Below are positions 1-60,049 of a stretch of DNA of 60,049 nt, piece after piece. Origin of the DNA: Gammaproteobacteria bacterium (GTDB lineage: Bacteria; Pseudomonadota; Gammaproteobacteria; GCA-001735895); the NCBI GenBank assembly GCA_024225395.1, contig JAAEMR010000208.1, forward strand, positions 1 to 60,049. Direction: 5' to 3'. A program made the translations under genes and the position numbers. Each line of letters opens with the position of its first letter. The first letter of the stretch is position 1. The notes beneath the pieces were generated by a model. The model saw only the letters and a list, made by a program, of their open reading frames with translations, made no database searches and had not been told where the DNA came from.

Positions 1-18
1 ATGGGCGGCATGATGTAA
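1..18 (+). CDS. groL: GroEL chaperonin, extreme C-terminus (partial)
   Basis: The window opens in frame with codons for Met-Gly-Gly-Met-Met followed by a TAA stop. GroEL proteins characteristically end in a flexible Gly-Gly-Met repeat tail, and this is the last part of such a tail. A strong intrinsic terminator follows 42 bases later, consistent with the end of a groES-groEL operon on the plus strand. Only five codons are visible, so the call rests on the tail motif and the terminator. Confidence 0.72.
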   Translation: MGGMM

Positions 19-60
19 TCATCATGGTGCTGTTTCACCAACGCACATAGCGTTTCAAGA

Positions 61-93
61 AGCCCGTAAAGCTTTGTTTTACGGGCTTTTTTT
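61..93 (+). terminator. Intrinsic terminator after groEL
   Basis: A perfect 10-bp stem (61-70 pairing with 78-87) encloses a 7-base loop and is followed by a run of six T. It lies just downstream of the groEL stop and is oriented to end plus-strand transcription. Confidence 0.9.
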
Positions 94-155
94 ATGCCTG
101 TTAGCTTTATTTAGTTCTATGCTATGTCAATGAATAGCAGGGTATTCAGGGGGTA

Positions 156-269
156 ATGAGAGGTATCGTGAAAATCAGCTACTCCGAATTTGGTGTTTTT
201 AAAGTATCGATACCCCTCATTGAAGCACAACACTTAGCTGCTGAAGCTCGTTCACTTCTCGAGAGATAA
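156..269 (+). CDS. Possible 37-codon ORF, unrecognised
   Basis: An ATG at 156 (GTG alternative at 168) preceded by a G-rich AGGGGG stretch opens a 37-codon frame ending at TAA 267-269. The second half would form a charged, alanine-rich helix. I do not recognise it. It sits directly before the integrase fossil at 284-426. Its Ile-Pro-Leu and downstream Gln are loosely like the segment preceding the Tyr-Val-Phe-Pro motif of P4-type integrases, so it may be a further decayed piece of that gene. A 14-bp inverted repeat with one mismatch (155-168 and 208-221) overlaps it. Confidence 0.22.
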   Translation: MRGIVKISYSEFGVFKVSIPLIEAQHLAAEARSLLER

Positions 270-283
270 CAGGTTATTAACCG

Positions 284-426
284 TATGTATTCCCAGATAA
301 GCGAGATTCTGTAAAAGCACGATCTAAAATGTCATGAACAACCTGCTGAGGAAACCAGGCTATGCTGCTGATGTGATGTCAGCTCATGGGTTCAGCGCTA
401 CGGCATCCACTATTATGCATGAGTAA
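284..426 (+). pseudogene. Fossil of a P4-type phage integrase (tyrosine recombinase), C-terminal part
   Basis: Two frames together recall the catalytic region of P4/IntS-family integrases. Frame one, from 284, gives Tyr-Val-Phe-Pro-Asp-Lys and stops at 335-337. The next frame, 328-426, reads Leu-Arg-Lys-x-Gly-Tyr, then MSAHGFSATASTIMHE and a TAA stop. Functional members have His-Gly-Phe-Arg-Ala in the second motif; here the catalytic Arg of the His-x-x-Arg box is Ser (AGC at 394-396). The catalytic tyrosine and everything downstream are gone, and a TAA (278-280) lies just upstream. It is a dead remnant of an integrated element next to groEL. No att repeats or cargo genes can be seen. Confidence 0.7.
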
Positions 427-528
427 AGATAGAGTATGACTGATCCAGGCATACTATTCTTGACTGAGTATAAAGTTCCATCCACATGGTTAGGATATTC
501 CTGGATATAACATAAATTCTGTTTTCTA

Positions 529-2424
529 TTATAAAAAGGGATGAATTGTCTTCAACAGGTTTTCAATGATAATGGGTTTTTTTACTACAGCATTCATTCC
601 GGCCTTAAGGTAACGCTCTCTTTCTTCGCTCATGACACTGGCACTTACTCCGATAATTGGAATTTGACTGTTATTATCATTACCTCTGCGAATAATCTCG
701 GTAGCAGCAATACCATCCATTACAGGCATTCGTATATCCATTAAAATCAGATCGAATTTGTGAGTCTGGATTTTTTCAATAGCGGCCTTTCCATTTATTG
801 CCTCGGTCACATTCTGCCCTGCCTGTTTTAGTAATGAACTGGCAACAAAACGATTAATTTTGTCATCATCGACCAGTAAGATATTTAATTGTCGGTTTAA
901 CTGAAATTCTTTTCCTGGGAATTCTTCAAGAGCACTTTCTGCGGGTACTGATACGGTTACCTCAAATGTAAAACAACTGCCTTTGTTTTGCTCTGAAGTC
1001 ACCTGCAGCGTACCCTGCATAATTTCAGTCAATTGCTTGCAAATGGCCAGGCCAAGACCAACACCCTTGTTGCTGATGCCATCTGACTCAAGCTGTTGAA
1101 ATGCTTCAAAAACTTGCTTTAGCTTATCCTTTTCTATTCCTATTCCCGTATCCCTCACAGTAAGTTGTAAACTAAACTGATTGTCAGAGACAGCTTGTCC
1201 GCCTATCACTAGCTTTACTTCCCCATCTGCTGTGTATTTAGCTGCATTACTGACCAGATTAACCGCTATTTGCAGCAACCGGTTTGCATCTGCGCTTAAA
1301 TGTTCGGGCAGGTCGTTACTTATCTCTGTAATAAAACTGGCATTACTGTTTTCAAAAAATGTTTCAACGATATTTTGAATATCGGTTATCCAGTTAAATG
1401 TGTTAAATGGCTCTATATCCAGCAACAGGTTACCGGATTCAATTTTTGATAGATCCAGTAGGTCATCAATAAGTAGCAACAGATTTTTACTTGAACTGTC
1501 GAGAATATCGATGTAGTGCTCCTGCTCCTCACTGAGAACGGTATTCCGTAACAGTTGGGTCGTGCCAAATAAGCCATTCATCGGTGTGCGGATTTCGTGA
1601 CTCATGCTGGCAAGGAACAGGCTTTTTGTATTATTGGCATCTTCAGCCTGTAGCTTGGCTAATTCGAGTTCATGGGTTCGGTCTATGACCCTTTTCTCAA
1701 GAGATTGCTGGTAGTCATTCAACTGAGAATTATAATTCTGAATTTGTTGCAGCATATCATTAAAACCATCAACTAAAGTGCCCAGTTCATCATTGCTCAG
1801 GCGTTCAGCCCTGCTGGAGAAATCTCGGTGTCTTGCGACCATTTCCATGGTGTTTAGCAGTCGTTGTACGGGTACAGATACAACACGCTGTAGTCCACCG
1901 GAAATCAGTAAGGCTAATAACATCGACAGTGCAAATATAACCAGCCCGACTGCAATTTTTCGGATAAGGCTGGTATACAGCTGACTCAAATCACCTGTAA
2001 TAAGTAGATCTGCAACATGATTGCTATCAAACATGATGGGCTCCGTCACTTCGATTCTACCGAGTAAAGACTCTAGTGCAGTTTGCCAGAAACTGACTAT
2101 ATCGGTGTCATCTAATGCGCTTGACTTATACTCGATGAAGAGGTGATCATCACGTTGCCTGATACCAGCCCAGACGACATCTTCCTGAGAAGAAAGACTG
2201 TTGATAACTTCTGTAGCGGCCTGTTTATCATTAAAAGCTATAGCAGCACTACTATTGACGGCAAGTACAGTAGCCAGAGATTGAAGCCTTGACAGAGTAT
2301 TGTCTCGTGCAGAGATAATATCTAACGACATGAGCAGCACGATGCAGGGCAGCAATACGGATGATGTTGTCAACAACATTATCGCTTCCAGCTTTTGCTT
2401 GATGCTGGCATTTTTCAGGATCAT
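529..2424 (-). CDS. Hybrid sensor histidine kinase (periplasmic CHASE8-like sensor, HAMP, HisKA, HATPase, receiver)
   Basis: A 631-residue inner-membrane kinase. Transmembrane helices at about residues 14-35 and 157-177 flank a periplasmic sensor resembling CHASE8. Then come HAMP (about 178-232), a coiled linker, HisKA with the H-box around His276 (SHEIRTPMN), an ATPase with the N-box near Asn393, DTGIGI at 425-430 and a GxGLGLA lid. The C-terminal receiver has acidic residues near 519-521, phospho-acceptor Asp563 and Lys near 615. The start overlaps the stop of the upstream YfiR-like gene by ATGA, indicating translational coupling. It is the last gene of a receptor/YfiR/kinase operon. No HPt domain is present, so a separate phosphotransfer partner is expected. 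Confidence 0.92.
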
Positions 2425-2990
2425 GGTGTTTCCCTGTTTCCGATAACGGTTGCCATGCTGAGCAGGCGTGAACTAATTTTCAGACCTGAATGGCGCGCTA
2501 CATCCAGGTTGATCAGGAAACGTGTACGATTATTTTTTCGGAATATTTCAATGATGCCACCATCAGTGGCAAAACCGGAAAGTTCACTGACTGTTAAAAC
2601 TGGCTGAATGGGTAGTGATTTAAGTATGCCTTTGAAGCGTGGTTGTTCGGAAGTTGCCACCAGTAGTACATGGCAGTTATTTTCTGAAAGTGGTCTATTT
2701 TCCAGTGACTGGATGGAGACAGGATGACCCTTGATTAATTTACCGTTAAGCTGTTTAAGTTCATCCACCAATTTATCTTTGCCAGCCGTGCATAGAATAA
2801 GCGCTGCATCGGGTGTATCCCAGGTATACACTGGCCAGCTAGTAAGTTTGGCAAAGTTGAAGATGAAGGCAGCCTTGAAAAGGTCACTATCATTTTGTTC
2901 AGCAGCGATCACAGCCTGCGGGACACAGGCAAGCAGGCATAAATGCATGAGCAGGATCAGCCTGGATAATACGGGTTTCAATGTCTTCAC
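2421..2990 (-). CDS. YfiR-like periplasmic protein (DUF4154)
   Basis: A 189-residue exported protein. A GTG start at 2990 gives a basic, leucine-rich signal peptide ending near Ala-Val-Ile-Ala-Ala at residue 30. The body matches the YfiR/DUF4154 pattern: an N-terminal [14 protein letters not shown] segment, a middle strand ending in a short loop, and the C-terminal [20 protein letters not shown] stretch. YfiR of Pseudomonas is a periplasmic repressor of the membrane diguanylate cyclase YfiN. Here the adjoining inner-membrane partner is a hybrid histidine kinase, so by analogy the protein may gate that kinase. It lies 60 bases downstream of a TonB receptor gene and overlaps the kinase gene by four bases. 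Confidence 0.88.
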
Positions 2991-3050
2991 TGCTTATGAT
3001 TACTGACAAGACTTGAAACGGTTTCCATTAAAATCATCTGAATATACGAT

Positions 3051-5123
3051 TTAAAAATCATACCGCATCTCGATATAAAAGTTTCGTTCTGGCAGCGGAA
3101 GATCTTCTTCAATCGAACCCGTACTGTATTCTCTGGCATCAACATCAAACAGATTTCGTACAGATGCCGCAAACTCCCAGTTTTGCTCTGTATAACGTAG
3201 GGTGGTATCGGTTATGAAATGGTCATCTAGCGGGGGGCGACTGTCTGTTTCTGGGCGAGGACGTTCATTCAGCCAGTTGGACTGAATATTCCAGTTCCAT
3301 TTTGGCAAAAAGCCCCAGTCAGCACGAATATAAGCTTCCTGGTCAGATAGCTGATAATTGCGAAAACCATCGTTCTGCTGATCACGGATAGAGTAATTTC
3401 CAGAAAAGAACAGGTTATTCCTGGCCTGCCAGCGGGCTTCAAGTTCAACACCTTTAATAGTGTGGTTCCCCGTATTGTTGAATTGCTTCTTACTGAGACC
3501 AGCTATATCAATAGCCTGAATAATGTCGCTTTGCTCGAAATTGAATAGATTCAAGGATAGCTGTAAGTTTCTGCTGGCGGTATAAGAAAAGGACAGATCT
3601 ATGGTAAGAGATCGTTCTGCATCAAGCTGATCATTGGGCAGGGCTCTGGAAGTTTCGGCAAACAATTCCTGGTAAGAAGGCGCTCGAAATGCCTGACCGA
3701 CCATCAGTTTGGTGGTTAACGTCTGGCTGCTTTGCCAGACCAGTGCCAATCGTGGATTGTAGGTAGGACCAAAATCGGAATAATCATCATAACGAAAACC
3801 GGCAGTCAGTTCCCAGTCATCAGAAATACTCCAGATGTCCTCTAAAAACAGGTGCGTTATTTTTCGTGTTTTCTCGGGAGCAAAAGCATAAGCTGTGTCC
3901 GAAATATCAACCAGTGGCCCACCTGCCGGAAGCATAACTCCATCCGGTCCCAGACCACTGTTAACCCACTGCTCTACATAATACAAATCTTCCCAGCTGT
4001 AACCTGCACCAACAACAATGGCATGTTTGTTAATTCCACTAAAAAGACCACTGGTTTCAATTGCGACCCGACGTTCAGCAGATCGCATCTGATTGAGAAT
4101 ACCGTCAGGGTAGGTTCCCGTATTATCAGTGTAACCTGAAGGTTTTTCCTGAAAGCCCGGGCCTGAAGAATATTTCAGGTTTTGATAACCAAGTTTTGCG
4201 TTAAGCATCCAGTCTGGATGGAAAGAGGTATTGTTATACAGCAAATCAATGTTATAACGGCTATCGCTGGCATGAGTAAGGGGATCAAATACGCTGGCAC
4301 CTGTCATGCCGGTTTGAAGATCGTTGTGGCTCGTATAATCACCCTGAAACCGCCAGTTACCTTTCGCTAACGAAAATCGAATATCTTCACCGTGCCAGCC
4401 GTAGTTCACTGTATCCGGTGCAAGCGAGGCAGTGCTATTGAAAGTTTGATCCCGTTTTGTCTGTCCATCGCTGACTATAAACGGTTCGTATCCGGCGGTA
4501 TCATGGAGTTCTGCGGTGAAGCCGATATCGAAGCCGTTGATCGTCGTACCATGTTGTATCCAGCCAGTTTTAGTCGCAAAACTACCTACCCTTATTGCGA
4601 CCTCGGAATCCTCGATTTTACCGGCGGTTTTAGTAATGATATTCAACACACCTGCAAAGGCATCGGCTCCAAATATGGCTGAGCCCGGGCCACGAATAAT
4701 TTCTATACGGTCAATTATACTAACCGGTAAGCCTTTCCAGAAAATGCCGAAAACCCACATCAGATCTTTTATCGGAGTACCATTGACCATGAGTAACGTT
4801 TGCGTGGCTTTACTGCCTCGAAAGTGAATCAGCGGTCTGTTTCCAAAAGGGTCGATTCTAATCTGGACACCTGGTACTCCTTCCAGTATGTCGGCCAGAT
4901 TAGTAGCACCGGTGGCTTTAATGTCCTGTTGAGTAATAACCGTGACCACCGCTGGTACTTTGCTTAGTTTTTGTTTTGTGGCTGTAGCAATAGTAGTTTC
5001 GAGGTTGATTAGCTCTTCAAAGCTTAACGACAGAAAGTGTTCTAACCTGTCGTTGGCAAAGCTGGCAGTAGAGAAAACCAGGCTTAACACCCAAAATATG
5101 ATACCTGATTTATGATCCTTCAT
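3051..5123 (-). CDS. TonB-dependent outer-membrane receptor
   Basis: A 690-residue protein with a signal peptide (hydrophobic residues about 8-23, ending Ser-Phe-Ala). A short lead with Phe-Glu-Glu-Leu-Ile-Asn-Leu-Glu precedes the plug domain (about 45-165), which shows VPAVVTVITQQDI, a VPGVQIRIDP strand, IEIIRGPGSAIFGADAFAG and VLNIITK. The rest is a beta-barrel ending in aromatic residues (MRYDF), as needed for outer-membrane insertion. The ligand cannot be read from sequence. The lead and the linkage to a YfiR-like protein and a sensor kinase match a recurring class of receptor thought to work with signalling rather than plain siderophore uptake; that role is inference. No Fur-like site was seen upstream. 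Confidence 0.9.
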   Translation of the reverse strand: MKDHKSGIIFWVLSLVFSTASFANDRLEHFLSLSFEELINLETTIATATKQKLSKVPAVVTVITQQDIKATGATNLADILEGVPGVQIRIDPFGNRPLIHFRGSKATQTLLMVNGTPIKDLMWVFGIFWKGLPVSIIDRIEIIRGPGSAIFGADAFAGVLNIITKTAGKIEDSEVAIRVGSFATKTGWIQHGTTINGFDIGFTAELHDTAGYEPFIVSDGQTKRDQTFNSTASLAPDTVNYGWHGEDIRFSLAKGNWRFQGDYTSHNDLQTGMTGASVFDPLTHASDSRYNIDLLYNNTSFHPDWMLNAKLGYQNLKYSSGPGFQEKPSGYTDNTGTYPDGILNQMRSAERRVAIETSGLFSGINKHAIVVGAGYSWEDLYYVEQWVNSGLGPDGVMLPAGGPLVDISDTAYAFAPEKTRKITHLFLEDIWSISDDWELTAGFRYDDYSDFGPTYNPRLALVWQSSQTLTTKLMVGQAFRAPSYQELFAETSRALPNDQLDAERSLTIDLSFSYTASRNLQLSLNLFNFEQSDIIQAIDIAGLSKKQFNNTGNHTIKGVELEARWQARNNLFFSGNYSIRDQQNDGFRNYQLSDQEAYIRADWGFLPKWNWNIQSNWLNERPRPETDSRPPLDDHFITDTTLRYTEQNWEFAASVRNLFDVDAREYSTGSIEEDLPLPERNFYIEMRYDF

Positions 5124-5704
5124 AGTTAATAAGCGTCTCGGGAAGTTAAGAATTACGGTTATCGGCTATAATTCTGAAATAGTATTAAAATAAACATGAC
5201 AGGCTTTACTTCGGTTCGTCAGCTATTTCCGGGCAAATTTTTTAGTACTGAGACGGGGCAATTGACATATCTCAATGCTCGTTCAATTTTTGAGTCATCG
5301 CAAGTTATACCAGAGCCAGCTGGATATCAAGAAAAATGTAAAAAAAGTAACCGTTCTCAGGCATTCATAACCTTCAGGCTTAATTATGTCAGAAAGATTC
5401 ATCCGGGAAAATGATAGATTCTGGGTTGGATTTCACGGATTGATAAAGAAGATATAGCTTAATTAAATCGGTCTAGCAGTATTAATCTCTATTTCTCAGT
5501 ATGGTTGACAAAAATCGGTCACAGTTGACCATTTCTGTGATCGATAAATTTATAAAGGAATATTCTGCAAACAAGAAAATTTATTGAGATTTATCAGCTG
5601 ATTTCATCAACTCATTAATCTAATGCCTTGTTTTAACAGGGCGTTTTAATTAAATATTTTCCAGGTTAAAAACTTCTCTGTTGAGCCTGTTTTTTGTTTT
5701 CATT
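5124..5704. other. 581-base intergenic region, no convincing gene
   Basis: An AT-rich gap between the receptor start and the end of the next minus-strand gene. A 72-codon plus-strand frame at 5196-5414 has no recognisable motif. A short hairpin at 5625-5642 (GCCTTG / CAGGGC) lacks a T run on either side. The promoter of the receptor operon must lie near 5124-5300, but I cannot place it. Confidence 0.6.
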
Positions 5705-8362
5705 CTACCGAAATCCTGATTTGCTGCGTTCTGCCAACTGCTGCAATGATATTTTAGCAACATCAATCAATGAGCATGCCTCTGCCAATGCTTGTGCTGA
5801 TTTTTTATCCCGGCAAAGTTGTTCAATTTTTCGGGCTAAAAGATGGAGCTTGTAATTACCATGGGCAGCAGCACTACTGCCCACAGTGTGCACTTCAAAT
5901 TTTAAGGTTTCTATATTGCTCTCATCAATGGCTTTAACAATATTTTTTATTCGTTTATTAGTATCATTCAGGTATATCTCTATTAACTCAGGGACTATCT
6001 CTGCTGAAGTATCCATCACTAACTGCTGCAGAATATTTTCATCGACATAAGACGTTGCATCTTTTTTTATTGCTGAATAATTTGTATCGACGGATCTAGT
6101 ATATTTTTTGCTTAAACGAGCGATGCAAGCAAGTGCTGCTGATTTATCAATAGGTTTGCTTAAGTAGTCATTCATGCCTGCTTTCATAAATTTTTCCTGC
6201 TCTTTCTTAAGTGCATGAGCAGTCAATGCGACAATAGGGATTTTTCCCATTTCACCCGGCAATTTACGAATTTCCTCTGTTGCCCTTATGCCATCCATTA
6301 TCGGCATTGAAATATCCATTAAAATAATATCGTAAGGTGAATTACGTACAATATCCAATGCTTCACGACCATTGCTGGCAACATCAACATGCAGCCCGAA
6401 CTTTTCTAAAATTGTTTTATTAACCATCTGGTTAGCCGGATTATCCTCTGCCATTAGAACTCTTGTGCCTGGCTTGGGAAGATCAACAGTGTTGTCGTTT
6501 AATTGTGATATGTCATCAGCTCTATTCTCATCTGCTAAGGTTTTATCAGTCTCGGATTCGAGAACAGCATCAAAGAAAAAAGTTGATCCCTTACCTGGTT
6601 CACTGCTCACACCAATGTTTCCATTCATTAATGAGATTAAGCGTTTACAGATAGCAAGTCCCAGACCTGTTCCTTCATGATTTCGACTATAGCTTTGATC
6701 GGCCATGGTAAATTCATCAAATAGTGAGGATTGTTGTTGCGGGGGAATACCTATACCGGAATCCTGTACTGCACAGTTAAGGGTAACTAATTGATCATTT
6801 TCTATATGCGCAGAGACCTTGACTGAAATTGTTCCTTTGGTAGTAAACTTAATTGCATTATTAATCAGGTTAATCAATATCTGACGTAGTCGAGAAGGAT
6901 CACCTAGAACACTTTCGGGCAGTTCAGACTCTATTTCCAATTGCAGCATTAGCCCTTTACTTATTGCCTGCTGCTTCATCAGTGCAATGGTTTGATTAAA
7001 GAGCTTTTTTGGGTCGAAATAGGTTTTTTCCAGTTCAAGTTTGTTAGCTTCCATCTTTGAAAAATCAAGAATATCATTAATGATAGTCAACAATAGTTCG
7101 CCAGATTCACGGCCGGTTTGAACCCATTTATTTTGTGTGCTGTCCAGTTCAGTTTCTTTAAGTAAACCAAGTATCCCCAGTATTGCATTCATTGGGGTAC
7201 GAATTTCATGACTCATTGTCGCTAGAAATCCAGACTTAGCCCTGCTGGCAACAAGTGCTTTATCATGTGCTAGCTGCAATTCCTGAGTTCGTTCTGTTAC
7301 TCTACGTTCCAGATTTTTATTCGTCTCGTATAAAGATACTTCTCGCGAATGAATAAGCTTTGCCATGGATATAATATCATTGTGCAGTAGATCGATTTCT
7401 CGCAGACGATAAGACTCAGAACATAGATCTACCTTATATATATTTCTGCTATTACATTTATAATGCCCTTTGGATATCATATCAGTCATTTTTCTCAATG
7501 ATTCAATGGGTGCAATGAATAATTTTCGGGATAATATAAACTGGCTGCTTATGGCAAATAAAGCTAACAGGAGTATGACCCAGATAAATTGTGTCAGTAG
7601 ATTATGGCTTATTGCCTGCAATTCACTATCATCAAGATAGCCCACCATACGGATATCTTTTACCGGAACCAGGCTGATTGAAGGCTTCTTTGATAATTGG
7701 GGACCTAAGGAAAGAATTAACTCATCATGGTGAAAAAACTGTAATTGTTCATCTTTAATTATATTATACCAGTTGAAATACTTCTCCAGATCATTGACTG
7801 GGATTTCTGTTAAGAGTATTCCTTCAGGCTGACCATTATATTGAATGACACTGGCAAAGCGTAGGTAAAAATAACCTTGTCCATTATCATGCACACCAAA
7901 ATAATTTTTTTCCTGTCCTGACATTAATGGAGAGAATTCGCTGTAATGAGTATAATCAAATTTTGGCGAAGGCATAGAGGCATAAATAATAGAGCCTTCT
8001 AAATCAAGCAGAACCAACTGAACCTGATTGCCCATAATTTGAAGGTTATTCATATAATCAGTGATATTTTCCAGCATAGCCTGAGGTTGCATGACTGCCT
8101 GAGAAAAAATGGGTTGACTGGCAAGATCATCAACAATTCCACTGTTCATATTTATATAATTTTTTACCAGTGATTCATAGATTGTAATATGACGTTCAAA
8201 ATCTCTTTTCTGGATCTTACCGAAGTCTCTTTCCAATGTGTTGTGCATGTATAGGGAGATAATCACTCCAAACAAGCCAAGGACAACAGTTAAAATAATA
8301 CTCAGTCCCCAGGTTATTGATAAACTAAACCCAAAAAATTTTTTTTTGTTTTTTTTCTGCAT
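5705..8362 (-). CDS. Hybrid sensor histidine kinase with receiver and HPt domains
   Basis: An 885-residue inner-membrane kinase. Helices at about 12-38 and 256-276 enclose a 215-residue periplasmic region of Cache-like layout. A HAMP-like segment and coiled coil lead to HisKA with His385 ([12 protein letters not shown]), an ATPase with an Asn box near 501 and DSGIGI at 534-539, and a receiver with acidic Glu-Asp-Asn near 639-641, phospho-acceptor Asp683 and Lys736. The C-terminal HPt domain has His825 ([12 protein letters not shown]). It can therefore run a His-Asp-His relay before passing phosphate to an external regulator, possibly the REC-GGDEF protein encoded upstream. The ATG follows the final stop of a decayed binding-protein gene by one base, suggesting former translational coupling. 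Confidence 0.93.
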
Positions 8363-8363
8363 A

Positions 8364-8737
8364 TTATTTTAACTTTGTATTTTTAGGTAAAATTATATCA
8401 TTATTAACATCATAGTTAGCCATGTTAAAATCATTGGTATCCAGTGCCTCATAGGCATCAGGATGACAGGATGAAGATGACATAACCTGCTTTACTATCA
8501 TCTATTGAAAGTCGAAAAATCCAGTTTTTTTCAGCAGCATAACGGGTAATTGAGCCTGCTGCTGTGCAGGGATCCAGTATCAAGATACCTTGTTGATTAA
8601 TAAGCTCTCTATTGGCCAGCAGAGGAGGGGAGTGAAGTCCTGAAAATATAAGCAGTGCCTTAGGATCTTCAAGGTATCTGTTTAAATGTTTTTTAAATCT
8701 TGGTGTACTGCATTTATCCTTAAATATTGTGATAAAC
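8364..8737 (-). pseudogene. Remnant of an ABC-type periplasmic substrate-binding protein (Peripla_BP_6-like)
   Basis: Directly after the GGDEF gene, a minus-strand frame (about 8458-8736) encodes recognisable binding-protein sequence: an EDPKALLIFSGLHSPPLLA stretch, then Asn-Trp-Ile-Phe-Arg-Leu-Ser-Ile-Asp-Asp-Ser-Lys-Ala-Gly. This resembles the N-terminal lobe of branched-chain-amino-acid-type binding proteins. It stops at 8458. Another frame continues, reading Asp-Ala-Tyr-Glu-Ala-Leu-Asp-Thr-Asn-Asp-Phe-Asn, and ends at the TAA at 8364-8366. Neither a start with a signal peptide nor most of the second lobe is present. It looks like a deleted and frameshifted gene that once sat between the REC-GGDEF gene and the hybrid kinase. 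Any peptide still made from it would be about 70-115 residues. Confidence 0.62.
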
Positions 8738-9703
8738 CTAAAGATGTTTAACACAATTTCGCCCCATTTCTTTTGCCTGATACAGAGCCTTATCTGCTCG
8801 AGCAATCAGGCTAGATGAATCATCTGAACCGGGTATAAATGTTGTTGTGCCAAAGCTGGCGGTTATCTTTAATACCTGATCACCAGTTTGAATCGACAAA
8901 CCTTCTATCAGTGTGCGGTATCGATTACAGGCGGAGATGACTTTGTCTGCATCAGTGCCTATTAAACAAAAACAAAACTCTTCACCTCCAACACGACCTA
9001 TTAGGTCACAACCACGTAAATTTGCAGAAATAATTTTAGCAACTGATTGTAAAACAGTGTCACCGGCATCATGTCCATAGCTATCATTGACCTGTTTAAA
9101 GTAATCTAGATCCATATAGGCAACTGAAAAGGGCAAAGAGTGACGTTTGGCACGATTCAATTCATTTTCCAGGGTCATATAAAAATTACGTCGATTAGGC
9201 AGTTGAGTCAGTTCATCTATATTTACCAGTTTTTCAAGTTGATGTTGATAATCAAGCAGTCTATGGCGCATATCGGCAATACGCTGCATAGATTTTATCT
9301 TGGCTTGTAATATTATTGAATTGATGGGTTTAACCAGATAATCATCGCCACCAGATTCAATACCCTGAGCAATATCTTCAGGCTCATTTCTACCACTGAG
9401 AAAAATGATAGGACACCACTCTCCTCCTCTCTCCTCTTCAAACTCTCGGATACGCATTGCCGTTTCAAAACCATTAATTCCAGGCATTTGCACATCCAAC
9501 AGGATCAGATCAATTTTCCCTATTTTATCTGTGAATATTTTGCTGGCACGATAACCATCAGAGGCTTCAAATACGTGATGCCCCAATTGCTGTAATCTCG
9601 CTCTTATCAGTACTCTTTCACTTATTGAATCATCAACAATCAATACTGTTATAGGTTTAAGGACTATTTTGTCCGCCTGTTTTAAGCTTCGTTTTTCCAT
9701 CAT
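8738..9703 (-). CDS. Response regulator diguanylate cyclase (REC-GGDEF)
   Basis: A 321-residue cytoplasmic protein that would make cyclic di-GMP. The receiver (about 18-138) has the acidic pair at 24-25, phospho-acceptor Asp70 (LILLDVQMPG) and Lys125. A coiled linker of about 25 residues leads to the GGDEF domain (about 162-321) with DELTQLPNRR, MDLDYFKQVND and an intact active site GGEEF at 239-243. Arg230-x-x-Asp233, five residues before it, forms a product-inhibition I-site. The start is preceded by AGGGTG. It is followed by the binding-protein remnant and the hybrid kinase, which is its most likely phosphodonor. Confidence 0.94.
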   Translation of the reverse strand: MMEKRSLKQADKIVLKPITVLIVDDSISERVLIRARLQQLGHHVFEASDGYRASKIFTDKIGKIDLILLDVQMPGINGFETAMRIREFEEERGGEWCPIIFLSGRNEPEDIAQGIESGGDDYLVKPINSIILQAKIKSMQRIADMRHRLLDYQHQLEKLVNIDELTQLPNRRNFYMTLENELNRAKRHSLPFSVAYMDLDYFKQVNDSYGHDAGDTVLQSVAKIISANLRGCDLIGRVGGEEFCFCLIGTDADKVISACNRYRTLIEGLSIQTGDQVLKITASFGTTTFIPGSDDSSSLIARADKALYQAKEMGRNCVKHL

Positions 9704-9870
9704 AAAACACCCTGTGTTAAAACATCCTAAAATACTTATAAAAAATTATAAGAGTTATGCATAAAAAATGCCAACTTTATATAATACTTTGAAGTTAAAG
9801 AGTTACAGGAAATAAAGAGAGAGTGAGTATGAAAATTTTACTTATTTCCTAAAATAAATGCACAATGCTT

Positions 9871-9912
9871 TGCAGTATGCGAATTAAAATTTGCAATATG
9901 CGAATTTTAATT
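9871..9912. repeat. Two tandem 21-bp copies, possible regulator site
   Basis: Two adjacent 21-bp units, TGCAGTATGCGAATTAAAATT and a near copy, differ at only three positions and share TATGCGAATT. A period of 21 bp places both copies on the same face of the helix, as expected for tandem operator half-sites. They lie between divergent genes, about 170 bases upstream of the REC-GGDEF start. Confidence 0.5.
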
Positions 9913-10096
9913 ATTATTTTTTCAATATTACATAATAGGATTGTAGTCCAAAGCTGGAGTTCTCACATAACAGAATAATATTTAATAAAAACTATGCCTG
10001 GAATCTTATCCAGAACAAAATATAAAATGAATTGTTTTGAATATGCGTATAGATGATAGGCTGTAACGGATTATACTGACATCCCTGACTTCTCAA

Positions 10097-10130
10097 AGCC
10101 CGTTAATCTTAGATTATTGGGCTTTTTTTT
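10097..10130 (+). terminator. Orphan intrinsic terminator upstream of fccA
   Basis: An imperfect 13-bp stem starting AGCCCGTTAAT and closing ATTATTGGGCT is followed by eight T. It resembles the terminator after groEL. No plus-strand gene precedes it in this window, so it either insulates fccA from read-through or ends a small RNA. Confidence 0.75.
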
Positions 10131-10172
10131 GCCTGCTTGTCTTTTGTAATTATGGCCCATTTGATTCAGGTC

Positions 10173-10199
10173 TTTACTCTAAAGTAGTATTTACTCTAA
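10173..10199 (+). promoter_or_regulatory. 10-bp direct repeat upstream of fccA
   Basis: TTTACTCTAA occurs exactly twice, at 10173-10182 and 10190-10199, with a 17-bp period, 41 bases before the fccA start. The position suits an activator or repressor site, but the protein is unknown. Confidence 0.35.
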
Positions 10200-10239
10200 G
10201 CTGCAAAAAATAAAGAATCCATCAATTAAGGCAATAACT

Positions 10240-10935
10240 ATGGTTTTTAAAAGTCACTCGTTGGCATTATTAGCATTAGTACTGGCATCACTTCTGATTA
10301 ATGCTGTTGCAGAGCCGGTTACTATCAAATTAACCTTCGAACCTGATTTAAAGAATGGTCAAAGAATCTATGAAATCTGTGCATCCTGCCATTTACCGGA
10401 GGGCTGGGGTAATAATGACGGTGCTTACCCTCAAATAGCGGGTCAACACCAGAATGTCCTGATACAGCAATTGCTGGATATAAGAAGTGGCCAGAGAGAA
10501 AATCCCACTATGTATCCATTTGTTCAGGAACGAACCATCGGAGGGTATCAATCCCTGGCTGATGTTGTTGCTTATATTTCAACCTTACCCATGCATCCGC
10601 AACATAGTGCAGGACCCTGGAGAGATTATTCAGATGAATATAAAGCAGGAGAAGTTCTGTACAAACAGAAATGTGCGAGTTGTCATGGAAACCGGGGAGA
10701 AGGCAATAATGATACGTCAACACCAAAGCTATATGGTCAGCATTATCCTTACATTAAAAGACAAATTAATCTGGTTAAATCTGGCCAGAGAATAGTTAAT
10801 TCTTTAATGCAGGCTGTCGTTCAGAAACTTACTGATGAGCAGTTGAAACAGGTAATAAACTACATTTCGTACCTTCCAGTCCCCGAAGAAGAACGTGCGC
10901 CCTCGCTAAACTGGCGAAATACCGACTTTTATTAA
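10240..10935 (+). CDS. fccA: Diheme cytochrome c, cytochrome subunit of flavocytochrome c sulfide dehydrogenase
   Basis: A 231-residue periplasmic cytochrome. A signal peptide ends near Ala22-Val-Ala-Glu. Two haem sites are present, CASCH at 47-51 and CASCH at 145-149, each in a c4-type half with a Pro-Gln-Ile-Ala-Gly-Gln or Leu-Tyr-Gly-Gln-His loop. AAGG lies eight bases before the ATG. The FAD-binding sulfide dehydrogenase subunit begins 11 bases after the stop, so the pair forms the FccAB unit: FccB oxidises sulfide and passes electrons to these haems. A paralogue, also diheme, lies at 30712-31503. Confidence 0.87.
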   Translation: MVFKSHSLALLALVLASLLINAVAEPVTIKLTFEPDLKNGQRIYEICASCHLPEGWGNNDGAYPQIAGQHQNVLIQQLLDIRSGQRENPTMYPFVQERTIGGYQSLADVVAYISTLPMHPQHSAGPWRDYSDEYKAGEVLYKQKCASCHGNRGEGNNDTSTPKLYGQHYPYIKRQINLVKSGQRIVNSLMQAVVQKLTDEQLKQVINYISYLPVPEEERAPSLNWRNTDFY

Positions 10936-10945
10936 GGAAAATCCG

Positions 10946-12286
10946 ATGACTAAAAAAATAAATAGACGTACATTTCTTCAGTCCTCGGCAGCTCTGGCTA
11001 CAGCAACCATTAGCGGCCAGGGTTATGCGCAATCTACCAGTGGTGAAAGCCCGGTTATTGGAGGAAAGTTTTCGTCACCTGCTCCAATTCCTGCAAAAAA
11101 AGGTCCCCGAGTCGTTATTGTTGGTGGAGGCTGGTCCGGTTTGACCATGGCCAAGTACTTAAAGAAAACAAATCCGAAATTTGATGTGGTTTTACTGGAT
11201 AAAAATCAACAATTTGTTTCCTGTCCCATCAGTAACGTGTGGATGGCAGACCAGGTTAATCTTGACTTCCTGACCCATAGTTATGTTGAGGCGGCTCAAA
11301 ATAATGATTATCTATTTCTGAATGCCACGGCTTTGGAACTAGATAGAACAAGCAAAATTCTGGTCACAACTTTAGGAAGTATTAAATATGACTATCTGGT
11401 TGTTGCACCTGGAATTGACTATGACTATAACCGAATAGGTGTTGACAACCCTGAAGATGAATATGCCTTACGCATGAACTATCCGGCTGGATTCAGCAGT
11501 GCTTCTGAAATTATGGCAATCAAACATAAGCTGCATAATTTTAAAGGGGGCACTCTGGTACTCACTGTCCCCAGTGGAAACTATCGTTGTATTGCGGCAC
11601 CTTATGAGCGTGCCTGTATGGCAGCAGCCATCTTTAAAAAACATAATATTCGTGGGAAAATTCTGTTGCTGGACATGAATTCAGATATTCGTATCAAAGC
11701 CGAAGGTTTCAAAAAAGCCTTTGCGGAATATTATGGCAATATTATTCAATATGAGCCTAGTGCTGAAATTAATGGAGTTAGGGTAGTCGATAAAGAAATT
11801 GAAACGGATTTTGATAGCTACCAGTTTGATGATGCTGTCATCTACCCGCCGGTAAGAGCTTCATCGATCATAGAGGAATTCGGGTTGAGTGATGAAAGTA
11901 GCTTGCAGAAAGAAGCGGCTATTGACCCTTTCAAATATCACCTGGTTGATGATGAGTCGGTGTATGTTACCGGAGATTCTCGCTCGCAACCTTTTTCAAA
12001 AAGTGGTAACACTGCTCATTCTGAAGCGCGTTACGTCGCTGAAGTCATCAGTGCGCATGCTGATGGAAAACAAATTGAATGGCGTAGCCCACAAACCATG
12101 TGTTTCTCCGGGGTTAGAATAGACCCGCTTGAATCCATGAGTATCATTGCATTTTATAAATATGATGAAGCAGAAAAAAGTTTTGCTTTTGATCGTTCTC
12201 ACTTAATGGACAAATGGAATGAACGTGCCGGGCAGGCGGGTCTTGCCTGGGCTGAAGGCATGTATCGGGATATGTTTTATAGTTAA
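10946..12286 (+). CDS. fccB: Flavocytochrome c sulfide dehydrogenase, FAD subunit
   Basis: A 446-residue periplasmic flavoprotein exported by the Tat system: twin-arginine motif NRRTFLQSS near residues 6-14 and cleavage near Ala28. The FAD-binding VVIVGGGWSG lies at 56-65. Three cysteines match those of the Allochromatium enzyme by spacing: Cys93 (VSCPISN, covalent flavin attachment) and Cys215 with Cys386 (the redox disulfide at the active site). The known reaction is oxidation of sulfide to zero-valent sulfur or polysulfide, with electrons going to the diheme subunit encoded just upstream. SoxF-type proteins are close relatives and cannot be excluded. No sox genes are in view. Confidence 0.9.
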   Translation: MTKKINRRTFLQSSAALATATISGQGYAQSTSGESPVIGGKFSSPAPIPAKKGPRVVIVGGGWSGLTMAKYLKKTNPKFDVVLLDKNQQFVSCPISNVWMADQVNLDFLTHSYVEAAQNNDYLFLNATALELDRTSKILVTTLGSIKYDYLVVAPGIDYDYNRIGVDNPEDEYALRMNYPAGFSSASEIMAIKHKLHNFKGGTLVLTVPSGNYRCIAAPYERACMAAAIFKKHNIRGKILLLDMNSDIRIKAEGFKKAFAEYYGNIIQYEPSAEINGVRVVDKEIETDFDSYQFDDAVIYPPVRASSIIEEFGLSDESSLQKEAAIDPFKYHLVDDESVYVTGDSRSQPFSKSGNTAHSEARYVAEVISAHADGKQIEWRSPQTMCFSGVRIDPLESMSIIAFYKYDEAEKSFAFDRSHLMDKWNERAGQAGLAWAEGMYRDMFYS

Positions 12287-12374
12287 TCGCTTATGAATAA
12301 GGAGCAACTGCTGTTTAGCGACAATATTTTTAACTCAGCGTGTTTCAATAAGCAGTCAATTTAAGGATATTTTT

Positions 12375-12494
12375 CACCACGAAGACACAAAGTAAGAAAT
12401 AACAGTAAACATAATTCCCCGATAAATCAGTCAATTTCATAAACTTTAGAAGTTTGTTACATCATATAGTTATATCTTCGTGTACTTCGAGGTG
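12375..12494. repeat. Palindromic intergenic repeat, copy A (MITE-like)
   Basis: A 120-bp element whose ends are inverted: it begins CACCACGAAGACACAAAG and ends CTTCGTGTACTTCGAGGTG. The interior is AT-rich and non-coding. Copies with the same end architecture lie at 44130-44273 and 48999-49137. All three lie outside genes. Confidence 0.75.
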
Positions 12495-12546
12495 AATAGT
12501 TTTTGACTTTTAATTAAGCTGAGTAGCTTTACCAGTAATTAAACAT

Positions 12547-12571
12547 AAAAAAGCCGGCATATAGCCGGCTT
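12547..12571 (-). terminator. Intrinsic terminator of the RND efflux gene
   Basis: AAGCCGGC (12551-12558) pairs with GCCGGCTT (12564-12571). On the minus strand the stem is followed by a T run (A run at 12547-12552). It lies 25 bases beyond the stop of the RND gene. Confidence 0.85.
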
Positions 12572-12595
12572 CAAATTCTACTTTAAAAAGTTCAG

Positions 12596-15500
12596 TTACT
12601 TTTCAGTATCTTGACTGTCAGGTTTAGATGAAGAAGATGGATCTTCTTTTTTCACAGCAGCTTTCTTTTTAGTCGCTTTTTTCCTGACACTTTTCTTTTT
12701 TGTAACAGCCTTCTTTTTGACACTGGCCTTCTTTTTAACCGTTGTCTTTGGTTTAGCTTCAACGTCTTTAGTTTCAGGCTTAGCTTCAATGACCTTGGGC
12801 TGCTCAGATACTGCAGCAGGGGAGGTTTGCTGCTTCTCTTCTTCAGCAGGACTGCTTACATCAAAATCAACTTGGGTCATATCGATTGATTCAGCAGCTA
12901 CATTGTTGACTGTAATTTCATCTTCGGAAGTGCTAGAGCCATTAGCCATTCTGTCATCGTAATCCTGACAGGCATTCGGGTCTTTGCTACCAGCGCAGAC
13001 AAAGATGCGCTCACCCAGAGAAATACAACCCAGAGGAATAACTAGCAGAGTCAGTATGGTTGAAACAAAAACACCGAATAATAATGAAATTGCCATACCC
13101 TGGAAGGTTGGGTCTGTGAGTATAACCATCGAACCTAAAACCAGAGCCAGGGCGGTGATCATAATAGGCCGGGTACGAGCTTTAGTTGCGTTGATAACCG
13201 CATCACGTAAAGGAAACCCCTTACTGACCAGTGCAATGGTCGCATCGATGAGCAATATCGAGTTTCGAACAATTATACCGGCTAATGCAATCCAGCCAAT
13301 CATTGATGTCGCTGTAAATTCAGCGCCTAATAACCAGTGACCGGGAAGGATACCTAACATGGTTAAAGGAATAGGGGCCATTATGACAGCGGGTATTGAG
13401 AAGTTGCCAAACTGCCATACTACCAGCATGTAGATAGCTACCAGCGCAACACCAAAGGCCATGCCCATATCACGGAATGTTTCATAGGTTACTGTCCATT
13501 CTCCAGTCCATTCAAAGCCTGAAATATCATCATGTTCAGGGGCATTCATCATGGTGCCTGACATAATGATGCCATCAGGAGTCGGGTGATTCTTAAGCAT
13601 TTCGTCAACGTCATTCATGGCATAGATTGGAGCAGGTAATTCACCTACAGAGTCACCCACGACAAATTCAATCGGTCTTAGATCTTTGTGAAAGATCATT
13701 GGGTCACGAAAATCTTTCACGAACTCACCCACTTCACCTAAAGGTACGGTTCGACCGTCCTGAGTCATGACAGGCATGTCTGCAAGCTTGTCTAATTGTG
13801 AACGAGCTGCCAGAGGAATCTGTAACAGGATATAGGTGGGTTCATACACCAGTTTTTGTTTGACATCACCTACCTTGAACATACCCATGGACATGGCCAG
13901 GTGCTGGTTGATCGTTTCAACAGAAACACCCTGGTTTGCGGCTTTATTAAGGTCAACTTTAAAACGCCATATTTCCTGCTCTTCACGCATGAAATTATCG
14001 ACATCATCAATTAAATCAGATTTATGAAATAGCCCTGTCAACATGGTAGCCACTTCAGAACGAGTTTTAGCATCAGGACCATGTACCTCAGCAACAACGG
14101 TTTGTAGCACGGGAGGACCCGGTGGCATTTCAACAATAGTAATTACGGAATTAGAAGCGGCGCCGATAGGTTTCAGCAACTGCCTTACTTCTTGAGCGAC
14201 ATCATGGCTTGTTTTGCTGCGCTCAGATTTAGGTGTTAACTGTACCTGTACTTCAGACTGCCAGGGGAACATTCTTAGATAGTAGTGTCTGACAAGGCCG
14301 TTAAAATCAAAAGGTTTAGCCGTTCCGACGTAAGTTTGAATGGCCGTCACTTCAGGAATAGTTCGTAAAATATCGACGACTTCTGTGGTTGTATTTATGG
14401 TGTCTGGCAAAGCAGTGCCATCAGGCATATCTATAACCATGGCAAATTCATCTTTGTTGTCAAACGGTAACATTTTCACCTTCACCATGTAGTTGGTTAA
14501 AGGCGTGAACATTGCAACTACCAGAAAGAAAGCAGCAAACAGGCCGATAAGAAAACCCATTCCAACAACTCTTTTATCGATCAATGCTCCAAGCACTTTG
14601 TGATAGAAATTTCCTAACCAATGATCTATTTTTTCATCCCGTGCTTCCATTTTTCTAAGAACTTTCATGGGCGGGATGATACGCATGGCAATCCATGGAG
14701 CGAATACAACAGCCGCAATCAGGGAAAAAATCATGGCCACGGAACCCAGTGCCGGAATAGGTTCCATATAGGGGCCCATCATGCCTCGAACAAAACCCAT
14801 CGGGAGCAGAGCTGCGATAACGGTATAGGTCGCGAGTACAGTCGGATTACCTACTTCTCTTACGGCATCGACCGCGATTTCAGTGGTTGTTTCTCCTTCA
14901 TGAAGCCATCGGGCATAAATATTTTCAACGATGACGATAGCATTATCGACCAGAAATCCAATGGAAAAGATGAGCGCGAAGAGACTTACCCGGTCAATGG
15001 TGTAGCCCATTAACATAGCCATGAATACTGTGATAACCAGAACAACTGGAATTGTTAATAAAACAACAATAGCGGGTCTTAGGCCGAGTGAAATCCACAC
15101 CAGGAATGTTACAGCTGCGGTCGCTACGGTTAATTTAAATAATAATGAGTTAACTTTGTCGTTTGCCGTTTCACCATAATTTCGGGTGATCTCAATATTT
15201 ACATTATCGGGAATCAAGTGGCCTTTCAAATGTTCCACTTTATCTAGAATCGCGTTCACTACGGAAACACCATTAGCACCATGCTGTTTGGCAATTGCAA
15301 TAGTAACAGCCTGTGCTCCTTCAACAGCTTCGCCTGAATGGGCTGGGCCCGTGTAATAGGTTACCTGGTGCCGGGCTTCTTCAGGTCCAGATATAACTTC
15401 GGCAACATCTCTTAAATAAACGGGTTTGCCTTCATTGTTACCGACCACAAGACGTTCAAAATCCGCTGCAGATTGAAGAAATGCACCTGTTTTAACCCAG

Positions 15501-16225
15501 TGAAATTTCCCTTCCTGCTCTATAGCCCCAACGGTTTGTTCTGTGTTAAAGCTTTTAATGGTCTTGGCAATATGACCCATGGTGATGCCATAACCTTTAA
15601 GTTGTTCAGGTAGGACATTTATTCGAACCTGTTCAGAACGGCCACCAGAAACAAATGCATTACCGGTATGGGGAACCTGCTTCATATTATGCATCAGGCT
15701 GACCGCAAGGGTACGCAGGTTGGCATCATCCATTTCGTGTGACCATAGAGTCAGGGTCAGTACAGGTACGTCATCAACTTCTTTTGGTTTAATTAATGGA
15801 GCCTCAACACCTGGTGGCATAAGATCCATATTTGCCTGTACCTTGTTATGAGTCAGTACAATGGCACGCTCAATTTGCTCGCCGACCTCAAATTCCAGAG
15901 TGATAATTCCCATGCCTTCATCACTCACGGAGTAAACGTGTTTGATACCGTGAATTTCACTAACAAGACGCTCGAGAGGGCTGACCACCAGCCTTGATAC
16001 TTCCTCTGAAGAAGCTCCTTTCATTTGCAGCATGATATCGATCATGGGTACAGATATTTGTGGGTCTTCCTGCCGAGGTGTTGCGTACAGGCCGTAGAAA
16101 CCTACTAACATCATGGCTATAAAAAGTAGCGGAGACAGTGGAGAATGAATAAATGAATCGGCAAGTCGGCCTGCAAATCCAAGTTCTTCTTTAGTTAGAA
16201 CGTCTGTTTTGTTAGCAACTGTCAT
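12596..16225 (-). CDS. RND efflux pump, inner-membrane transporter, with lysine-rich C-terminal tail
   Basis: A 1209-residue AcrB-superfamily proton antiporter. The first transmembrane helix is near residues 31-49. Two large periplasmic loops and two blocks of membrane helices follow, with the conserved central segment SIGFLVDNAIVIVENIYARW (helix 4 acidic region) and the repeat-two counterpart GIIVRNSILLIDATIALV. The usual length is about 1030-1050; the extra length is a cytoplasmic tail. That tail is acidic and Pro/Glu-rich first, then carries about 30 residues of Lys-Lys-Lys-Ala/Ser/Val repeats (12647-12736) and a Ser/Asp end. Such tails occur in histone-H1-like bacterial proteins, not typically in RND pumps. 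The adaptor gene lies 160 bases upstream. No outer-membrane channel gene is nearby. The substrate is unknown. Confidence 0.92.
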   Translation of the reverse strand: MTVANKTDVLTKEELGFAGRLADSFIHSPLSPLLFIAMMLVGFYGLYATPRQEDPQISVPMIDIMLQMKGASSEEVSRLVVSPLERLVSEIHGIKHVYSVSDEGMGIITLEFEVGEQIERAIVLTHNKVQANMDLMPPGVEAPLIKPKEVDDVPVLTLTLWSHEMDDANLRTLAVSLMHNMKQVPHTGNAFVSGGRSEQVRINVLPEQLKGYGITMGHIAKTIKSFNTEQTVGAIEQEGKFHWVKTGAFLQSAADFERLVVGNNEGKPVYLRDVAEVISGPEEARHQVTYYTGPAHSGEAVEGAQAVTIAIAKQHGANGVSVVNAILDKVEHLKGHLIPDNVNIEITRNYGETANDKVNSLLFKLTVATAAVTFLVWISLGLRPAIVVLLTIPVVLVITVFMAMLMGYTIDRVSLFALIFSIGFLVDNAIVIVENIYARWLHEGETTTEIAVDAVREVGNPTVLATYTVIAALLPMGFVRGMMGPYMEPIPALGSVAMIFSLIAAVVFAPWIAMRIIPPMKVLRKMEARDEKIDHWLGNFYHKVLGALIDKRVVGMGFLIGLFAAFFLVVAMFTPLTNYMVKVKMLPFDNKDEFAMVIDMPDGTALPDTINTTTEVVDILRTIPEVTAIQTYVGTAKPFDFNGLVRHYYLRMFPWQSEVQVQLTPKSERSKTSHDVAQEVRQLLKPIGAASNSVITIVEMPPGPPVLQTVVAEVHGPDAKTRSEVATMLTGLFHKSDLIDDVDNFMREEQEIWRFKVDLNKAANQGVSVETINQHLAMSMGMFKVGDVKQKLVYEPTYILLQIPLAARSQLDKLADMPVMTQDGRTVPLGEVGEFVKDFRDPMIFHKDLRPIEFVVGDSVGELPAPIYAMNDVDEMLKNHPTPDGIIMSGTMMNAPEHDDISGFEWTGEWTVTYETFRDMGMAFGVALVAIYMLVVWQFGNFSIPAVIMAPIPLTMLGILPGHWLLGAEFTATSMIGWIALAGIIVRNSILLIDATIALVSKGFPLRDAVINATKARTRPIMITALALVLGSMVILTDPTFQGMAISLLFGVFVSTILTLLVIPLGCISLGERIFVCAGSKDPNACQDYDDRMANGSSTSEDEITVNNVAAESIDMTQVDFDVSSPAEEEKQQTSPAAVSEQPKVIEAKPETKDVEAKPKTTVKKKASVKKKAVTKKKSVRKKATKKKAAVKKEDPSSSSKPDSQDTEK

Positions 16226-16258
16226 ATCAGCTGACCCCTAAAAATAGTTTTTATCTAT

Positions 16259-16277
16259 GATGATTATTATCATCATG
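16259..16277. promoter_or_regulatory. Fur-box-like operator before the RND gene
   Basis: GATGATTATTATCATCATG matches 15 of 19 positions of the Fur consensus read on one strand and contains an ATGATGAT/ATCATCAT inverted repeat (16257-16276). It lies 34 bases upstream of the RND start, between the adaptor and pump genes, suggesting separate, possibly iron-responsive control of the pump. Confidence 0.45.
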
Positions 16278-16385
16278 ATTTGTTGTAATAAATAAACAGT
16301 ATCGAGATAGACAGCCCAAATAAATTATTAAGCGGTTTAGCTCGATATTGTAGAGAAGATTAATAAGTATTTAGCCAGAGACCAA

Positions 16386-17570
16386 CTATTGTGCAGCAGA
16401 CGTATAGGGACCGGAGCGAGTTGATGCTAAAGGTTGTTTTAATATTTTATCGCCTATTGAAACACCGGAAAGAATACTGATCATGCCGTTACCAGATGGG
16501 GTACCCAGTCTGAGAGAGCGCATCTTTAAACTTGTCTTATCGGCGGAAACTGCAAAAACGGAAGGTAAGCTTCCACGCCAGCTGATTGCAGATTGAGGGA
16601 TAACCGCAAGAGGTTTTTTAGCATTACCGTTGGTAGGAACCAAAATTTCTGCATACATTCCCGCTCTGGCACCGGTACCCGAAGGTAATTCAAACTTGAC
16701 CGTTGTGGTATGACCACCCTGACTTGCCATTGGGAAAATTCTGGAAACTTTGGCAGGAATTAATGTCGTGCCACGATCGAGTCGGGCTGAAACAACTGAA
16801 TTTTCATTTAAATTTGAAATCAGGCGAGCAGGAACTTCAACCTGAATTTGCATGATACTGGTATCAGCAAAAACCACTAAAGGCATACCCGGTTGAACAA
16901 TATCACCTACTTCGACCATCTTTTTAACGATGATGCCTTTGAAAGGCGCGATACTTTGAAGATTTTCGAGGTTAGCATCTAACTCGGCGATGCCCGCTCT
17001 GGCCTGCTCAATCTGGTCTTTAGCGGTTTGAATCATGATGTTTTGTCCAAACAAACTGGAATATCGTTCATAGTCGGGGTCTCCCTCTCCGCTAAATTCG
17101 CGCAGGGGGTCAGAAAACATGGTGAACATGGATGGAACACCACCTAACAATGAATTACCCATGGCATTGGGGCTTTCTTTTTCACGAGTGTATTGTACTT
17201 GTGCATTAGAAAGGCCGGCCTGTGCGCTACGTAATCCCGCTACAGCGGCTCTTCTTTTTTCCAGTAAGGTTGCTCTATCCAGTCCTACCAGCGTGCTGCC
17301 CATTTCAAAGCTATCACCTTCTTCACCGGCTATATATTCCACTTCACCTGGCATTTGAGCAATCATGTTAACCATTTTAATGGGTAAAACAGTACCTCCC
17401 AGAACAGCGGAGTTGGAACTCGTGTTAGCACTAACGGTATAAATATGATTATCGGGAACCAGATTGGCTATGTGGGATTCAACCGTTTCGGTATCGGCTG
17501 AAAAGGTAGTAATTGAAAATAAGGTGGTAACTAAGCCAACAAGCGAGCTTATGGTCAGTTTTTTGAACAT
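16386..17570 (-). CDS. RND efflux periplasmic adaptor (membrane fusion protein)
   Basis: A 394-residue adaptor from the ATG at 17570, which has GGAG seven bases upstream; a frame extension to 17597 adds nine residues without a better site. An N-terminal signal-like helix (FKKLTISSLVGLVTTLFS) is followed by a biotinyl-lipoyl half (MPGEVEYIAGEEGDSFEMG), an alpha-helical hairpin, the second lipoyl half (APFKGIIVKKMVEVGDIVQP) and beta-barrel plus membrane-proximal domains. It would link the inner-membrane pump encoded next to an outer-membrane channel. The divergent gene at 17736 shares the 165-base promoter region. The hairpin contains an unusual Gly/Pro/Met-rich insertion around residues 135-165. 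Confidence 0.9.
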   Translation of the reverse strand: MFKKLTISSLVGLVTTLFSITTFSADTETVESHIANLVPDNHIYTVSANTSSNSAVLGGTVLPIKMVNMIAQMPGEVEYIAGEEGDSFEMGSTLVGLDRATLLEKRRAAVAGLRSAQAGLSNAQVQYTREKESPNAMGNSLLGGVPSMFTMFSDPLREFSGEGDPDYERYSSLFGQNIMIQTAKDQIEQARAGIAELDANLENLQSIAPFKGIIVKKMVEVGDIVQPGMPLVVFADTSIMQIQVEVPARLISNLNENSVVSARLDRGTTLIPAKVSRIFPMASQGGHTTTVKFELPSGTGARAGMYAEILVPTNGNAKKPLAVIPQSAISWRGSLPSVFAVSADKTSLKMRSLRLGTPSGNGMISILSGVSIGDKILKQPLASTRSGPYTSAAQ

Positions 17571-17735
17571 AAAACAACTCCAAAAAGACAGATGCAATTA
17601 AATGCCATCTGAATATTATGTAATGTAACGGAAAAAGGGGGATGCCCTCAGATTAATCAATGCTATTGTATTAGATTAAGGCGTAGATTATGTTAACACA
17701 TATCAAGAAAATGTGAACTTTGTAACTTTTATTTT

Positions 17736-18410
17736 GTGAAAAAAATCCTCAATATTTCTTCGACTTATCCACGTTTAATATTAGTTTTTCTAGTGTTAGT
17801 AACTGTTTTCTGTGTGACGAAGCTGCCTTCCTTGAAGGTAGACATTTCAGCTCAAAGTATGATGGTTAAAACGGATCCTCTGTGGAAGACTTATCAAAAA
17901 ACGCTTAAAACTTTTGGTTCTGATAATGTCGTGATCTTATTTTTTCAGGACAAAAAGTTATTCACTGCCGAAAAACTATCAAAAATTAAAGCAACGATAA
18001 AGTCTATTGAAAAGCTGGACTTCGTTACCGGTAGTAGCAGTCTTTTCAATACGCCAAATGTCAGGGAAGTTGATGATTATATTATTACCCGGCCATTTCT
18101 GGATGAAATTCCAGAAATGGCCGGTGAGCTGGAATCGATTTTAGCTGAAGCGATCAGCAATCCTCTGGTTGCAAAAAACCTGGTTTCTGTTGATGCTAAA
18201 ACTCTTGCGGTCAATATTTACATGGATGGGGCGATACACTATCCGGGGCGTGATGCGGAAATTACTCTGGCAATTGAGAGGGAGCTGGAACCCCTGTCAG
18301 ATCATCTGGATGTGGTTTTTCAAATGGGCTCGTCCTATGTCAGGGATGCGATATCAAAACAGATTCAACACGATCAAAAGCTAATCATTCCCGCTGCATT
18401 AGCAATTTAA
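17736..18410 (+). pseudogene. MMPL/RND-family exporter fusion, fragment 1 of 4 (N-terminal helix and first periplasmic domain)
   Basis: A GTG at 17736 opens the first frame of a gene that runs to 20914 but is broken by three frameshifts. This piece holds the first transmembrane helix (about 14-28) and the first periplasmic loop of an MMPL/RND exporter. The frame closes at TAA 18408-18410, exactly where the second transmembrane helix should continue. The sequence resumes in another frame from 18407 (Leu-Ile-Leu-Val-Leu-Gly-Phe). No good ribosome-binding site is visible. The intact protein would have about 1050 residues. The break could be true decay or a one-base assembly error. Confidence 0.75.
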
Positions 18411-18733
18411 TACTGGTTCTTGGTTTTAGTCTAAAGTGTATAAACTGTTCCATTGTGCCGCTATCGACAGCAGTGATGAGTATTATCATTACTCTGTCAG
18501 TGATGGCTTACCTGGGTATACCGGTCAATGTTCTAACTTCAATAGTCCCCGCTTTATTGATTATAATAGGTTCGACAGAAGATGTGCATTTACTGGCGGA
18601 ATATCATAGTGGAATTGAAAAAGGCTTATCGAGAGCCGAATCCATCGACGGGCTACCCAGGAATCAATCGGTAGCGATTCTATGTAACGTTTATTACTAC
18701 TTTTATCGGTTTTCTGTCGATCATAGTCAATGA
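18407..18733 (+). pseudogene. MMPL/RND-family exporter fusion, fragment 2 of 4 (helices 2-4)
   Basis: This frame continues the exporter: hydrophobic helices (ILVLGFSLKC, AVMSIIITLSVMAYLGIPV, IVPALLIIIG) and then GSTEDVHLLAEYHSGIEKG, the counterpart of the conserved Asp-containing segment of MMPL helix 4. It loses homology after Val-Ala-Ile near 18682 and stops at 18733. The true continuation (Val-Thr-Phe-Ile-Thr-Thr-Phe-Ile-Gly-Phe) lies in the original frame from about 18693, so the second shift restores the starting frame. Confidence 0.7.
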
Positions 18734-20252
18734 ACTTGAGATTTTGACTCAGTTTGGCTGGATAGTGTCGATGGGGCTACTGATTAACTTTCTGATTACC
18801 GTGTTGTTTATCCCTGCTTATCTACAGTTATTCGGTGGTACTCAAGCTAAATTATCATCCACTAAAAATTATTATCAAAAGTTTGCCAGGGGTATTTTTA
18901 CGGTTGTTATCCGCTTTAAAAGAACCACGCTTTTATTGTTATTTTTTACGGCTGGTTTTTTTCTCTGGGGATCCCAGTTTTTACAGGTAAACAATAATAC
19001 GCTCGGGTATTTTGCCAAAGATTCCGAAATAAATCAGCGGGCAGAGTTAATTCACAAACATTTGTCTGGCATGCAGACGTTCTCAATAATCCTCGATTCT
19101 GCTATTGAAGGTACCTTTCTTAAGGTGAAATACCTGGAGGATGTCAGGCAGTTACAACAATTTATCGAGCAGTGTAATGTGTTCGATAAATCCTTTTCCT
19201 TCACCGATTTTATCATGCTGACCAATAAAATTATGGAAGGTACTGATGATTTATCAATGCCGGATGAAGATGATCTTATTGAAGCTTATATGAGTTTTGT
19301 TCAGTTCAGTGCGGTTAAAAATTATGTGTCCGGTGATTTTAGCAGTACACGAATACTGGTTAGGCATAACCTTTCATCATCACGACAGTTGGACTCTGAA
19401 TTACTGGCAATCAGGCAATTTATTGATCAGCAGTTAAAAACTAATTTGACGGTTCATTTTACCGGGGAATCTGTTTTAACGAATCGTGCAACTGATAGCA
19501 TGGCGATAGGCCAGATTCAATCATTGTTGCTGATGGTGATCGTTATATTTTTACTGGTATCCCTGTTATTCATTGATATTCGAGCGGGTTTGCTGGCGAT
19601 TGTTCCCAATATTTTTCCAGTCATTATCCTGTTTGGTGTGATGGGCTATTTCAATATTCCTCTGGATACAGGAACCACCATGGTGGCGGTGATAGCACTG
19701 GGTATCTGTGTTGATGACACGATTCATTTTTTAAGTCGCAACCATCACTTTACCCGGGGTACCCAGGACGTCGAAAAAGCCCTGTTGAAAACCGTTGAGC
19801 ATGAAGCGACTCCGATTATTACGACTTCAGCCGGGTTGGCTCTTGGCTTTTACACTTTAACTTTGTCCAGCTTTCTTCCAGTGGTTTACTTTGGTGCTCT
19901 GAGCGCACTGGTTATGTTACTGGCCATGTTTTCTACTTTTGTACTGACACCAGTACTTTTATCTTATACCCGTTTGATAACCGTCTGGGACGTGTTATCT
20001 CTGAACTTGAAATCGAATGTACTCAAGAAAAGTGTGTTCTTTAAAGGACTACGTAACTTTGAAATCAAAAAAGCAATTTTAACTGGTAATATTTTGCAGT
20101 TTAGTGAAGGTGATATCCTGGTGGAACAGGGGCAGGATGGGAATGATATGTACGTGATCCTGGAGGGGCTTGCCGTGATAAGTCGTAAAGAAAAAGACGG
20201 ATCGGTGTATACCATTGGTGAAATGGGTCGGGAGAACTGTTTGGTGAAATAG
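18690..20252 (+). pseudogene. MMPL/RND-family exporter fusion, fragment 3 of 4 (second membrane half and start of cyclic-nucleotide-binding domain)
   Basis: The longest piece, open at the window level from 18744 by ATG but homologous from about 18690. It has helix ends, a second periplasmic loop, and the second helix block including VAVIALGICVDDTIHFLSRN, the repeat-two equivalent of the helix-4 motif. After the last helix the chain enters a cytoplasmic cNMP-binding domain (FSEGDILVEQGQDGNDMYVI, then LEGLAVISRKEKDGSVYTIG). The frame shifts near 20226-20230 and ends at 20252, within that domain. Confidence 0.75.
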
Positions 20253-20914
20253 CTTTATTAACCAACGACCAGCGAACGGCCAGGGTAACCGCTGGTGCCT
20301 TTGTAAAAGTGCTGGTCATTCGCTGGGATAGCATTAGTCAGTTAGGTCGTTATCACCCCAGAATTTCAACAAAACTTTTTCGTAACCTGTCATCGGTGAC
20401 TGGTAAACGGCTGGCTAAACAGTCGGTCAACGATAAAAATATGCGTGATGAATTAACCGGAGCCGTTAATCGATATTTTTTATGTGAACAATTATTACTG
20501 GAGATAGACAGAGCTAAAAGATACGAGGAAGTTTTTTCATTGATTATTATGGATATAGATTTTTTAAATTCTGATCTACAGCAACAACAAAATATTGATG
20601 AAGTTAGTATCAAAGCTATCACTCAGGGAATTTCTGACCAAACTCGTAGCGTTGATATATTCGCCAGATGGGATGAAAGTCGGTTTGTTATCCTGATGCC
20701 CAGAACATCCTCGGAATTAGCCCTGGGTATTACTGAACGTATGAAATCTGGTATCGAAGATATCGACTATCCTGAACTGGGTCGAATTCACATTAGTGCT
20801 GTTGTCACGCAGAGTAAGGGTGAAGAAAATGTTGAAGTTCTACTGAATAAAATCGAAGTACAACTGGATAAGAAGATGTTAAATGAAAAAAGTCTCTACA
20901 TTACCGTGGCTTAG
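20226..20914 (+). pseudogene. MMPL/RND-family exporter fusion, fragment 4 of 4 (end of cNMP domain and degenerate GGDEF domain)
   Basis: In the third frame the cNMP domain resumes with the phosphate-binding cassette signature GELFGEIALLTNDQRTARV and its C-terminal helix. A GGDEF-like domain follows: DELTGAVNRYF, then LIIMDIDFLN, then Arg-Trp-Asp-Glu-Ser-Arg-Phe in place of Arg-x-Gly-Gly-Asp-Glu-Phe. The loss of both glycines predicts no cyclase activity; it could only be a sensor or a relic. The first ATG in this frame is at 20309. It stops at 20912-20914, 107 bases before the convergent zinc-finger gene. Confidence 0.72.
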
Positions 20915-20931
20915 ATTATAGAGAATTCATT

Positions 20932-20967
20932 AGTATGATGAGTAAAAATTCTTTTACTCATCATACT
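20932..20967. terminator. Perfect 16-bp hairpin between convergent genes
   Basis: AGTATGATGAGTAAAA (20932-20947) pairs perfectly with 20952-20967 around a 4-base loop. No T run follows on either strand, so it may be a Rho-independent-like barrier or an RNA 3'-end stabiliser. Confidence 0.5.
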
Positions 20968-21021
20968 CTGCGAATTATTTAAGTCAGGTAAGCAACAGAG
21001 CTGGTTTCTTTGATCTGGTGT

Positions 21022-21237
21022 TTACCCTAATAGTTTAAAAATGGTTCCGCAGTAGGGACATCTGGCTTCTCCACCATTTTCCTCGACGGGAATATAAACC
21101 TGAGGATGGGAATTCCACAGGCTGGATCCTTCTACCGGGCAATGAACGGGCAGATCGGCAGCTTTAACTGCGACTGCTTTTTTAGCGTTAGGCGTATTAA
21201 ATTCCTGTTGATTAGCTGCAGTGTCAGGGTTAACCAT
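21022..21237 (-). CDS. Small zinc-finger protein (zf-CHCC family)
   Basis: A 71-residue protein. The C-terminal half carries the zf-CHCC pattern: Cys33-Pro, His44-Pro-x-Val, then Cys60-Pro-Tyr-Cys63-Gly-Thr-x-Phe, which would bind one zinc ion. Members include a small subunit-like protein of mitochondrial complex I (NDUFS6) and bacterial proteins often found beside ilvE. It starts 17 bases after the ilvE stop and is probably cotranscribed with it. The precise role in bacteria is not known to me. Confidence 0.85.
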   Translation of the reverse strand: MVNPDTAANQQEFNTPNAKKAVAVKAADLPVHCPVEGSSLWNSHPQVYIPVEENGGEARCPYCGTIFKLLG

Positions 21238-21254
21238 AGTTGTATCCAGAGTTA

Positions 21255-22172
21255 TTAAACGAAAGTGAGTAGGTCGATGTGCTTTTCATTACGGCCATGA
21301 ACCAGGTCAAAATAAGCAGTTTGCAATTTCTCGGTGACAGGGCCGCGACCACTACCAATTGGACGATTATCGAGTTCACGTATCGGCGTCACTTCCGCGG
21401 CTGTACCGGTAAAGAAAGCTTCATCGGCAATATACACTTCATCGCGGGTCAGTCGTTTTTCAACTATATCCATGCCCATGTCATTGGCCAGAGCAAAAAT
21501 GGTTTTACGCGTGATGCCATTCAGGGCAGACGTGGCTTCAGGGGTATAGATGACACCGTCTTTAATGACGAAAATATTTTCTCCGCTGCCTTCTGCAACG
21601 TATCCTTCCGGGTCGAGAAGCAGGGCTTCATCATAACCATCCCGGAGTGCTTCCTGTAATGCCATCATTGAATTGATGTACTGCCCGTTGGCCTTGGCTT
21701 TAGTGGCTGCAATATTGACGTGATGTCTGGTGAATGATGATGTTTTGATGCGGATGCCTTTTTCCATGCCTTCAGCACCAAGATAAGATCCCCATTCCCA
21801 TGCCGCCACGATGACATGAACCTTAAGATTGTCTGCACGCAACCCCATGGCTTCAGAGCCATAAAACACCATGGGTCGAATATAGGCACTGTCCAGGTTA
21901 TTGTCTTTTACGGCAGCAACCTGAGCGTCATTGACTTGCTGTTTGCTCCAGGGCATTTCCATGCCGAGAATTTTGCAGGAATCAAACAGGCGATTGGTGT
22001 GAGCTTCCAGTGCAAAAATAGCAGTGCCCTGATCGGCGTTATAGGCTCTTACACCTTCAAATGCCCCCATACCATAATGCAGGGTATGCGTAAGAACGTG
22101 GATATTGGCTTCGCGCCACGGAACCATTTCACCATCAAACCAGATGAAACCATCACGATCAGACATCGACAT
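21255..22172 (-). CDS. ilvE: Branched-chain amino acid aminotransferase
   Basis: A 305-residue cytoplasmic class IV PLP enzyme that transaminates the keto acids of leucine, isoleucine and valine. Landmarks are THTLHYGMGAFEGVRAY near 28-44, the PLP lysine at about 160 (TKAKANGQYINS), the phosphate-binding EGSGENIFVI and GITRKTI, and TGTAAEVTPIRELD near the C-terminus. The length fits the IlvE family. It lies between glnE upstream and the small zinc-finger gene downstream on the same strand. Confidence 0.95.
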   Translation of the reverse strand: MSMSDRDGFIWFDGEMVPWREANIHVLTHTLHYGMGAFEGVRAYNADQGTAIFALEAHTNRLFDSCKILGMEMPWSKQQVNDAQVAAVKDNNLDSAYIRPMVFYGSEAMGLRADNLKVHVIVAAWEWGSYLGAEGMEKGIRIKTSSFTRHHVNIAATKAKANGQYINSMMALQEALRDGYDEALLLDPEGYVAEGSGENIFVIKDGVIYTPEATSALNGITRKTIFALANDMGMDIVEKRLTRDEVYIADEAFFTGTAAEVTPIRELDNRPIGSGRGPVTEKLQTAYFDLVHGRNEKHIDLLTFV

Positions 22173-22235
22173 TTATATTTTCTCCGAATTAAAGAGTTCA
22201 AACCTGTACATAAATAATTTTATGAACAAATTTTA

Positions 22236-25055
22236 TTAATTAAAAGTTTTATTCCAACAGTTTTTTACCACATCAATTTCCTTTCTGACCAGGCCAGAAG
22301 CAATATCAGCAGATTGGTTTTGTAACACTTGAGTGTGTAACCACTTATGAAATACTGGATAACAATCCCTGAGTTGCAAATCTTCATCAGATATTAAGCC
22401 GAGACGGTGCAACTCACTTATCAGGCCGATATTATCAGTGCTTTCAGTCAGGCTGGCAAATTTATTTGCATATTTTAATACCCAGTACTGAACCAGGAAT
22501 TCAATATCGACCATACAGCCCCTGGAATGCTTGCTATTGATGGTTGGACCTTCAGCCGGTTTCTGGTTCTGGTATATTTTTTCCCGCATATCCGTGATGA
22601 CTTTGCCAAGCTCTGCAGGTTCGCGTTTTAGTGCAATGACTAACTGCCGGATTTTTTCAAACTCTGGTTTAATATCTGCATTTCCAGCAATATAACGAGC
22701 CCTGATGATGGACTGGTGCTCCCATACCCAGGCTTTCTCGCATTGATACTGGTGAAACGCCTGCAGTGATGTAACCAGCATACCGGAGGAACCATTGGGT
22801 CGTAACCGGGTATCTATTTCATACAGTTTGCCAGCGGCTGTGAGCAGACTGATCTTAGAGATGATTTTTTGTGCCAGGCGAGAAAAAAATACCGCATTAT
22901 CAATACTTTTCGAACCACTGGTCTGTTGTTTACTTCCACTCGAATTATGCAGGAAAATAATATCAAGGTCAGACTGGTAATGAAGTTCATAGCCTCCCAG
23001 TTTCCCATATCCGATAATGGCAAGGCCGGGGGTGAATGATTCATTTTCAATTAAACACTGTGGCTGACCATACTGTTTAATCAAAGCAGACAGGGAAAGC
23101 TCATAAACTGCCTGTAGCAGGATTTCAGCCAGGTCTGACAGGTAATAAGAAACTGTTGTTGTATCGATTTCGCCGGCTATTTCTGCTGTCGCGATCATGA
23201 TAGTCTGGGCACGTTTAAACTGACGTAAAACATCCAGTTCCAGTTCTTCATCACCTTTTACATTTTGCAACTGAACCTGCAAAGCATGCTGCTGTTTTAG
23301 TTTATCAAAGCGATCTTCCAGCTTATCAGGGTAAAGTAATGACTCCAGCAGGATAGGGTGGCGAGTCACTTCGGCAGCAATCCAGTTACTGCTATCGAAC
23401 AGGTGAGCCAGTTTTACCAGTAATGGAATGTTCTGGTATAACAGTTCGAAATAAACACTTCGCCCGGCGATTGATGACAGTAATGCCAGCAATTTTTCCA
23501 GTAATTCCAGTTGCTGATCATACTGAGAAATTTGCTTTAACAGTTCCGGAAAAAAGACGTGAAAACGTTTTCTGGCCCTATCGGACATAAAAATCAACGA
23601 TCTGGATAAATAGAATTGTTGCAATCGCTGGTGTATTTCCTGGGTTTGTTTAAAACCCAGCTGTTGAATAACCTGAAGGTGCTGGTCCTCATTCAGTTCA
23701 TCAAAATGTTGTATTGTTGAGTTGAGTTGCGGGGTATTGTGTGCTGATTTAAACAGTGTTGAAAAAACCTCGTTGACCTGAGATAAATGCTGATTTAGCT
23801 CAATTTCCAGTGCCTGCCAATTTGCATAACCGAGCAAAAGACAGAGCCTGTCCTGCGTATTTTGTCTGGTCGGTAATTCATGAGTTTGCTGGTCATTTAA
23901 CATTTGTATCCGGTTTTCCAGCAAGCGCAGAAAACAATAGGATTCTCGCATCTTGAGCAGAGTTTCATGGTCGGTAATATTTTGCTCAGTGAGAGTATCA
24001 ATAGCCAGAAACAGGCTTTGAGTTTGCAACTGGTGATTGCGTCCTCCTTTTAATATTTGAAATGCCTGAACAAAAAATTCGATTTCTCGTATTCCACCGC
24101 GCCCCGTCTTGATATTGCAACGACTTCTGTTGCGCCTGGATTGTTGATCTATTTTTGACTTCAGCGTGGCCAGTCCATCGAACACCCGGTAATCATGGTA
24201 ACGACGGTAAATAAAAGGTTTGAGTATGGAGTGCAGGTATTTTTTGTCGGCATCGCTACCGGTGATGACTCTTGCTTTCACCATGGCGTATTGCTCCCAT
24301 TCTCTACCATGCAATTGATAATAGTGTTCAAACGCATTATGACTGAGTACCTTAGGGCCCGCCTCTCCCCAGGGGCGCAGGCGTAAATCAACACGGTACA
24401 CAAAACCATCTGCCGTTAATTCGTGTAAAAGCTGGTTGAACAATTTAACAATGTGAGTGAAATATTGGGTATGAGTTAACTGTCCAAAACCGGCCAACTG
24501 GCCGTCATCGCTATAACAGCAAATCAAATCGATATCAGATGAAAAATTAAGCTCCCTACCGCCGAGTTTACCCATAGCAATAATATTGAGCTGCATGGGC
24601 TGACCCAGTTCATCCAGTGGTTGGCCATGTTTTACAGAAAGGATTTGTTCACACTTATTCAGAGCCAGCTGAATTAAGGTATCAGCCAGTTCACTCAGAT
24701 GGAGCAGGGTATCTTCAATATTTTGTTGTAGACAAATATCAAGGTAAATTATTTCAACCAGCTTTTGATGACGAAATTTTCTCAGCAGAGACTGGATGAT
24801 ATTGACATCACTAATACCTTCTAGTGAATTGGTCAAACTTGCTGAATCAAGTTCGAAGTAATCACAGTCATGCAGTTTATGTATCAGTTCAGGATATTTG
24901 ATTAACTGTGAAATTGCATAGTTGCTGCCCAGTGCTAATTTTTGCAGGGATTCTGCAAAGTCCGTGCGCAGGCTAAAGCCCTGATGCTGTAATAATTCCT
25001 TTAGCTGTTTCCAGTGCAGGATATCGGGTTCGATCAATTGCTTAAATTGACTCAT
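22236..25055 (-). CDS. glnE: Bifunctional glutamine synthetase adenylyltransferase / adenylyl-removing enzyme
   Basis: A 939-residue cytoplasmic regulator of nitrogen assimilation that adenylylates and deadenylylates glutamine synthetase in response to PII proteins. Both nucleotidyltransferase domains are intact: IIAMGKLGGRELNFSSDIDL in the N-terminal (removing) half and IIGYGKLGGYELHYQSDLDI in the C-terminal half, each with the Gly-Gly...Ser-Asp-x-Asp core. A GRGGIREIEFFVQ motif and its later counterpart (CMVDIEFLVQYW) follow each domain. The length matches the family. It is cotranscribed toward ilvE after a 63-base gap. Confidence 0.96.
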   Translation of the reverse strand: MSQFKQLIEPDILHWKQLKELLQHQGFSLRTDFAESLQKLALGSNYAISQLIKYPELIHKLHDCDYFELDSASLTNSLEGISDVNIIQSLLRKFRHQKLVEIIYLDICLQQNIEDTLLHLSELADTLIQLALNKCEQILSVKHGQPLDELGQPMQLNIIAMGKLGGRELNFSSDIDLICCYSDDGQLAGFGQLTHTQYFTHIVKLFNQLLHELTADGFVYRVDLRLRPWGEAGPKVLSHNAFEHYYQLHGREWEQYAMVKARVITGSDADKKYLHSILKPFIYRRYHDYRVFDGLATLKSKIDQQSRRNRSRCNIKTGRGGIREIEFFVQAFQILKGGRNHQLQTQSLFLAIDTLTEQNITDHETLLKMRESYCFLRLLENRIQMLNDQQTHELPTRQNTQDRLCLLLGYANWQALEIELNQHLSQVNEVFSTLFKSAHNTPQLNSTIQHFDELNEDQHLQVIQQLGFKQTQEIHQRLQQFYLSRSLIFMSDRARKRFHVFFPELLKQISQYDQQLELLEKLLALLSSIAGRSVYFELLYQNIPLLVKLAHLFDSSNWIAAEVTRHPILLESLLYPDKLEDRFDKLKQQHALQVQLQNVKGDEELELDVLRQFKRAQTIMIATAEIAGEIDTTTVSYYLSDLAEILLQAVYELSLSALIKQYGQPQCLIENESFTPGLAIIGYGKLGGYELHYQSDLDIIFLHNSSGSKQQTSGSKSIDNAVFFSRLAQKIISKISLLTAAGKLYEIDTRLRPNGSSGMLVTSLQAFHQYQCEKAWVWEHQSIIRARYIAGNADIKPEFEKIRQLVIALKREPAELGKVITDMREKIYQNQKPAEGPTINSKHSRGCMVDIEFLVQYWVLKYANKFASLTESTDNIGLISELHRLGLISDEDLQLRDCYPVFHKWLHTQVLQNQSADIASGLVRKEIDVVKNCWNKTFN

Positions 25056-25083
25056 GTCACTTTATATAAACATTAATTTAAAT

Positions 25084-25102
25084 GAGAAGTATTATCATTT
25101 GC
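25084..25102. promoter_or_regulatory. Fur-box-like operator before fbpA
   Basis: Read on the minus strand, this 19-mer (GCAAATGATAATACTTCTC) matches 14 of 19 Fur consensus positions, including an uninterrupted AATGATAAT core. It lies 73 bases upstream of the iron-binding protein gene, in the divergent region shared with glnE, where Fur control of iron uptake is expected. Confidence 0.5.
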
Positions 25103-25174
25103 AAATAGAAGGATAGTGAATATAATTCGGTTACAAATTTTAAGTTAGTTCAAAATTATATAGGAGTCATCTTG

Positions 25175-26188
25175 ATGAATCTAAAACATATTGTAGTTAC
25201 AATGATATTATTAATATCATTCAATGCTTTATCTGCTGAAGTTAATGTATATTCCGGACGAAAGGAAAAGCTTGTCAAACCATTACTGGACAGGTTTACC
25301 GCTGAAACGGGGATAAAAACTAATCTGGTGACGGCAAAAGCCGACAAGCTTTTAACCCGTTTAAAAAATGAAGGACGTAATACACCGGCTGATGTATTCA
25401 TTACGGTTGATGCAGGTCGATTGTATCGAGCCAAACAGGCGGGTATTTTTGCATCGGTAAACAGTGATACTTTGAATGCAGCGGTGCCGTCTCATTTAAG
25501 AGACCCTGAAGGTCAGTGGGTTGGTTTGTCGCAACGTGCCAGGGTGATCTTTTATGCCAAAGACCGCGTGAAGCCGGAGCAACTCTCAACTTATGAAGAT
25601 CTGGTGAGTGATGCATGGAAAAGAAAAATTTGTATCCGGGGTTCCAGTAACATCTATAACCAGTCTCTGGTTGCTTCACTTATAGCGTCTAATGGTAAAC
25701 AAGCTGCTCAACAATGGAGTAATAAACTGGTGAAAAATATGGCACGCCCTCCCAGAGGTGGAGATCGTGATCAAATCAAGGCAGCAGCGGCAGGACAATG
25801 TGACATAGCCATAGCGAATACTTATTATTATGGAGCGATGCTGACCAGTAAAAAAGACTCTTCCCAGGTTAAAGCGGCACAGGCGATGGGGCTGTTCTGG
25901 CCTAACCAGCAGGGCAGGGGAAGTCATGTGAATATCAGTGGTGCTGGAGTCACGAAACATGCAAAGAACCCTGAAAATGCTCTAAAGTTGCTGGAATTTC
26001 TGGTCAGCCCTGAATCACAGAAATGGTATGCAGAGGTTAATTTTGAATACCCGGTGAGTGAAAATGCTGAAATAAGTGAACTGGTAAAAAGCTGGGGTTC
26101 TTTTAAATCTGACAAACTGAGCCTGGATGTTCTCGGTCGAAATAATGCTGAAGCGGTTCGAACTATGGACAGAGCAGGGTGGAAATAA
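25175..26188 (+). CDS. fbpA: Ferric-iron ABC transporter, periplasmic binding protein
   Basis: A 337-residue periplasmic protein of the FbpA/FutA type. The ATG at 25175 has AGGAG eight bases upstream; an overlapping TTG at 25172 is less likely. The signal peptide ends near Asn-Ala-Leu-Ser-Ala (about residue 21). Mature features are VNVYSGRKEKLVKPLL at the start, SQRARVIFYAKDRV, and the Tyr cluster Asn-Thr-Tyr-Tyr-Tyr-Gly used for Fe(III) coordination, then AKNPENALKLLEFLVSPESQ. The permease and ATPase genes follow, so the system imports ferric iron from the periplasm. A Fur-like box lies upstream. Confidence 0.93.
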   Translation: MNLKHIVVTMILLISFNALSAEVNVYSGRKEKLVKPLLDRFTAETGIKTNLVTAKADKLLTRLKNEGRNTPADVFITVDAGRLYRAKQAGIFASVNSDTLNAAVPSHLRDPEGQWVGLSQRARVIFYAKDRVKPEQLSTYEDLVSDAWKRKICIRGSSNIYNQSLVASLIASNGKQAAQQWSNKLVKNMARPPRGGDRDQIKAAAAGQCDIAIANTYYYGAMLTSKKDSSQVKAAQAMGLFWPNQQGRGSHVNISGAGVTKHAKNPENALKLLEFLVSPESQKWYAEVNFEYPVSENAEISELVKSWGSFKSDKLSLDVLGRNNAEAVRTMDRAGWK

Positions 26189-26231
26189 TCAATTTCAGGG
26201 TTAAATAAACGAACCTAAGTTTGAGAATATT

Positions 26232-27878
26232 TTGCAAATTTCAATAAGCAAACTGTGGCAACCGGGTATTGTATTGGTGGCTTTATTGCTGAGCATTCCC
26301 GTTTTAACTATTGCTGGTTTTGTGTTCGAACCTTCGGGTGAAAACTGGGAACATCTGAAGCAAACGGTGCTTCCCGAATACCTGACTAACTCTGTTCTAC
26401 TGGTTTTGGGTGTTACTGCAGGCACCCTGTCAATAGGTGTATCAACGGCCTGGTTGACTGCAATGTGCCAGTTTCCCGGGAAAAAATCATTCGTCTGGTT
26501 ATTGTTACTGCCGCTGTCAATGCCAGCCTATATCATTGCTTATACCTACACCGGGTTGTTTGATTTCGCCGGTCCGGTACAAACCCAGTTACGTGAATGG
26601 ACGGGCTGGGGTTATGGTGATTATTATTTTCCAGAGGTTCGCTCGCTCGGTAGTGCCATCAGCATGTTATCGCTGGTGTTATACCCTTATGTTTATCTTT
26701 TGGCTCGGGCTGCGTTTCTAGAGCAGTCGATTTGCGTGTTAGAAGTCAGTCGAACACTCGGTTGTAATGCCTGGAGTAGCTTTTATCGTGTGGCTTTACC
26801 TCTAGCTCGACCTGCAATTGTTGCCGGGTTGTCATTAGCACTAATGGAAACTCTGGCGGACTATGGAACAGTTTCCTATTTTGGAATTGGGGTTTTCACA
26901 ACTGGAATTTTCAGAACCTGGTTTGGACTGGGAGACAGTGTGGCTGCCGCCAAAATGGCGGCCTTATTACTGATGTTCGTGTTTACCCTGGTGGTCATTG
27001 AAAGGGTATCTCGAAGGCAGGCGCGATATAATCATACGACAAATAAATATACCCAGTTACCCGAATATCGACTCACCGGGTTGAAAGCAATTCTGGCTTT
27101 TATGGTTTGCCTGTTTCCGGTGGCCTTAGGTTTTCTATTACCCGCAGGGCAGCTAAGCTCGTGGGCAATCCTGACTTACCAGGATATGGTGGATGAAGCT
27201 TTTTTACGCTTAACTTTTAATACGGTGTTGCTTGGCTTATTGGCAGCTTTTCTGTCGGTGATGCTGGCGCTTTTCCTGGCATATGGTAAGCGTATGCTGG
27301 CCACCCGGTCCGTGAATGTATCCATTCGAGTTGCCGCTACAGGTTATGCGATACCGGGAACTGTCGTTGCGGTGGGTATTATTATTCCATTTGCCTGGCT
27401 GGATAATAGCATTGATGATTTCATGCGAACCCAGTTTGATATTTCTACCGGGTTAATACTCAGTGGAAGTCTGTTTGCTGTGATGTTCGCCTATATGGTT
27501 CGATTCCTTGCGGTGAGTTTACAAACGGTTGAGTCCGGACTGGGCAAGATTAAACCTTGCATGGATGATGCCGCCCGTACTCTGGGCTATAGACCTAGGG
27601 AAACTCTGTTTAAGATTCATATGCCATTGATGAAGGGGTCTATATTAACGGCGTTATTGATTGTTTTTGTCGATGTAATGAAAGAATTACCGGCGACATT
27701 AATTCTACGCCCCTTTAATTTTAATACACTGGCGGTTAGAGCTTTTGAGCTGGCCTCTGATGAACGACTGGCCGATTCGTCCACAGCTGCTCTGATGATT
27801 GTGGTGGCGGGTTTGCTGCCGGTTATTTTTTTATCTAAAAGTATTTCTCAATCAAGAGCTGGATCAAATGACAAATAG
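26232..27878 (+). CDS. fbpB: Ferric-iron ABC transporter, fused permease
   Basis: A 548-residue inner-membrane protein with about twelve hydrophobic helices in two halves, each with a BPD/MetI-like permease domain. The EAA-type loops are seen as SRTLGCNAWSSFYRVALPLA and ARTLGYRPRETLFKIHMPLM. No ATG is available at the N-terminus: the frame is open from 26205 and TTG at 26232 is the most plausible start. It begins 43 bases after fbpA and its stop overlaps the fbpC start by 11 bases. Confidence 0.92.
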   Translation: MQISISKLWQPGIVLVALLLSIPVLTIAGFVFEPSGENWEHLKQTVLPEYLTNSVLLVLGVTAGTLSIGVSTAWLTAMCQFPGKKSFVWLLLLPLSMPAYIIAYTYTGLFDFAGPVQTQLREWTGWGYGDYYFPEVRSLGSAISMLSLVLYPYVYLLARAAFLEQSICVLEVSRTLGCNAWSSFYRVALPLARPAIVAGLSLALMETLADYGTVSYFGIGVFTTGIFRTWFGLGDSVAAAKMAALLLMFVFTLVVIERVSRRQARYNHTTNKYTQLPEYRLTGLKAILAFMVCLFPVALGFLLPAGQLSSWAILTYQDMVDEAFLRLTFNTVLLGLLAAFLSVMLALFLAYGKRMLATRSVNVSIRVAATGYAIPGTVVAVGIIIPFAWLDNSIDDFMRTQFDISTGLILSGSLFAVMFAYMVRFLAVSLQTVESGLGKIKPCMDDAARTLGYRPRETLFKIHMPLMKGSILTALLIVFVDVMKELPATLILRPFNFNTLAVRAFELASDERLADSSTAALMIVVAGLLPVIFLSKSISQSRAGSNDK

Positions 27879-28941
27879 ACTGGAAGTAAAACAGATAGAT
27901 ATTTGTTACGGAAATAAACAGATTGTAAATAATCTGTCGTTTTCACTGACGGATGGAAAAATTGGTTGCCTGTTGGGTCCGAGTGGTTGTGGTAAAACGA
28001 CGGTATTAAGAACCATTGCTGGATTTGAACCTCCAACCAGAGGGCAGGTGCTGATCAGTAATGAGGTTGTCAGTGATCAGAAGATAAGTCTTCCACCCGA
28101 AAAGCGCCATATTGGCATGGTATTTCAGGACTTCGCTTTATTTCCTCACCTGTCAGTGCAGGACAATATTCGCTTTGGTCTTCAAGGATGGTCTAAAAAA
28201 GATCAACATGACCGAATAATAGAATTGCTGGCCATGATTGGTATGCCCACGCTTGCTCGGGCTTACCCGCATCAATTATCCGGTGGTCAACAGCAGCGTG
28301 TGGCTCTCGCTCGCGCGATGGCACCTGAACCTTCGATTTTATTACTGGATGAACCTTTTTCCAGCATGGATGTAGAGCTTCGAGAAAAACTGGCCAGAGA
28401 AGTCAGGCATATCTTAAAGCAGGAAAACATCACGGCCATTTTAGTCACTCATGATCAACATGAAGCTTTTGCGATGGCCGATGAAATATGTGTGATGAAT
28501 GAGGGGCAGATTTATCAGAACGACAGTGCTTATAACTTATACCATAAACCGGTAAATCGTTTCGTGGCTGATTTTATCGGTGAAGGTGTGATTGTTCCAG
28601 GCATGGTGGTTGGCGGCAATACGGTGAATACCGAGCTGGGCAATATTCATGGGCTGGTACCGCAGGGCTGTAAACCGGGCTGTCAGGTGGATGTGTTAAT
28701 TCGCCCTGATGACATTATTCATGATGATGATTCCACAGAAACAGCGGTTGTTGTCGAGAGGGCATTTCGGGGATCAGATTTTCTGTATACCCTGCGTATG
28801 CCTAGCGGCATAGAAGTCTTATCGCTGGTGCCCAGTCACCATGATCACAGGATTAATGAGACAATCGGTATTCAGCTGGAGTTTGATCACCTGGTGGTCT
28901 TTCCTCGAGCAAGTGCAGGTGAGAATACTGCTGCTCAGTAG
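27868..28941 (+). CDS. fbpC: Ferric-iron ABC transporter, ATP-binding protein
   Basis: A 357-residue ATPase that powers iron import. Walker A is GPSGCGKTT, the Q-loop region is GMVFQDFALFPHL, the signature is LSGGQQQRVALARAM, Walker B is ILLLDEPFSSMD and the switch histidine lies in VTHDQHEAF. A C-terminal TOBE-like regulatory domain follows (about 240-357). The ATG at 27868 with GGA upstream is chosen over a longer in-frame ATG at 27799 that would run through the permease gene. It overlaps fbpB by 11 bases. Confidence 0.94.
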   Translation: MTNRLEVKQIDICYGNKQIVNNLSFSLTDGKIGCLLGPSGCGKTTVLRTIAGFEPPTRGQVLISNEVVSDQKISLPPEKRHIGMVFQDFALFPHLSVQDNIRFGLQGWSKKDQHDRIIELLAMIGMPTLARAYPHQLSGGQQQRVALARAMAPEPSILLLDEPFSSMDVELREKLAREVRHILKQENITAILVTHDQHEAFAMADEICVMNEGQIYQNDSAYNLYHKPVNRFVADFIGEGVIVPGMVVGGNTVNTELGNIHGLVPQGCKPGCQVDVLIRPDDIIHDDDSTETAVVVERAFRGSDFLYTLRMPSGIEVLSLVPSHHDHRINETIGIQLEFDHLVVFPRASAGENTAAQ

Positions 28942-28984
28942 TGAGATATTGTTTTTATAACAGTATGACAGAGAAATAATAGGC

Positions 28985-29920
28985 TCAATCAGAAGTCAGC
29001 ATTAGCAAAATTTTATTATTCCTGTGTTTTTTAGCGATATCGAGAGCCATCTCGCCAGACTTGTTTTTAATAACCGGGTTAGCTCCCCTGTCTATCAACT
29101 TTCTAACCGTATCGGCTGAACGAACGGTGACTGCTTCCATCAGGGCCGTGTTACCGTTTTCATCCTGAGTATTTATGCCGGCACTGTTTGAAAGCAACAG
29201 GTCGACCACATTGACATGCCCCTGTCCAGCAGCCCAGATTAGAGCGGTTGCGCCATCGGTTGATTGCTTGTCAATATCTGCCCCGTGTTGGAGAAGCAGT
29301 AAAATCGATTCATTCGACTTGCCAGACTCGGCCGCATAAATTAAAGCAGTTTTACCATTTTTATCTTGCAGGTGAATATTAGCTTTATTTTTAAGAAGAA
29401 CTTCAATGACCTCCTTATGACCATTAGCGGATGCCATCATTAAACTGTTAAGCCCGTTTTTATCAATTTCATCCGGATCTGCATTTTTAAATAAAAGCTG
29501 CTTAACCATATCTATCTGACCGTAACGAGAGGCAATCATCAGCGAATTCCAACCAGCACGTGTACGAGCTTTAAGGTCTGCGCCACGCTCCAGCAAAACA
29601 GAGGTGATTTCTGTTTCACCGTTTTCAGCGGCAAATGTAAGCGCTGTGCAATTTGCCACCGTTTTAATGTTCACGTCAGCACCGCGGGTTAGAAGTATTG
29701 AAACGGTTAGCAAGTTGCCATTTTCCACTGCAAACATTAATGCCGTTTTGCCAAATTTATTGGCGCTATTCACATCCGCACCCTGATCCAGTAATTGTTC
29801 AAGATGCTGGTCATCGTCAATCATTGCGGCCAGGCGCAACTGTTTATCAAGCTCTTTATTTGCTCCTGTCACGGAACTGGACAGCATAAAGAAAAGCAGC
29901 AGTGTGATTAGTCGAGTCAT
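28985..29920 (-). CDS. Exported ankyrin-repeat protein
   Basis: About 311 residues from ATG 29920; a TTG at 29944, immediately after the stop of the upstream cytochrome gene, would add eight residues and is an alternative coupled start. A signal peptide (TRLITLLLFFMLSSSVTGA) predicts periplasmic location. The rest is a string of about eight 33-residue ankyrin repeats with Gly-x-Thr-Ala-Leu, Ala-Ala-Glu-x-Gly and Leu-Leu-x-x-Gly-Ala-Asp consensus elements, a protein-binding solenoid. The partner is unknown. Its position directly behind a NapC-type cytochrome gene suggests a link to periplasmic electron transfer or protection, which is inference. Confidence 0.88.
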   Translation of the reverse strand: MTRLITLLLFFMLSSSVTGANKELDKQLRLAAMIDDDQHLEQLLDQGADVNSANKFGKTALMFAVENGNLLTVSILLTRGADVNIKTVANCTALTFAAENGETEITSVLLERGADLKARTRAGWNSLMIASRYGQIDMVKQLLFKNADPDEIDKNGLNSLMMASANGHKEVIEVLLKNKANIHLQDKNGKTALIYAAESGKSNESILLLLQHGADIDKQSTDGATALIWAAGQGHVNVVDLLLSNSAGINTQDENGNTALMEAVTVRSADTVRKLIDRGANPVIKNKSGEMALDIAKKHRNNKILLMLTSD

Positions 29921-29944
29921 GTCGGTATCAAGATTAAATGTCAA

Positions 29945-30538
29945 TTATTCCTGGTTCGTGTTTTCCGGTTCATCCGGTTCATCCGGTTCATCATGGGCAA
30001 TACCCTTGTGGCAATCGATACAGGTTTCTCCCTGATCTTCAGCCCGTGCATGTCTTTTTCGCCCGGTCCTGTCCTGTTCGCTCAAGTCCATGGTATCTAA
30101 TGAATGGCAATTGCGGCATTCCCGTGAATCGGTTGATTTCATCGTATCCCATACCCGGTTAGCCATTTTCCAGCGATGCTGATTAAATTTTTCCCGTGTA
30201 TCTATAGTACCCAGAGCTTTATGGTATAACTCATTGGTTGCCTTAATTTTTCGAATCACTTTATACACCCAGGGTCTTGGCACGTGGCAATCCGCACAGC
30301 TCGCCTGTACACCGGAAGGATTCTTATAATGGATGGTATTCTTGTACTCTTCGTAAACATTATCACGCATTTCATGGCATGAAATGCAGAATTCCATGGT
30401 ATTGGTTAATTCCATAGATGTATTAAAACCGCCCCAAAAGATGATACCAACAACTATCCCGCCTATTACCAGGGTAAAAGGTGAGAAAACAGCGAGGCGC
30501 TTTTTCAATGAGGTTAGTATATTTTTCATGGTTTGCAT
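29945..30538 (-). CDS. NapC/NirT-family tetraheme cytochrome c
   Basis: A 197-residue membrane-anchored quinol-oxidising cytochrome. One N-terminal helix (about 20-37) anchors it, with four CxxCH haem sites at 51-55, 81-85, 141-145 and 173-177. The spacing and the Met-Glu-Phe-Cys opening fit NapC/NirT/CymA proteins, which pass electrons from the quinol pool to periplasmic reductases. No reductase gene adjoins it; the neighbours are an ankyrin protein and, divergently, a diheme cytochrome. The C-terminus ends in an acidic Asp-Glu-Pro repeat encoded by a 9-bp tandem repeat. GGGAG is only two bases from the first ATG, so ATG 30529 is a possible start. Confidence 0.9.
   Translation of the reverse strand: MQTMKNILTSLKKRLAVFSPFTLVIGGIVVGIIFWGGFNTSMELTNTMEFCISCHEMRDNVYEEYKNTIHYKNPSGVQASCADCHVPRPWVYKVIRKIKATNELYHKALGTIDTREKFNQHRWKMANRVWDTMKSTDSRECRNCHSLDTMDLSEQDRTGRKRHARAEDQGETCIDCHKGIAHDEPDEPDEPENTNQE
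29965..29991. repeat. Three exact 9-bp copies inside the NapC gene
   Basis: CCGGTTCAT is repeated three times head to tail (29965-29973, 29974-29982, 29983-29991) and encodes the Asp-Glu-Pro repeats of the cytochrome tail. The frame is preserved for any copy number. Confidence 0.85.
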
Positions 30539-30635
30539 CTCTCCCTTCTGTTGAGGGATGTTGTTTTATTTCTTGCAAAAACTGGAAGAAATAATAACAT
30601 TACATTTTATAATGAATTGTTGAGAGATTACTCAG

Positions 30636-30649
30636 TTGATATCAATCTG
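30636..30649. promoter_or_regulatory. FNR/ANR-like site between divergent cytochrome genes
   Basis: TTGATATCAATCTG matches 8 of the 10 defined positions of the FNR consensus TTGAT-N4-ATCAA. It is flanked by a perfect 9-bp inverted repeat (AATTGTTGA at 30615-30623 and TCAACAATT at 30650-30658). It lies 76 bases upstream of the diheme cytochrome gene and 98 bases upstream of the NapC gene, a setting where oxygen-responsive control would make sense. Confidence 0.35.
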
Positions 30650-30711
30650 TCAACAATTGCTGTTTATCTTTTTAAAAGCATTTTTTTTACTAAAAATACT
30701 AGGATGAATCT

Positions 30712-31503
30712 ATGAGTTACACCAGTTTAACCCATTTGAAAGTAAGCTACAGAAGCCGCGCCTTATTTCTGTTGATATCTCTTCTTGCGCTTTTTACTAG
30801 TAATACCAGTGCAGCTGAAATAAAAGACTTAAAGCTGGAGCGCTTTGAGCTGGCACAGCAACTGAACCCGGATATAAACAACGGGCGTAAGTTATATCGT
30901 CTGTGTATTACCTGCCATGGACCTGAAGGCTGGGGTACGAAAAATGGCAGTTATCCGCAAATTGCCGGGCAATTACATTCTGTAATCATAAAACAGTTGG
31001 GAGATATCAGCTCTAAACAGCGGGGTAATCCAATTATGGAAGCTTTTACTTCACCACGAGTTCTGCAGTCGGCGCAGGATGTTGCGGACCTTGCTGCTTA
31101 TATTGCTCAATTACCCATGACCCGGAATAATGGACAGGGATACTTCGAGGATTTATCAATGGGTAAGCAGGCTTATGAAGAGAACTGTAGCAAATGCCAT
31201 GGTGAGCAGGGTGAAGGCCAGATTGAGGACTATATTCCAAGAATTCAGGGGCAACATTACAATTATTTAATGCGACAATTTAGATGGATACGCGGTGGTC
31301 ATCGACGAAATGCAGATAAAAAAATGATACAACAGGTTCAGCATTTTTCCCTGCGTGAGGAATCGGCTGTCATGGCTTATGTTGCAAGCCTCCAGCCTGC
31401 AGAGAATGACCTGGCTGAAGCAGGCTGGAGTAATCCTGATTTTCCACATTATGACCGACGATGGGCTCCATCCTCTCCACGTAATAAGCCCTTGAACCAG
31501 TAA
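30712..31503 (+). CDS. Diheme cytochrome c (c4/FccA-like)
   Basis: A 263-residue periplasmic cytochrome. The signal peptide has hydrophobic residues at about 17-32, with cleavage near Thr-Ser-Ala-Ala. Two haem sites are present, CITCH at 65-69 and CSKCH at 159-163. Segments such as CHGPEGWG and YPQIAGQ closely parallel the fccA product at 10240-10935, so the two are paralogues. It stands alone, divergent from the NapC gene, and is probably a soluble electron carrier or an alternative sulfide dehydrogenase subunit. The C-terminal 30 residues, rich in Trp, Pro and Arg, are not shared. Confidence 0.88.
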   Translation: MSYTSLTHLKVSYRSRALFLLISLLALFTSNTSAAEIKDLKLERFELAQQLNPDINNGRKLYRLCITCHGPEGWGTKNGSYPQIAGQLHSVIIKQLGDISSKQRGNPIMEAFTSPRVLQSAQDVADLAAYIAQLPMTRNNGQGYFEDLSMGKQAYEENCSKCHGEQGEGQIEDYIPRIQGQHYNYLMRQFRWIRGGHRRNADKKMIQQVQHFSLREESAVMAYVASLQPAENDLAEAGWSNPDFPHYDRRWAPSSPRNKPLNQ

Positions 31504-31629
31504 CTTTTAGTTATTATCAGCAATGATTCATTGTTAAGTTATGAACATCTGATATGGTGATTTTGTAAACCCTGTTGTTACGCATGCAGGTAATAAATCA
31601 TCTAACCGCTTTAACTATTTTATTAGCAA

Positions 31630-32682
31630 ATGAGTCAAAAACTTCAAACAAACAACCTTCGGATTGTAAGAACCCGCCCATTGTTAACCCCTGCTTTACT
31701 GGAAGAAGAGATTCCCATTACTGATGAGTCAAAGCATCAGGTTCAGCTCAGTCGAGGCATTGTGGAAGCCATTGTTGATGGAAATGATGATCGCATGCTG
31801 GTCATCGTAGGCCCCTGTTCGGTGCATGATCCTGTTGCAGCAATAGAATATGCAAGGCAATTGAAATCACTGGCTGATGAGTTATCAGAGTCATTATTCA
31901 TCATGATGCGAGTCTATTTCGAAAAGCCACGAACCGTTATGGGCTGGAAAGGCATGATTAATGATCCTGATATGGATGGTTCCTACCGCATTAATGCAGG
32001 CCTGCGCCAGGCACGTCAGTTGCTGGCTGATATTTCTGAGATTGGTTTAAGTGCAGGCACAGAGTTTCTGGATACGACCTTTGGACAGTTTTATACAGAC
32101 TTGATTAGTTGGGGAGCAATTGGTGCTCGAACTGTAGAAAGTCAGATTCATCGTGAGTTGGCTTCAGGATTATCCATGCCAGTGGGGTTTAAAAATGGCA
32201 CTAATGGCAATATTCAGGTTGCTGTGGATGCAATCCAGGCCGCCCGAAATCGGCATCTGTTTCCATCTCTTACTCATGAAGGAGCTCCTGCCATTCTGGA
32301 AACAACGGGTAACAGCTATGGTCATCTGGTATTGAGAGGTGGAGGAAAACAGGGGACTAACTATGACCCTCAGTCAATTGCTACAGCATGTGAATTATTG
32401 AATAAGGCAGGTCTGCCAGAAGTAATTATGGTCGATTGCAGCCATGGAAATAGCCTTAAAGACCCACTGAATCAGCGTAAAGTTGTGGATGCAATCATTA
32501 AGCAGAGATTGGCGGGAGATCGTTCTATTCGCGCATTGATGCTTGAAAGTAATCTGCTGGAAGGAAATCAAAATCTGGATGATAAACCGCTTAAATATGG
32601 ACAGAGTATTACCGATGCCTGCCTCGGTTTTGATGATACGGCGGGTTTATTACGTGAGCTTGCTGACGGGTTACATGTTTAG
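31630..32682 (+). CDS. aroG: 3-deoxy-7-phosphoheptulonate synthase (DAHP synthase, class I)
   Basis: A 350-residue cytoplasmic enzyme condensing erythrose-4-phosphate and phosphoenolpyruvate, the first step of the shikimate pathway. Family landmarks are LVIVGPCSVHDPVAAIEYAR, MRVYFEKPRTVMGWKGMIND, IGARTVESQIHRELASG, GFKNGTNG and VDCSHGNSLKD. The length equals that of the E. coli isozymes AroF/G/H; the sequence alone does not tell me which feedback type it is. A bidirectional terminator separates it from the convergent adk gene. Confidence 0.95.
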   Translation: MSQKLQTNNLRIVRTRPLLTPALLEEEIPITDESKHQVQLSRGIVEAIVDGNDDRMLVIVGPCSVHDPVAAIEYARQLKSLADELSESLFIMMRVYFEKPRTVMGWKGMINDPDMDGSYRINAGLRQARQLLADISEIGLSAGTEFLDTTFGQFYTDLISWGAIGARTVESQIHRELASGLSMPVGFKNGTNGNIQVAVDAIQAARNRHLFPSLTHEGAPAILETTGNSYGHLVLRGGGKQGTNYDPQSIATACELLNKAGLPEVIMVDCSHGNSLKDPLNQRKVVDAIIKQRLAGDRSIRALMLESNLLEGNQNLDDKPLKYGQSITDACLGFDDTAGLLRELADGLHV

Positions 32683-32811
32683 GTGAACATTTTAAAGCCG
32701 GTAAATGGATAAATTACTTTCTCCTGTTAAACTGCCAGGTGCTTTTAGATCACTGCACTATATTATCAGGGTAGAGTCTGCCTACTGATATTAGTGGTAA
32801 ATTTCAGGCAC

Positions 32812-32838
32812 AAAAAAGCCGGCTAATGCCGGCTTTTT
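32812..32838. terminator. Bidirectional terminator between aroG and adk
   Basis: AAAAAGCCGGC (32813-32823) pairs perfectly with GCCGGCTTTTT (32828-32838) around TAAT. A and T runs on the two sides allow it to act for both convergent genes. Confidence 0.92.
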
Positions 32839-32861
32839 CATACTAAACAGAAAGCAGGGGA

Positions 32862-33503
32862 TTATTTTCCCAGCTTCTCCGTAATAGCATCGATAACAGC
32901 ATCACTTGAAGTAGCGCTAACAGTTAATAACATGCCTTCGCCTTCGTAGAAGTTAGCCAGAGGAGCAGTCTTTTCGTTATAAACGTCAAGACGGTTACCG
33001 ATAGCTTCTTCAGTTTCGTCATCACGTTGAACAACCGGACCACCACATGAATCACACTTACCTTCTTCTTTAGGCGGATTAGATTTCACATTGTAGATAG
33101 CGCCACAATCAGTACAGGTACGGCGAGTTGTTAAACGATCAAGGATAACATCACGTGGAACGTCGATATTAACGACGAAATCCAGCTCTTCACCCATATC
33201 AGCCAGCAGTGCCTTAAGCGCTTCAGCCTGAGGAATAGTACGTGGGAAACCGTCTAACAGGTAACCACTTTTACAATCATCTTCACGTAAACGATCTTTC
33301 ATGATGCCCATGATCAGATCATCGGAAACCAGGTCACCGGCTTTCATGGCTGCTTCTGCCTGCTTACCCAGTTCTGTGCCTGCTGCAACAGCGCCACGCA
33401 GGATATCACCGGTAGAAATCTGGACTGAACCATCCATTTTAGTTAAAAGTTTGGCAACAGTACCCTTACCAGCTCCAGGAGCTCCTAATAAAATCAGTTT
33501 CAT
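32862..33503 (-). CDS. adk: Adenylate kinase with zinc-binding-type LID
   Basis: A 213-residue enzyme interconverting ATP, AMP and ADP. The P-loop GAPGAGKGT lies at 7-15, the AMP-binding GDILR at 32-36 and LDGFPRT at 83-89. The LID domain carries Cys130-x2-Cys133 and Cys150-x2-Cys153, a four-cysteine zinc site. That is common in Gram-positive adenylate kinases; E. coli-type enzymes use a hydrogen-bonded His/Ser/Asp/Thr set instead. It is monocistronic between two hairpin terminators. Confidence 0.95.
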   Translation of the reverse strand: MKLILLGAPGAGKGTVAKLLTKMDGSVQISTGDILRGAVAAGTELGKQAEAAMKAGDLVSDDLIMGIMKDRLREDDCKSGYLLDGFPRTIPQAEALKALLADMGEELDFVVNIDVPRDVILDRLTTRRTCTDCGAIYNVKSNPPKEEGKCDSCGGPVVQRDDETEEAIGNRLDVYNEKTAPLANFYEGEGMLLTVSATSSDAVIDAITEKLGK

Positions 33504-33597
33504 GTTTATTCCTCAAATAAGATATCAATAGAAAATTTGCGCGCATTGTGGCTACTCAGGCAGCCGAAATCAACAATTTTATGCATGATGTAGCAAT

Positions 33598-33627
33598 AAA
33601 AAAAGCCTGAGTAACTCAGGCTTTTTT
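33598..33627. terminator. Bidirectional-type terminator after the DsrL/GltD-like gene
   Basis: A GCCTGAG/CTCAGGC stem (33605-33621) is flanked by seven A and six T. It follows the minus-strand oxidoreductase stop at 33654 and insulates adk, which is read on the same strand further on. Confidence 0.9.
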
Positions 33628-33653
33628 ATTTTCATCGTAGGTTGTGAAACTAA

Positions 33654-35585
33654 TTAATGTTCACCCATTGCCATATTAATGTAACCGGTAGGGCAGACAT
33701 CTGAACAAATATGACAGCCAATACAACGAGAATAGTCGGTGTAAACATAACGTCCCATGGTTGATTCTGCTTTTTTAGTGCGATGTACAGCATCCTGAGG
33801 GCAGTAAATCACACAGTTATCACATTCGAAACACATGCCGCAACTCATACAGCGATCGGCTTCTTTTTCGGCAGTTTCCTGTTCCAGGCCTTTGAAACGT
33901 TCTTCGTAAGAGTCGATGATATTTTCTGACTCAATGAAAGACTCTGCACGTAAATTTCGAGGAGTATTTTCAAAGTGTCCGAGAAAGAGTTTTTCTGCAG
34001 AAATGATTTCGTTTGCGGAACGATCTTCGTAGTTGTGCACGGCAAAATTAGCATCATCGGTGCCCCAGTCATCCTGATGGGCATATGCTTCGGGCTGAAG
34101 AGATGTTTCCTGCAGTTTTTGCAGTAAATCAAAGTGATGAACATCGACTTTGGGACGTTTATCAAACGCTTCCTGTGACAGGTAGTGACTAATGCTTTCT
34201 GCCGCAACAGAAGCCTGACCAATTGCGGTCGTCAGCAGGTGAGGGCGTACGATGTCTCCAATAACGAATAATCCTTTTTCATTTGGAACCTGGTAGAACT
34301 TATCGGCATCAATCAATCCACGGCCGTTATCAAGAGATTCCATTCCTTTTAAATCACCTCCTTGACCAATTGCCGAGACGATTAGATCGCACTCAATGTC
34401 GAACTCAGAGTTTTCAATGACTTCCATTTTACCCGTGCTCCAGTCAGCTTTGGATACACGTAATGCGGTGGCACGACCATTTTCATCGGTGACTATAGAA
34501 ACAGGCACCAGGCTTCCACGTAACTCAACGCCTTCACGTTCAGCGGCTTCTACTTCATGTAGTGCTGCCGGCATTTGATCTACCGGACGGCGATAAGCAA
34601 GTATGACTTCGGCACCTTCTTTTTGCGCAGTGATCGCGACATCCTGTGCAGTTTGATTAAGAATGATATTCTCAGGGCGTTCATTTTCGTGAGTATTTTC
34701 AATATGCCCCAGACGACGGGCTACAGAAACAACATCCATTGCGGTATCACCACCACCGATAACAACCACTTTTTTGGAAACAGTTTTCAGACGACCATCA
34801 TTATAAGCATCCAGAAATGCAACACCGGTAATACAGTTAGGCGCTTCGCCTCCAGGAATTGGAATATTACGTCCCGCCTGAGCGCCAATGGCAATCACAA
34901 CAGCATCGAATTCTGATCGCAGAGTGTCCATGCTGATATCTTTACCGATGAAAGTATTGAGTTTAACTTCAACTCCCATATCGAGAATTCGCTGGATTTC
35001 ATGATCCATAACATCACGAGGTGTACGATATCCCGGGATGCCATAACGCATCATGCCGCCGAGCTTTTTATGATTATCAAATACCGTTACCGCATGACCC
35101 TGTCTGCGTAATTGATAAGCACAGGCTAATCCGCCAACGCCACCACCAATGATGGCGACTTTTTTGCCAGTATCAGTAGCGCTGTTGTCAAATTTCAGAC
35201 CCTTTTCACGGGCATTGTCACCAATATATTGTTCAACAGAATTGATGCCGACAAAATCTTCAACTTCATTACGGTTGCAGCCTTCCTGACAGGGGGCAGG
35301 GCAGACTCGACCCATGATCGCCGGAAATGGATTGGCATCGGTAGAGCGATAAAAAGCATATTCAAATTTATCGGTATCACCGGCAGGTTTTTCAGTGCCC
35401 CTGATAATACTTAACCAGCCGCGAATATCCTCTCCTGAAGGGCAACTACCCTGGCAGGGTGGCGTTCTGTTAACGTAAGTAGGGCATTTATAAGTAGTAT
35501 CCTGCTCGAAGATATCCATGCCCATGTTTCCATAGGTGCCGTCTCCATCTTTATATCGTCTAAAAGTGAAATCAGACTTTGCCAT
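33654..35585 (-). CDS. DsrL/GltD-like NAD(P)H-dependent iron-sulfur flavoprotein oxidoreductase
   Basis: A 643-residue cytoplasmic protein. The N-terminus has a GltD-type iron-sulfur cysteine set (PPCQGSCPSGEDIRGWL, then VCPAPCQEGCNR). A FAD-binding fold (VAIIGGGVGGLACAYQL) and a NAD(P)H-binding fold (VVVIGGGDTAMDVVSVARRL) follow. The C-terminus adds two [4Fe-4S] ferredoxin motifs (CMSCGMCFECDNCVIYCP and CIGCHICSDVCP). This layout and the ending GYINMAMGEH recall DsrL of sulfur oxidisers, which couples the reverse sulfite-reductase pathway to NAD(P)H. GltD, the small glutamate synthase subunit, shares the core but lacks the C-terminal clusters. No dsr gene or gltB is nearby, so DsrL is a probable, not proven, identity. 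Confidence 0.82.
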   Translation of the reverse strand: MAKSDFTFRRYKDGDGTYGNMGMDIFEQDTTYKCPTYVNRTPPCQGSCPSGEDIRGWLSIIRGTEKPAGDTDKFEYAFYRSTDANPFPAIMGRVCPAPCQEGCNRNEVEDFVGINSVEQYIGDNAREKGLKFDNSATDTGKKVAIIGGGVGGLACAYQLRRQGHAVTVFDNHKKLGGMMRYGIPGYRTPRDVMDHEIQRILDMGVEVKLNTFIGKDISMDTLRSEFDAVVIAIGAQAGRNIPIPGGEAPNCITGVAFLDAYNDGRLKTVSKKVVVIGGGDTAMDVVSVARRLGHIENTHENERPENIILNQTAQDVAITAQKEGAEVILAYRRPVDQMPAALHEVEAAEREGVELRGSLVPVSIVTDENGRATALRVSKADWSTGKMEVIENSEFDIECDLIVSAIGQGGDLKGMESLDNGRGLIDADKFYQVPNEKGLFVIGDIVRPHLLTTAIGQASVAAESISHYLSQEAFDKRPKVDVHHFDLLQKLQETSLQPEAYAHQDDWGTDDANFAVHNYEDRSANEIISAEKLFLGHFENTPRNLRAESFIESENIIDSYEERFKGLEQETAEKEADRCMSCGMCFECDNCVIYCPQDAVHRTKKAESTMGRYVYTDYSRCIGCHICSDVCPTGYINMAMGEH

Positions 35586-35768
35586 GAAAAAACCTCGTTA
35601 GTTTAGCCGGTTATAGTTATTGGATTGAATTTGAGTCATTAAACTCAGGGATAAAATTCAGCGCAGTATCATAAATCAAAAAAACATTTATTGAAAATTG
35701 TTGTGAAAATACCGGTATCAATGGAATTTATTATTCATCCATCAAATTTATAAAGCCGGCTATAGTTT

Positions 35769-36188
35769 TTATTCCCCTTGAATTGTGACAATCAGTCGGC
35801 GGCTACCACCATAATTCCTATGCTCACCGAGGTAGATGCCCTGCCAGGTTCCCATGTTCAGGCGACCATTTGATATGGGAATATTGAGACTGTTGCCTAA
35901 AATACTGGATTTGAAATGAGCGGGCAAATCGTCGCTTCCTTCATCCATATGCTGATAATAGGATTCATTTTCCGGGATGGACCTGTTGAAGAAATTTTCA
36001 AAATCCTGTCTCACTGTAGGGTCAGCATTCTCATTGATGGTTAAAGATGCCGAGGTATGTTTGATGAAAATATTCATCAAACCCATATTAATCGTTAGCA
36101 ATTCATCAACTGCCTGTAGAATCTCATGGGTGATTAGATGGAAACCTCTTGGTCTGGATTTTAAAGTTATTTCTTTCTGTAGCCACAT
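35769..36188 (-). CDS. yjbQ: YjbQ family protein (UPF0047)
   Basis: A 139-residue single-domain protein. Conserved elements are IKHTSASLTINENADP (around residues 43-58), a His in the YYQHMDEGSDD region, and GTWQGIYLGEHRN near the C-terminus. E. coli YjbQ shows weak thiamine-phosphate synthase activity; its true role is unsettled. It is transcribed toward the DsrL/GltD-like gene across a 183-base gap, with the LysE remnant just upstream. Confidence 0.92.
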   Translation of the reverse strand: MWLQKEITLKSRPRGFHLITHEILQAVDELLTINMGLMNIFIKHTSASLTINENADPTVRQDFENFFNRSIPENESYYQHMDEGSDDLPAHFKSSILGNSLNIPISNGRLNMGTWQGIYLGEHRNYGGSRRLIVTIQGE

Positions 36189-36217
36189 GTCATCTCAATC
36201 TCATCAAGGTTCTCGGA

Positions 36218-36831
36218 TTATGGTTTGGTGATTAAATATAACCCTGTACCGACTATGATACACCCAACGACGATATTGATTCTTTTTAAAGTCCCTGGAC
36301 TGTTTAAAATGGCTCGTGCTCTGTGTGCCAATAATGCATAACTGAGTTTTGCCATAGCAACCGCCGCTATTGAAACAGATACTAGAATGTCAGTCTGTAT
36401 AGCTGATAAAGTCGTCAGGTCGATGTAAGCTGAAAAAAATACCAGGTAAAAAAAGATGGCTTTTACATCTGCCAGGGTAATCAACAGGCCGCTCATGAAA
36501 CTGGATAATATCGATGTGCCAGTTATTTGTTCAGCGTCAGAGGTTTTCCTGGTTGATATCCAGATTCTAATACCTGTCCAGACCAGGTAAGCCCCGCCGA
36601 GGTATTTTATGAACAGGAATAAAGTGTTCATGGTTTCCGCAATGAATGCTAAACCAGAGATGGTAATAAAAATAAAGAAAGGTCTGCAGACAGAATGCCA
36701 GGAGTAGCCACCAGGCCGTGCTTAAAACCAGAAGCTGCAGATCTGGTTGCAACTGTTAGTGAGCTGACGCCAGGGTAAAAAGCCAGTATAAGCATGGCTC
36801 CAAACAGGGCTGTCATATTATTGAAAGTCAT
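36218..36831 (-). pseudogene. LysE/RhtB-type amino acid exporter, frameshifted
   Basis: The first frame (36831 to 36649) gives the start of a LysE-superfamily exporter with Phe-Tyr-Pro-Gly in the helix-1 position. It stops after Ser-Leu-Val. The chain continues in another frame from about 36692 (FIFITISGLAFIAETM) through to Leu-Ile-Thr-Lys-Pro at 36221, with the other expected helices. The shift lies in a T-rich run (CTTTCTTTATTTTTATT on the minus strand), a place prone to slippage or sequencing error. The intact protein would have about 205 residues, the usual length. A separate ATG at 36631 could still give a truncated product. Confidence 0.78.
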
Positions 36832-37005
36832 ATTTTCAATAAAAAATTATTGGTAATGATGAAGTTTTATTCTGATCAACTAAGGCTGCTTAGAATATTT
36901 GAAATTGTTGCAGTTAACAATTAGCACGACGCAAAGATGATTTTATTGCGTAAAAAAGATTAACTTTGTTAGTATCTAATTTTTAAATAGATGGCAGGGA
37001 ATTCC

Positions 37006-37755
37006 ATGAAGTACCTTTTATTGCTATGTTCACTTTTTCTGGTCACTGTCCAGGCTTCTGATCTCGGCAAAGAGCAGCGTTGGGCTGATCAAACCGTGGA
37101 TTCAATTCTGGATGGTGAAGCCGTCTGGTTGAAAACTGATAAACTGAAGTTTTTGTCCATTTATACCGAAGCTGAAGAAGAGTCTGAACTGGGCATGATT
37201 GTGGTGCATGGAACCGGCATCCACCCTAACTGGGACCAGGTGGTTAAACCTGTACGGGTGGAAATGACCACCTATGGCTGGAATACCCTGTCGATTCAAA
37301 TGCCGATTTTACATAACGAAGCGACCTACGATGATTATGTTCCGCTTTACCCAGAAGTGCCTGCTCGACTTAAAGCGGCTGAAGATTACCTGTTAGCTCA
37401 GGGTATAAAGAAAATTGTAATCGTTGCGCATAGTCAGGGTTCTACCATGTCCGCTTATTACCTGGCCAATAATGATCATAACGTCAGTGCATTTGTGGCT
37501 ATTGGTATGCAGGCCACTCAAAAGGATGTCGATATCAATGCGGCAACCTCGCTACAATCCATAACCATTCCGGTACTGGATTTGTACGGAAGTGATGACT
37601 TACCCGGTGTGTTACAAACTGTGGGTGCAAAGAAACAGGCGGCAGGCCATAACAAAAAATATCAGCAGCAGCTTATTCAGGGTGCTGAACATTTTTTTGA
37701 TGATAAAAATGACGAGCTGATTGAAGCAATAACCCGGTGGCTTGAAAAGCTTTAG
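37006..37755 (+). CDS. Exported alpha/beta hydrolase-like protein (DUF3530-like)
   Basis: About 249 residues from ATG 37006, which has AGGGA eight bases upstream; an ATG at 36991 adds five residues. A signal peptide (KYLLLLCSLFLVTVQA) predicts periplasmic location. The core has IVVHGTGIHPNWD, then the nucleophile elbow AHSQGS (Gly replaced by Ala at the first position), an Asp in LDLYGSDD and a C-terminal His in GAEHFFDD: a plausible Ser-Asp-His triad. The family has no assigned substrate that I know. It converges on nadB with only 36 bases between the stops. Confidence 0.82.
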   Translation: MKYLLLLCSLFLVTVQASDLGKEQRWADQTVDSILDGEAVWLKTDKLKFLSIYTEAEEESELGMIVVHGTGIHPNWDQVVKPVRVEMTTYGWNTLSIQMPILHNEATYDDYVPLYPEVPARLKAAEDYLLAQGIKKIVIVAHSQGSTMSAYYLANNDHNVSAFVAIGMQATQKDVDINAATSLQSITIPVLDLYGSDDLPGVLQTVGAKKQAAGHNKKYQQQLIQGAEHFFDDKNDELIEAITRWLEKL

Positions 37756-37791
37756 CCCGGATAATTCATAAACATGCCCGGGTTAGAATTC

Positions 37792-39414
37792 TCAGGAAGA
37801 TATCAGTGATATTTTAGTAGTGTTTTTCTGCGGCTTTTTATCGGGTGTTAACATGGTTATTTCGGCACTAACCCCGGTGTCTGGAAAATCCAGCGTGTAA
37901 TGCAGCCCCCGGCTTTCGTGTCGTGCAAGGGCAGAGCGAATAATGAGCTCTGCGACGACCACCAGGTTACGCAGTTCTAGTAAGTCAGGCGTTACTCTGA
38001 AATTACCGTAATATTCGTTAATTTCACGTTTTAGCAAACTGGTTCTATTGAGTGCTCTTTCCAGACGTTTATTGGTGCGCACTATGCCGACATAATCCCA
38101 CATGAAGTGACGGAGTTCATCCCAGTTATGTGATACGACGACTTCTTCATCAGAATCGGTTACCAGTGATTCATCCCAGTTTTTTAACCGCCCCGGCTTT
38201 TTGGTAGAGTCCAGTGTCGATGTTATATGCCGTGCAGAAGCTATCGCAAAGGTCATGCATTCCAGCAGCGAGTTACTCGCCATACGGTTGGCTCCATGCA
38301 GACCGGAATAACTGACTTCACCGATAGCGTATAAGTTTTGAATATCTGTCTGTCCGTCTAAATCGATCATTACTCCACCACAGGTGTAATGAGCCGCGGG
38401 TACGACCGGAATGGGTTGACGTGTAATATCGATATCAAACTGTTTGCATTTTTCATAAATGGTCGGGAAGTGTGATTTGATAAATGCCCGGCTTTTGTGG
38501 CTGATATCCAGATAAACACACTCGGTACCAAGACGTTTCATCTCGTGGTCAATAGCCCTGGCTACGATATCTCTGGGAGCGAGTTCAGCACGTTCATCAA
38601 AATGTTGCATGAATCTTTTACCGTTGGGTAACAGCAGTTTCGCGCCTTCACCCCTGAGTGCTTCTGTGATCAAAAAAGACTTGGCTTCGGGGTGGAACAG
38701 ACAGGTCGGGTGAAACTGGATAAATTCCATGTTGGCAACACGACACCCGGCACGCCAGGCCATGGCGATGCCATCTCCGGTTGCACCGTCAGGATTACTG
38801 GTGTACAGGTAAACCTTGCTGGCTCCGCCGGTTGCGAGAACTACTTTTTTTGCAGAAAAAACATTGACCTGGTGATTTTGAATATTGTAAGCATACAATC
38901 CCACGCAGAGTTTATTTCGTGTAATTAGATCGATGGCTATTGAATGCTCAATCACATCGATGTTTGATTTTTCTGCAACATGTGCCTGCAAAGTTTTTTG
39001 CATGGCCTTACCCGTGGCATCGGCAGCATGCACAACGCGACGACGACTATGACCTCCTTCACGGGTCAGGTGAAAGCCACTGGCCGTTACATCCTGTCGA
39101 TCTTTGGTAAAAGGCATACCCAGGTCAGCCAGCCAGTTAATCACTGATGGCCCTGATTCGGCGACCATTTTTACCGTTTTCTCATCACAAATTCCAGAGC
39201 CTGCATTTTGAGTATCGGTGCTGTGCAGGTTGAAAGAGTCATCCTGTTCCAGCACTGCAGAAATACCACCCTGGGCATAATAAGTGGAACACTGTTGGTA
39301 ATCGCCTTTAGCGATCAGGGCGATGGAAATATTTTCCGGCAATTGTAAAGCCAGTGTCATTCCAGCAGCACCGGCGCCAATAATGATGACATCGTAATGA
39401 TACTGTTTACTCAT
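37792..39414 (-). CDS. nadB: L-aspartate oxidase
   Basis: A 540-residue cytoplasmic flavoenzyme making iminoaspartate for de novo NAD synthesis. The FAD-binding DVIIIGAGAAGMTLAL is at the N-terminus. YYAQGGISAV, REGGHSRRRVVHAADATG, HPTCLFHPE and the substrate-binding HYTCGGV with GLHGANRMASNSLLECM follow, then a helical C-terminal domain. Length and motifs separate it from fumarate reductase/succinate dehydrogenase flavoproteins. Its position just before and divergent from rpoE is the usual gammaproteobacterial arrangement. Confidence 0.96.
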   Translation of the reverse strand: MSKQYHYDVIIIGAGAAGMTLALQLPENISIALIAKGDYQQCSTYYAQGGISAVLEQDDSFNLHSTDTQNAGSGICDEKTVKMVAESGPSVINWLADLGMPFTKDRQDVTASGFHLTREGGHSRRRVVHAADATGKAMQKTLQAHVAEKSNIDVIEHSIAIDLITRNKLCVGLYAYNIQNHQVNVFSAKKVVLATGGASKVYLYTSNPDGATGDGIAMAWRAGCRVANMEFIQFHPTCLFHPEAKSFLITEALRGEGAKLLLPNGKRFMQHFDERAELAPRDIVARAIDHEMKRLGTECVYLDISHKSRAFIKSHFPTIYEKCKQFDIDITRQPIPVVPAAHYTCGGVMIDLDGQTDIQNLYAIGEVSYSGLHGANRMASNSLLECMTFAIASARHITSTLDSTKKPGRLKNWDESLVTDSDEEVVVSHNWDELRHFMWDYVGIVRTNKRLERALNRTSLLKREINEYYGNFRVTPDLLELRNLVVVAELIIRSALARHESRGLHYTLDFPDTGVSAEITMLTPDKKPQKNTTKISLISS

Positions 39415-39642
39415 AATCAGAAAGAACTTTTTTTAGTAAAAGCCAAGTATGTCTATTTTTTACTTAAAATTCCATGCTTCAGAAAAAGATGTATTGAAAA
39501 AATAGCTCACAGAGAGAATCTTTTGTTATATTGAATGTCCTAGCTAAAACAGGACATCGATATTTGGATTTTATTGGGTGCTAATAAAGTTACCCCGGGT
39601 TTGGTGTTGAATTGAGGTTATAAATTATAAACAGGATTTTGA

Positions 39643-40218
39643 ATGGGGTCAGTTGAATTAGATAGCGAATTAGTCAAACGGGTGCAGCAGGGCGATAAGG
39701 CTGCGTTTGACATATTAGTTCAAAAATATCAACAGAAAGTGGTGAACTTGATTTCCCGTTTTGTGTCTGATCAATCTGAATGCTATGACGTGGCACAGGA
39801 AACTTTTATCAAGGCTTATAGAGCGTTGGGCAAGTTTCGTGGAGACAGTCAGTTTTATACCTGGCTATACCGGATTGCAGCCAATACGGCGAAGAACCAT
39901 CTGGCTTCCAGAGCCAGGAAATCTCCAAAGTATTCTGTAGACGTTGAAGATGCAGCGTATTTTAGCGGTGAAAGCCAGTTGAAAGATAATGCAACACCCG
40001 AAAACCTTATGCTGACGGATGAAATTAAACAGACCGTTTATGCAGCGATTGAAAGGTTACCTGAAGATTTGAAGTCGGCTATTAGTCTGCGTGAACTGGA
40101 AGGTTTAAGTTATGAACAGATAGCGGATGTGATGGATTGTCCTGTCGGAACCGTTAGATCCAGAATATTTCGAGCAAGAGATGCAATTGATAGGGAACTT
40201 AGACCCCTATTAGAATGA
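39643..40218 (+). CDS. rpoE: RNA polymerase sigma factor RpoE (sigma-E)
   Basis: A 191-residue extracytoplasmic-function sigma factor directing the envelope-stress regulon. Region 2 is seen in YDVAQETFIKAYRALGKFRG and FYTWLYRIAANTAKNHL, region 4 in SLRELEGLSYEQIADVM and CPVGTVRSRIFRARDAI. The operon order rpoE-rseA-rseB-rseC-degP follows directly and confirms the assignment. An inverted repeat ATGTCCT/AGGACAT (39535-39541, 39551-39557) lies upstream. A GAACTT at 39424 resembles a sigma-E -35 box, but no -10 box lies at the right spacing. Confidence 0.96.
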   Translation: MGSVELDSELVKRVQQGDKAAFDILVQKYQQKVVNLISRFVSDQSECYDVAQETFIKAYRALGKFRGDSQFYTWLYRIAANTAKNHLASRARKSPKYSVDVEDAAYFSGESQLKDNATPENLMLTDEIKQTVYAAIERLPEDLKSAISLRELEGLSYEQIADVMDCPVGTVRSRIFRARDAIDRELRPLLE

Positions 40219-40308
40219 CTAACAAAGTAGATTTAATTTCTTTGGCTACCAGATTAACCAGTCAAAGGGATAGTAGCTAAGTAGTTATATTTATTTGAGT
40301 ATAAAATT

Positions 40309-40950
40309 ATGAATGAGCAGCGTGAAAATTTATCCGCATTAATTGATGACTATCAACAGTCTGAAACGGATCAGTCCCTGTTAAATGATGTTCTGGGTGA
40401 TGTTAATCAACAATATACCCTGCGTCGTTATCAAATGATTGGTGAAGTGATGCGTAATGAAACGCCTGAAGCTATAAAACTGGATTTTGCCGCAGGTGTT
40501 ATGTCACAGATTGAAAACGAATCTGTTTTACAGGTTAAGCAGCAACCCGCTATTAAAGAGTCTCAGCAGTCTACCTGGTCCTGGTCTGTGTTATTTAAAC
40601 CTGTCGCTGGACTTGCTGTTGCGGCTACCGTTGCTTTTGTAGCGGTAACAGGTTTACAGTTGCAGCCTGCTGCCGTTGACCAGGCTGAAAGCGTTGTATC
40701 AGTAGATGATAGTCGCGCAAAAGTAGAGTTTCTTGCCAGCATGCCGGTTATTAACAGAGGTTTGTCGACTGTATCTGTTAACGCTAAAAATTCAACTTCC
40801 CAATCCGGTATGAACTGGAAAATTAAGCGTAATGGACCTGAAATTCAAAAGAAACTGAATACATACCTGGTTAAGCACAATGAATTTTCTAATTCATTGC
40901 AGGGCATTATTCCACAGGCAAGAGTTGTAGGCTTTGATGCAAAGAAATAG
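40309..40950 (+). CDS. rseA: Anti-sigma-E factor RseA (MucA)
   Basis: A 213-residue single-pass inner-membrane protein. The N-terminal cytoplasmic domain (ENLSALIDDYQQSE, then TLRRYQMIGEVMRN) matches the sigma-binding domain of RseA/MucA. A helix near 97-120 (GLAVAATVAFVAVTG) crosses the membrane, and the periplasmic tail would bind RseB. It holds sigma-E inactive until envelope stress triggers proteolysis. Gap to rpoE is 90 bases; the end overlaps rseB. Confidence 0.93.
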   Translation: MNEQRENLSALIDDYQQSETDQSLLNDVLGDVNQQYTLRRYQMIGEVMRNETPEAIKLDFAAGVMSQIENESVLQVKQQPAIKESQQSTWSWSVLFKPVAGLAVAATVAFVAVTGLQLQPAAVDQAESVVSVDDSRAKVEFLASMPVINRGLSTVSVNAKNSTSQSGMNWKIKRNGPEIQKKLNTYLVKHNEFSNSLQGIIPQARVVGFDAKK

Positions 40951-41947
40951 TTACCCGTTAATGTTGATGTCATTAGTCAAGCCGATTTCATTTTCTTTAT
41001 TACTGTTGTTATTAACCCTGTTTCAACTGGGAGCTGTAAGTGCGAACAGTGAAGAGGCTATAAACCGGGTTCAGAAAATGTCCATGGCGATGAAAGAACT
41101 GAGCTATAAGGGGCGTTTTGTTTACCTGCAGAATAATCAGTTAGAAAGCATGTCTATTATTCATGTCAAAGATAGTCAGGGTACGCGGGAAAGACTGGTT
41201 TCTATGAATGGTGAAGCCCGGGAAATTTTACGTGATAATAAGAATTTAACCTGTGTCTGGCCATCCAGCAGGCAGGTAGTCGTTGATCAATCCAGTCAAT
41301 TAACTGCTTCCCCCATATGGGCACCAGATGATGTTAAACGACTGGCAAAGTTTTATGATTTTTCTGTAGTGGGTGAGGATAGAGTTGCCGATCATGATGC
41401 CATTATTATCTCAATCAAACCAAAAGATAAATTTCGTTATGGTATGACAGTCTGGCTAGATAAAAATAATAGTTTATTACTACGGTCTGTTTTGTTTGAT
41501 GAGCTGGAGCATACCAGGGAACAGATCATGTTTACCCACCTGGCCTTATTACATTATGACGATCAGGCAGCATTTTCAGTTATTCCTGAAATTGACAGTG
41601 GTTATGCGTTGATTCGTTCTCACTCGGAGCGCGAGAGCATTTCCCTACTGTCCGATGCCAAATGGAAACTTGAATCATTGCCTGGTGGTTTCCGCATTGA
41701 ATCATCATTTAGAAAGAAAAAGCCGAATTCAAATGACTTTACCCAGCAAATGATAGTCAGCGATGGCATGGCATCTGTATCTATATTCATTGAACGAACT
41801 TCCGGGCAAAGCCTGTCAGGTGAATCATCTATGGGTGCTGTTAATGCCTTTGGTACCCGGTTCAATGATTTTACCGTTACAGCCATTGGGGAAGTTCCTG
41901 CGGTAACGGTTAAGACGCTGGCGGAATCAACCGTCTATCATCAATAA
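40937..41947 (+). CDS. rseB: Sigma-E regulatory protein RseB (MucB)
   Basis: About 336 residues. The likely start is ATG 40937, inside the rseA end, with ATGs at 40961 and 40967 as alternatives. The signal peptide hydrophobic core is SFSLLLLLLTLFQLGAVSA. The N-terminal MucB/RseB domain (INRVQKMSMAMKELSYKGRFVYLQ) is a lipid-sensing fold like LolB; a smaller C-terminal domain starts near 225. It binds the periplasmic part of RseA and shields it from DegS, linking outer-membrane stress to sigma-E release. Confidence 0.94.
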   Translation: MQRNSYPLMLMSLVKPISFSLLLLLLTLFQLGAVSANSEEAINRVQKMSMAMKELSYKGRFVYLQNNQLESMSIIHVKDSQGTRERLVSMNGEAREILRDNKNLTCVWPSSRQVVVDQSSQLTASPIWAPDDVKRLAKFYDFSVVGEDRVADHDAIIISIKPKDKFRYGMTVWLDKNNSLLLRSVLFDELEHTREQIMFTHLALLHYDDQAAFSVIPEIDSGYALIRSHSERESISLLSDAKWKLESLPGGFRIESSFRKKKPNSNDFTQQMIVSDGMASVSIFIERTSGQSLSGESSMGAVNAFGTRFNDFTVTAIGEVPAVTVKTLAESTVYHQ

Positions 41948-41961
41948 AGATTCTGAATTTT

Positions 41962-42438
41962 ATGATAGAAGAACAGGCTTTGGTAACCTCCCTGAAGGAC
42001 GATCAAGCGGTGATCGAGGTACAGCGTCAGAATGCCTGTCAAAGCTGCGATTTAAGTGAAGGCTGTGGCACAGGTAGTCTTGGACGCTTACTGGGGTATA
42101 AAAAGCTGGCACTGTCTATTCCTAACAGGCACAAACTGCAAGCTGGAGACCTTATTGTCATCGGTATGCCGGATAAATACTTTCACATAGCCGGCTTTCT
42201 GGTGTACCTGTTGCCATTAGTTAGCCTGTTCCTCTTTGCTCTAACTGCAAATTATCTTTTTAATGGCACTGAGTTGGTAACCGTTTTAGCGTCTCTGGCG
42301 GGACTGACTTCAGGACTGTTTTTTAGCGGTAGACTGGCCAAACATGATTTAGCACTGAAGCTGAAACCTCAATTTATTCGCCAGATATATTCATCTCAGA
42401 CGGTAAAACCTGTCCTGAGTACCCAATTTAAATTTTAA
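41962..42438 (+). CDS. rseC: Sigma-E factor regulatory protein RseC
   Basis: A 158-residue inner-membrane protein. The N-terminal cytoplasmic part has the family's cysteine cluster (NACQSCDLSEGCGTG, residues about 25-39), thought to hold an iron-sulfur centre. Two helices follow near 73-90 and 97-113. RseC modestly modulates sigma-E and has been tied to the redox-sensing SoxR reducing system in E. coli. It begins 14 bases after rseB and 19 bases precede degP. Confidence 0.93.
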   Translation: MIEEQALVTSLKDDQAVIEVQRQNACQSCDLSEGCGTGSLGRLLGYKKLALSIPNRHKLQAGDLIVIGMPDKYFHIAGFLVYLLPLVSLFLFALTANYLFNGTELVTVLASLAGLTSGLFFSGRLAKHDLALKLKPQFIRQIYSSQTVKPVLSTQFKF

Positions 42439-42457
42439 CTTCAAGGCAGGACTCATT

Positions 42458-43876
42458 ATGAAAAAACGAACTATTAATCTGTTATCGACTTTTATCTTGC
42501 TATTTTTCAGTAGCCAGATTTTAGCCCAGTTACCAGACTTTACTGGTATTGTAGAAAACTCCAAAGACTCGGTGGTAAATATCAGTACCAGTACAAAACC
42601 AAAATCTGTACACTCAAAAGACAAGCTGGAAATGCCCGAGTTTCCAGAAGGTTCACCTTTTGGGGAACTGTTTAAAAAATTCTTTGATCACGATGGTTTC
42701 GGTTCGAAAGAAAGAAAGACCAGTTCATTGGGCTCAGGTTTTATTATTTCTGAGGATGGTTACATATTGACCAATCACCATGTGATCGATGGTGCTGATG
42801 AAGTCATTGTTCGACTGAATAATCGTGATGAATACACAGCTAAAGTTATCGGTTCCGATAAAAATTCTGATGTTGCGGTATTGAAAATTGATGGCAATAA
42901 CCTGCCTAATCTTAAGCTGGGTGATTCGAATGCTCTGAAAGTCGGGGAGTGGGTTCTGGCTATAGGTTCTCCCTTTGGTTTCGATCATACGGTAACTGCC
43001 GGCATCGTGAGTGCAAAAGGTCGTAACTTGCCTGGCGATAATTACGTACCTTTCATTCAGACAGATGTTGCGATAAATCCCGGTAACTCGGGTGGTCCTC
43101 TGTTCAATATGGAAGGAGAAGTCATCGGTATTAACTCTCAAATTTTCAGCCGTTCAGGCGGTTTCATGGGTCTTTCATTTGCTATTCCTATTGAGATGGC
43201 GATAGATGTCGCCGACCAAATTAAAGACACAGGCAAGGTATCACGAGGCTGGCTGGGTGTATTGATTCAGGAAGTGACCAGGGAACTGGCTGATTCATTT
43301 GGTATGTCAAATCCTCATGGGGCTCTGGTTGCCAAGGTGCTGGATGATAGTCCTGCGCAGCAGGCAGGACTTCAGGTAGGAGATGTTATCGTCGAGTTTA
43401 ATGGTAAAAAAGTGACTCGTTCGAGTAGCTTACCTCCTATTGTGGGTCGTACCCAGGTGGGTAAACCCGCGAAAGTTACCATTATCCGAAATAAGTCAAA
43501 GCTTACTATCATGGTTACTATTGCCCAGTTACCGGATGAAATAACAACGGTTAAAGAAAATACTGAAGAGGAAAAGGAAGTAAAAAAATCAGTGCTTGGA
43601 ATGAGTGTTAAAAAACTGGATAAAGTGACTAAAAAGCAGATGAAAATTGATTCAGGCGTTATCGTCGAGGATGTAGATCTAGATGGGGCAGCAAAAATAG
43701 CCGGTATTCGCAAAGGTGATGTTATCGGTATGCTGGATAATCGAAGCATTAATTCGGTGGAGGAATTTACCTCAATTGCAGCAGGCCTGGAACCGGGTAA
43801 ATCAATAGCAATTCTTATTCATCGTAGTACTGGCCCGGTATTTCTGGCGATAAAACCTCTGGACTCGGACTCGTAA
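42458..43876 (+). CDS. degP: Periplasmic serine protease/chaperone Do (DegP/MucD)
   Basis: A 472-residue exported protease. The signal peptide ends near Ile-Leu-Ala-Gln (23). The catalytic triad is His108 (TNHHVIDGAD), Asp138 (NSDVAVLKI) and Ser211 (NPGNSGGPL). Two PDZ domains follow, the first ending near 350 (VGDVIVEFNG), the second with Gly-Asp-Val-Ile-Gly-Met-Leu. It degrades or refolds damaged envelope proteins. Placement behind rseC is the MucD arrangement of Pseudomonas and relatives, and the gene is probably in the sigma-E regulon. Confidence 0.95.
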   Translation: MKKRTINLLSTFILLFFSSQILAQLPDFTGIVENSKDSVVNISTSTKPKSVHSKDKLEMPEFPEGSPFGELFKKFFDHDGFGSKERKTSSLGSGFIISEDGYILTNHHVIDGADEVIVRLNNRDEYTAKVIGSDKNSDVAVLKIDGNNLPNLKLGDSNALKVGEWVLAIGSPFGFDHTVTAGIVSAKGRNLPGDNYVPFIQTDVAINPGNSGGPLFNMEGEVIGINSQIFSRSGGFMGLSFAIPIEMAIDVADQIKDTGKVSRGWLGVLIQEVTRELADSFGMSNPHGALVAKVLDDSPAQQAGLQVGDVIVEFNGKKVTRSSSLPPIVGRTQVGKPAKVTIIRNKSKLTIMVTIAQLPDEITTVKENTEEEKEVKKSVLGMSVKKLDKVTKKQMKIDSGVIVEDVDLDGAAKIAGIRKGDVIGMLDNRSINSVEEFTSIAAGLEPGKSIAILIHRSTGPVFLAIKPLDSDS

Positions 43877-43878
43877 AG

Positions 43879-44121
43879 ATTAACATTAAATTCACTTTTT
43901 ATTATCGGGAAAATTGCCACCTGTGTGAGTCGATGCGACTGGCACTGGTGGCTTTGCAAAAAAATGTTGATTTCGAATGGGTTGAATCTGATATCGATCG
44001 AGATACTGAGTTAATTTATCTATATGACACTTTAGTGCCGGTACTTCAATTTGAAGGAAAGGAAGTCTGCCATTATTTTATTGATGAACAGGCAATTCGA
44101 GAGATAGTCTTAACACATTAA
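43879..44121 (+). CDS. Glutaredoxin-like (DUF836-type) protein without an AUG at its expected start
   Basis: Homology starts upstream of the first ATG (43933). Codons from 43879 read Ile-Asn-Ile-Lys-Phe-Thr-Phe-Tyr-Tyr-Arg-Glu-Asn-Cys-His-Leu-Cys-Glu, the beta-strand and CxxC redox site of small glutaredoxin-like proteins (Cys14/Cys17), followed by a typical helix and Val-Pro-Val-Leu with the cis-proline. The only plausible starts covering the fold are ATT codons at 43879 or 43885. ATG 43933 would delete the active site. It lies just after degP and may be translated by coupling, or the start may have been lost by mutation. About 80 residues from 43879. Confidence 0.72.
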   Translation: MNIKFTFYYRENCHLCESMRLALVALQKNVDFEWVESDIDRDTELIYLYDTLVPVLQFEGKEVCHYFIDEQAIREIVLTH

Positions 44122-44129
44122 AACTACTG

Positions 44130-44273
44130 CACCACGAAGGCACAAAGAACACCAGGAAACACATAAGTTGTTTTTCATTTTGTCAAAATCAGCTTAAACA
44201 ATCGTTATATAAGAAAGTCTTACTTAATTGAGTTTATTATTATCAACTTCGTGTTCTTTGTGCCTTCGTGGTG
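44130..44273. repeat. Palindromic intergenic repeat, copy B (MITE-like, best preserved)
   Basis: A 144-bp element whose first 23 bases, beginning CACCACGAAGGCACAAAG, are repeated perfectly in inverted orientation at its end (44251-44273). The interior is AT-rich without a gene. It fills most of the gap between the glutaredoxin-like gene and lepA. It is related to copies at 12375 and 48999. Confidence 0.85.
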
Positions 44274-44392
44274 AATGTTTTATGTTAAATGGACAGCATT
44301 TACCACTAAATACGTTAATTTCCTCTTCTTTACTGTCGCTTTGAGTGACTTTCCCGTAAAATTCGCGGGCTTTTTAAACAGGTCTTCTAATT

Positions 44393-46195
44393 ATGCGGAT
44401 GAAAAATATCCGGAATTTTTCCATCATTGCCCATATTGATCATGGTAAATCGACCATAGCCGATCGATTTATCCAGGTATGTGGTGGCTTGAGTGAACGT
44501 GAAATGTCTGAACAGGTGCTGGATTCTATGGATCTGGAGCGTGAGCGGGGCATTACCATTAAGGCTCAGTCTGTTTCGCTGGATTACACCGCGAGAGATG
44601 GAGAAACCTATTTACTGAACTTTATCGATACACCGGGTCACGTCGACTTTTCTTATGAAGTCTCCCGTTCTCTGGCAGCCTGTGAAGGGGCCTTACTGGT
44701 CGTTGATGCGTCTCAGGGTGTTGAAGCGCAAAGTGTCGCTAACTGTTATACAGCGATTGAAATGGACCTGGAAGTTATCCCTGTTTTAAATAAAATTGAT
44801 TTACCTGCCGCAGATCCCGAACGGGTTAAACAGGAAATTGAAGATGTTATCGGGCTGGATGCTTCTGATGCCATTGAAGTAAGTGCCAAGACCGGTATTG
44901 GAATCGACGATCTGCTGGAACAACTGGTCGCCCTGGTACCGGCTCCTGAAGGTAATAGAGATAATCCTGCACAGGCATTAATTATTGACTCCTGGTTCGA
45001 TAGTTATGTGGGTGTGATTACTCTGGTCAGGGTCATGGAGGGTGTTATCAAACCTCGCCAAAAGATTAAAATGATGTCCACAGGGCGTGAGTTTCATGTC
45101 GACCAGGTGGGTGTTTTTACGCCGAAACGTAAACAGACAGAAATTCTGGAATGTGGTGATGTTGGATATATCATTTCAGGCATTAAAGATATCGAATCTG
45201 CCAGGGTGGGCGATACGATTACTTCAAGCCAGAATTCAGCGACGGAAGCTTTACCCGATTTTAAAGAAGTGCAGCCACGTGTGTTTGCGGGGCTTTTCCC
45301 TATCAGTTCTGATGATTATGAAAATTGTCGAGAAGCGTTAAAAAAACTGAAACTGAACGATGCGGCATTACAGTTTGAACCTGAATCTTCACAGGCATTA
45401 GGTTTTGGATTCCGTTGTGGTTTTCTGGGTATGCTGCATATGGAAATTGTGCAGGAACGTCTGGAACGCGAATATGATCTGGATTTGATCACCACGGCAC
45501 CCACTGTAATCTATCAGGTGGAAACGACATCGGGTGACGTGATTGAAATTCATAACCCGGCAGAATTACCCGCGGTGAATCAAATTAATGAAATCAGAGA
45601 ACCAATTATTCAGGCTAATATCCTGACGCCTGAGGCTTATATCGGGTCTATTATCACTTTATGTATCGAAAAACGAGGCATACAGAAAGAGATTGTGTAC
45701 ATGGGTACTCAGGTGTCAATTGTGTATGAATTGCCAATGAGTGAAGTGGTACTTGATTTCTTTGACCGGCTAAAAAGTGTCAGTCGTGGTTATGCTTCAT
45801 TTGATTATGAATTCAAACGTTTTGAAGCGGCAAACCTGGTTAAGCTGGATGTGTTAATTAACAGTGATAAAGTCGATGCATTGTCGGTGATCGTGCATCG
45901 AGATAATGCAGATTATCGCGGACGTGAACTGGCCAGTAAAATGAAGGAATTGATTCCTCGTCAAATGTTTGATGTGGCTATTCAGGCGGCTATTGGTGCG
46001 ACTATTATTGCGCGTACCAACGTTAAAGCCCTGCGTAAAAACGTCACAGCTAAATGTTACGGTGGTGATATCACCCGCAAAAGGAAACTGCTGGAAAAGC
46101 AGAAAGCGGGTAAAAAACGTATGAAGCAGGTAGGCAGCGTAGAAATTCCTCAAGAGGCATTTCTTGCGGTATTACAGGTCGATTCTAAAAATTAA
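44393..46195 (+). CDS. lepA: Elongation factor 4 (LepA GTPase)
   Basis: A 600-residue translational GTPase that acts on stalled or mistranslocated ribosomes. G1 is [10 protein letters not shown]2 RGITIKAQ, G3 DTPGHVDF, G4 NKIDLP. Domains II and III follow, then the LepA-specific C-terminal domain with the basic end ([20 protein letters not shown]). Length matches E. coli LepA (599). It heads the run lepA-lepB-DUF4845-rnc-era-recO-pdxJ-acpS, the common gammaproteobacterial order. A weak hairpin (44353-44369) lies just upstream. Confidence 0.97.
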
Positions 46196-46235
46196 CTTTT
46201 CTTATTATTAGATAAAAAAACGGATTACAGAATAT

Positions 46236-47033
46236 ATGATTCATTTTGATTTCGAATTCCTGCTGGTGGCTACAGTGTTTGTGAGTGGTATCATCTGGCT
46301 TATTGATAGCCTGCTATTTGCCGCTAAACGTAAACAGGTATCCAGCGGTAAGTCGGTCCATGATCCAATTATCGTGGAATATGCAAAATCTTTTTTCCCC
46401 GTATTACTTGCGGTGATGGTTTTACGTTCATTTTTGTATGAGCCTTTTCGAATCCCCTCTGGATCGATGATGCCAACCTTGCTGGTGGGTGATTTTATTT
46501 TAGTCAATAAATATCAATATGGCGTTCGTTTGCCGGTCGTTCATAACCAGTTAACCGAAGGAAATAAAGTTAAACGCGGTGATGTTGCTGTCTTCAGGTT
46601 TCCAGAAGATGAAACAATGGACTTCATTAAAAGGGTTGTTGGATTGCCAGGTGATCATGTCAGCTACTATAATCGACGTCTGATGATTAATAAAAAACCC
46701 CTGCCGGTTGAATTTCAGGAAACCTATGCTGGCCAGGGGTCGACCCCTGATAATATGCAGGGTGGCGAAATATTTATCGAGCAATTAGGTGATGTAACAC
46801 ATAACATGATGACCGATGCCAAGGTCAAATTTAGTGCCAATGGAGAGTTAATTGTTCCTGATGGACATTATTTTGTGATGGGTGATAATCGTGACCATAG
46901 TAATGACAGCCGTTTCTGGGGTTTTGTGCCTGAGCAGAACCTGGTGGGTAAAGCGGTGACTATATGGATGCATTGGGACTGGCGAAAAGGTGGTAGTGGT
47001 CTAGACTTAACACGTATCGGTACAAAACTTTAG
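46236..47033 (+). CDS. lepB: Signal peptidase I
   Basis: A 265-residue inner-membrane protease cleaving Sec and Tat signal peptides. Two N-terminal helices (about 8-30 and 53-66) are followed by the catalytic region: Ser77 (PSGSMMPTL) and Lys132 (DFIKRVVGLPGD), with GDNRDHSNDSRFWG near residue 216. It follows lepA by 40 bases and precedes the DUF4845 gene by nine. Confidence 0.96.
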   Translation: MIHFDFEFLLVATVFVSGIIWLIDSLLFAAKRKQVSSGKSVHDPIIVEYAKSFFPVLLAVMVLRSFLYEPFRIPSGSMMPTLLVGDFILVNKYQYGVRLPVVHNQLTEGNKVKRGDVAVFRFPEDETMDFIKRVVGLPGDHVSYYNRRLMINKKPLPVEFQETYAGQGSTPDNMQGGEIFIEQLGDVTHNMMTDAKVKFSANGELIVPDGHYFVMGDNRDHSNDSRFWGFVPEQNLVGKAVTIWMHWDWRKGGSGLDLTRIGTKL

Positions 47034-47042
47034 AGGACTGGC

Positions 47043-47414
47043 ATGATTAACAAAAATTCACAACAGGGACTAACGACTATTGGGTGGTTAGCGTTCATTG
47101 GTCTTTTCGGCCTGATCGTGGCCTCGGGTTTTAAAATACTTCCTATGTATCTTGATTATTTCACGGTTCAATCAGTGATGGATGGACTGGTCCAGGATGA
47201 ATCTATAGATGCACGCTCTAAAAGAGATTTATGGGAGGCGGCCAATAAAAGGTTACTGATTAACCAGGTTAGAGGTATACCTAGAGAAAGCTTTACCTTT
47301 TCGCGTAAAAATAATGTCACCACAATGGCTATAGATTATGAAGTAAGAAAGCCTTATATAGGCGAATTATTCATTGGTGCTCACTTTGTTTATTCGGTTG
47401 AGATTGAGCGGTGA
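47043..47414 (+). CDS. DUF4845 membrane protein
   Basis: A 123-residue protein with a single N-terminal helix (TIGWLAFIGLFGLIVASG, residues about 11-28) and a mostly beta C-terminal part. Conserved YLDYFTVQSVMDGL follows the helix. Genes of this family sit between lepB and rnc in many gammaproteobacteria; I know of no established function. Its stop overlaps the rnc GTG start by four bases. Confidence 0.9.
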   Translation: MINKNSQQGLTTIGWLAFIGLFGLIVASGFKILPMYLDYFTVQSVMDGLVQDESIDARSKRDLWEAANKRLLINQVRGIPRESFTFSRKNNVTTMAIDYEVRKPYIGELFIGAHFVYSVEIER

Positions 47415-48088
47415 AGTCTGTTCAGAAATTACAGACCATAATAAATTACCAATTTAAAGATGAACAGCTATTACAAACTGCTGTAACCCACCGTAGTTCT
47501 TCCAAGAATAAAAATAATGAAAGGCTGGAATTCCTCGGTGATAGTGTGTTGGGTCTGGTTATTTCGGGATATCTTTACAACAGGCTTGATAAAGCAGCAG
47601 AAGGTGAATTAAGCCGGGTTAGAGCCAGCCTGGTTAAAGAGGATGCGCTGGCTACAGTTGCAAGAGACATTAACCTCGGTGATTTTCTATTGCTGGGAAG
47701 CGGTGAGCTGAAAAGTGGAGGTTATAGACGAGCCTCGATTCTTTCGGATGCTCTTGAAGCCATTTTTGGTGCAATATATCTGGATGCAGGCTTTGACCAG
47801 TGTGAAAAAACGATTCTATTTTTATACGAAGATTACCTGGTGACTCTTCCCTCATCGGTAGATCTTAAAGATCCTAAAACATCATTACAGGAGTACCTGC
47901 AAAGTAGAAAGATTGAGTTGCCCGTGTACCAGGTAACCAGAACTGAAGGCAAGTCACATGATCAAATCTTTACGGTTGAGTGTCGTATTAATGATTTGAA
48001 TATTACTGAAATGGGAACAGGAAGCAGTCGTAAAAAAGCGGAGCAGATGTCGGCTTCATCAGCGTTGAAGCAAGCTCAAAATGGATAG
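47411..48088 (+). CDS. rnc: Ribonuclease III
   Basis: A 225-residue double-stranded-RNA endonuclease processing rRNA and some mRNAs. The signature ERLEFLGDSVLGLV lies near residues 37-50 and the second metal-binding segment is DALEAIFGAIYLDAG. A C-terminal dsRNA-binding domain begins near 155 (DPKTSLQEYLQSR). It starts with GTG in a GTGA overlap with the DUF4845 gene and its end overlaps era by eight bases, indicating translational coupling. Confidence 0.97.
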   Translation: MKSVQKLQTIINYQFKDEQLLQTAVTHRSSSKNKNNERLEFLGDSVLGLVISGYLYNRLDKAAEGELSRVRASLVKEDALATVARDINLGDFLLLGSGELKSGGYRRASILSDALEAIFGAIYLDAGFDQCEKTILFLYEDYLVTLPSSVDLKDPKTSLQEYLQSRKIELPVYQVTRTEGKSHDQIFTVECRINDLNITEMGTGSSRKKAEQMSASSALKQAQNG

Positions 48089-48980
48089 CTCTTTAAACTT
48101 TCTGTGTGGATATGTTGCGCTAATCGGTAAACCTAATACCGGTAAATCTACCCTGATGAATGCACTCGTGGGTGAAAAACTGAGCATTACTGCAAAGCGT
48201 CCTCAAACAACCCGTCATCAAATTCTGGGAATAAAAACCACCTCTGAATATCAGTGTATTTTTGTTGATACTCCGGGAATGCATCAGGATCAGAAAAAAG
48301 CCATTAACCGTTACATGAACCGGGCCGCAACCAGTATGCTGACGGATGTCGATTTAATTTGTGTACTTCTGGATGTACGTAATTTTAATGGTGACGATGA
48401 ACAGGTACTTAAAAAAGTTGAAAACATGGATAATGTGATTCTGGTTTTAAACAAAATAGACCAGATTAATAATAAACATCAATTATTACCTCTGATGGAA
48501 AAGATTTCAGGCTTAGTGCCAAACGTTGAAATGATTCCTGTTTCAGCTTTAAAAGAAGAAAACCTGGACAGTCTTATGTCACAGATACAGGGGCGTTTAC
48601 CTGAAGGCATACCCCATTTTCCCGATGATCAACTAACCGATAAACCAATGCGTTTTATCGTTGCAGAGATTGTTCGAGAAAAGTTATTTAGAACTCTGAC
48701 ACAGGAATTACCTTACTCCATCACCGTGAATGTTGAACACTATAAAACGGAAAAGGACCTGGTACGGATTTCTGCATCAATCTGGGTTGAGCGAAAATCG
48801 CAAAAAGGAATCATTATTGGAAGAGGTGGCTCATTACTGAAAAAAATTGGTTCTGAAGCCCGGACCGATATAGAACAGCTGGTCGATCAGAAGGTTTATT
48901 TACAGTTATGGGTCAAAGTCAGAGAAGACTGGTCTGATGATGAACGCTCTTTGGCGGCGTTTGGCTATTCTAACGATTAA
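48081..48980 (+). CDS. era: GTPase Era
   Basis: A 299-residue GTPase required for 30S subunit maturation; it binds 16S rRNA near its 3' end. G1 is GKPNTGKST, G2 region RPQTTRHQILGI, G3 DTPGMH, G4 NKID. The C-terminal KH domain has KGIIIGRGGSLLKKIG. The order rnc-era-recO is the usual operon. Copy C of the palindromic repeat follows the stop by 18 bases. Confidence 0.97.
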   Translation: MDSSLNFLCGYVALIGKPNTGKSTLMNALVGEKLSITAKRPQTTRHQILGIKTTSEYQCIFVDTPGMHQDQKKAINRYMNRAATSMLTDVDLICVLLDVRNFNGDDEQVLKKVENMDNVILVLNKIDQINNKHQLLPLMEKISGLVPNVEMIPVSALKEENLDSLMSQIQGRLPEGIPHFPDDQLTDKPMRFIVAEIVREKLFRTLTQELPYSITVNVEHYKTEKDLVRISASIWVERKSQKGIIIGRGGSLLKKIGSEARTDIEQLVDQKVYLQLWVKVREDWSDDERSLAAFGYSND

Positions 48981-48998
48981 GGTCAAAACCTTTTTTTT

Positions 48999-49137
48999 CA
49001 CCGAGTGCAAAGAGGACACAGGGTCAGCGATGGGTATTTCTAACTTTAAGTTATTTGAATTTCTGACATATTGACGGTGTATTAAAATCACAGTTAATAT
49101 TTATTTAATCTCTGTGACCTCCGTGTACTCTGTGGTG
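48999..49137. repeat. Palindromic intergenic repeat, copy C (MITE-like, diverged)
   Basis: A 139-bp element between era and recO beginning CACCGAGTGCAAAGAGGACA and ending with TCCGTGTACTCTGTGGTG. The ends pair imperfectly in inverted orientation. It shares length, end architecture and intergenic position with copies A and B, but with Cac-aga-style ends. Confidence 0.65.
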
Positions 49138-49160
49138 AAATCTTTTTTTAGCACTTAACC

Positions 49161-49862
49161 ATGCAAAACCGTATTAACGACCAACCTGCTTTTATTTTAC
49201 ATCGACGGGACTATCAGGATTCGAGTTTAATTCTAGACCTGTTCAGTCAGGATTTTGGGCGTGTGAGTGTGCTGGTCAAAGGTGCTAAAAAACGTCGTGA
49301 TGTGTCAAGTTTTCAGATTTGTAATCGGTTGTCCGTAGGTTGGACTGGTCATTCAGAATTAAAAATTTTAACTCAGATTGATAGTCACCTGTTTTCAGTG
49401 TCGGATGAATATTACCCCGGTATTTTTTATATCAATGAATTATTACTTTATTTGCTGCCAAAACATGATGAGCAGATAAGGCTTTTTCAGCAATATCAAA
49501 ACTTGTTAGTAGAATTTACGCAGCATGATATTCAGCTGGAACCTTTACTTAGAAATTTTGAAATAGAGCTATTGACCGATCTGGGCTATATGCCTGATTT
49601 AACCGTTGCTTCAACTACGGGTCAAAAAATCCTGCTTGAGCAGTTTTATATTTTTGATGAACTGTCGGGTCTAATACCTGTCCCTAAAGATACTACCAGT
49701 TCATTTAGGGGAACTGAGTTGATGGCTATATATGAACGACATTTTAATTCGCCTGAAAATTTGCGCGCTGCCAAGCGGCTAATGAGGCAAATAATTCATT
49801 TCAACCTGCAGGGCAGAACGTTACAATCACGTAAATTCTACCAACAAATGAAAAAGAAATAG
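49161..49862 (+). CDS. recO: DNA repair protein RecO
   Basis: A 233-residue recombination mediator that works with RecR to load RecA on SSB-coated gaps. The N-terminal OB fold starts with [20 protein letters not shown] and has [10 protein letters not shown]; a helical domain follows ([20 protein letters not shown], then [12 protein letters not shown]). The zinc-finger cysteines of some RecO proteins are absent, as in E. coli. It ends four bases before pdxJ. Confidence 0.94.
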
Positions 49863-49866
49863 TGAC

Positions 49867-50604
49867 ATGAATAAAACTAAAGTAATGCTGGGTGTCAACA
49901 TCGATCATATTGCCACGCTGAGGCAATCCCGGGGAACGCGTTATCCTGACCCGGTAACAGCTGCAGTGATTGCGGAGCAGTCAGGCGCTGACTCAATTAC
50001 TTTTCATTTAAGAGAAGACCGCCGACATATTCAGGATCGGGACTGCTTATTATTAAAGCAAATGGTACAGACCAAGTTAAACCTTGAAATGGCTGTGACC
50101 AATGAAATGGTCGATTTTGCAGTGAAATTAAAACCCCAGGACTGTTGCCTTGTTCCTGAAAAAAGGGAAGAACTGACAACGGAAGGCGGGCTTGACGTGG
50201 TAGAAGGTTTTGATCGAGTAAAACAGGCCTGTGATCGACTGGCCGATAATAATATTCGTGTTTCACTTTTTATCGATGCCAACCACAGGCAAATCGATGC
50301 TGCTGTTGCTTGCAATGCACCGGTTATTGAAATCCATACCGGTCATTTTGCTGATGCAGAAAATGATGAACAGCAAGCCAGCCTGTTAGCAGGTATAAAT
50401 GATGCTATTCAATATGCTCATGACCAGGGATTGCAGGTCAATGCCGGGCATGGATTGCATTATCATAATGTACAGGACATTGCCTGTAACCCGCTGGTCG
50501 TTGAATTGAATATTGGTCATGCCATCATTGCTGATGCGATGTTTCATGGTCTGGCAAATTCTGTGACTGAAATGAAACGGCTTATAGTCGAAGCTCGTAA
50601 TTGA
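49867..50604 (+). CDS. pdxJ: Pyridoxine 5'-phosphate synthase
   Basis: A 245-residue TIM-barrel enzyme joining aminoacetone phosphate and deoxyxylulose phosphate in DXP-dependent vitamin B6 synthesis. The start [20 protein letters not shown], the [13 protein letters not shown] segment, [26 protein letters not shown] and [11 protein letters not shown] are all typical. It follows recO by four bases and precedes acpS by 30. Confidence 0.97.
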
Positions 50605-50634
50605 TTTATTAATAACTGTGCCGGGTAAATAACA

Positions 50635-51015
50635 ATGATATCGGGTATTGGTGTTGATATAGCCGAGATTGCTCGCTTTAAAAAAATGGTAGAGCGCTAC
50701 GGTGATCGCATTGCGAAACGAATTTTAACGACCCAGGAGTTTCAGCAATACAAAAAAAGAAAAAACAGCCTGAGTTTTCTAGCATTACGCTTTGCTGCTA
50801 AAGAAGCCGCCAGTAAAGCATTAGGAACGGGTATTGCCAGAGGTATTGGATTTAAGTGTATAGAAGTTATTAATACGCAAGAAGGTAAACCGGAACTTGT
50901 GTTTCACGGGGTAGCGAAAGAATTTATTAAGAAGAAAAATATCAGCAGTACATTTTTATCATTATCGGATGAAAAACATTATGCAGTTGCAATGGTTGTA
51001 GTTGAAATAAATTAA
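50635..51015 (+). CDS. acpS: Holo-[acyl-carrier-protein] synthase
   Basis: A 126-residue phosphopantetheinyl transferase that activates acyl carrier protein. GIGVDIAEIARF at the N-terminus carries the metal-binding Asp8, and FAAKEAASKALGTG carries the conserved Glu and Lys. It ends the lepA-acpS run. Its TAA overlaps the stop codon of the convergent kinase gene, so no terminator separates the two. Confidence 0.96.
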   Translation: MISGIGVDIAEIARFKKMVERYGDRIAKRILTTQEFQQYKKRKNSLSFLALRFAAKEAASKALGTGIARGIGFKCIEVINTQEGKPELVFHGVAKEFIKKKNISSTFLSLSDEKHYAVAMVVVEIN

Positions 51016-53735
51016 ATCGCTTCATCCGTCTGATTAAAAAGTTCAATAGTTTCGTCAATCTTTTTCAAATTATTTCTAATCAGCTTTAATGTCCTTAACA
51101 ACTCGGTAGAATTTCCCAGTTTTAAAGTTTCATAATGAGTCAGAAGCTTTTTTAATTGAGGCAGTCCTATGTAGCAGGTAATGCCTTGTAACTTGTGCAT
51201 TATATGGGCTATTTGACTCTTATCTTTCATTTCGATAGCTTTATCCAGATCCTCAATAAAATCTGGGATTTCAAGTTGTAGCATCGCAAAAGTAGCTTTA
51301 ACCAGTTTTTCATTATTAGCTGACAGCACCAGCGTTAACTCGAAATCAATGGATGGTTCATGATCGACTGTAGTCACTTTTTGCTGCACTGGAGTTTGCA
51401 ATGGAGCCTTATGAAGCAATACATCTTTCAGGCATCTTTCATCTATAGGTTTACTGATATACGCATTAAACCCGAGATTGATCAGACGTTCTTTTTCATT
51501 TTCCAGCACATTTGCAGTTATGGCTACAATGGGAATGTTTAAATCCGGTTGCTGCTTTCGTATCATTAACATGAGCTCAACACCATCCACTTCGGGCATT
51601 TGTATATCCAGTAAAATCAAATCAAAATCCATCGCGTTGAATAATTTCATGGCCTGTTTGGCATCACTGGCCTGATGCGGGTTGTGCCCCCATAAGCGGG
51701 TTAATTCACAGGCCAGAGCGAGGTTGATTGAATTGTCATCTACAATAAGGATTTCCTTCGATTGGGGCGGTGTTAATTCGTCTGTTAAGGATTTAGTCTC
51801 ATTGTTTTTTTCTTCGTTTGATAGCAAATTTAGCAAATTATTAGAACTATTAATAACGGAGATAAATTGATAATCTGGATAATCAGTCATATCTATAATA
51901 CTTGAGTCATAATGCATAATAATGACTTTGCAGTGATCCAGGATCTGTTGACTAATAAATTTATTCGGATGTAACAAACAATGCCGTAAATCGATAACGA
52001 TCAGGCCAATATAATTGAGGTTTTGTATTAACTGTTTGTGTAAAGAATCCGCTTTCGTTGCCTCGTTGATTAACTGTATTTCAGTATTAAATTGAGCCCT
52101 GTTAAATAATGCCTGAATTTCTTTCAGGGCGAGTTGAGCTGATGCGTAAATCATTACCGTTTTAGCTGGAGATGAAACTTCCTGCTGTTGCAGAAATGAT
52201 GGATCTGGATTTAGCTGAGAGGATGGTTTGAAGGGCATTACAACAGAAAATAAAGTGCCTGAGTCGATTTCACTTTCTAATGTAATATCGCCTCCCATTA
52301 ATTTGGCGAGATTTTTTGAAATAACAAGGCCCAGACCCGTTCCCGAAAATCTTCTATTAGAATCTGATTCAATTTGCCTAAACGCCTTGAAAAGGCTTTT
52401 TTGATTATCTTCAGAGATACCAATCCCACTGTCCTGGATATTGAACTTAATCATGATTTGATCTTTGCTTTCATCCTCTACAAATACAGTGATAGACACA
52501 AACCCTTTGTCAGTGAATTTTATTGCGTTACCGATAATGTTGATTAAAATCTGTTTCAGACGTAGAGGGTCGCCAATTAGATAACGCGGTGTATCGCTGT
52601 ATATAATGAGGTACAGGTCAATGTTTTTTTCAAGGGTATTTGCGTACAGGCTGTCTCGGGTACTTTCTACCAGTTCAATAAAATTAAAAGATTCTTCCAG
52701 AAGTTCTATATTTCCCGATTCTATTTTCGAGAAATCAAGAATTTCATTGACGATGCAGCTTAAGTCGATCGTGGACTGGGTAATTATGTCGACGTACCGA
52801 GTCTGATCCTGGCTCAATCCGGTGTTAGTCAGCAAGTTTATAAAACCCTTGATTCCATTGATCGGGGTTCGTATTTCATGACTCATGTTGGCAAGAAACT
52901 GAGTTTTAACCTGATCCGCCATTTGTGCATTGTCACGAGCTATAGCAAGCTCTCTATTATTATATTCCAGATTTGTAATTGCATTCATTAGTTCCAGAGT
53001 TGCTGTTTTGATCTTCTGATCAAGCTGCATTTGATTGGCCAGCAGAGCCTGTGACATGCTATTAAATCCTTTTTGTACATCCCCGATTTCATTAGTTTCT
53101 ATATCATTTATTATTTCTCCGAGTTGCCCTGTTTCTACCTGTTTTAGATGATGCAGAAGAGTATAAATTGGACGCATTAAACGTTGACTGATGATAAAAG
53201 TTAGAATAATAGCGATGAATAACATAAAGATGAAAAAGACAGCTCCATCCTTAATGATTTGTTTTTTCTGTAATAGCAGTTGATCTTTTGAAATATACAT
53301 ATGCACCCATCCCAGGTTTCTCAGTGGAAGTTCCTGCTGATTTAAGCCTGGCTGGAATATGTCTTCATAATTAATATTTTGAGTTTGCACCGGTTGCCTG
53401 TAATAAGAGTATTCAGAGCTCAGTTCAGATTTATATCGATTATTTTTGACCTGGGCTATTATTTTTCCCTGTAGATCATAAATGGCTAGAAAAATAATAT
53501 TGTTGGTATCGATGGACTGGTCCAGCAGGAACTGAATTTGATCAAAATTTCCGGACAGAAGATTGTATTCTGAAGCCCCTGAAATTTGCTGAGCAATTAT
53601 CTCACCTTTACTTTTTAGTAATTTTTCGGCTTGATCCAGGCTACTGCTAATATGAATATAGGTGAACAATACATCGATCAGTAACACCGGTATCATTGCT
53701 ATTATAAGTATCTGATATTTTAACCGTAATTTCAT
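51012..53735 (-). CDS. barA: BarA/GacS-like hybrid histidine kinase
   Basis: A 907-residue inner-membrane kinase. Helices near 9-28 and 165-183 flank a periplasmic domain; a HAMP region (184-240), HisKA with His286 ([13 protein letters not shown]), an ATPase (DSGIGI 435-440), a degenerate receiver-like stretch (about 525-635), a receiver with phospho-acceptor Asp710 (LILLDIQMPEVDG) and an HPt domain with His847 (IMHKLQGITCYIG) follow. The HPt region and domain order match E. coli BarA. BarA/GacS controls carbon-storage (Csr/Rsm) small RNAs through UvrY/GacA. Nearby cysM and rlmD repeat the gene neighbourhood known for gacS or barA. Two envelope genes precede it in the same direction. Confidence 0.9.
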   Translation of the reverse strand: MKLRLKYQILIIAMIPVLLIDVLFTYIHISSSLDQAEKLLKSKGEIIAQQISGASEYNLLSGNFDQIQFLLDQSIDTNNIIFLAIYDLQGKIIAQVKNNRYKSELSSEYSYYRQPVQTQNINYEDIFQPGLNQQELPLRNLGWVHMYISKDQLLLQKKQIIKDGAVFFIFMLFIAIILTFIISQRLMRPIYTLLHHLKQVETGQLGEIINDIETNEIGDVQKGFNSMSQALLANQMQLDQKIKTATLELMNAITNLEYNNRELAIARDNAQMADQVKTQFLANMSHEIRTPINGIKGFINLLTNTGLSQDQTRYVDIITQSTIDLSCIVNEILDFSKIESGNIELLEESFNFIELVESTRDSLYANTLEKNIDLYLIIYSDTPRYLIGDPLRLKQILINIIGNAIKFTDKGFVSITVFVEDESKDQIMIKFNIQDSGIGISEDNQKSLFKAFRQIESDSNRRFSGTGLGLVISKNLAKLMGGDITLESEIDSGTLFSVVMPFKPSSQLNPDPSFLQQQEVSSPAKTVMIYASAQLALKEIQALFNRAQFNTEIQLINEATKADSLHKQLIQNLNYIGLIVIDLRHCLLHPNKFISQQILDHCKVIIMHYDSSIIDMTDYPDYQFISVINSSNNLLNLLSNEEKNNETKSLTDELTPPQSKEILIVDDNSINLALACELTRLWGHNPHQASDAKQAMKLFNAMDFDLILLDIQMPEVDGVELMLMIRKQQPDLNIPIVAITANVLENEKERLINLGFNAYISKPIDERCLKDVLLHKAPLQTPVQQKVTTVDHEPSIDFELTLVLSANNEKLVKATFAMLQLEIPDFIEDLDKAIEMKDKSQIAHIMHKLQGITCYIGLPQLKKLLTHYETLKLGNSTELLRTLKLIRNNLKKIDETIELFNQTDEAI

Positions 53736-53805
53736 TTTTTGATTTCTTCAAAAATGCAATACGGGTAATAAGTAAAAAATAATAGTTGTGTATGGAACTT
53801 TACTA

Positions 53806-54741
53806 TCATTTGATCTGTTCCATTTTTAGTTGCTTTAAAATTTCGTTTTTATCGGCCAACTTTATTCCTAATGATCTGGCGACGCGATGGTTTATTAAAA
53901 TATCAAATTCTGATGCATAGGAATATTGTGTGGGAATGAATTGACTATCACTCAGAAACTTGTTGAGCATCTCTGCTACCTGGTTTCCAATAGTCTCCGG
54001 AGAAGAAAATATTGCTGCCAGAGCACCTGACCTGACATGTGCTGGTGAATAGCTTATCATCGGTTTGTTTTGCCGATAAGTTGTTAATAAGATGCCTTTC
54101 AAAGACTGCCGGTTATAAATTTCAGGATCAGGTAAACTGAGTAAAACATCATTTTTTTGTAATAAGTCTCTTACAATATTTACCGGATTATCACCGGTTT
54201 CAAACACTTGTTGATCCAGGTTTAGATTCAGTGTTGAGGAAAGTTTATTTAATGTTTCCTGCTTAATTTTATTTTCCTGTTGCTTGATAATACCTATATT
54301 CTGCTTGCCCAGCAGATATTTGATAAAGCTTAAGTAACGCTGTAATGGCTGGTCTAAAATAATATTGTAATGGTTGTCCCTTTTTTCATTTTTGAAATAT
54401 TGAAACTCGGCTATATAGCTATGAATAACCGGCTGGTCATGTTTTTTATCATTTAAAAAAATGGCAGCATCCATACCTAGAGTGATGATTATCGCTGAAG
54501 AATTCAGCAGAGTGTCATCAGGTTTTAAATCATCTACTGTTTTTATATGAAATTTTGCCTGACCATGAGTTTGATTAATTAGCTGCTCTACTGTGCGATT
54601 AAAAAAGTTGTTATCACCACTTTTGATAATCAAAATGCTGTTTGCTGCAAATGATTGAGGTGATAGAAGCAGTAGTCCGGTTAATATAATTAACCGGGAG
54701 GTTTTTAGTATTCGCCTATGGTATAGAAATCCGTTCTCCAT
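53806..54741 (-). CDS. ABC-type periplasmic binding-protein-like protein
   Basis: A 311-residue exported protein with a signal peptide (LIILTGLLLLSPQSFAA). The body has the two-lobe layout of the ABC_sub_bind family (YrpB/BMP-like relatives): SILIIKSGDNNFFNRTVEQL, then ALAAIFSSPETIGNQVAEML and VARSLGI near the end. No permease or ATPase gene is nearby. It starts four bases after the TonB receptor stop, with AAGGGT inside the receptor end, and precedes the BarA-like kinase by 70 bases. A role as ligand sensor for the kinase or receptor is inference; the ligand is unknown. Confidence 0.8.
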   Translation of the reverse strand: MENGFLYHRRILKTSRLIILTGLLLLSPQSFAANSILIIKSGDNNFFNRTVEQLINQTHGQAKFHIKTVDDLKPDDTLLNSSAIIITLGMDAAIFLNDKKHDQPVIHSYIAEFQYFKNEKRDNHYNIILDQPLQRYLSFIKYLLGKQNIGIIKQQENKIKQETLNKLSSTLNLNLDQQVFETGDNPVNIVRDLLQKNDVLLSLPDPEIYNRQSLKGILLTTYRQNKPMISYSPAHVRSGALAAIFSSPETIGNQVAEMLNKFLSDSQFIPTQYSYASEFDILINHRVARSLGIKLADKNEILKQLKMEQIK

Positions 54742-54745
54742 ACCC

Positions 54746-56764
54746 TTAGAATCTGCTAGAAAATCTCAATAAAAACGATTTCTGCTGAAGTGTCTGATTC
54801 GTGTATTCAGCATATTCTTCATATAAATTGAATCCAGTTACTTCAAGTTTTGTATCAAATTTTCTGTTGATCATATACTGATATCGAAGATCCAGTTTAA
54901 CGTGGCTATCGAGTTCATAGCTGACATCAATCCAGCTTAGCTGATCAACATAGTAAAGTGATGTGGATAGCTGATGGTCAGTACCAATATTAACATGCCC
55001 CCCTGTAAAAGCGGTTAGCTCAGGATAAGATCTCGGGTACCTTGATTTTGAAGAGTCAGCATCCGCAGTGCTGATTCCACCGTAAAGGCGATATTTTTTA
55101 TGTTGCGGGCTGTAGTTTAAAGAAACTTCCAGGCCAGTGACGCTGGTTGACGTACTATTCTCCATAGAATAAAACCTTTGAGGGACTCCCGTGAGTGCAT
55201 CAACTGAGTGTTGAGTGGTTTTATAGAATTGATCGGTAATCTCATAACTGAATACTTTGACATCGGTTGTTAACTGTCGGTTCAGTAATTCACTGAATAA
55301 ACCAATTTCAGCTGATTGCATAGTTGCTGGCTGGATATCTTCATTACCTGCCCATGATATTATAGGAAATTGTGTAAAGGGGAATATGCCAGCTGGTATT
55401 TCAATGTCAAAACGGGTGTCGCCCATAATTTGATGCAGCGTAGGGTTGCGTTTGGCACTGGATGAAACAAACCTGAGACTGTGCTGATTATGTATCTTTT
55501 TTATAATAGACAAGCGTCCGGATAGTTCATTATCCGTGTAATTTGTATCCTCCAGCATCAGGCCCAGGTCAATAATAAGATCATTTAATGCCTTCCATTC
55601 AATACTTGAAAATAATCTATTAGTCGTAACTCGATGGGTGTCGGTGTTGTTAAACAGGTAAAATGATTCAACTTTATCCAGCCTGGTACTGGCACCATAT
55701 AGTAAACTGAGTTTTTCGTTGATGTTACGGTTTTGGTATATTTCCAGATCTGTTCGATTTGAAACCCTGTCGTAATTAATATTCAGGGTTAAATCAGTTA
55801 AACCAGTAAATATATTTTGACCTAACCTGTTGTCTAACTCCTGGTTGATAGAATCAGATAAAAAACTATCTTCTACATCCTGCTTTGTATTAGTGAATAA
55901 AACAGTTGTGGTTGCGTTGTTTTGAATCAGCTCCCATTTTAAATTTTGAAAACTATTTACCGTTTCTTCATCGCGGAATAAATCGGTTTCTGTACCTTCA
56001 CCACGGTTAAAGGTACTTTGATTAATGCCTGCCTGGAGTGTCCAGAATTGATTATAAGCGGTTAAAAAATCGGTTCTCAGGTTGAGTTTCTTTAATGATT
56101 TAGAATCATATAATGATTCATAACCATCGTCTTCTTCGATACCGCCCGAAATACGCCAGTCCAGGTCAGAATGTTGATCACCATATCTGAAATACAGGTC
56201 TCTGACTTCGCTGTCCTGATCAAGGTCATGAGTAACAGATACCTTAGCGCCCAGGTCTTCAGCTGCATGGCGAGTAATTATATTTATTGTGGCCAGGAAT
56301 GCATTAGAACCATAGGTTACACTGTTCGGTCCACGCGTTACTTCAACGCGCTCGATATCTTCCAGTAATAAAGGCAGGTTTGACCAGGGAATGCCTCCAA
56401 ATGTAGGAATAAAGACAGAGCGACCATCGATTAATACCTGTAACTGTCCTTGCCATTCGTTACCCAGGCCATGATAGGTAACTGCAGCTGAGTGGCCATA
56501 GTGATAACCGACGACCATTCCGGGAACCATTCGAAAGATATCCGCTATTTCTCGTGCACCCGAATTACGAATCATCTGGCGGTCAATTATGCTGACTGAA
56601 GCAGGAGAATCCTGAAGGGGTTTATGCATTCTGGAAACCGTTAACACGACCGGAGATTCACCAAAAAAATCATCCTCGGCAAGATAGTGGCGGGCTTGAA
56701 GATGTGTCGAGAAAAAAAATAGATTGATCAACATGACGCTACAGATTAAATCATTAATTTTCAA
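54746..56764 (-). CDS. TonB-dependent outer-membrane receptor
   Basis: A 672-residue protein. The signal peptide (LICSVMLINLFFFSTHLQA) is followed by a plug domain (about 35-160) with SPASVSIIDRQMIRNSGARE, VPGMVVGYHYGH, VLIDGRSVFIP and VEVTRGPNSVTYGSNAFL plus IINIITR-type sequence, then a beta-barrel ending in an aromatic residue (LRFSSRF). The ligand is unknown. It heads a minus-strand unit with the binding-protein-like gene and the BarA-like kinase. It shares a 95-base divergent region with cysM. Confidence 0.9.
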   Translation of the reverse strand: MKINDLICSVMLINLFFFSTHLQARHYLAEDDFFGESPVVLTVSRMHKPLQDSPASVSIIDRQMIRNSGAREIADIFRMVPGMVVGYHYGHSAAVTYHGLGNEWQGQLQVLIDGRSVFIPTFGGIPWSNLPLLLEDIERVEVTRGPNSVTYGSNAFLATINIITRHAAEDLGAKVSVTHDLDQDSEVRDLYFRYGDQHSDLDWRISGGIEEDDGYESLYDSKSLKKLNLRTDFLTAYNQFWTLQAGINQSTFNRGEGTETDLFRDEETVNSFQNLKWELIQNNATTTVLFTNTKQDVEDSFLSDSINQELDNRLGQNIFTGLTDLTLNINYDRVSNRTDLEIYQNRNINEKLSLLYGASTRLDKVESFYLFNNTDTHRVTTNRLFSSIEWKALNDLIIDLGLMLEDTNYTDNELSGRLSIIKKIHNQHSLRFVSSSAKRNPTLHQIMGDTRFDIEIPAGIFPFTQFPIISWAGNEDIQPATMQSAEIGLFSELLNRQLTTDVKVFSYEITDQFYKTTQHSVDALTGVPQRFYSMENSTSTSVTGLEVSLNYSPQHKKYRLYGGISTADADSSKSRYPRSYPELTAFTGGHVNIGTDHQLSTSLYYVDQLSWIDVSYELDSHVKLDLRYQYMINRKFDTKLEVTGFNLYEEYAEYTNQTLQQKSFLLRFSSRF

Positions 56765-56859
56765 TATAGACTCCGTTTTGAAACTGCTAAGACAGTGTTA
56801 AATAAAGCTTATTCGAGTAAACTATGCGCTGGTTTTTATTTATAGTTATTGAAAAGCTT

Positions 56860-57735
56860 ATGATTCTTGAAGATTATATAGGAAACACTCCTCTGGTGAC
56901 ATTGCAGCGTTTAGGTTCTGAGAATCCTACCAATAAAATTCTGGTTAAACTGGAAGGCAATAACCCTGCTGGATCGGTTAAGGACAGGCCTGCTCTATAT
57001 ATGATCAAGCAGGCTGAAAAAAGAGGGGAGATCAAACCTGGTGATACCTTGATTGAAGCGACCAGTGGTAACACCGGTATTGCGCTGGCGATGGCCTGCG
57101 CTATTAAAGGTTATAAAATGGTATTGATCATGCCGCAGAATATGAGCCTTGAACGTCGTGCAGTGATGAAGGCTTATGGTGCTGAATTACTGTTGGTGGA
57201 GGACATGATGCTAGCTCGTGATCTGGCGCTTGATATGCAGGCAAAAGGTCAGGGAGTTGTACTGGATCAGTTTTCAAATGCAGATAATCCTTTGGCTCAT
57301 TATGAAACCACCGGCCCGGAAATCTGGCAACAAACCGAAAAGGGGATAACCCATTTTGTTAGTTCTATGGGCACCACTGGAACCATCGTAGGCTGCTCCA
57401 GGTATTTTAAAGAAGTTGATAACAGTATTCAGGTGGTTGGTGTTCATCCTGCTGATGGCGCTACAATTCCAGGTATCAGGCGTTGGCCTGAAGAGTATTT
57501 ACCCAAAATCTACAGCCCGGATAATATTGATAGCATTATGGATGTCACCCAGCAGGAAGCTGAGCAAACTTCGCGGCAGCTGGCCTCGGTTGAAGGAATT
57601 TTCTGTGGAATATCTTCTGGCGGTGCCGTCGCAGCAGCTTTACGTTTATCAGCGACTGTAGAAAATGCAACCATAGTCAGCATTATATGTGACCGTGGAG
57701 ATCGATATTTATCAACGGATGTTTTTCCAGCATAA
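56860..57735 (+). CDS. cysM: Cysteine synthase B
   Basis: A 291-residue PLP enzyme making cysteine from O-acetylserine (sulfide or thiosulfate donor). ATG 56860 is chosen because family members start just before Glu-Asp-Tyr-Ile-Gly-Asn-Thr-Pro-Leu; an ATG at 56824 adds 12 residues. The PLP lysine is in NPAGSVKDRPALYM, the substrate loop in EATSGNTGIALAMA, and the PLP phosphate loop in SSMGTTGTI. The length and the Arg-rich segment near 205 fit CysM better than CysK. It starts the unit cysM-exonuclease-rlmD. Confidence 0.94.
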   Translation: MILEDYIGNTPLVTLQRLGSENPTNKILVKLEGNNPAGSVKDRPALYMIKQAEKRGEIKPGDTLIEATSGNTGIALAMACAIKGYKMVLIMPQNMSLERRAVMKAYGAELLLVEDMMLARDLALDMQAKGQGVVLDQFSNADNPLAHYETTGPEIWQQTEKGITHFVSSMGTTGTIVGCSRYFKEVDNSIQVVGVHPADGATIPGIRRWPEEYLPKIYSPDNIDSIMDVTQQEAEQTSRQLASVEGIFCGISSGGAVAAALRLSATVENATIVSIICDRGDRYLSTDVFPA

Positions 57736-57749
57736 AGAAGTCAAGGTTC

Positions 57750-58523
57750 ATGAACGTTTTTGTTTTTAGTATTCAGACTATTCCCGATATTGACGGGGCC
57801 CGTCGCCTGTTTGATTTGCACGGATTGTCTGATGAAGATGTCGCCAGGGCAGTGTTTCATAAACGCCGGCAACAGGCGAACACTGAATTATTGCGTCATC
57901 ATTTGCATAAAATAGTCGCTATATCAGCCGTTCTGGTGAATGACGGTAATTTCAAAGTCTGGTCACTGGGTGATAAACAGTCAACAGAGCTTGATCTTTT
58001 ACAACGTTTTTATGCTGGAATCGATCGTTATTCACCGATTTTAGTTTCCTGGGGTGGTAGTAGTTTTGACCTGCCGGTAACTCACTACCGTTCATTGTTA
58101 TATCCAGTTAAATCTGCAGGTTACTGGGGTACCGGGGAAGCTGATGAAAAATTTCGACAGAACAATTATTTATCCAGATGTCATTCGCAGCACTCAGATT
58201 TGAAAGATGTACTATCCAGTTATCAGCAAGCGTCGTCGATAAATCTTGATGAAATTGCCACGCTGTGCGGCTTTCCCGGCAAGATGACTCTAGATGATAG
58301 TAAAGTCTGGGAAACCTGGTTAGCTGGAGATATTGAAGCCATCCGCAATTATAATGAGTGTGATGTCCTGAATACCTATCTGGTTTATCTGAACTGGCAA
58401 CGCAACCGGGCAGCTATCGATCAGCAGCAGTATTTAAAGTTGTGCCAACGGGTCAGAGAGCAGTTATTAAATTTACCCGCTGACCATTTGAATGAATTCG
58501 AAAAAAACTGGATTGACCTTTAA
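57750..58523 (+). CDS. Predicted 3'-5' exonuclease (PolB-like)
   Basis: A 257-residue protein of the DNA_pol_B_exo2 family, related to the proofreading domain of DNA polymerase B. Metal-binding acidic positions are suggested by the N-terminal Phe-Ser-Ile-Gln-Thr-Ile-Pro-Asp, by VSWGGSSFDLP (about 92-102) and by YNECDVLNTYLVYL (about 205-218). The first motif has Gln where DEDD nucleases usually have Asp or Glu (Asp-x-Glu), so activity may differ. It starts 15 bases after cysM; the role is unknown. Confidence 0.85.
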   Translation: MNVFVFSIQTIPDIDGARRLFDLHGLSDEDVARAVFHKRRQQANTELLRHHLHKIVAISAVLVNDGNFKVWSLGDKQSTELDLLQRFYAGIDRYSPILVSWGGSSFDLPVTHYRSLLYPVKSAGYWGTGEADEKFRQNNYLSRCHSQHSDLKDVLSSYQQASSINLDEIATLCGFPGKMTLDDSKVWETWLAGDIEAIRNYNECDVLNTYLVYLNWQRNRAAIDQQQYLKLCQRVREQLLNLPADHLNEFEKNWIDL

Positions 58524-58551
58524 ATTCAGCTTCTAGAGAGTATTAATTACC

Positions 58552-59874
58552 ATGTCCCGAAGAAACCGCAGGCGTCAGCTTCCTGAGCCATTTGATGTTG
58601 TTATTGAAAACCTTTCTCACGAAGGAAGGGGGATCGCTCACCATAATGGCAAGATAGTTTTTGTTTTTGCAGCCCTGCCAGGTGAGCGCGTCACCATCCA
58701 GATTAATAAGACTAATAAAAAGTATTCAGAAGCGTCTGTGGTAGAAGTCCTGGAAGCTTCTGCGCATCGAATTACACCACATTGTGCTCATTTTTCAGTG
58801 TGTGGTGGATGCAGTATGCAACACATCAGCTCTGCCTATCAGCTGGAATTGAAACAGCAATCTGTGCTGGAAATGATAGGGCATGCGGGCATTGATATTG
58901 GTGAAGTGATTCCCGCATTGACATCGGATACCTGGGGTTACAGACGAAAAGCTCGTTTAGGGGTAAAGTATGTCATTAAGAAAGAACGGTTACTGGTGGG
59001 GTTTCGTGAGCGCAATAAACCTTATCTTGCGGATATGCAAAGCTGTCCTATTTTGATTGAGCAGGTCGGTCAGCATTTACAGGACTTAATGGACTTGATT
59101 TCGGGGCTGGAAGCGCGTCAAACGATTGCACAGATAGAAGTCGCTGCCGACGATGAAAACTGTATGCTGGTTTTTCGGCACCTTCAACCCCTGTCTGAAA
59201 GCGATCTTGAACAGTTAACACAGTTTGCTAAACAAACCGGGTTCTGGTTGCAGTTGCAGCCTGGAGGAACGGATACAGTTCATCCTCTCTATCCTGAACA
59301 GCAAACTTTACGCTTCAAACCCCTTTCTGATAGTGATATTGCTATCCGTTTTAAAGCCAACGACTTTACCCAGGTGAATGCAGGCATAAACCAGCAAATG
59401 GTAAAGCAGGCACTGAACTTTCTTGATATTCAAGCTGAAGATAAAATACTCGATCTATTCTGTGGGTTAGGTAATTTCACCCTTCCTATGGCCGAGAAAG
59501 CATCGCAGGTGACGGGTATTGAAGGTGATGAAGTGATGGTCAAACGAGCCAGGGAAAATGCGCTTGAGCAGGGAATCAATAATACGCAGTATTTTGCCTC
59601 TGACTTGGCGACGATTGAAAAATCTTCAGGGTGGATGAAACAGCGTTACGATAAAATATTACTCGATCCACCACGCTCCGGAGCATTAGAAATCGTTGAG
59701 CAGTTAAAGCCCATGAAAGCATCGACTATTGTGTATGTTTCCTGTCAGCCATCAAGCCTGGTTAGAGATGCCAGGGTGCTATGTGATGCAGGTTATAAGC
59801 TGACTCAATTTGGGTTGATGGATATGTTTCCTCAAACGGCGCATGTTGAATCCATGGCGGTTTTTAGAAAGTAA
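58552..59874 (+). CDS. rlmD: 23S rRNA (uracil-5-)-methyltransferase RlmD
   Basis: A 440-residue SAM-dependent enzyme that methylates U1939 in 23S rRNA. A TRAM domain is at the N-terminus ([20 protein letters not shown]). The [4Fe-4S] cluster cysteines are seen in [14 protein letters not shown] and a later Cys-Pro-Ile-Leu. SAM-binding [14 protein letters not shown], the LDPPRSG segment and the catalytic [13 protein letters not shown] follow, ending with [10 protein letters not shown]. It ends the cysM unit. Downstream sequence is repetitive to the window edge. Confidence 0.96.
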
Positions 59875-59946
59875 ATTGGTTATCAGTTAGCAGTTATCAG
59901 TCGAAAAACTACTTGACACTTAAAAATCCAGGTCGGCAAGACTTTC

Positions 59947-60049
59947 TGCCAACTGCCAACTGCCAACTGCCAACTGCCAACTGCCAACTGCCAACTGCCA
60001 ACTGCCAACTGCCAACTGCCAACTGCCAACTGCCAACTGCCAACTGCCA
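59947..60049. repeat. Heptanucleotide tandem array, at least 14.7 copies, runs off the window
   Basis: Seventy-odd bases past rlmD, TGCCAAC is repeated head to tail without interruption from 59947 to the last base, 103 bases in all. A less regular lead (59879-59902) holds TTATCAGT and AGCAGTTATCAGT copies. A 7-bp unit is not a coding period, so the array is non-coding or would cycle through all frames. The true length is unknown. Confidence 0.95.

Follow-up and report, generated by a model that had tools for sequence, protein, structure and literature searches.

An MMPL/RND exporter gene with cyclic-nucleotide-binding and GGDEF-like C-terminal domains, carrying three frame changes in a gammaproteobacterial genome

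The analysed window is a 60,049-nt stretch of a Gammaproteobacteria bacterium genome, identical to contig C208 of that genome over the stretches compared. Positions 17736-20914 of its forward strand hold one MMPL/RND exporter gene that continues into a cyclic-nucleotide-binding (cNMP) domain and then a GGDEF-like domain, and that is interrupted by three net single-base frame changes. Frame 1 stays open between a GTG at 17736 and 18407 (stop at 18408-18410) and again between 18693 and 20249 (stop at 20250-20252); a second frame spans 18404-18733 and, later, 20228-20914. Fragment 1 (17736-18401) encodes the N-terminus, TM1, the first periplasmic domain and the start of TM2, and begins with GTG where relatives have ATG or ATG-GTN. 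Break 1, placed at 18402-18409 by frame analysis and alignment to relatives, leads into fragment 2 (18404-18733; homologous to relatives until about 18676), which covers the TM2-TM5 region, is sterol-sensing/Patched-like and contains the acidic motif GSTEDVH. Break 2 (18677-18695) leads into fragment 3 (18693-20252), with TM6-TM12, the second periplasmic domain, the acidic motif VDDTIH and the first part of the cNMP domain (PF00027; 20097-20344). Break 3 (20217-20233) falls inside that domain, just 5′ of its phosphate-binding cassette (FGEIALL...QRTARV), and fragment 4 (20228-20914; natural stop at 20912-20914) supplies the remainder of the domain and the GGDEF-like domain (about 20441-20866). 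Each break is a net change of one base, as an earlier note on this DNA had proposed, and frame 1 does reopen at 18693, where the note had the second break restoring it. Directly 3′ of the gene, two perfectly matching 16-bp inverted arms around a 4-nt loop (20932-20967, forward strand) form a possible terminator that has no strong T-run.

When the fragments were searched separately against Pfam, fragments 1-3 matched MMPL or the related sterol-sensing and Patched families, fragment 1 weakly, fragment 2 as Sterol-sensing (23.6 bits, cut-off 22.3) and fragment 3 as MMPL (PF03176; 61.5 bits, cut-off 20.5). The cNMP_binding match is split at break 3 into a left part of 28.5 bits and a right part of 24 bits; the two cover profile positions 3-50 and 48-85 and meet at positions 48-50, fragment 3 carrying the left and fragment 4 the right half of one domain. 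Fragment 4 further matches GGDEF (54.7 bits, cut-off 23.8). Taken fragment by fragment, the matches reproduce the domain order that the earlier note had read from the letters: exporter, cNMP-binding, GGDEF-like.

A search with fragment 3 found uninterrupted open reading frames of 1049-1083 aa, with this same order, in the same genus and its sister genus, and all four fragments align in order to these single frames, which shows that their succession is not due to chance. The closest intact homologue (G004:C221, locus L040) has 1083 aa and shares 63, 73, 77 and 61% identity with fragments 1-4; its MMPL score is 116 bits (cut-off 20.5) and its cNMP_binding score 59.2 bits, and the cNMP domain scores 54-70 bits in five GGDEF-fused members. 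The window's own genome encodes an intact paralogue (G000:C186) with 1065 aa and 65% identity over fragment 3. Overall, a member is present in eight of the eight genomes of the genus and in both genomes of the sister genus, several of which have two or three, with some members truncated by contig ends; no member was found in the third genus of the family at the search threshold used. The earlier note had taken a lack of intact homologues in this order as the sign of a chance fusion of dead genes. The four separate open reading frames in two frames would fit such a juxtaposition, but single intact frames in the same order occur in the related genomes, in the window's own genome and, with 1090 aa, in a distant one, which rules the fusion out and makes chance juxtaposition scarcely conceivable. 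On the evidence of these homologues the odd three-domain architecture is genuine, although the window copy is damaged.

Farther afield, a search of 369 genomes from the class gave a relative (E ≤ 1e-70) in 22; almost all of these proteins measure about 915-940 aa, and the inspected examples of that length stop after the cNMP domain. These unnamed two-domain MMPL-cNMP proteins, from many Pseudomonadota families and with an annotation that goes no further than MMPL family transporter, are homologous to the present gene through TM12 and the cNMP domain and differ from it in having no GGDEF-like tail. The 1090-aa member with a GGDEF-like tail (genome G286) comes from one other family; by its sequence, the three-domain order occurs in this distant gammaproteobacterial family too. 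At the phylum level there is a strong match in 19 of 398 genomes, mostly of two-domain length, and a Thalassospira plasmid carries an MMPL-cNMP relative annotated only as "MMPL family transporter". As judged from these searches, MMPL-cNMP is a widespread architecture in Pseudomonadota, to which the rarer MMPL-cNMP-GGDEF proteins add a further domain. Separately, many of the MMPL relatives from the family's third genus (L025, L026, L031-L035, L037 and L038) have a single in-frame stop codon, mostly TGA, within the alignment; it probably marks where a shorter protein naturally ends.

A tree built on the exporter and cNMP core groups the window copy with the intact G004:C221 (hereafter the orthologue). 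Their sister group is a clade with 100% support to which the remaining close copies from the genus belong, among them the window genome's own intact paralogue. In a codon comparison with the orthologue, all four fragments have a per-site nonsynonymous difference (pN) in the range 0.15-0.26, at saturated synonymous sites (pS of 0.69-0.87). Measured to four outgroup members, the distances of the window copy deviate by no more than about 3% from those of the orthologue, and there is no in-frame nonsense codon in the aligned parts of the window copy. The low pN against saturated pS in all fragments, together with the outgroup distances, implies that selection kept the reading frame until very recently. 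A long-standing pseudogene is ruled out by this strong constraint in all four fragments; the breaks are either recent or an assembly defect, and the window copy is most likely a very recent pseudogene with three frameshifts. The same observations (amino-acid change no faster than in the orthologue, no nonsense codon, purifying selection throughout) would also be expected if the gene were intact in the organism and the breaks were errors of sequencing or assembly; in favour of errors, too, is the state of the genome, a draft of 265 contigs with 4.7% contamination. We consider such errors the unlikelier origin, as three independent ones in a single 3.2-kb gene are improbable if randomly placed. 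No other gene is visibly split in the 60-kb window, of which 90% is coding; this speaks against uniform sequencing error and is still compatible with a local assembly fault. Further, programmed frameshifting could yield one full product from the interrupted gene, since the second frame returns to the first at break 2, if all the shifts happen; it would require three separate shifts and no intact relative has any, so that we regard it as very improbable.

The exporter core was modelled with AlphaFold2 on an intact member (L060). The model (mean pLDDT of 68; unreliable in the cNMP part of the tail) has an RND core of 12 long TM helices, one periplasmic domain following TM1 and another following TM7; helix 12 ends near residue 736, and the tail comes after it. 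AlphaFold models of the tail are shallow and, for the cNMP part, poor (pLDDT of about 33). In RND proteins the N-terminus is cytoplasmic, and with 12 TM helices the chain returns to that side of the membrane, so the tail is expected to be cytoplasmic. The motifs GSTEDVH and VDDTIH are conserved in close homologues, and we take their acidic residues, at TM4 and TM10, to be the proton relay. In a Foldseek search the predicted core best matched MmpL4 and MmpL5, and also MmpL3, NPC1-type proteins and HpnN. The mycobacterial MmpL3, MmpL4 and MmpL5 are thus its nearest folds, although at about 12-15% identity, and the cytosolic tails of these proteins are not known to sense nucleotides. The HpnN/HAE3 group (TIGR00921, TIGR03480) shares the 12-TM MMPL/RND core, the paired periplasmic domains and the acidic pairs around TM4 and TM10; HpnN stops after TM12 and is not known to have a cNMP or GGDEF tail. 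The nearest NCBIfam model is HAE3 (TIGR00921), with scores of 142.8 bits for fragment 3 and 184-225 bits for intact members, all below its curated cut-off of 351.9; scores below the curated cut-offs also set the present exporter family apart from this group. Characterised HAE3 members transport hopanoids or monoterpenes, and AmeD, an HAE3 member besides HpnN, has 787 aa (PMC6394551). By this analogy, a lipid or another hydrophobe is the best guess for the substrate class.

The cNMP phosphate-binding cassette retains its Gly-Glu and Arg in the window copy and in nearly all relatives, the exceptions being G007:C504, G328b and G357. The first of these (L052, 4418-7645, forward strand) is an intact three-domain member whose cassette is degenerate (FGALSGL...QCHADI) and which retains an RKPD motif and the distal Arg. 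In Foldseek the tail model matches GGDEF domains. In the GGDEF-like domain the Trp-Asp-Glu-Ser-Arg-Phe that the earlier note had placed at the active site is present, and DESRF (20672-20686) aligns without gaps to the GGEEF of solved cyclases. A GG(D/E)EF signature occurs in none of the 15 GGDEF-like tails. The variants include DESRF in the window copy, GESRF in the orthologue, GGNRF in G286 and, in others, EKCSF, DKCSF, GDFRF and PDSSY; across these sequences the degeneracy is a family trait. Decay of the window copy is thereby rejected as the source of its odd motif, the intact relatives being degenerate as well, and a diguanylate cyclase is rejected for want of the signature in any member.

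The c-di-GMP inhibitory site (I-site) follows a different pattern. The motif RSVD (RxxD; 20645-20656) lies five residues before DESRF and aligns ungapped on the RKSD I-site of DgcR, where the I-site mutant structure 6zxb differs from DgcR exactly; a third Arg (20738-20740) follows 28 residues after the RSVD Asp. The triad of RxxD and Arg at +28 is complete in seven sequences that represent all the deep lineages, including the window copy and the orthologue. Within this group, which was delimited after the residues had been inspected, the triad makes up three of only nine invariant columns in 137, at pairwise identities of 18-64%. In one clade, to which the window genome's own paralogue belongs, at least one residue of the triad is lost, and the tree supports I-site loss in a single clade. 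A known counterpart is PelD, whose degenerate GGDEF domain binds c-di-GMP through RxxD and a distal Arg (PMC7112168). The window copy likewise has lost the catalytic signature and kept RxxD and the distal Arg; PelD differs in pairing its GGDEF domain with GAF and in belonging to a polysaccharide synthase. The PelD_GGDEF profile (PF16963) matches the orthologue weakly, at 21.2 bits, below the Pfam cut-off of 27.

These features can be joined into a mechanism. A 12-TM MMPL/RND exporter related to the HAE3 (hopanoid/hydrophobe) group carries, at its cytoplasmic C-terminus, a CRP-type cNMP domain that would sense cAMP or cGMP, followed by a GGDEF-fold domain that has lost its cyclase chemistry and that, in the window lineage, has a complete I-site for putative c-di-GMP binding as in PelD. 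The two messengers would jointly control how active this proton-driven exporter of lipids or other hydrophobes is. Gating of the exporter by a nucleotide second messenger had been suggested in the earlier note. The genome encodes three class III nucleotide cyclases and has about 50 GGDEF matches, which makes both messengers plausible. For the composite reading, in which the cNMP domain of an HAE3-like exporter reads cAMP or cGMP, the I-site GGDEF domain most likely binds c-di-GMP and the window copy is a recent pseudogene, our confidence is evenly divided. We propose only tentatively the further step that the exporter is under direct post-translational control by the two messengers, cAMP/cGMP and c-di-GMP, with a paralogue clade that has no c-di-GMP input. 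In that clade, where the GGDEF-like domain is kept and the I-site partly or wholly lost, the domain may have another role.

Alternatively, the GGDEF-like domain could be a structural remnant, serving in dimerisation or as a spacer without ligand, so that only the cNMP domain senses. This is a possibility of some weight, as the GGDEF signature is lost everywhere, the I-site is degraded in one whole clade, two-domain MMPL-cNMP proteins manage without the domain, and the tail is the least conserved part of the protein (34-61% identity to the window copy among close genus members, compared with 58-77% for fragment 3). Against it stands the full I-site triad, which belongs to the few residues that are invariant across deeply separated members. 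If the tail binds nucleotides, an RND exporter would be switched directly by second messengers, and envelope lipid or hydrophobe export would, if this is true, be tied to the signals that govern surface life. Moreover, the widespread two-domain relatives offer a route to tests in cultured bacteria, and the clade without the I-site is a natural negative control.

The earlier note knew of no description of such an architecture, and a search of the open full-text literature likewise found no description of an MMPL/RND protein fused to cNMP or GGDEF domains, an absence that within that literature is not proof. The relevant passages of a 2023 review of transporter modulation mention MFS fusions to cyclic nucleotide-binding domains and contain no RND example, and the terms GGDEF and c-di-GMP are absent from its text (PMC10710835). 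As described in the same passages, CBS-fused transporters bound by c-di-AMP resemble the present protein in joining a transporter to a C-terminal nucleotide-sensor domain, and belong to another transporter superfamily (PMC10710835). The cAMP-sensing EAL phosphodiesterase Bd1971 of Bdellovibrio combines a cNMP domain with a c-di-GMP-type domain in one protein; unlike the present one, it is an active enzyme, with EAL rather than GGDEF, and has no transporter (PMC6717892).

The genomic neighbourhood was compared across 13 related loci. Few neighbours are shared, and no orthologue of the window's neighbours was found beside the relatives; the neighbourhood is not conserved and gives no clue to the substrate. 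Five of the 13 loci (L041, L042, L043, L045 and L049) have a gene for a WYL/WCX-domain transcriptional regulator upstream, in the same orientation. An operon shared with the divergently oriented RND permease and adaptor genes at 12596-17597 is not supported, as these are on the opposite strand and were not found beside relatives.

Several other features of the window may be recorded. The AcrB-type permease (12596-16225, reverse strand) has a C-terminal extension with a Lys/Ala-rich, histone H1-like end (KKKASVKKKAVTKKKSVRKKATKKKAAVKK), which is unusual for an RND pump. A gene pair at 10240-12286 (forward strand), encoding a cytochrome c and then a flavocytochrome c sulfide dehydrogenase flavoprotein, suggests sulfide oxidation. 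Finally, two clusters on the reverse strand (529-5123 and 51012-56764) each combine a hybrid histidine kinase with a TonB-type outer-membrane receptor and a small periplasmic protein, YfiR-like in one cluster and ABC_sub_bind in the other, which suggests a repeated sensory module.
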